21,002 nt of DNA from a virus. Below are positions 1 through 21,002 of the stretch, piece by piece; the stretch's first letter is position 1, and each line of letters opens with the position of its first letter. The translations under genes were made by a program, and so were the position numbers. The stretch is taken from positions 1 to 21,002 of the IMG/VR virus record IMGVR_UViG_3300049810_000566. One strand, written 5' to 3'. The notes beneath the pieces were generated by a model that saw nothing but the letters and a program-made list of their open reading frames with translations, was not told where the DNA came from and did not search any database.

Positions 1-1022
1 TAGAAAATCAAGATTACTATAAAGCAGCAATTAAATTTGCGCTATATAGTGTCAATCCATATGATATCGATGCACAAGCCGCTAAAAATATTATCGATAC
101 ACCGTTTATGGTCAAAGTAGGTGGAGGTAAGAAGGTAACAGAAAATGCCGCAACTGAAGCTAAAACTGCCGAGGCAGATGCTCCAGCTACAGAAAATTAT
201 GGAGCTATGTCACCTGAAGATATGGCTTCTGATGTTAAGGGTAAAGAACAACAAGAGGCATCATTCACCGGAACTAATATTGATTTAAGTCTTGATCCAA
301 CACCTTTAAATAAAAATATCATATTGTATTTCCCTCCAGGCGTACAACTCAATGATGCTGTTGTCTATGATACTAATACAAATTTAGGACCCGGTGGTGC
401 AACTGCACTTGCAGCCATACGCAATGGACAATCATTGGCTGGTTCTGTTGGTACTGGAGTTATGGAAGGTATAGCAAACTTATTTAGTTTGTTGAAAGGC
501 GACATTCTGAATCAAGAAGCTGCACAAGTTGCAGCTACTCGAGCATTTAATAAAATGCCTTCTGGTGGTGTGCAAAATATGACTCGCATTGCTTTGCAAA
601 AAATGATTAATCCTAATACACGAACTATGTTTCAAGGTGTACCAATTCGTGAGTTTGCATTTACATTCCGCATGGTTGCAACTTCTGCATCAGAAGCACG
701 AGAGATAGAAAAAATTGTAAAAGAATTTAGAACAGAACTATATCCAGAAGCAGTGCAAGCTGGAGGATTACCAGTTGGTTTTAAATTTCCTAATTTGTTT
801 AAAATTAATTTTATGTATAACGGAACTACCAATAAATCAATGCCGCAACCTCTTTTATGCTATTTAAGATCTGTCCAAACTTCGTATAATCCAGGTAATA
901 TGGTTTTTCATGCTGATGGTCAACCAACAGAGATTGATCTGTCATTGAGCTTCGCAGAATTCAGAGCACTTACAAAACAAGATATTTTAAAAGGATCATC
1001 TGCTTCAGGAGGACCACATTAA
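1..1022 (+). CDS. Baseplate tail-tube cap/initiator protein (T4 gp48/gp54-like), 5' end missing
   Basis: The reading frame is open from base 3 at the left edge to the TAA at 1020-1022, so the gene starts outside the window. The ATG at 108 is internal: the codons before it read as ordinary protein (ENQDYYKAAIKFALYSVNPY). At least 339 residues are present. In T4, gp48 (about 364 residues) and gp54 (about 320) are tube-fold proteins that sit on the hub and start tail-tube polymerisation. The supporting region is the C-terminal half, with NPNTRTMFQGVPIREFAFTF, then a charged helix rich in E and K, then a beta-rich end. The central part has a Gly/Ala-rich stretch (GPGGATALAAIRNGQSLAG). gp48 is my preferred name because gp53 follows directly, as I recall for T4-like cyanophages; gp54 is not excluded. 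A good Shine-Dalgarno sequence for gp53 lies inside the 3' end. Confidence 0.72.
   Translation, partial: ENQDYYKAAIKFALYSVNPYDIDAQAAKNIIDTPFMVKVGGGKKVTENAATEAKTAEADAPATENYGAMSPEDMASDVKGKEQQEASFTGTNIDLSLDPTPLNKNIILYFPPGVQLNDAVVYDTNTNLGPGGATALAAIRNGQSLAGSVGTGVMEGIANLFSLLKGDILNQEAAQVAATRAFNKMPSGGVQNMTRIALQKMINPNTRTMFQGVPIREFAFTFRMVATSASEAREIEKIVKEFRTELYPEAVQAGGLPVGFKFPNLFKINFMYNGTTNKSMPQPLLCYLRSVQTSYNPGNMVFHADGQPTEIDLSLSFAEFRALTKQDILKGSSASGGPH
1007..1013 (+). promoter_or_regulatory. Strong Shine-Dalgarno sequence for gp53
   Basis: AGGAGGA lies 8 bases before the ATG at 1022, inside the 3' end of the preceding gene. It is the best ribosome-binding site among the overlapping junctions of the window and supports the gp53 start. 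Because the two genes overlap by one base, it could drive both reinitiation and direct initiation. Confidence 0.7.
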
Positions 1023-1777
1023 TGGATTATTTTAAGTATTTTCCATATACTCGATATGTGTTTGGTAATGAAGCCGAAGAAATTGGTACAGGTAAAGTTG
1101 TCACTGAGGTAGTACAAGACATATCACGCTATGTCGATGTAATTGATGAAGTAAAAAGAAGTAAAGCATTTTCTACTCAGTACTATATTCAAGAGAATGA
1201 ACGACCTGATAATGTTTCTCAGTTACTTTACGGTAATCCATCATATCATTGGACATTTTGGTTAATGAATGACCATATTAGAGAGCAAGGTTGGCCACTT
1301 ACATATAGGCAAATGCAAAAGCAATTAGAAAGAGATTTTCCAGGTTATGTTGCAATCACTACAACAGATCTTACAGGTCACTATGTTCCAGGTGAGATAG
1401 TAACAGGATCTACATCTGGTGCACGAGCTGAAGTAGTGCGCAGAAGACTTGATTTCGGAGCTATACACCTAAAAATGATTGGCGATCGAAAATTTAATAG
1501 CTATGAACGTATAGTCTCAAAATCTCTAAGTGCATTACAAACTCAAGCTGTTAATGCCGATATAATGCTTGAGTATAAATCACCGCATCATTATGTTGAT
1601 GCTTCAGGTGACAGGGTTGATATTGATCCTGCGTTTGGACCTGGTGCTTTAGTGACTGAAGTTACTATTGAAGATTATTATCATGTACAAAATGATAAAC
1701 TTAAAGAGATAAACGTTATTAAACCTGATAGCATTGTTGAAGTAGCTAGTCTTTATAGGGAAGCAATTAGTAGTTAA
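1022..1777 (+). CDS. 53: Baseplate wedge subunit gp53
   Basis: T4 gp53 is a wedge component that links the wedge to the hub. The N-terminal third carries the family pattern: YYIQENERPDNVSQLLYGNP (residues 54-73), then YHWTFWLMND and WPLTYRQMQ. This lines up with the T4 motif in which a YYI/RP stretch is followed by YGNP and a W-rich segment. The C-terminal part (about residues 188-251, from HHYVDASGDRVDIDP) also fits, ending in a helix with NDKLKEINVIK. The protein has 251 residues against about 196 in T4. The extra length falls near residues 108-185, which contain a small beta motif, GEIVTGSTSGARAEV (124-138), also seen in the large protein at 14574. The start codon overlaps the previous stop as TAATG and is preceded by a strong Shine-Dalgarno sequence. 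Confidence 0.88.
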   Translation: MDYFKYFPYTRYVFGNEAEEIGTGKVVTEVVQDISRYVDVIDEVKRSKAFSTQYYIQENERPDNVSQLLYGNPSYHWTFWLMNDHIREQGWPLTYRQMQKQLERDFPGYVAITTTDLTGHYVPGEIVTGSTSGARAEVVRRRLDFGAIHLKMIGDRKFNSYERIVSKSLSALQTQAVNADIMLEYKSPHHYVDASGDRVDIDPAFGPGALVTEVTIEDYYHVQNDKLKEINVIKPDSIVEVASLYREAISS

Positions 1778-3129
1778 TGTCAAATCAATCTTTTCAAAAT
1801 GATGTAGCTTCATCTGATGTTATTTTTGAAGCATTAAGTATTTTTTCTTCAAGAATGATAGAGGCTGTTGACGTGCGGGATTTTAGTCCAGGTTTGCAAA
1901 TATTCGAGCATCTTGATAAACCGTACTTAACTGGCACATTAGTTATAGCAGATACTAGTCGAATATACGATAGAATGGATTTTCAAGGTGCAGAATATCT
2001 TGAAGTAAAACTAAAAAGAAGTCCATCTTCACCAACTTATGTAAAAATATTTAACATAACTGAAGTAACAAATACACGAAAAACTAATGACCAATCAGAA
2101 ATTATTACACTGCAAATTGTAGAAGATCTAGCTTATAAGGCAAAGTTACACAATGTCAATAAACATTATTACGGCAAACCTTCGAAGATTGTAGAATCTA
2201 TTGCTAAAGAGTATCTCTATAAAAGTTTGATTACTTCAGAGGAAGTAGATTATCAGGGAGATATGAATGTTATTATTCCTAATTTGAATCCTATCGAGAC
2301 TATGGTATGGTTAAAGGAGCGTATGACAAATATAGAAGGATTTCCATATTTTTTGTATTCTACTATAGGAAAACGGGAATTATTTTTTATAAATTTAGCA
2401 GATATGCTTTCTGCGCCTGCTATTAACAAAAAGACTCCGTTTGTATATTCGCAAGCGCCGACTACAGTAGAAGATAAAAACAAATTTTTTAATATACAAG
2501 ATTACAAACATCATAAATCAGAAAACATGCTAAACCTTATATCAAAGGGTCTAGTCGGTGGTGTGTATAATTTTTATAATACTATGGATGCAAAATATGA
2601 AGAAGTTAACTTTGACATAATTAAAGAACTGAATGAGGCTGTATCAACTAAAAACTCAAATCAAAAAACAATGAATGTTGCAGATGACTTTGAAATTGAT
2701 GGTGATAAGTTAAATAATTATAGGTCAAGATACATATACAGATTAAGTTCATCAGGCGCATATAGTATTCTAGAAGGATCTTCTAAAAGCTATGACGAAG
2801 AATATAATATTGGAGATCATAAGAAAAAAGTTATTAAAGCAGCTTTAAAACAATTGTTAGCTAGAAGCGCTATAGAAATACGAGTATCAGGTAAAGAATT
2901 TTTAGCTGCAGATGGAAGTATGCCTGAACATTATACAATAGGTAATTCAATAAGAATACAATTTATGGGAAATGGACCAAATCAAGAAAAACCATTTCTC
3001 GATCCAAAAAAATCAGGTGATTATATTATCTTTGCAGCAAATCATAGTATGTCTGCTGAAAGGTATGATATAACTTTCTTATGTGTTAAGATAGCAAATA
3101 TTAATAACGCTGAAATTATAGGTGAATAA
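1777..3129 (+). CDS. Baseplate central hub subunit (T4 gp27-like)
   Basis: This 450-residue protein resembles the gp27/gpD hub family. In T4, a gp27 trimer forms the hub ring that carries the gp5 spike and adapts sixfold tail symmetry to threefold spike symmetry. The recognised part is the first half. It has a beta-rich start with IFEHLDKPYLTGTLVIAD (about residues 42-59), typical of the first hub domain, and a later segment with NPIETMVWLKERM and FPYFLYST. T4 gp27 has about 391 residues. The neighbours agree, since the OB-fold spike/lysozyme gene follows directly. The gene overlaps both neighbours by one base (TAATG). The ribosome-binding site is weak (GGGAA about 15 bases upstream), so translation probably depends on coupling from gp53. 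Confidence 0.72.
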   Translation: MSNQSFQNDVASSDVIFEALSIFSSRMIEAVDVRDFSPGLQIFEHLDKPYLTGTLVIADTSRIYDRMDFQGAEYLEVKLKRSPSSPTYVKIFNITEVTNTRKTNDQSEIITLQIVEDLAYKAKLHNVNKHYYGKPSKIVESIAKEYLYKSLITSEEVDYQGDMNVIIPNLNPIETMVWLKERMTNIEGFPYFLYSTIGKRELFFINLADMLSAPAINKKTPFVYSQAPTTVEDKNKFFNIQDYKHHKSENMLNLISKGLVGGVYNFYNTMDAKYEEVNFDIIKELNEAVSTKNSNQKTMNVADDFEIDGDKLNNYRSRYIYRLSSSGAYSILEGSSKSYDEEYNIGDHKKKVIKAALKQLLARSAIEIRVSGKEFLAADGSMPEHYTIGNSIRIQFMGNGPNQEKPFLDPKKSGDYIIFAANHSMSAERYDITFLCVKIANINNAEIIGE

Positions 3130-4007
3130 TGATACCAAATAGTAATATTGATTATTACGGAGATCAAACTCGATGGTTTATTGGTACAGCTATTGACATT
3201 AATGATCCATTAGAAATGGGTAGAGTTAAAGTGCGAGTTTATGGTATTCATAGCGCTGACACTGGAGACATACCGCTTGGTGCATTACCATGGGCTCAAG
3301 TAGTAACACCTATTACTGAAGGTGGTAGTAGTGGTATAGGTGCAAATACTGGCATAAAACCAATGGCTCAAGTATACGGCATATTTTTAGATGGTAAAAA
3401 TTCGCAGTTACCATTAATTTTAGGATCTATACCTAAATTTGAACCTGTACATATTAATCAGACAGAATCAAACTTTACTAGAGACGAGATTCCTAGTCGG
3501 CCCGATGGAAGTCCAGCAACTCGCAATGTAATAGCAGCTTCTACTCTCGATGATGAAAAATTAATTGGTAGTGATAATAAAGAAAAGTGTTTTAATTTCT
3601 TTATATCAGACGAAGTACCCGAAAGATTTTTATCACATCAAGCTGCAGGTATTGTGGGTAATTTAATTGTAGAGAGTGGTAACACAGTAGATCCACTTGC
3701 TAAAAATAAAGGTGAAGGATCATTTGGTATTGCACAGTGGAATCCAGCAACCGAAAGATTAACAAATCTATATTCATTTGCACGAAGAAATAATTTACCA
3801 CCTGAAAGTCTATATGTGCAACTTCAGTATATAATACATGAATTATATAAACATTCATATTTTGGTTTGGCCAAATTGCGGGCTGCAGAAGATGTAAAAA
3901 CAGCGTCAAATGTATTTGAGCAATATTACGAAAGACCAGCTAAAGGCAGTTCTTTACGAAGAGTTGCTGCATCAAGAGAACTATTAGCTAAGATGGATAC
4001 AGTATGA
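3129..4007 (+). CDS. 5: Baseplate hub/spike protein gp5-like: OB-fold plus tail lysozyme (non-T4 type)
   Basis: Residues about 12-105 match the T4 gp5 N-terminal OB domain: RWFIGTAIDINDPLEMGRVK, then LPWAQVVTPITEGGSSGIG and VYGIFLDGK. This domain docks the spike on the gp27 hub. The C-terminal half (about 155-290) is not the T4 GH24 lysozyme. It looks like the phage tail lysozyme family (Phage_lysozyme2, PF18013): GIVGNLIVESGNTVDP with likely catalytic Glu182, then GSFGIAQWN (200-205) and a helical end (LYVQLQYIIHELYKHSYFG). It probably cuts peptidoglycan during tail contraction. The protein has 292 residues against about 575 in T4 and lacks the C-terminal beta-helix, which seems to be supplied by the gene at 5818. 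AGGTGA lies just before the ATG. The stop overlaps the next start as ATGA. Confidence 0.85.
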   Translation: MIPNSNIDYYGDQTRWFIGTAIDINDPLEMGRVKVRVYGIHSADTGDIPLGALPWAQVVTPITEGGSSGIGANTGIKPMAQVYGIFLDGKNSQLPLILGSIPKFEPVHINQTESNFTRDEIPSRPDGSPATRNVIAASTLDDEKLIGSDNKEKCFNFFISDEVPERFLSHQAAGIVGNLIVESGNTVDPLAKNKGEGSFGIAQWNPATERLTNLYSFARRNNLPPESLYVQLQYIIHELYKHSYFGLAKLRAAEDVKTASNVFEQYYERPAKGSSLRRVAASRELLAKMDTV

Positions 4008-5821
4008 CAGTTAATAAAGAAGAAATGAAGGCACAAGCTGCACAGGCTATTAATGCATTACAATCTACAGGTTTACTTCCTGCTCAAGATGCATTAATTT
4101 TAAGTGCAATGGCTACAACAACTATTGAAATCGCGGCTGATCTTGAAGAGAAAGGCGGATTTAAAAAACTTGGTGCACAAGGTGTAACAGGAGAAACTGT
4201 TACTGATGGGCCAATGGTTGCCAGACTTACAAATAATGGTCCAGCAAATATTGAAAAAGTAAATACGAAAGTGCAAAGTCAGTCAGAAATTACTGGTAAA
4301 TCTGGAGGCAACGGGCAACTTACAGTTGCTATTAGTCAAGCTACACCACAAGCACAAAAGAAAGTATTAGAAGACGTTGTTAAAGCACCAAAAGATGTTA
4401 TCGATCAAGTAAATAAAGAAACTTCAACAGCTCCAGATGTCGTAAATGAAGAAATCAAAAAAGATCCAAAAGCTGAACTAAGTAAGTTTATTAAGGCTGC
4501 TAAAAAAGCCGAAAACATTGCATTAGATAATCCTATTGGTTCTCAGAATGATGAGCTCGGTTCTATTGGTGCCAAGTTTGGTAACTTAATGGGAACTCTT
4601 GCATCTCTTACTCAAGGCACAGGTTCATTTAAAGAAGTTGGAGAAGCAATTGCAGATGTAGGTTCTGAAGCTACAGATCCGACCACTGGTGAAAAATTCT
4701 TTACTCAAAATGTTGTTGAGGATAATGGTAATACTAACATTGCAAGATCAGTAACTAAAGGTTCGTCAATCGGAGATCTTGTTTCGTCATTCGAATCAAT
4801 GAATCTCAATCTACTTGCTAAGGGATTTGCTGGAAGACATACGAATACACGATCATATAAATTCGAGCCAATCACAACTCAAGAAGAGTTTGAATTAGAA
4901 ATTACTAATAGTACTCGAGAACTGCAAAATATGGTTATTGGTTGGTTAGGAAATGCTGCTGATGTTTCATTTACTGTAAAAGAATTACATCTTAAATTAG
5001 CTAACAGTATACCAACAGATGTTGAAGCTATACAATCAGGTATTCAACACCACTATATACTTATGCCTGATGGACAGCTAATTCGTGGTCGTCCAATTGG
5101 ATACGAAATGGGCAACTTTCATGATGAAGCAATTCGAGTTGGTGCATGCAATATCCAAATTATGGCAGGATCTACAGAAAGCAAATCAAATCCAAAATGG
5201 AAAAGTTATTATAGTGCTAACAGTATAACTCCTGAACAGTGGGAATCAATTGATATGTTAATACAAAGTTGGTTTAGAACTAAACCAGGTGGAGAAGTAC
5301 TTACTATACAAGATATTCAAGCCGGTAAACTCGAGCCAGGATTTAGTGGTATTGAGTACGTAAAGAAATTTAATAAAGAAAGTATATACCAAGATTTTAC
5401 TGCATTTTCTAATGTGCCACAAAAAAGAACAGATGGTACAACACTTGATGTAAAAACTACTACAGCAGAAGTTGCAGAGTCTCCTGCACCAGCCAACGTT
5501 CAAGGAGTACCTGATCCAACTGTTCCTACATCATTATCTGATTTGAAAAAGAAAGTTATACCAGAAAAAGTAGATCCAGCTGCGGATCAAGCAAAATTTG
5601 ATAAAGCGGTTGCTGATATGAAAAATGGTAAAGCAGATCTTGATTCTAAGATAGGAGAAGCGGCAAAGATAGGTACAGGTTTATTTGGTGATTTTGCAGA
5701 TAATATTAAAAGCTCGAATAATATATTTGAAGCTGCAGCTAAGACTGCAAGCGGCACAAGACAAAAACTTTTAGATAATGGTTACACATATGACCCTAAA
5801 ACAAAAGGTTGGAATAAATGA
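4004..5821 (+). CDS. Spike-associated structural protein with a degenerate amidase/PGRP-like domain
   Basis: This 605-residue protein has three parts. Residues 1 to about 290 are Ala/Gln/Lys/Glu-rich, of low complexity and probably partly helical. Residues about 292-456 resemble an Amidase_2/PGRP (T7-lysozyme-type) domain: MVIGWLGNAAD (310-320), HHYILMPDGQLIRGRPIG (349-366), ITPEQWESIDMLIQ, and VLTIQDIQAGKLEPGFSG (432-449). The zinc ligands look lost. The first His position is Gly313, the second falls on Ile435 or Gln436, and the third is Glu444. I therefore expect no amidase activity, and a structural or peptidoglycan-binding role instead. Residues 456-605 are Lys/Asp/Ala-rich and end in YTYDPKTKGWNK. 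The gene overlaps both neighbours as ATGA, between the lysozyme and the beta-helical spike, so a place in the central spike is likely. That role is inferred from context only. Confidence 0.65.
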   Translation: MTVNKEEMKAQAAQAINALQSTGLLPAQDALILSAMATTTIEIAADLEEKGGFKKLGAQGVTGETVTDGPMVARLTNNGPANIEKVNTKVQSQSEITGKSGGNGQLTVAISQATPQAQKKVLEDVVKAPKDVIDQVNKETSTAPDVVNEEIKKDPKAELSKFIKAAKKAENIALDNPIGSQNDELGSIGAKFGNLMGTLASLTQGTGSFKEVGEAIADVGSEATDPTTGEKFFTQNVVEDNGNTNIARSVTKGSSIGDLVSSFESMNLNLLAKGFAGRHTNTRSYKFEPITTQEEFELEITNSTRELQNMVIGWLGNAADVSFTVKELHLKLANSIPTDVEAIQSGIQHHYILMPDGQLIRGRPIGYEMGNFHDEAIRVGACNIQIMAGSTESKSNPKWKSYYSANSITPEQWESIDMLIQSWFRTKPGGEVLTIQDIQAGKLEPGFSGIEYVKKFNKESIYQDFTAFSNVPQKRTDGTTLDVKTTTAEVAESPAPANVQGVPDPTVPTSLSDLKKKVIPEKVDPAADQAKFDKAVADMKNGKADLDSKIGEAAKIGTGLFGDFADNIKSSNNIFEAAAKTASGTRQKLLDNGYTYDPKTKGWNK

Positions 5822-7332
5822 GTTACGAAATAGATTTAGATGAAAATTCTGGCACAATAGAGAATGATGGCTTTAAAGATCCTAAAAAAGTCTTTCCTCG
5901 TAAAGCGTATATGGGCCAAGCTACTACTAACTTTGCAGCCCGTGGCATAAAGAGAAATAACCTTTATATTGGTGGTGGTCATGTTGCATTAGATTTGGGA
6001 TTACGTGAAGGTCCAATATCTCAGTATCCTCTTAATCAGGTAAGAGAATCTATTAGTGGACATGTGACAGAAATTGATGATACTCCAGGCAATGAGCGCA
6101 TGTTATTTAAGCATAAGACTGGTGCAGGTGTAGAGTTTCGCGCAGATGGCACAGTAATTGTCTCATCAGTTAATAATACAATTCGAGTTTCTGGCGGAGA
6201 TGAGAAAGTAATTATTGAAGGTAATGGAGAACTTTTCTATAATGGTAACTTAAAATTAAATGTAGCCGGTGATTTTGATTTAAGTGTTGGTGGTAATTAT
6301 AATATTACTACAGGCGGAGACAAAGTTGATAATATTAAAGGCGGTGTACGTCAGACAATTACTAAAAACCTTGAGTCAACTATCATTAAAAATAAAACAG
6401 AATACGTAGCTGGTAGTATGTCAGAAACTATACTCAAAGATAAAAATTCTATTACAAAGGGTGCATCTTCTGAATTTGTAGAAGGTGATAAAGAAATCTT
6501 TGTAGGATATAAAGATCCAGATGATGGTACTGGCGATTTGGTTGGAGATTTTATTATTACGACAGCTAACACATTTACAACAACATCTGATAATATCAAT
6601 GTGTTAGCGAGAGATTTAACTGCAGTTGGAGATGAAGGTATTATTGGTGGCACTAATATCATTATGCATAACTATAACATGTATACTGGTCATTCAGTTG
6701 ATATTGGTGATACAATGACTGTACCTACGATTTATAATGATACACAGGTTACTAGTGGTCATATGAATATTCCTGTTGTATATGGTGATTTGCAAGGTAC
6801 TGCAACTCAGGCGATGGTATCCAATGAAGCAGGACTTCATCCATCTAGTGGTGCTCATGCCGGCGCGGGATATGGTTACACAGCTGCAACTAACACTACA
6901 GCAGATATTCCTGTAGATGCGACAACTCGAGTACTTGACGGAACAAACTCAACCACAGCAGTAACACGAGTTGATCATGATGGCGCTGACGAGTATTTGC
7001 ATAAAGGTAATTTAGGTATTCGAAATGTACGTATTGATATTAGTGATGATTTGAAAGATGCAATTGATAAAACAACTCCATATGGTGACTTATCATCTCG
7101 TAAATTAAATACACCTGAGATTAGAGCTAAATTAAGAGATGCAGCAAATATGAAAAATACAGACTTCACAAGCGCGCAAAGTAACGAAGGAAAGTTATCT
7201 GCATCATATGCAGTTCAAACACCAGATCCCTTTGAAGTTGGTAGAGCTATGAATGAAAAAGATACCAAAGTACGTGGTGTCAATGGCTTTCCAAACTCTA
7301 AGGGTGTTGGAACAAAGACGGTGACAAAGTAA
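5818..7332 (+). CDS. Beta-helical spike protein (stand-alone gp5C/VgrG-tip-like)
   Basis: The 504-residue protein has a middle section, from about residue 100 to 300, of short alternating beta segments rich in G, N, D, T and V. Examples are NLKLNVAGDFDLSVGGNYNI and GSMSETILKDKNSITKGASS. This is the pattern of the T4 gp5 C-terminal beta-helix and VgrG tips, where a trimer of such chains forms a needle. No lysozyme or OB-fold is visible. After residue 300 the sequence is looser, with a VYGDLQGTATQA segment, then a Thr/Ala-rich linker and a charged C-terminus (about 400-504) that I do not recognise. By position and composition I infer that it forms the membrane-piercing needle that T4 makes as part of gp5. 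It overlaps the preceding gene as ATGA and the next as TAATG. Confidence 0.7.
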   Translation: MSYEIDLDENSGTIENDGFKDPKKVFPRKAYMGQATTNFAARGIKRNNLYIGGGHVALDLGLREGPISQYPLNQVRESISGHVTEIDDTPGNERMLFKHKTGAGVEFRADGTVIVSSVNNTIRVSGGDEKVIIEGNGELFYNGNLKLNVAGDFDLSVGGNYNITTGGDKVDNIKGGVRQTITKNLESTIIKNKTEYVAGSMSETILKDKNSITKGASSEFVEGDKEIFVGYKDPDDGTGDLVGDFIITTANTFTTTSDNINVLARDLTAVGDEGIIGGTNIIMHNYNMYTGHSVDIGDTMTVPTIYNDTQVTSGHMNIPVVYGDLQGTATQAMVSNEAGLHPSSGAHAGAGYGYTAATNTTADIPVDATTRVLDGTNSTTAVTRVDHDGADEYLHKGNLGIRNVRIDISDDLKDAIDKTTPYGDLSSRKLNTPEIRAKLRDAANMKNTDFTSAQSNEGKLSASYAVQTPDPFEVGRAMNEKDTKVRGVNGFPNSKGVGTKTVTK

Positions 7333-7925
7333 TGGCAACTTTTAATATTGATCCAGCATATAATCCAGAACGAGCAGGTAAAATAACTCCATACACAAAG
7401 CTTGGACCAGGAATTACAATGGCTAAATTTTTAGGTGGCTATGGTTCTGCAGGAAATATGAATCATTTAACTAATGATACTGATAGATTAGAATTAGCCA
7501 AAAATTATTCTATACATGCAAGTCTTATGCGTAAGATACAAACAAATCAACATACTTTTAATAATCATAGAATGGTTGTAGTAGAAGGTTTATATAAACC
7601 TGCTGATAATGAAGAAATGACTATTGACGATATTAATTTTTTAAAATCAAAAGGAAGAGCAGTCGTATATGAACTACGTGGTTTAGATGGTCTTATATCA
7701 AAAGAGAAAACATTTGATGCAGCAGTTTATCTCAAATCAAACTCTGAGTTTGAAAAACTTATTTTAGGTTATGATAAATTCAATACCGATGGAAGTATGA
7801 CTACACAATTGACTATTATAACACCTGTTATTATACCATCATGGGAAGTAACTTATAAAAATGCATTAGAAACAAGATACAATCATAGCGTTTTAACTAC
7901 TGGCGAGCTGCAAGAATTATTATAA
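7332..7925 (+). CDS. Unrecognised protein between spike and gp25
   Basis: I do not recognise this 197-residue protein. It has no signal peptide, membrane segment or clear catalytic motif. The first half is soluble-looking, with GPGITMAKFLGGYGSAGNMN (about residues 25-44). The second half alternates charged and hydrophobic segments, with EEMTIDDINFLKSKGRAVVY and TTQLTIITPVIIPSWEV. The start overlaps the spike stop as TAATG, so it is co-translated with the spike gene and is probably a virion or assembly protein. Its stop codon lies inside the late promoter of gp25, making it the last gene of the upstream unit. A 16-base perfect palindrome sits within it at 7586-7601. Confidence 0.6.
   Translation: MATFNIDPAYNPERAGKITPYTKLGPGITMAKFLGGYGSAGNMNHLTNDTDRLELAKNYSIHASLMRKIQTNQHTFNNHRMVVVEGLYKPADNEEMTIDDINFLKSKGRAVVYELRGLDGLISKEKTFDAAVYLKSNSEFEKLILGYDKFNTDGSMTTQLTIITPVIIPSWEVTYKNALETRYNHSVLTTGELQELL
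7586..7601. repeat. 16-base perfect palindrome inside a coding region
   Basis: AGGTTTATATAAACCT is identical to its reverse complement. It lies within the 197-residue gene, about 330 bases upstream of the gp25 late promoter. With no loop it is a poor RNA hairpin. A palindrome this long is expected roughly once in a few such windows by chance, so its function is unproven. Confidence 0.4.
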
Positions 7926-7928
7926 ATA
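7921..7928 (+). promoter_or_regulatory. T4-type late promoter upstream of gp25
   Basis: TATAAATA is an exact match to the T4 late promoter core, which is read by the gp55 sigma factor with the sliding clamp. It ends 22 bases before the gp25 ATG and contains the stop codon of the preceding gene (TAA at 7923-7925). A start site several bases downstream would give a leader of about 15 bases that still includes the AGGAA ribosome-binding site at 7941-7945. It lies in the second-largest intergenic gap, which supports a real promoter. Confidence 0.82.
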
Positions 7929-7950
7929 GGTCTATTAGTTAGGAAATAAG

Positions 7951-8394
7951 ATGGCCAACAGAGCGTATTCAATAGAAGATGGTAATACAACTAGAAGAAC
8001 TATAAATCAGGCGATTGGTAGATCTTATAGTGATATCGATCTGACATTTCAGAATAAGCCATCTGGCGACATATATAAAAAATTAGAAGTTGCTGCAGTT
8101 AAACAGGCTGTAAAAAATATTCTTATGACTTCAAATTCAGAAAGACCATTTCAACCAGCATTCGGTGCTAATTTAGGTGCAGCATTATTTGAATTAGATA
8201 CAGATTATGATCCTGAATTAATGGCAGAATTAATTGCAAGTTCTGTTAAAAGGTACGAACCAAGGGCGAGGGTTCTTAATATTGATTTTACCACATTTCC
8301 AGATAGAAACGAATTACGCGCAACAATAAAATTCGAAGTACAAAACGTCGGCGAAGTTGTATCTCTCGACGTAGATTTAGCGAGGCTTAGATAA
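7951..8394 (+). CDS. 25: Baseplate wedge subunit gp25 (gpW/gp25 family)
   Basis: The 147-residue protein is a clear gp25/GPW family member. gp25 joins the gp6-gp7 wedge core and contacts the first sheath ring, acting as its initiator. Diagnostic parts are SERPFQPAFGANL (residues 63-75), the ELDTDYDPEL segment, and the family EPR motif in YEPRARV (102-108), followed by beta strands that end the protein. Its length is close to T4 gp25 (about 132). It begins the second transcription unit, 22 bases after a late promoter core and 5 bases after an AGGAA ribosome-binding site. Its stop directly abuts the gp6 start (TAAATG). Confidence 0.93.
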   Translation: MANRAYSIEDGNTTRRTINQAIGRSYSDIDLTFQNKPSGDIYKKLEVAAVKQAVKNILMTSNSERPFQPAFGANLGAALFELDTDYDPELMAELIASSVKRYEPRARVLNIDFTTFPDRNELRATIKFEVQNVGEVVSLDVDLARLR

Positions 8395-10236
8395 ATGGCT
8401 ACTACAATTAAATCATCAGATTTAGATTTTGAAAATATTAAAGGAAGATTAAAAACCTATTTTCAAGCTAAACCCGAATATGCTGATTATGATTTTAATG
8501 CGGCTGGTCTAAATAATATCTTAGATGTTCTAGCCTACAATACTCATGTAAATGGACTTACAGCCAACTTTGCATTGAATGAAGCTTTTCTTAACACAGC
8601 TCAACTACGAAGTTCAGTTGTATCTCATGCTGAGGCTTTAGGTTATGATGTTCGATCTAAGGTTGCATCGCGGGCTTTACTTACTATAACATTTAACCTA
8701 ACTGGTGTTACGAATAGGCCAACTACAGTTTTAGTTCCTCGCGGATTAACATTTAGTACACAAATTGATAGTATCTCATATACGTTTAGAACATTAGAAA
8801 CGTATACGGCTAGAGATGATGGCACTGGAAATTATACTCTTGAAACTTCTGCTGGATCAACTGATATTCCAGTGTTTGAAGGTAAAGAAATGACAAAAAC
8901 ATTTCTTGTAGGAGAAAAAGAAGAACGTCAGATCTATGTTATACCTGACGAAAACATGGATAAATCTACAGCAATTATTGAGGTATACGACACTGCAAGT
9001 TCGTCAAACTTTACTAGCTATTCACCAGTAAAAGATGCAGTTCGCATTACACCTGATTCTGAATTATTTACTATTCGTGAATCACCTAACGGATACTTCG
9101 AAGTAAACTTTGGTGATGGTATTTCTTTTGGTAAATCACCAGAACCTGGTAATAAAATTGTCATCACATATCTTTCATCTGGTGGACCAACTGGTAATGA
9201 TGGCGCAGTATTTACACCTACTAGCACTGTTAATGTATTAGGAGTTGTATATCCTACATCTTGCGTAACAGTTTCAGTATCAACTGGTGGTGCTGAAAAG
9301 CAATCGATCGAATCAATTAAAAACTTAGCGCCATTTGCATATGCTACGCAACAACGTCTAGTTACATCTCTCGATTACAAAGCTACAATACAAAGTAATT
9401 ATACAGATATTCAAGATGTAACTGTATGGAGTGGAGATCAAAACGTACCAATTGATTATGGCGCAGCCTACGTTTCTATTAAATATAGCAGTGGAACACC
9501 GCAAAGTACAAAGACACAAATAGAAAATAGTATTGTAAATAACTTTACAGACAATCTATCAGTGATGTCTATTACCACTAAGTTTGTTGAACCTATTGAA
9601 GTATTTTTAGAATTAAATACTGTATTTAACTTTGACCCTGCGTTAACTGGAAGAACTTTAGCTTCAGTAGAACAAGATATATACAATTTTCAAACTAGTT
9701 ATTTTGCAAATAATCTAGGAACGTTTGATGCTGTTTTTCGTAGATCAAACATGCTCACAGAAATCGATGCATTTAGTGCTGCAATCTTATCATCACGATC
9801 TGATGTGCGAGCGCAACTAAGATTTGTTCCTACAATAGGTCAAGTTACATCTCATCAACTTAAATTCCCAATGCGAATCGCAGATCCCGATGATGTTGAA
9901 GCACAAATAATTAGTGACACATTCCAATTTAGAGGAGTAGTTGCTCAGCTACGTAACAAATTAAGCGATACAAAGTTGCAAATATATGATCTTTCTGGTA
10001 ATGTACTTGCAGATAACGTTGGCCAATATAACGCTGCGACAGGCGTAGTATCTGTTATTGGATTTAATCCACAAAAGCTTTTATTTGGATATAACTATAT
10101 TAAAGTATCTGTTTATCCAGAGAATCAAAGCTTTGTAAAACCGTTACGTAACTATGTTCTTGGCCTTGATCCTAATAATTCTTCTGCATCTGCAATTATT
10201 GATAGACAAACAACGACACTTGAAGTTGATAACTAA
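8395..10236 (+). CDS. 6: Baseplate wedge subunit gp6 (baseplate J family)
   Basis: This 613-residue protein matches gp6/baseplate J. In T4, gp6 dimers form the inner ring that holds the wedges together and triggers contraction. The N-terminus has the family pattern: FQAKPEYADYDF, then GLNNILDVLAYNTHVNGL with ANFALNEAFLNTAQLRSSVV (residues about 22-85). A beta-rich section follows, with VPRGLTFST and FEVNFGDGISFGKSPEPGN, then the PFAYATQQRLVTSLDYKA segment that precedes the J-type domain. T4 gp6 has about 660 residues. It sits between gp25 and the gp7-like gene, as in the conserved wedge core. Its stop overlaps the next start as TAATG, and no strong ribosome-binding site is visible for the downstream gene. 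Confidence 0.92.
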   Translation: MATTIKSSDLDFENIKGRLKTYFQAKPEYADYDFNAAGLNNILDVLAYNTHVNGLTANFALNEAFLNTAQLRSSVVSHAEALGYDVRSKVASRALLTITFNLTGVTNRPTTVLVPRGLTFSTQIDSISYTFRTLETYTARDDGTGNYTLETSAGSTDIPVFEGKEMTKTFLVGEKEERQIYVIPDENMDKSTAIIEVYDTASSSNFTSYSPVKDAVRITPDSELFTIRESPNGYFEVNFGDGISFGKSPEPGNKIVITYLSSGGPTGNDGAVFTPTSTVNVLGVVYPTSCVTVSVSTGGAEKQSIESIKNLAPFAYATQQRLVTSLDYKATIQSNYTDIQDVTVWSGDQNVPIDYGAAYVSIKYSSGTPQSTKTQIENSIVNNFTDNLSVMSITTKFVEPIEVFLELNTVFNFDPALTGRTLASVEQDIYNFQTSYFANNLGTFDAVFRRSNMLTEIDAFSAAILSSRSDVRAQLRFVPTIGQVTSHQLKFPMRIADPDDVEAQIISDTFQFRGVVAQLRNKLSDTKLQIYDLSGNVLADNVGQYNAATGVVSVIGFNPQKLLFGYNYIKVSVYPENQSFVKPLRNYVLGLDPNNSSASAIIDRQTTTLEVDN

Positions 10237-11321
10237 TGGCATCTAACGAATCCCAAAAACATTACGATAGGATTGCTATCAATTTTAGACGTGGTCTTAT
10301 AGATGAAGTATTACCTGAATATTTCCTCGAAGACTATCCTAATTTAGTTACATTTCTAGAAGGTTACTACGAGTTTTTAGATTCAGACACTAACTTTGAT
10401 GGGATTATACACGAACTTAATACAATTAAAGATGTTGAAGATGCAAGCTTAGCTCGTCTTGATCAAATGTTTGATACCCTTGCCCTTGGAATATCAGCTG
10501 GTCGATTTAAGTTTCCGCGCGAAGCTATACGAAACTTTGGTAATTTTTTTAGAGTTAAGGGATCTCAATATTCTGGTGAAGGTTTCTTTAGAGCTTTCTT
10601 TGATGCTGAAGTCGAAATTAAATTTCCTAAAGATGAATTATTTAATGTAGGCGAATCTTTTATTGGTACTGAATACAATAAAAGAATTCAAGACGGTGGC
10701 GTATATCAAATATTTTCTATTCTTATCAAAGGTCCTTTATCATTTAAAGACTGGGAACAATTATGGAGAAAGTATGTTCATCCTACTGGGTTCCATCTTG
10801 CAAATGAGGTATCTATTGAAGGCATAGATACTATTAAAATGGTGACTGATGAATCTATACCAGATCCATTTAAAAATATTTTCTTTGTTATTGATAGCGC
10901 TGCAGCAATTCAAATTCATAGTCCACCTCAAGCTCAGGGCGAAGTATCTCATCTTAATAACACTAGTTATGGACCTAAAGCTCTTATTCAAAATAAGTTT
11001 CTTATTAATGATCCGCAGTTTAGAACAAATCCATATCGACTTATTAATATGTTTGCAGATTCTGATGCTGCAGTTGCAGTCGGTAGTAAACTATATCCAA
11101 CAATTCAAGATGTTATGGGTGTTTATAAGAATCTTAAAGAATGGTCGGATTGGGGTGTAACTTATGACAACCTTGATTCTGCGAGTGTGGCTATTACGTT
11201 TGATAATAGTTTTGAAACATATGATATGAGAAAGTTCGATACATATAGAAGAATATATATCGAAGAAGATTACGTAGCGCGCGGCTACCACGTAGATAAT
11301 AAACTACCGTCAAATGTCTAA
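10236..11321 (+). CDS. Short baseplate wedge protein, gp7/gpI-like by position
   Basis: The 361-residue protein follows gp25 and gp6, the place of gp7 in T4 and of gpI in P2-type tails (gpW-gpJ-gpI). Visible features are an N-terminal helical segment, PNLVTFLEGYYEFL (residues 35-48), an aromatic-rich middle (FGNFFRVKGSQYSGEGFFRA), and WEQLWRKYVHPTGFHLANEV (172-191), a pattern I associate with tail protein I-like wedge proteins. T4 gp7 is far longer (about 1032 residues), so if this is gp7 it is reduced to a core. The name rests mostly on gene order. After residue 200 it is beta/loop-like and unrecognised. The C-terminus is acidic and aromatic (IYIEEDYVARGYHVDNK). It is the last gene before the second late promoter. 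Confidence 0.62.
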   Translation: MASNESQKHYDRIAINFRRGLIDEVLPEYFLEDYPNLVTFLEGYYEFLDSDTNFDGIIHELNTIKDVEDASLARLDQMFDTLALGISAGRFKFPREAIRNFGNFFRVKGSQYSGEGFFRAFFDAEVEIKFPKDELFNVGESFIGTEYNKRIQDGGVYQIFSILIKGPLSFKDWEQLWRKYVHPTGFHLANEVSIEGIDTIKMVTDESIPDPFKNIFFVIDSAAAIQIHSPPQAQGEVSHLNNTSYGPKALIQNKFLINDPQFRTNPYRLINMFADSDAAVAVGSKLYPTIQDVMGVYKNLKEWSDWGVTYDNLDSASVAITFDNSFETYDMRKFDTYRRIYIEEDYVARGYHVDNKLPSNV

Positions 11322-11329
11322 TTAATTAG
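11318..11329. repeat. 12-base palindrome at gene end
   Basis: CTAATTAATTAG is a perfect palindrome that spans the stop codon of the gp7-like gene and lies 9 bases before the late promoter core. It has no loop or GC stem, so it is not a convincing terminator. It may be chance in AT-rich DNA. Confidence 0.3.
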
Positions 11330-11338
11330 ATCAACTTA

Positions 11339-11346
11339 TATAAATA
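11339..11346 (+). promoter_or_regulatory. T4-type late promoter upstream of the fibre gene
   Basis: TATAAATA is a second exact match to the T4 late promoter core. It lies in the 50-base gap between the gp7-like gene and the 609-residue fibre gene, the largest gap in the window. The ATG at 11372 is 25 bases after the core, and an AGGAA ribosome-binding site is at 11363-11367. The geometry is almost the same as at the gp25 promoter. Confidence 0.82.
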
Positions 11347-11371
11347 AGAATAATCGATTTGTAGGAAAAAA

Positions 11372-13201
11372 ATGGCACAACAAATAGTAAATACAGGTAC
11401 AGTTGGTAACGATGGTCTCGGTGACGATCTTCGAACTGGTGCTACTAAAATCAATGCTAACTTTACTGAAATCTATTCTAATATTACTGCTTTATCACTG
11501 CAGCTAAATTTAGCAAGTGTTAATAGTAACGGTATTGGTTTTGGTGGCGATGGCATTCTTTTTGATGGAGCTACTAAAGATTCATTTACGACTGTCACTC
11601 GCCTTGTTCCTGCAGATCCTACACAAATTAATGTTGTTACCATACCAGATAGCACAGGTACATTATCTTTAATTAGCGATATTAAAAATGTGGCAGATAG
11701 AGACTATGTCTTAGGAATTCGTGGTTTAGGAACTGCGCTATTAGATTCTAATACTGCTATTCAAACAATGTTCGCCCGAGGATTTCTTGATTCTGCCCGT
11801 ATGGTAAGAATTTCACTAGACTCTGCAGACGTAACAGCTTATATCGATAGTGATTATGTCCAACAACGACAAACCGGTGGATTAGATTCTGATCGTGCTT
11901 TAAATCTGTTTTTAACTCCTATACAAATTGATTCTAATTTTGATTCAAGTTTTGCGCGAGACATTGCTCCTCGAGATGTAAGACTGGATGCACTTGATGC
12001 AGCTATTGATGCGATAACTGGCTTTACGACTGACAATGTTCTTGAAGATTCTGCGCAATCTAATGGCGGTGCAGGTCCAACTAACTTATACTTTACGACC
12101 GCTCGAGCAAATTCAGCTATCGATACTAGAGTTGATATAGGCTTTATCAATAATTTAAATGTAGATGCTGAAACACTTGGTGGTCAAACATTAGCCAATA
12201 TTCAAGCTGATTATCAAGATGCTACCGAAGTACAAACCCTAATAGACAATAACTTTGATGCCGTTGGCAGAGATTTTGTACCTGCCACTGACGAAACATA
12301 CGATCTTGGTACAGCTACTAAAAAATGGAAAGACTTGCATCTAAGCGGCACTACTATCTTCCTTGGTGGTGGTGAACTTAAATTTGAAAACAGTGAATTT
12401 AGATTTGGTGGTGGCACATTAGGTATTGATGATGCTCTTGTTCTTGATCCAACACAAAGGCTCTTCTTTGATTCTGCAGCGGGTGCACCTAATATTACTA
12501 AGTCAGATGCTGTGCAACCAAACGGTTTGGTGATTAGCGCTAATGCTCTTTCATTACAAACAGTAGATGATGTAAGCGCAGATTGGTTTGTAAGAACAAA
12601 TACACCAGCAGGTGGTACAATGTCTCGCTTCGGTGAAGGTGGTTTGGTCATGCTACCACATAACACTGATACCGAGAGAACACAATATCACACAAACGCA
12701 TTCTATAGTACAACATACCGTAAAGGTGCAATGCACTATAACACGGATCAAAACAAATTTGAATTTGCAGACTCAGATGGTTGGTATGCAATCGATCGAG
12801 CTGCAGTAGCTAGTGCAGCAACTAATGCACAGTATCTTCAGTTTGGATACAATGCAGTATTAAGTGGAGCTGGAAGTGCAACAAGTGTTTTAGGTCCTAA
12901 TGGCTCTAGTATATTGACAGGTATTGTAATGCCAGTTGCAGGTACAGTAACACATATCACAGTATCATCACAAACAAATGCATTCTCTGGTGGTAGCTTA
13001 ACGCATTCAGCATCATTATATAAAAACAACTCATATCAATCAGGCATTTCGGTAGAAGTAACATCTTCAGGTGCAGTAGGATTATCTGGCACGTTCAATA
13101 CAGCGTTTGCCGCAGGAGATAGATTGAAAGTCAACCTCGATAATGACACAGGATTGGATACCGAAGATCATATCGTAATAGTAAGATTTGTAGAAAGTTA
13201 A
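11372..13201 (+). CDS. Fibre/adhesin-like virion protein
   Basis: The 609-residue protein has the look of a tail fibre or baseplate-attached adhesin. The N-terminus (QIVNTGTVGNDGLGDDLRTG, then KINANFTEIY) is a start I associate with marine phage structural proteins. Residues about 120-190 are rich in DS dipeptides (FLDSARMVRISLDSADVTAY). The middle has TNLYFTTARANSAIDTRV and TYDLGTATKKWKDLHLSGTT (about 309-328), patterns seen in phage fibres. The C-terminal 125 residues, from about 485, form a Gly/Ser/Thr-rich region (GIVMPVAGTVTHITVSS) that looks like a beta-sandwich tip. I infer a trimeric fibre with a C-terminal recognition domain. It has its own late promoter and ribosome-binding site. 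It sits between the gp7-like gene and gp8, where T4 has no gene. T4 gp9 or gp10 equivalence cannot be shown. Confidence 0.65.
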   Translation: MAQQIVNTGTVGNDGLGDDLRTGATKINANFTEIYSNITALSLQLNLASVNSNGIGFGGDGILFDGATKDSFTTVTRLVPADPTQINVVTIPDSTGTLSLISDIKNVADRDYVLGIRGLGTALLDSNTAIQTMFARGFLDSARMVRISLDSADVTAYIDSDYVQQRQTGGLDSDRALNLFLTPIQIDSNFDSSFARDIAPRDVRLDALDAAIDAITGFTTDNVLEDSAQSNGGAGPTNLYFTTARANSAIDTRVDIGFINNLNVDAETLGGQTLANIQADYQDATEVQTLIDNNFDAVGRDFVPATDETYDLGTATKKWKDLHLSGTTIFLGGGELKFENSEFRFGGGTLGIDDALVLDPTQRLFFDSAAGAPNITKSDAVQPNGLVISANALSLQTVDDVSADWFVRTNTPAGGTMSRFGEGGLVMLPHNTDTERTQYHTNAFYSTTYRKGAMHYNTDQNKFEFADSDGWYAIDRAAVASAATNAQYLQFGYNAVLSGAGSATSVLGPNGSSILTGIVMPVAGTVTHITVSSQTNAFSGGSLTHSASLYKNNSYQSGISVEVTSSGAVGLSGTFNTAFAAGDRLKVNLDNDTGLDTEDHIVIVRFVES

Positions 13202-13205
13202 GGAA
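13200..13205 (+). promoter_or_regulatory. Ribosome-binding site of gp8 overlapping a stop codon
   Basis: AAGGAA lies 6 bases before the gp8 ATG at 13212, and its first two bases belong to the fibre stop codon (TAA 13199-13201). The next gene uses the same arrangement: AAGGA at 14563-14567 overlaps the gp8 stop before the ATG at 14574. Confidence 0.6.
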
Positions 13206-13211
13206 TAAATT

Positions 13212-14564
13212 ATGCCAGCTATTGTAACCGACGCACTTAGAACATTACTCGCTAGACAGTTTTTTGATCAGTTTGCTAATCAAACTGCACGCTACTATAT
13301 TGGTATTGGTAGATCAGAAATTTGGGATAGCTCTGATGCAGTTCCTACACCTCAAAATACACCAGGTGAAGTAGCAGCTGCGCGTGCACAAATGCAATCA
13401 GTTAAGAAAGTGCAAGCTACTTCTCTAGTTGTTCCGCGTAATAACTGGTCAAACGGTACACTCTATTCACAATATGATAATACAGTGTCAGGTTACCCGA
13501 CTGAACCATATTATGTTATGAATGATAATAACAACGTTTATATTTGCCTTGAAACTGGCAGAAATAACGCTGGTGTTGCAGTAGCATCAACTGTAGAACC
13601 AACTGGATCAAATAATGATTCGTTTAGGCTTGCTGATGGCTATGTATGGAAATTCTTATTTACTGTAAGTGCATCTCGTGCAAATAGCTTTATGTCTTCT
13701 AACTTCTTGCCAGTTAAAAAGCAAGATCCTACAGATTCATCATCTACTGGCATTCAATTAAAACAAGAAGAAATTCAAGACACCGCATTGGTTGGCGCAG
13801 TCACATCAGTAGTTATTACCAACGTTGGTTCTGGCTATACCTCAAATCCTAATGTACAGATTATTGGTGCAGGTGGATTAGGTACTGGTGCAGCTGCTAG
13901 AACAAGAATTGATTCAGCAACAGGCACATTAGCATATATTAAAATGATTGATAGTGGTACAACTCAAAAACTTGGTAGTGGATATACCCGTGCTGAAGTT
14001 GTAATTAGTGGAGGTGGCGGTCAAGGAGCTAAAGCAAGAGCAATACTCGGCCCAGACTCTGGCATTGGCGCTGATGCACGAGTTGATTTAAAGTCAGCAG
14101 CTATTATGTTCCATTCGAGAATTGAAGGCACTGATAGTAACTTTATTATTGATCAAGATTTTAGACAAGTAACACTTATTAAAGATATTAAAGATGAGAA
14201 CGGTGTTATTTTTACTGGTACTACTGGTAATACTCTTGCTAAAATGACCCTTGCAAGTACAGTACAAGCGTTTACTAAAGATAAGATTATCCGTGGTCAG
14301 ATCACACTTGCTGAAGCTTACATTGATAATATTGACTCAGATGAAATTTATTATCATCAAACTATTGAAACAGGATTTACAGCTTTCCAAGACGGAGAGG
14401 TAATTAACGAAACTAATGGTGTTGGTCAAGGTATTATTGATTCTGCAGTAATTCCGCCTGAAGTTGATCCAAACACCGGTGATATATTATACATAGATAA
14501 TAGAGCTGCTGTTGCTCGATCTAACGTACAAGCAGAAGATGTAAAAGTTATCATTCAGTTCTAA
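13212..14564 (+). CDS. 8: Baseplate wedge subunit gp8
   Basis: The 450-residue protein matches gp8, a wedge component that binds gp7 and helps hold gp10 in T4. The N-terminal part is diagnostic: an N-terminal helix, then RYYIGIGRSEIW (27-38) and YYVMNDNNNVYICLETG (about 99-115), followed by GYVWKFLFTVS. T4 gp8 has about 334 residues. The extra length contains two copies of a GSGYT beta repeat (around 197-285) with GAGGLGTGAAARTRI and GGGGQGAKARAIL. C-terminal to these, three short segments resemble one another (residues about 331-345, 357-371 and 394-408). Ile/Val-rich strands end the protein. It is co-transcribed with the fibre gene and has a good ribosome-binding site. Confidence 0.88.
   Translation: MPAIVTDALRTLLARQFFDQFANQTARYYIGIGRSEIWDSSDAVPTPQNTPGEVAAARAQMQSVKKVQATSLVVPRNNWSNGTLYSQYDNTVSGYPTEPYYVMNDNNNVYICLETGRNNAGVAVASTVEPTGSNNDSFRLADGYVWKFLFTVSASRANSFMSSNFLPVKKQDPTDSSSTGIQLKQEEIQDTALVGAVTSVVITNVGSGYTSNPNVQIIGAGGLGTGAAARTRIDSATGTLAYIKMIDSGTTQKLGSGYTRAEVVISGGGGQGAKARAILGPDSGIGADARVDLKSAAIMFHSRIEGTDSNFIIDQDFRQVTLIKDIKDENGVIFTGTTGNTLAKMTLASTVQAFTKDKIIRGQITLAEAYIDNIDSDEIYYHQTIETGFTAFQDGEVINETNGVGQGIIDSAVIPPEVDPNTGDILYIDNRAAVARSNVQAEDVKVIIQF
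13794..14066 (+). repeat. Two GSGYT beta repeats inserted in gp8
   Basis: The encoded protein has two related units, each with beta strands, a GSGYT turn (residues 206-210 and 255-259, 49 residues apart) and a Gly/Ala-rich end (GTGAAARTRI; GQGAKARAIL). They account for most of the extra length of this gp8 over T4 gp8, which suggests an inserted surface module. Confidence 0.65.
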
Positions 14565-14573
14565 GGATACGAA

Positions 14574-17500
14574 ATGCCTAATACGTTCACTACTAGCTCA
14601 TTTGCTACTACATATAAAGACGATTTTAAAGATAGTGATCACTATCATCGTATCCTATTTAATAGCGGTAAACAACTGCAAGCGCGTGAACTCACGCAAA
14701 TGCAAACTATTATACAAAAAGAAATTGAAAGATTTGGTCGTAATATCTTTAGAGAAGGAGCTTCAGTTGTACCAGGTGGTATGACTGTTAATAACAAGTA
14801 CGAATTTATTAAGATCGCAGCTACTACAAATCTTCCTTCAGATACTTCATCAATGATCGGTGATACATTTACAGGTCAAACTTCAGGAGTTGCGTGTAAA
14901 ATTCTAGAAGTTATACCAGCTACAGGTAGTGATCCTGCAACTATTTATGTTCAGTACACAAATCGTAGTTCAGTGGCAATTAGCGGCGCTGCTATTCGTA
15001 TGTCGCCTGCAGAAAATATTGTTGGTGCATCAAGCGGTGTAACACTTACTGTACAAGCTACTAATACATCTTCTAATAGAGCAATTGGTCGCGGCACCAA
15101 AGCATCTATGCAAACAGGAACATTCTTTACTCAAGGTCATTTTGTGCAAGCAGATGAACAAGAAGTAATGATTTCTAAATATGATTCTGCACCAGACGAA
15201 AATGTTGGATTTGTAGTTAATCAAGACATTGTCACAGTTTCAGACACTTTAGCACTATATGATAATCAAGGTACATTACCTAATCTTACTGCACCTGGTG
15301 CTGATAGATATCGCATTCAATTGACTCTTACTACAGAATCAGAAAAAGACGCTGCAGACACATTTGTATTCTATGGAAAGATACGTGATGGATTATTGAT
15401 CGAAACCGTAACAGGTACAGATGAGTATAATAAGATTGCTCAATTTGATGCTATTAAGACACAAGAAATTAATGGTGACTTTATTAAGAAGCCGTTTAAG
15501 ATTCATTATGATTCTGCTTCAGGTAGCGAATTTAATATTAATATTTCTCCTGGCACAGCTTATGTAAATGGATATAGAGCTAATAAATCAGATCCAACAG
15601 TTATTAAAGTTGATAAAGCTTTAACTGCAGTTACTTTGCAGAATGAGCCTATCTCAGCTGAATTTGGTAACTACGTTATTATCAATGAGATTAATGGTCT
15701 ACCCGATATTGAAGACTTTGAGGAACAAGATTTGCGTGATGATAGCGGATTCGGTGGATCTACTATTGGTAAAGCACGAGTAAAATCTGTAGAAGAAGAT
15801 GGTACTAATTGGCGGTATTATTTGATGGACATTCAAATGAATGCTGGCGAAAACTTTAGAGATGTTAAATCACTTGGAACATCGGCTACTTCATTTGGTA
15901 ACCTAGAACTTGAAAATACTATTGCAGTTATTAAAGATGCTGCAAATAATAATTTGCTCTTTGGTTTTCCGCAATCTCGTGTAAAAAGTATTTCTGATGT
16001 TGTACTGACAACTCAACGGCGATTAACTGCAACTGCCGATGCCAACGGTAATGCAACATTTCCTGGACTTGGAACTAACGAAGCGTTTGAAAATAGTAAT
16101 CAATGGGTATTTTCTCGAGTTGCTGGTGGATCATTTTCGCCTAGTGGCATTACTGGTAACGGTACACAAGCAGCTTCTATTACTGGCGCGCCAGCAAATA
16201 CTGCAATCGAAGTTATCGCTCAAGTTCAAAAAACTGGTATTTTAAGAAATAAAGTACTAACCGAAACAACTGTCACATCTACAGTAAATACTCCTGCAAC
16301 TGGTGCACCATTTGTGTCACTCGGTAAAGCAGACATATACTCAGTTGATAGAATTCGTGCAGTTGATTCTGACGGTGCTGATTTATTTGCAGACTTCCTT
16401 GCTGATAACGGAGCACGAGATAATTTCTATGATGTCGGTAAGATTATTCTAAAATCAAATGCAAAGAGTCCAGTTGGTAATATCTTTATACGATTTAAGT
16501 ATTTCGATCATACTACACCTGGTCATTACTTCGCAGCGAACTCATACACAGGTCAATTAGATTACGGTGATATTCCAACCCATACCTTGGCCGATGGTGT
16601 TACTAGAATTCCATTGACTGACGTAATTGATTTTAGATCTCGTAAAGATGACGCTGGAGTAGGATTTAGCGCAGGTACAGCCCGTGTAAATGAATTACCA
16701 GTAAATACAAGTCTTATTACAATTGATGCTGAATATTATATGCCTCGATTTGATAAACTAGTTGTTGATCAAGAAGCAAATCTTAGCATTGTTACAGGTG
16801 CACCATCGCTTACTCCTCAGTATGCACCTACTCCTCAAAACACCTTAGAGCTTTATCGAATTGAAATGAATGCAGGCTCAAAAGATGAAGAAGACATGGT
16901 GATGCGGAATATTGAATCTAAGGGATTCACAATGTCCGATATTCAGCGTCTCGAGGAAAGAGTAGATCGATTAGAAGAAGCTACAGCTCTTAGCTTACTT
17001 GAAGTTGATGTTAATAACTTAGCAGTATTTGACTCTGCAGGAAATGATCGTTCAAAGTCAGGATTCTTGGTCGATAACTTTAGTGACCACTCATCATCAT
17101 TTACTAATAATCCTGAGTTTAGATCATCAATTGATCCGCTAGATCGTGTACTTCGGCCAACATTTAACGAAGAAAATGTTAGACTTATCTACGATTCAGA
17201 TCTTTCGACTAATGCTATTCTAAAAGGTGATAACGTTTATATTAAATATACTGAACAGACGTTTATCGATCAGCCAGAAGTATCACAAACAATTAATATT
17301 AATCCATTTGCGGTCATTACACATCAAGGAAACTTAACACTTTCACCGTCATCTGATGAATGGAAAGAGACAGTATACATTGCACCACGAGTTATTAATG
17401 GTGGTATACGACTTAACACTAATCAAGCCTTCTTGTTTAACAACTGGAATTGGGCATGGCAAGGTAATAACGTAAATAACTTACGATTAGGTCAAGTTAC

Positions 17501-19619
17501 AAATTCTCGTACTACACGAGCTGGTAACCGTATTACTACTCAGCGTAATAGAGTTGTACAAGACGAAACTATCCGTCAAGTAATTGGTGATCGTGTAGTT
17601 AATATCGCTATCATACCATTCATGAGATCTAAAAAGATCTTCTTTAGAGCAGAAGGTCTAGCACCGAATGTTCAAATGTGGGCGAGATTTGATGGTGTAC
17701 CTGTAAATAGCTGGGTACGTGCCGAAGCTTTCCAAAGATTTGCGGCTACAGAAGCAGAATATGGTAATAGAACCAATAACATCACTCAACACCCTGAAAA
17801 TCCATCTACGTTATTTAGTAATGCTAATGGAGTAGTAGAAGGTTCATTCTTTATTCCATCTCAGCGAACAGGACTAAGATTTAGAACTGGTGAACGTGAG
17901 TTTAAGCTTATGGATATTACTGGTACAAATGAACGTGATGCACTGTCAATTGCAAAAGAAACATTTGAAGCGAACGGCGTGATTGAAACACGTCAACGCG
18001 ATATCTTATCAACTCGTCATATTACTGTACGTGGACAAACATCAGTACGTATTCACGATCCAGTTGCTCAGTCATTCTTTGTAGATAAGAAAGATGGCAT
18101 CTATCTAACTCGACTGCGGTTATTCTTTGCATCAAAAGATAGCACAGTTCCTGTTCAAGTAGAAATTCGGCCGATGGTTAATGGCCACCCATCATCTGAT
18201 ACTGTGTTGCCTGGTTCAATTAAATTTATGAATCCAGCAAATATTATTACTACTAACGATGCAACTAGTCCATCAGACTTTGTGTTTGACGAGCCAGTAT
18301 TCTTACAACCATTTACTGAGTACGCATTTGTTGTAAAGGCTGAATCAACTAATTATAATATTTACATCGCTGAGACAGAGCAGTTCTTCTTAAATTCAAC
18401 TGAAAAGAAAATTACTAAGCAGCCTACATTAGGTTCGTTGTTCTTATCACAGAACTCTACCACGTGGGAACCAGCACAAACAAAAGATGCTATGTTCAGA
18501 CTTTTCCATGCTCAGTTCGACACAGCCGGTGCAACTGTAGTATTAGAAAATGCTCCTATATCTACTAAGCTTGCGCCAACTAATCCAGTTATTTTTGATT
18601 CATCAAGTAGTCGTATTATCATTAATCAACCGAATCATGGCTTTACATCTGGTGATGAAGTTTCTATAACTGGACTTGATTCTGCTACAAACTATGGACA
18701 GAATCTCTTAGGCGAAGATGTGATGGGTGCAAGAACAATCATCGATGTTGATGAAGATAACTTTACATTCACTGCTGGTGGTGGTAAATCAAACAACGCC
18801 GGAAGATTTGCATTTGGTGGTAACGATGTAATCACAACTCGTAACATGATGTTCGAAACAGTTGTACCGTTCCTTGAGCCTTTACAGCCTCAGAATACTG
18901 GCATTTCTCTTGCTGGTAAATTTACTTCTGGTAAATCTCATGCTGGCACAGAAACTCCATTCTTAAAGGATGTAGTTGATGTAGATTTAGAATTAAGAGA
19001 AAACAATGCATTCACAGTTCCAAAAATGATAGGAAATCGTGGCCTTGAAATTGCTAATTTAGGAGCAGCAGTTAAATCTGCTACACTATCTGTAGGATTA
19101 TCAACAGCAAATCCAGATGTGTGCCCAATGCTTGATATGCAAAGAGCTTCAATGTTCTTAATTCATAACCATATTGATCAGCAAGATTCGGCAAATGCAC
19201 CAGTTAGTGCACCGCCACATAATACACCGATCTTCTTTGGAGATGAAACAACTGTTACTTCTGGTAGTCACATTGGTAAACACGTAGTGCGACCAGTTAC
19301 TCTTGAAGAAGCTGCTATCGGTTTGAAAATTCTTATCGGTGCACATCGTCCATCAGTTGCAGATTTTGATCTCTACTATAAAGTTGCTAACGATGGAGAA
19401 AACTTCAACGACATTGCGTGGACAGAAATTGCGAAAGAAGAAAGTTTGCCATCTGATGAGAATCCTAATGTGTTTAGGGATTATAGATATTTAGTCGGTG
19501 GACAAAATGGTCTATCAGCATCATTTACTCGATTTACAATTAAGATTGTAATGAAATCATTAAGCTCGGCAAAACCACCGATATTTAGAGATTTACGAAT
19601 CATCGCGATGGCTGTATAA
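14574..19619 (+). CDS. Very large baseplate/tail structural protein, DUF4815-type
   Basis: The 1681-residue protein begins with a pattern I associate with DUF4815 (PF16075) of marine T4-like phages: HYHRILFNSGKQLQARELTQ (23-42), then IERFGRNIFREGASVVPGG. A beta motif follows (GDTFTGQTSGVACKILEV, 96-113). The middle is beta-rich. A short coiled coil lies at about 787-812 (IQRLEERVDRLEEATALSLL). Next comes NINPFAVITHQGNLTLSPSS with a Trp/Asn-rich stretch (NNWNWAWQGN, near 955), then IPFMRSKKIFFRAEGLAPNV. The last 120 residues end in FTIKIVMKSLSSAKPPIFRD, a C-terminal domain I associate with large phage structural proteins. Membrane segments and enzyme motifs are not visible. It is almost one quarter of the window. 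By position after gp8 it probably forms an outer baseplate part or side fibre, where T4 has gp9-gp12. Exact role unknown. Confidence 0.7.
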   Translation: MPNTFTTSSFATTYKDDFKDSDHYHRILFNSGKQLQARELTQMQTIIQKEIERFGRNIFREGASVVPGGMTVNNKYEFIKIAATTNLPSDTSSMIGDTFTGQTSGVACKILEVIPATGSDPATIYVQYTNRSSVAISGAAIRMSPAENIVGASSGVTLTVQATNTSSNRAIGRGTKASMQTGTFFTQGHFVQADEQEVMISKYDSAPDENVGFVVNQDIVTVSDTLALYDNQGTLPNLTAPGADRYRIQLTLTTESEKDAADTFVFYGKIRDGLLIETVTGTDEYNKIAQFDAIKTQEINGDFIKKPFKIHYDSASGSEFNINISPGTAYVNGYRANKSDPTVIKVDKALTAVTLQNEPISAEFGNYVIINEINGLPDIEDFEEQDLRDDSGFGGSTIGKARVKSVEEDGTNWRYYLMDIQMNAGENFRDVKSLGTSATSFGNLELENTIAVIKDAANNNLLFGFPQSRVKSISDVVLTTQRRLTATADANGNATFPGLGTNEAFENSNQWVFSRVAGGSFSPSGITGNGTQAASITGAPANTAIEVIAQVQKTGILRNKVLTETTVTSTVNTPATGAPFVSLGKADIYSVDRIRAVDSDGADLFADFLADNGARDNFYDVGKIILKSNAKSPVGNIFIRFKYFDHTTPGHYFAANSYTGQLDYGDIPTHTLADGVTRIPLTDVIDFRSRKDDAGVGFSAGTARVNELPVNTSLITIDAEYYMPRFDKLVVDQEANLSIVTGAPSLTPQYAPTPQNTLELYRIEMNAGSKDEEDMVMRNIESKGFTMSDIQRLEERVDRLEEATALSLLEVDVNNLAVFDSAGNDRSKSGFLVDNFSDHSSSFTNNPEFRSSIDPLDRVLRPTFNEENVRLIYDSDLSTNAILKGDNVYIKYTEQTFIDQPEVSQTININPFAVITHQGNLTLSPSSDEWKETVYIAPRVINGGIRLNTNQAFLFNNWNWAWQGNNVNNLRLGQVTNSRTTRAGNRITTQRNRVVQDETIRQVIGDRVVNIAIIPFMRSKKIFFRAEGLAPNVQMWARFDGVPVNSWVRAEAFQRFAATEAEYGNRTNNITQHPENPSTLFSNANGVVEGSFFIPSQRTGLRFRTGEREFKLMDITGTNERDALSIAKETFEANGVIETRQRDILSTRHITVRGQTSVRIHDPVAQSFFVDKKDGIYLTRLRLFFASKDSTVPVQVEIRPMVNGHPSSDTVLPGSIKFMNPANIITTNDATSPSDFVFDEPVFLQPFTEYAFVVKAESTNYNIYIAETEQFFLNSTEKKITKQPTLGSLFLSQNSTTWEPAQTKDAMFRLFHAQFDTAGATVVLENAPISTKLAPTNPVIFDSSSSRIIINQPNHGFTSGDEVSITGLDSATNYGQNLLGEDVMGARTIIDVDEDNFTFTAGGGKSNNAGRFAFGGNDVITTRNMMFETVVPFLEPLQPQNTGISLAGKFTSGKSHAGTETPFLKDVVDVDLELRENNAFTVPKMIGNRGLEIANLGAAVKSATLSVGLSTANPDVCPMLDMQRASMFLIHNHIDQQDSANAPVSAPPHNTPIFFGDETTVTSGSHIGKHVVRPVTLEEAAIGLKILIGAHRPSVADFDLYYKVANDGENFNDIAWTEIAKEESLPSDENPNVFRDYRYLVGGQNGLSASFTRFTIKIVMKSLSSAKPPIFRDLRIIAMAV

Positions 19620-19825
19620 TGAGAAAGTTTGCAAAGGTAGAAGGATCACAAACTTTAGTTAGAGACTTAAATACAGGTGCTATACTAAATACAGATAAAT
19701 CTACTCTCGATAAAGCAAGAGAAGCAAAAGCTTTAAGGCAAAAGAAAAATCAAGAATTTGACGAACTTAAAGGCGAAGTCAAAGAAATGAAAGAAATGTT
19801 AACTAAACTGATAGAGAAACTATAA
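19619..19825 (+). CDS. Small coiled-coil protein
   Basis: This 68-residue protein begins with a short beta-like start (MRKFAKVEGSQTLVRDLNTG) and ends in a long charged helix with leucine and methionine spacing typical of a coiled coil (FDELKGEVKEMKEMLTKLIE). The gene is real by context: it overlaps both neighbours by one base (TAATG at 19617-19621 and 19823-19827) and has the same strand and composition. Its function is not recognised. Possible roles are a trimerisation adaptor or fibre chaperone for the large protein before it or the fibre-like proteins after it. That is inference only. Confidence 0.72.
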   Translation: MRKFAKVEGSQTLVRDLNTGAILNTDKSTLDKAREAKALRQKKNQEFDELKGEVKEMKEMLTKLIEKL

Positions 19826-20379
19826 TGGCACGTTTTATACAAGTCAGCTTAACTAATCCTATAGGAACATGGGTTCAAAAGACAAATGCACTAAGCGGCT
19901 TTGTAGGTGATCTTGATGATCTAAATCCAGCAATTAGACAAATTGTTCCAGCCGTTGACTCTAATGTAGTTACAGTTTTGAACTACCTTGATTCATCTCT
20001 CTCGCAGATGCAAGATAGTGTGAATATGGCATATATGAAACTGGATTCAGGTGATTTCGGTTTAATTCGGGTCGATAGCGCTATTATTGGTTACTTACAA
20101 GTAGATAGTGGTTACTTTGGCTATTTACAAGCGAACAGCGCAGACATTACTTATCTTACTGCAGATAGCGCAACAATTAACGGCGAACTCAGAGTTGAGC
20201 GATTAGTAGTATTTGGCACAGATTCTAACAATTCTGTAGTGCTACCTTATGGTGCTATAGATAGTGCAGAGATCCATGATAGCGCTGTAAGATCTAGACA
20301 TTTCCAGAACTTAGTAACGACTCTTATTCTAGATTCTCAAGGACAAACATTAAAGACAATATATTCACCAGGTAAATAG
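19825..20379 (+). CDS. Decapeptide-repeat fibre-like protein
   Basis: The 184-residue protein has an N-terminal part (1-70) with a likely helical segment (VLNYLDSSLSQMQDSVNMAY). Five tandem ten-residue repeats follow at residues 73-122, with DS or NS at 74, 84, 94, 104 and 114 and a following GYLQ-type turn (VDSGYFGYLQ). The C-terminal part is DS-rich and ends in LVTTLILDSQGQTLKTIYSPGK. Strict ten-residue spacing suggests a short beta-helix or beta-prism shaft of a trimeric fibre, probably a baseplate or tail decoration. No enzyme motif or signal peptide is visible. It overlaps the preceding gene as TAATG, and the next gene starts 3 bases after its stop. Confidence 0.75.
   Translation: MARFIQVSLTNPIGTWVQKTNALSGFVGDLDDLNPAIRQIVPAVDSNVVTVLNYLDSSLSQMQDSVNMAYMKLDSGDFGLIRVDSAIIGYLQVDSGYFGYLQANSADITYLTADSATINGELRVERLVVFGTDSNNSVVLPYGAIDSAEIHDSAVRSRHFQNLVTTLILDSQGQTLKTIYSPGK
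20041..20190 (+). repeat. Five ten-residue repeats (DS-phased)
   Basis: This part of the 184-residue gene encodes five units of exactly ten residues with consensus [VA]-D-S-[GA]-x-[FI]-x-Y-L-[QT]. The DNA repeats are imperfect, so the units have diverged while the protein period stays exact. That points to selection for a regular fold. Confidence 0.75.
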
Positions 20380-20382
20380 ATT

Positions 20383-21002
20383 ATGACATTACGAAGACCT
20401 TTATATTATACTGATAGTGGCAATATCAAAGAAATGAGTGATATTGAATTAGCTGATGTGCATGCTGAAGCAAAAAGATTCTATCTGAACAATCCACCAG
20501 TACAATTAACAGTAGTTAACAGTGGCGGCAGCTTAGGTAATATTAGTCAATCACAAGTTATTGCTGGTGCAGCCACTAATAACAGTAAATCTGTAAGTAG
20601 AAATAGTCCTGGTGGTATTAGCGTAGAAACTATTAACTATTCTCGTGTTAACCAAACGAAAGCTGCACCTCCGTTTGGAGCTAATGGAAATTTTAATCTT
20701 ACTACACTTAAGGGTAATTTAGGTACTAATTGGCCTGTATTTTATAATGATAGTGGTAATTTTGAACCATTCACTGATTCAGATTTTATAGACACATTTG
20801 CTAATCCTGTAATTCAAGAACTTGGTGCAGCTAATAGTGATCCACTATATGTTATTGGAGAAAGCGCTGGCGTTGTTAGTGGTAGATATACTAAAGTTTC
20901 TAATACTCCAGTTTACACAGATCTTATTGCAAATATATCGGCGTATAATTCAGGCAATTTGCCAGAAACTAAAAGACAAAGTATAACTGTACAAAACTGG
21001 TA
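20383..21002 (+). CDS. Structural protein, 3' end missing
   Basis: An open frame starts at the ATG at 20383 and runs without a stop to the right edge (206 full codons). It begins MTLRRPLYYTDSGNIKEMSD and continues with a helix (IELADVHAEAKRFYL), then PPVQLTVVNSGGSLGNISQS and a Gly/Asn/Ser/Thr-rich beta-like stretch. Later it has DSDFIDTFANPVIQELG and SGRYTKVSNTPVYTD. I associate the RRPLYY start and the SGGSL turn with virion structural genes downstream of the baseplate in marine T4-like phages, but I cannot name it. The start is chosen because it is the first ATG, 3 bases after the previous stop. No strong ribosome-binding site is visible, so coupling is likely. The DSG motif near the start fits the neighbouring fibre-like proteins. 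Confidence 0.7.
   Translation, partial: MTLRRPLYYTDSGNIKEMSDIELADVHAEAKRFYLNNPPVQLTVVNSGGSLGNISQSQVIAGAATNNSKSVSRNSPGGISVETINYSRVNQTKAAPPFGANGNFNLTTLKGNLGTNWPVFYNDSGNFEPFTDSDFIDTFANPVIQELGAANSDPLYVIGESAGVVSGRYTKVSNTPVYTDLIANISAYNSGNLPETKRQSITVQNW

Follow-up and report, generated by a model that had tools for sequence, protein, structure and literature searches.

A DUF4815/VrlC-family protein encoded behind a gp8-like gene

The 1681-aa protein encoded at positions 14574 to 19619 of the viral DNA analyzed here (21,002 bases, referred to as the window) is very probably the tripod, or pyramid, protein of a contractile-tail baseplate with two layers. Its family is DUF4815/VrlC, which also includes proteins of the A511 Gp106 type, the baseplate protein of phi812 and VriC of Ackermannviridae, and it would be their counterpart; it is a new member of a known family with a known kind of role. 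The original prediction had called the role unknown; this does not hold, since the family has been reported as trimeric pyramids of the two-layered baseplate. The gene and its neighbors are as follows.

10236..11321, + strand: short gp7-like wedge protein (HHalign 60.5% to T4 gp7 residues 647-897; PF23786)
11372..13201, + strand: 609-aa protein with a gp9/gp10-type N-terminus, a kept T4-type peripheral protein (PF07880 6e-7; HHalign)
13212..14564, + strand: gp8-like wedge protein and presumed platform, with a match to the BW3 family of Gram-positive phages as well (PF09215 6.2e-9; HHalign; PF25691)
14574..19619, + strand: DUF4815/VrlC-family baseplate protein, 1681 aa, probable tripod (Pfam, PHROGs, phmmer, Foldseek/VIA)
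19619..19825, + strand: 68-aa protein, coiled-coil-like by eye (phrog_473, virion structural protein)

The ORF begins with ATG, takes up 24% of the window and starts 9 bases behind the gp8-like ORF (HHalign 97.3% to T4 gp8), and its stop overlaps the start of the 68-aa protein gene by one base. A DUF4815 protein of about a quarter of the window, right after gp8, had been predicted, and both points were borne out: PF16075 (DUF4815) matched at an E value of 9.3e-55, with 186.4 bits against a cut-off of 30. The PHROGs matches were to four families, phrog_358 and phrog_877 first, none with an assigned function. Relatives were found at 36 viral-contig loci in a first scan, the best being 98% identical, and at no fewer than 583 confirmed places in a second scan of marine virus collections, from which the best 80 were retained. 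Because of these relatives, the ORF is not a chance ORF.

Among 50,697 phage records, 1527 matched the protein. The best named relative was Phage C48C1 (33% over the full length), followed by Pseudomonas phage pf16, the pelagiphages Mosig and HTVC008M (VrlC, ~30-32% identity; the HTVC008M copy has 2001 aa) and then Ackermannviridae VriC/VrlC at ~27% (e.g., CBA120 orf209, residues 14-1680 matched at 27% identity). The name VrlC is used for pelagi- and cyanomyophages (HTVC008M, Mosig, P-SSM3). Listeria phages (54 records) and Bacillus phages were also among the matches; in PMC11406892, Listeria phage A511 Gp106 and Bacillus phage Gp176/Gp120 carry labels (tail fiber/VrlC) that, with these matches, place them in the VrlC/DUF4815 family. 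The link to A511 Gp106 runs through the Listeria matches, the phi812 chain and the cited papers. Against solved structures, phi812 gave the only strong sequence match: phmmer found chain 9euf_0 (8.2e-44) through three collinear stretches, two of them significant alone, and a 10-row profile found the phi812 baseplate chain at 1e-60 and nothing else up to 0.1.

The predicted fold best matches the phi812 baseplate protein

Structure prediction, suggested with the original prediction, was carried out on two halves, and the best match was the phi812 DUF4815 protein. The alignment contained 53 rows (the window and 52 relatives), obtained from 80 sequences (the window and 79 others) by leaving out L006, L037 and L038, applying an 80% identity filter, which left 54, and removing L075 by hand. 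The AlphaFold2 models of residues 1-1172 and 700-1681 had pLDDT values of 77.9 and 79.4 and pTM values of 0.48 and 0.70, respectively. For both models the top three Foldseek matches were phi812 baseplate chains, far ahead of the rest, with best E values of 6.0e-35 (700-1681) and 3.7e-21 (1-1172). In VIA, the 700-1681 model fitted the phi812 pre-contraction chain with Z 29.2 and an rmsd of 4.0 over 559 aligned residues (23% identity), and the fit spanned residue 825 to the C-terminus of both proteins. The 1-1172 model reached Z 15.8 but with an rmsd of 15-23, a poor fit along its length. The phi812 protein has 1152 residues, whereas the 1681-aa protein carries extra domains, including an endosialidase-type barrel.

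The same 700-1681 model was aligned by VIA with two phi812 post-contraction chains at an rmsd of 18.9 (370 and 376 residues), which would be compatible with a domain rearrangement on contraction and is not proof of one. The states of the phi812 structures (PDB 9euf, 9eui, 9euj) were judged by entry titles and alignments, and no paper on the phi812 baseplate structure was among the matches listed in our literature search. Foldseek matches below phi812 (toxins, glycosidases, IBDV VP2 and others) had query-normalised TM-scores of 0.04-0.12 and were set aside, except for Cwp84 and endosialidase, which VIA confirmed over single domains. T4 baseplate chains were not among the 50 matches listed per model, which is no proof of absence.

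Domain organization and conservation

The models and alignments divide the protein into the following parts.

14574..14789, + strand: domain A, residues 1-72, anchor-like N-terminus with a helix at 34-58, most conserved part, putative docking role (AlphaFold2, identity)
14790..15182, + strand: domain B, residues 73-203, beta-rich (AlphaFold2 model)
15183..16697, + strand: domains C-F, residues 204-708, beta-rich body (AlphaFold2 model)
16932..17003, + strand: helix 787-810, heptad-like (I790, L793, V797, L800), possible trimer coiled coil (model; trimer by analogy with A511 Gp106)
17019..17318, + strand: region H, residues 816-915, apparent source of strands for the lectin and jelly-roll folds (pLDDT shift, VIA ranges)
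17319..17984, + strand: domain I, residues 916-1137, Ig/neocarzinostatin-like beta-sandwich (VIA, weak, Z ~8), with a variable-length loop at ~960-1000
17985..18053, + strand: variable linker, residues 1138-1160, gene-split site in some relatives (identity, relatives' ORFs)
18054..18548, + strand: domain J, residues 1161-1325, lectin-like fold, resembling the lectin-like domain of Cwp84 (VIA Z 15.4, rmsd 2.8, 154 aligned)
18555..18857, + strand: domain K, residues 1328-1428, endosialidase-type beta-barrel (VIA against phage endosialidase 1v0e residues 425-504, Z 10.3, rmsd 2.3, 79 aligned, 23% identity; profile match to 4hiz)
18858..19616, + strand: domain L, residues 1429-1681, C-terminal jelly roll (AlphaFold2 model, VIA)

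Mean pairwise identity, computed per domain on the 54 rows, was highest for residues 1-72 (0.70), ranged from 0.36 to 0.53 in the other domains and was lowest in the linker (0.31), whose length varied from 16 to 72 residues in relatives. Several features predicted from the sequence were recovered: the N-terminus is the most conserved part; the central coiled coil, placed at 787-812, corresponds to the predicted helix at 787-810, in which the hydrophobic pattern at 790/793/797/800 is conserved and a coiled coil is possible; and the Trp-rich stretch near 955 contains W958, W960 and W962, all invariant in the 10 rows of alignment A1, of which W962 alone keeps at least 90% conservation across the 53-row alignment A2. 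The FTIKIVMKS segment (residues 1654-1662) does lie among predicted strands. It does not form the end of the protein, as had been proposed, since 19 residues with one more strand follow.

The domain A profile was also found in the proteins of Staphylococcus, Klebsiella and Rhizobium phages and in HTVC008M, Melnitz and C48C1. No profile matches for domains B, D-F, K and L were obtained in the Staphylococcus phage relative. The Klebsiella phage relative contains barrel domain K, and part of its domain L was unmatched.

A head with predicted carbohydrate-binding-type folds

The C-terminus carries carbohydrate-binding-type folds, as predicted by the model: a lectin-like domain and a barrel, through which the protein may bind sugars. 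A profile of the C-terminal part matched endosialidases among solved structures at 0.0084 (4hiz) and weaker. For the K1F enzyme, a preprint describes the sialic-acid site in the beta-barrel and names S460, S468 and G504 there (PMC12632334). As here, A511 Gp106 and the Bacillus phage proteins have carbohydrate-binding-type folds at the C-terminus, which for the Bacillus phage homologues are described as including a Cwp84 match (PMC11406892). The A511 and Bacillus phages differ in having Gram-positive hosts, and the Bacillus proteins are given as ~1170 aa, against 1681 here (PMC11406892). The barrel K profile was found in HTVC008M, C48C1, Melnitz (in two pieces) and the Klebsiella phage, and had no match in the Staphylococcus, Rhizobium and P-SSM3 proteins.

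These folds, together with the annotation "adsorption associated tail protein" in some records of relatives, could point to a primary receptor-binding protein that sets host range. We consider this quite improbable, since most of the head is conserved like the core wedge proteins (J, 0.53 and L, 0.45, against 0.46 for the gp6-like and 0.47 for the gp8-like protein), only K being lower (0.36), and the next two ORFs downstream are more variable (0.31 and 0.34). If, conversely, the lectin-like and barrel domains made protein contacts only, the tripod would be a passive scaffold; a shared fold shows no function, and the head is not hypervariable. This reading has a somewhat better chance but is still unlikely: C-terminal carbohydrate-binding-module folds are described as conserved among Gp106 homologues (PMC11406892), and the pyramids of A511 reportedly rotate towards the cell wall when the phage attaches (PMC9863714, PMC11406892). 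A tripod whose head would probably grip surface sugars is the reading that we prefer.

The head may also include strands that lie ahead of domain I. For residues 830-909, mean pLDDT rose from 47.3 in the model ending at 1172 to 89.2 in the one reaching 1681. VIA alignments with lectin-like chains ran from model residues 191-200 (window residues 890-899) to 614-618, and those with jelly-roll chains from model residues 118-131 (window residues 817-830) to 979-982. Because pLDDT rises in the presence of the head and the VIA ranges begin this early, it appears that both the lectin fold and the jelly roll are completed by strands from ~828-909.

Split genes and the linker

The gene is split in some relatives. 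Six of 111 viral-contig loci contained two ORFs, 80 a single complete ORF and 25 a partial one; the split point was at residue ~1160, just ahead of the lectin domain. Six further split loci (L129-L134) and the more distant L146, L147 and L149-L151 came up when the second ORF of a split locus was used as the query. Close inspection of six split loci showed that the second ORF starts at an ATG of its own, preceded by purine-rich sequence, and that extra sequence, glycine-rich or otherwise, lies at the end of the first ORF. Since the split precedes the lectin domain and strands would be borrowed from 828-909, the two chains of split-gene relatives would have to fold together.

The recurrence of the split was followed on a tree of 98 of 103 rows, in which three changes are needed to explain the split state, at least 2 of them imposed by well supported branches; the three changes could also represent one gain and two losses, and L149, one of the split rows, sits on a long branch. 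The five rows L019, L042, L047, L058 and L107 were without one of the three domains in order. Also left out were L126-L128 (on the contigs of L017, L018 and L025), L138, L141, L145, L146, L148, L150-L152 and the 25 partial loci, and the window was represented by its 98% relative L006.

Several first-ORF ends carry additional sequence. The first ORF of L015 closes with a Cys-initial Hint-like (intein/hedgehog-type) stretch (7236-7715), as does that of L022 in the corresponding part, and a small phrog_17252 gene follows. The Hint reading of this tail stays unproven, since its Pfam values (0.039 and 0.056 in L015, 0.034 and 0.07 in L022) fell below the cut-offs; in the PDB it matched PI-SceI at 0.15 and NEQ068, which we take to be an intein, at 0.33-0.37, with an unrelated enzyme between them at 0.2. 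Separately, among the viral-structure matches of the tripod model, one bears the annotation "Hint domain containing protein". The five split relatives L129-L133 share a long extension at the C-terminus of the body, where the first ORF ends, that includes a Cys-Cys motif, and the L129 extension, the member searched, had no PHROGs match. In Prochlorococcus phage P-SSM3 (L116, 12001-19217), a VrlC-type gene without an annotated CDS lies in two frames (603 and 1834 aa), representing either a split or a sequencing error.

Gene neighborhood and the presumed platform

The gp8-like gene was directly upstream in all 109 testable loci, and the family of the 68-aa protein adjoined the DUF4815 gene in 79 of 83, the neighbor profiles having been built from the same loci, so that both counts describe one virus group and no independent sample. 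In the four misses, the 68-aa gene lay 85-98 bases before the computed end, just outside the 80-base limit. HTVC008M has the same order of gp6, gp7-position gene, gp8, VrlC and small protein. Rhizobium phage RHph_I1_9 also has a gp8-like protein upstream (HHalign 100%), and in Staphylococcus phage phiIPLA-C1C a BW3 gene (PF25691 2.5e-66) directly precedes the DUF4815 gene. The DUF4815 gene of the Klebsiella phage relative lies beside tail fiber genes and not after a gp8 gene. As a candidate gp107-type follower, the 68-aa protein showed no clear link to its positional counterpart downstream of the phiIPLA-C1C DUF4815 gene (HHalign 8.8%).

The BW3 family (PF25691) matched the gp8-like protein of the window with 28.5 bits (cut-off 27) and HTVC008M gp8 with 33.2 bits, and T4 gp8 stayed below the cut-off (21.1 bits). 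HHalign of the gp8-like profile with one BW3 sequence gave 15.3% (E 0.0017), against 0.1-3.3% for five other phiIPLA-C1C proteins. From these profile matches we conclude with moderate confidence that gp8 and BW3 are one family and the likely platform. An account of the A511 BW3 member describes it as a proximal fiber part that attaches Gp106 and Gp108 (PMC11406892). Another account has the Gp106 trimers attached via gp104 and not directly to gp105/BW3 (PMC9863714), which weakens the case for docking on gp8.

Other parts of the tail operon were noted in passing. A gp5-type needle appears in pieces at 3129-7332: an OB and lysozyme domain lies at 3129-4007, and 5818-7332 encodes a part of the gp5 C-terminal type (phrog_430 6.7e-28, with Pfam under its cut-off); a 605-aa ORF between them had no Pfam or PHROGs match. 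The two ORFs at 19825-21002 (184 aa, and an open one that has 418 aa in L006) are candidate host-recognition proteins without a PHROGs match. Past the operon, L006 has a run of minus-strand ORFs (17543-24907), perhaps like the host-recognition islands that are described downstream of VrlC in pelagiphages (PMC7029224).

Relationship to T4 gp7 and gp9-gp12

The original prediction proposed that one chain might replace T4 gp9-gp12, and suggested a comparison with T4 gp7, gp10, gp11 and gp12. Its placement of the protein in the baseplate agrees with our results; the one-chain replacement does not. With profiles from related loci aligned to single T4 proteins, HHalign gave the DUF4815 protein 0.1, 0.1, 0.7 and 0.2% with gp9, gp10, gp11 and gp12 and 0.2% with gp7, indicating no detectable relation, and controls in the same run worked (gp6-like to gp6, 100%; gp8-like to gp8, 97.3%). 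PF07880 was absent from the Pfam hits of the 1681-aa protein. Homology to T4 gp7, gp9, gp10, gp11 and gp12 was therefore rejected, the highest value being the 0.7% for gp11.

A gp9/gp10-type protein is, moreover, encoded upstream. The first ~44 residues of the 609-aa protein matched T4 gp10 residues 1-43 (96.6%) and gp9 (84.9%) in HHalign, and its relatives were upstream in 61 of 66 testable loci. P-SSM3 too has a gp9 upstream of gp8 (PF07880 1.1e-11), and C48C1 has a longer gp9/gp10-type protein there; PF07880 had no match in HTVC008M or in two of six virus records. Because the window itself encodes such a protein at 11372-13201, gp9/gp10 is not replaced by the 1681-aa protein. Homologs of gp9-gp12 just downstream would have spoken against the original prediction; the 184- and 206-aa ORFs there gave no indication of being gp12 (HHalign 0.1% and 0.2%), and the gp9/gp10-type protein lies upstream instead.

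The T4 gp11 family was not found in six related virus records (IMG/VR fragments, searched without a positive control), nor in the DUF4815-bearing phages P-SSM3, C48C1, RHph_I1_9, phi1_146021, HTVC008M and Melnitz, where the T4 control matched. The gp12 receptor-binding family was likewise not found in seven of seven relatives, with T4 matching as control, and DUF4815 was present in seven of eight records and missing only from T4. These absences rest on few whole genomes, the IMG/VR records being fragments. Across phage records, 1364 matched T4 gp11 and 1527 matched DUF4815; counted separately, the two sets are led by different organism names, with Escherichia, Klebsiella and Salmonella in both. 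Ackermannviridae are described as being without gp9-gp11 and gp12 (PMC11721090). Since gp11 and gp12 were not found in the relatives tested, the tripod could do their job without kinship to them. A single chain that fuses or replaces gp9-gp12 fits this absence and the position after gp8; given the HHalign values, the gp9/gp10-type protein upstream and a best structural match to phi812 DUF4815, it is nevertheless highly improbable, and its gp9/gp10 part is already largely refuted.

Substitution of gp7 has been put forward for VrlC in pelagi- and cyanomyophages, both groups being described as having no T4 Gp7 (PMC7029224). It is very unlikely in the window. The profile reached only 0.2% with T4 gp7, and the P-SSM3 gene annotated "similar to gp7" lies upstream of its VrlC copy. 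The short gp7-like protein at 10236-11321 (HHalign 60.5%, a moderate value; T4 gp7 is without its PF23786 match) makes the substitution doubtful here.

Proposed role of the tripod

Our model follows what is reported for A511, in which pyramids of Gp106 trimers make the baseplate appear double-layered and turn towards the cell wall (PMC9863714, PMC11406892). The conserved N-terminus would dock peripherally, with the gp8/BW3 wedge protein as the most likely platform, and the beta-rich body and short coiled coil would hold a trimer. The lectin-like domain, barrel and jelly roll of the head (828-909 and 1161-1681) would probably grip surface sugars. By analogy with A511, first contact by other fibers would let the trimeric pyramids swing from up-facing to cell-facing, and the swung tripods would strengthen attachment and help to trigger contraction. 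They would work rather like the deployable short tail fibers of T4 gp12, a likeness in proposed role only (a second-step adhesin) with no sequence relation or kinship. Related proposals exist: VriC of Ackermannviridae is said to resemble the A511 and phi812 baseplate proteins and may form prongs (PMC11721090), two-layered baseplates were predicted for pelagi- and cyanomyophages because of VrlC (PMC7029224), and a similar prediction concerns an Agrobacterium phage (PMC6630229).

We tentatively extend the model, with somewhat less than even confidence. Borrowed strands would complete the tip, split body and head would fold in trans, the linker would serve as a slot for new domains (one of them Hint-like), and a tripod on gp8/BW3 would be the counterpart of T4 gp11-gp12 across contractile phages.

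A tripod in a baseplate that keeps its gp9/gp10-type and gp7-like proteins speaks against replacement of gp9-gp12 and of gp7. It would offer a structural target in the cultured phages HTVC008M, Mosig and Melnitz, and the split genes would allow a specific test of split-adhesin reassembly.
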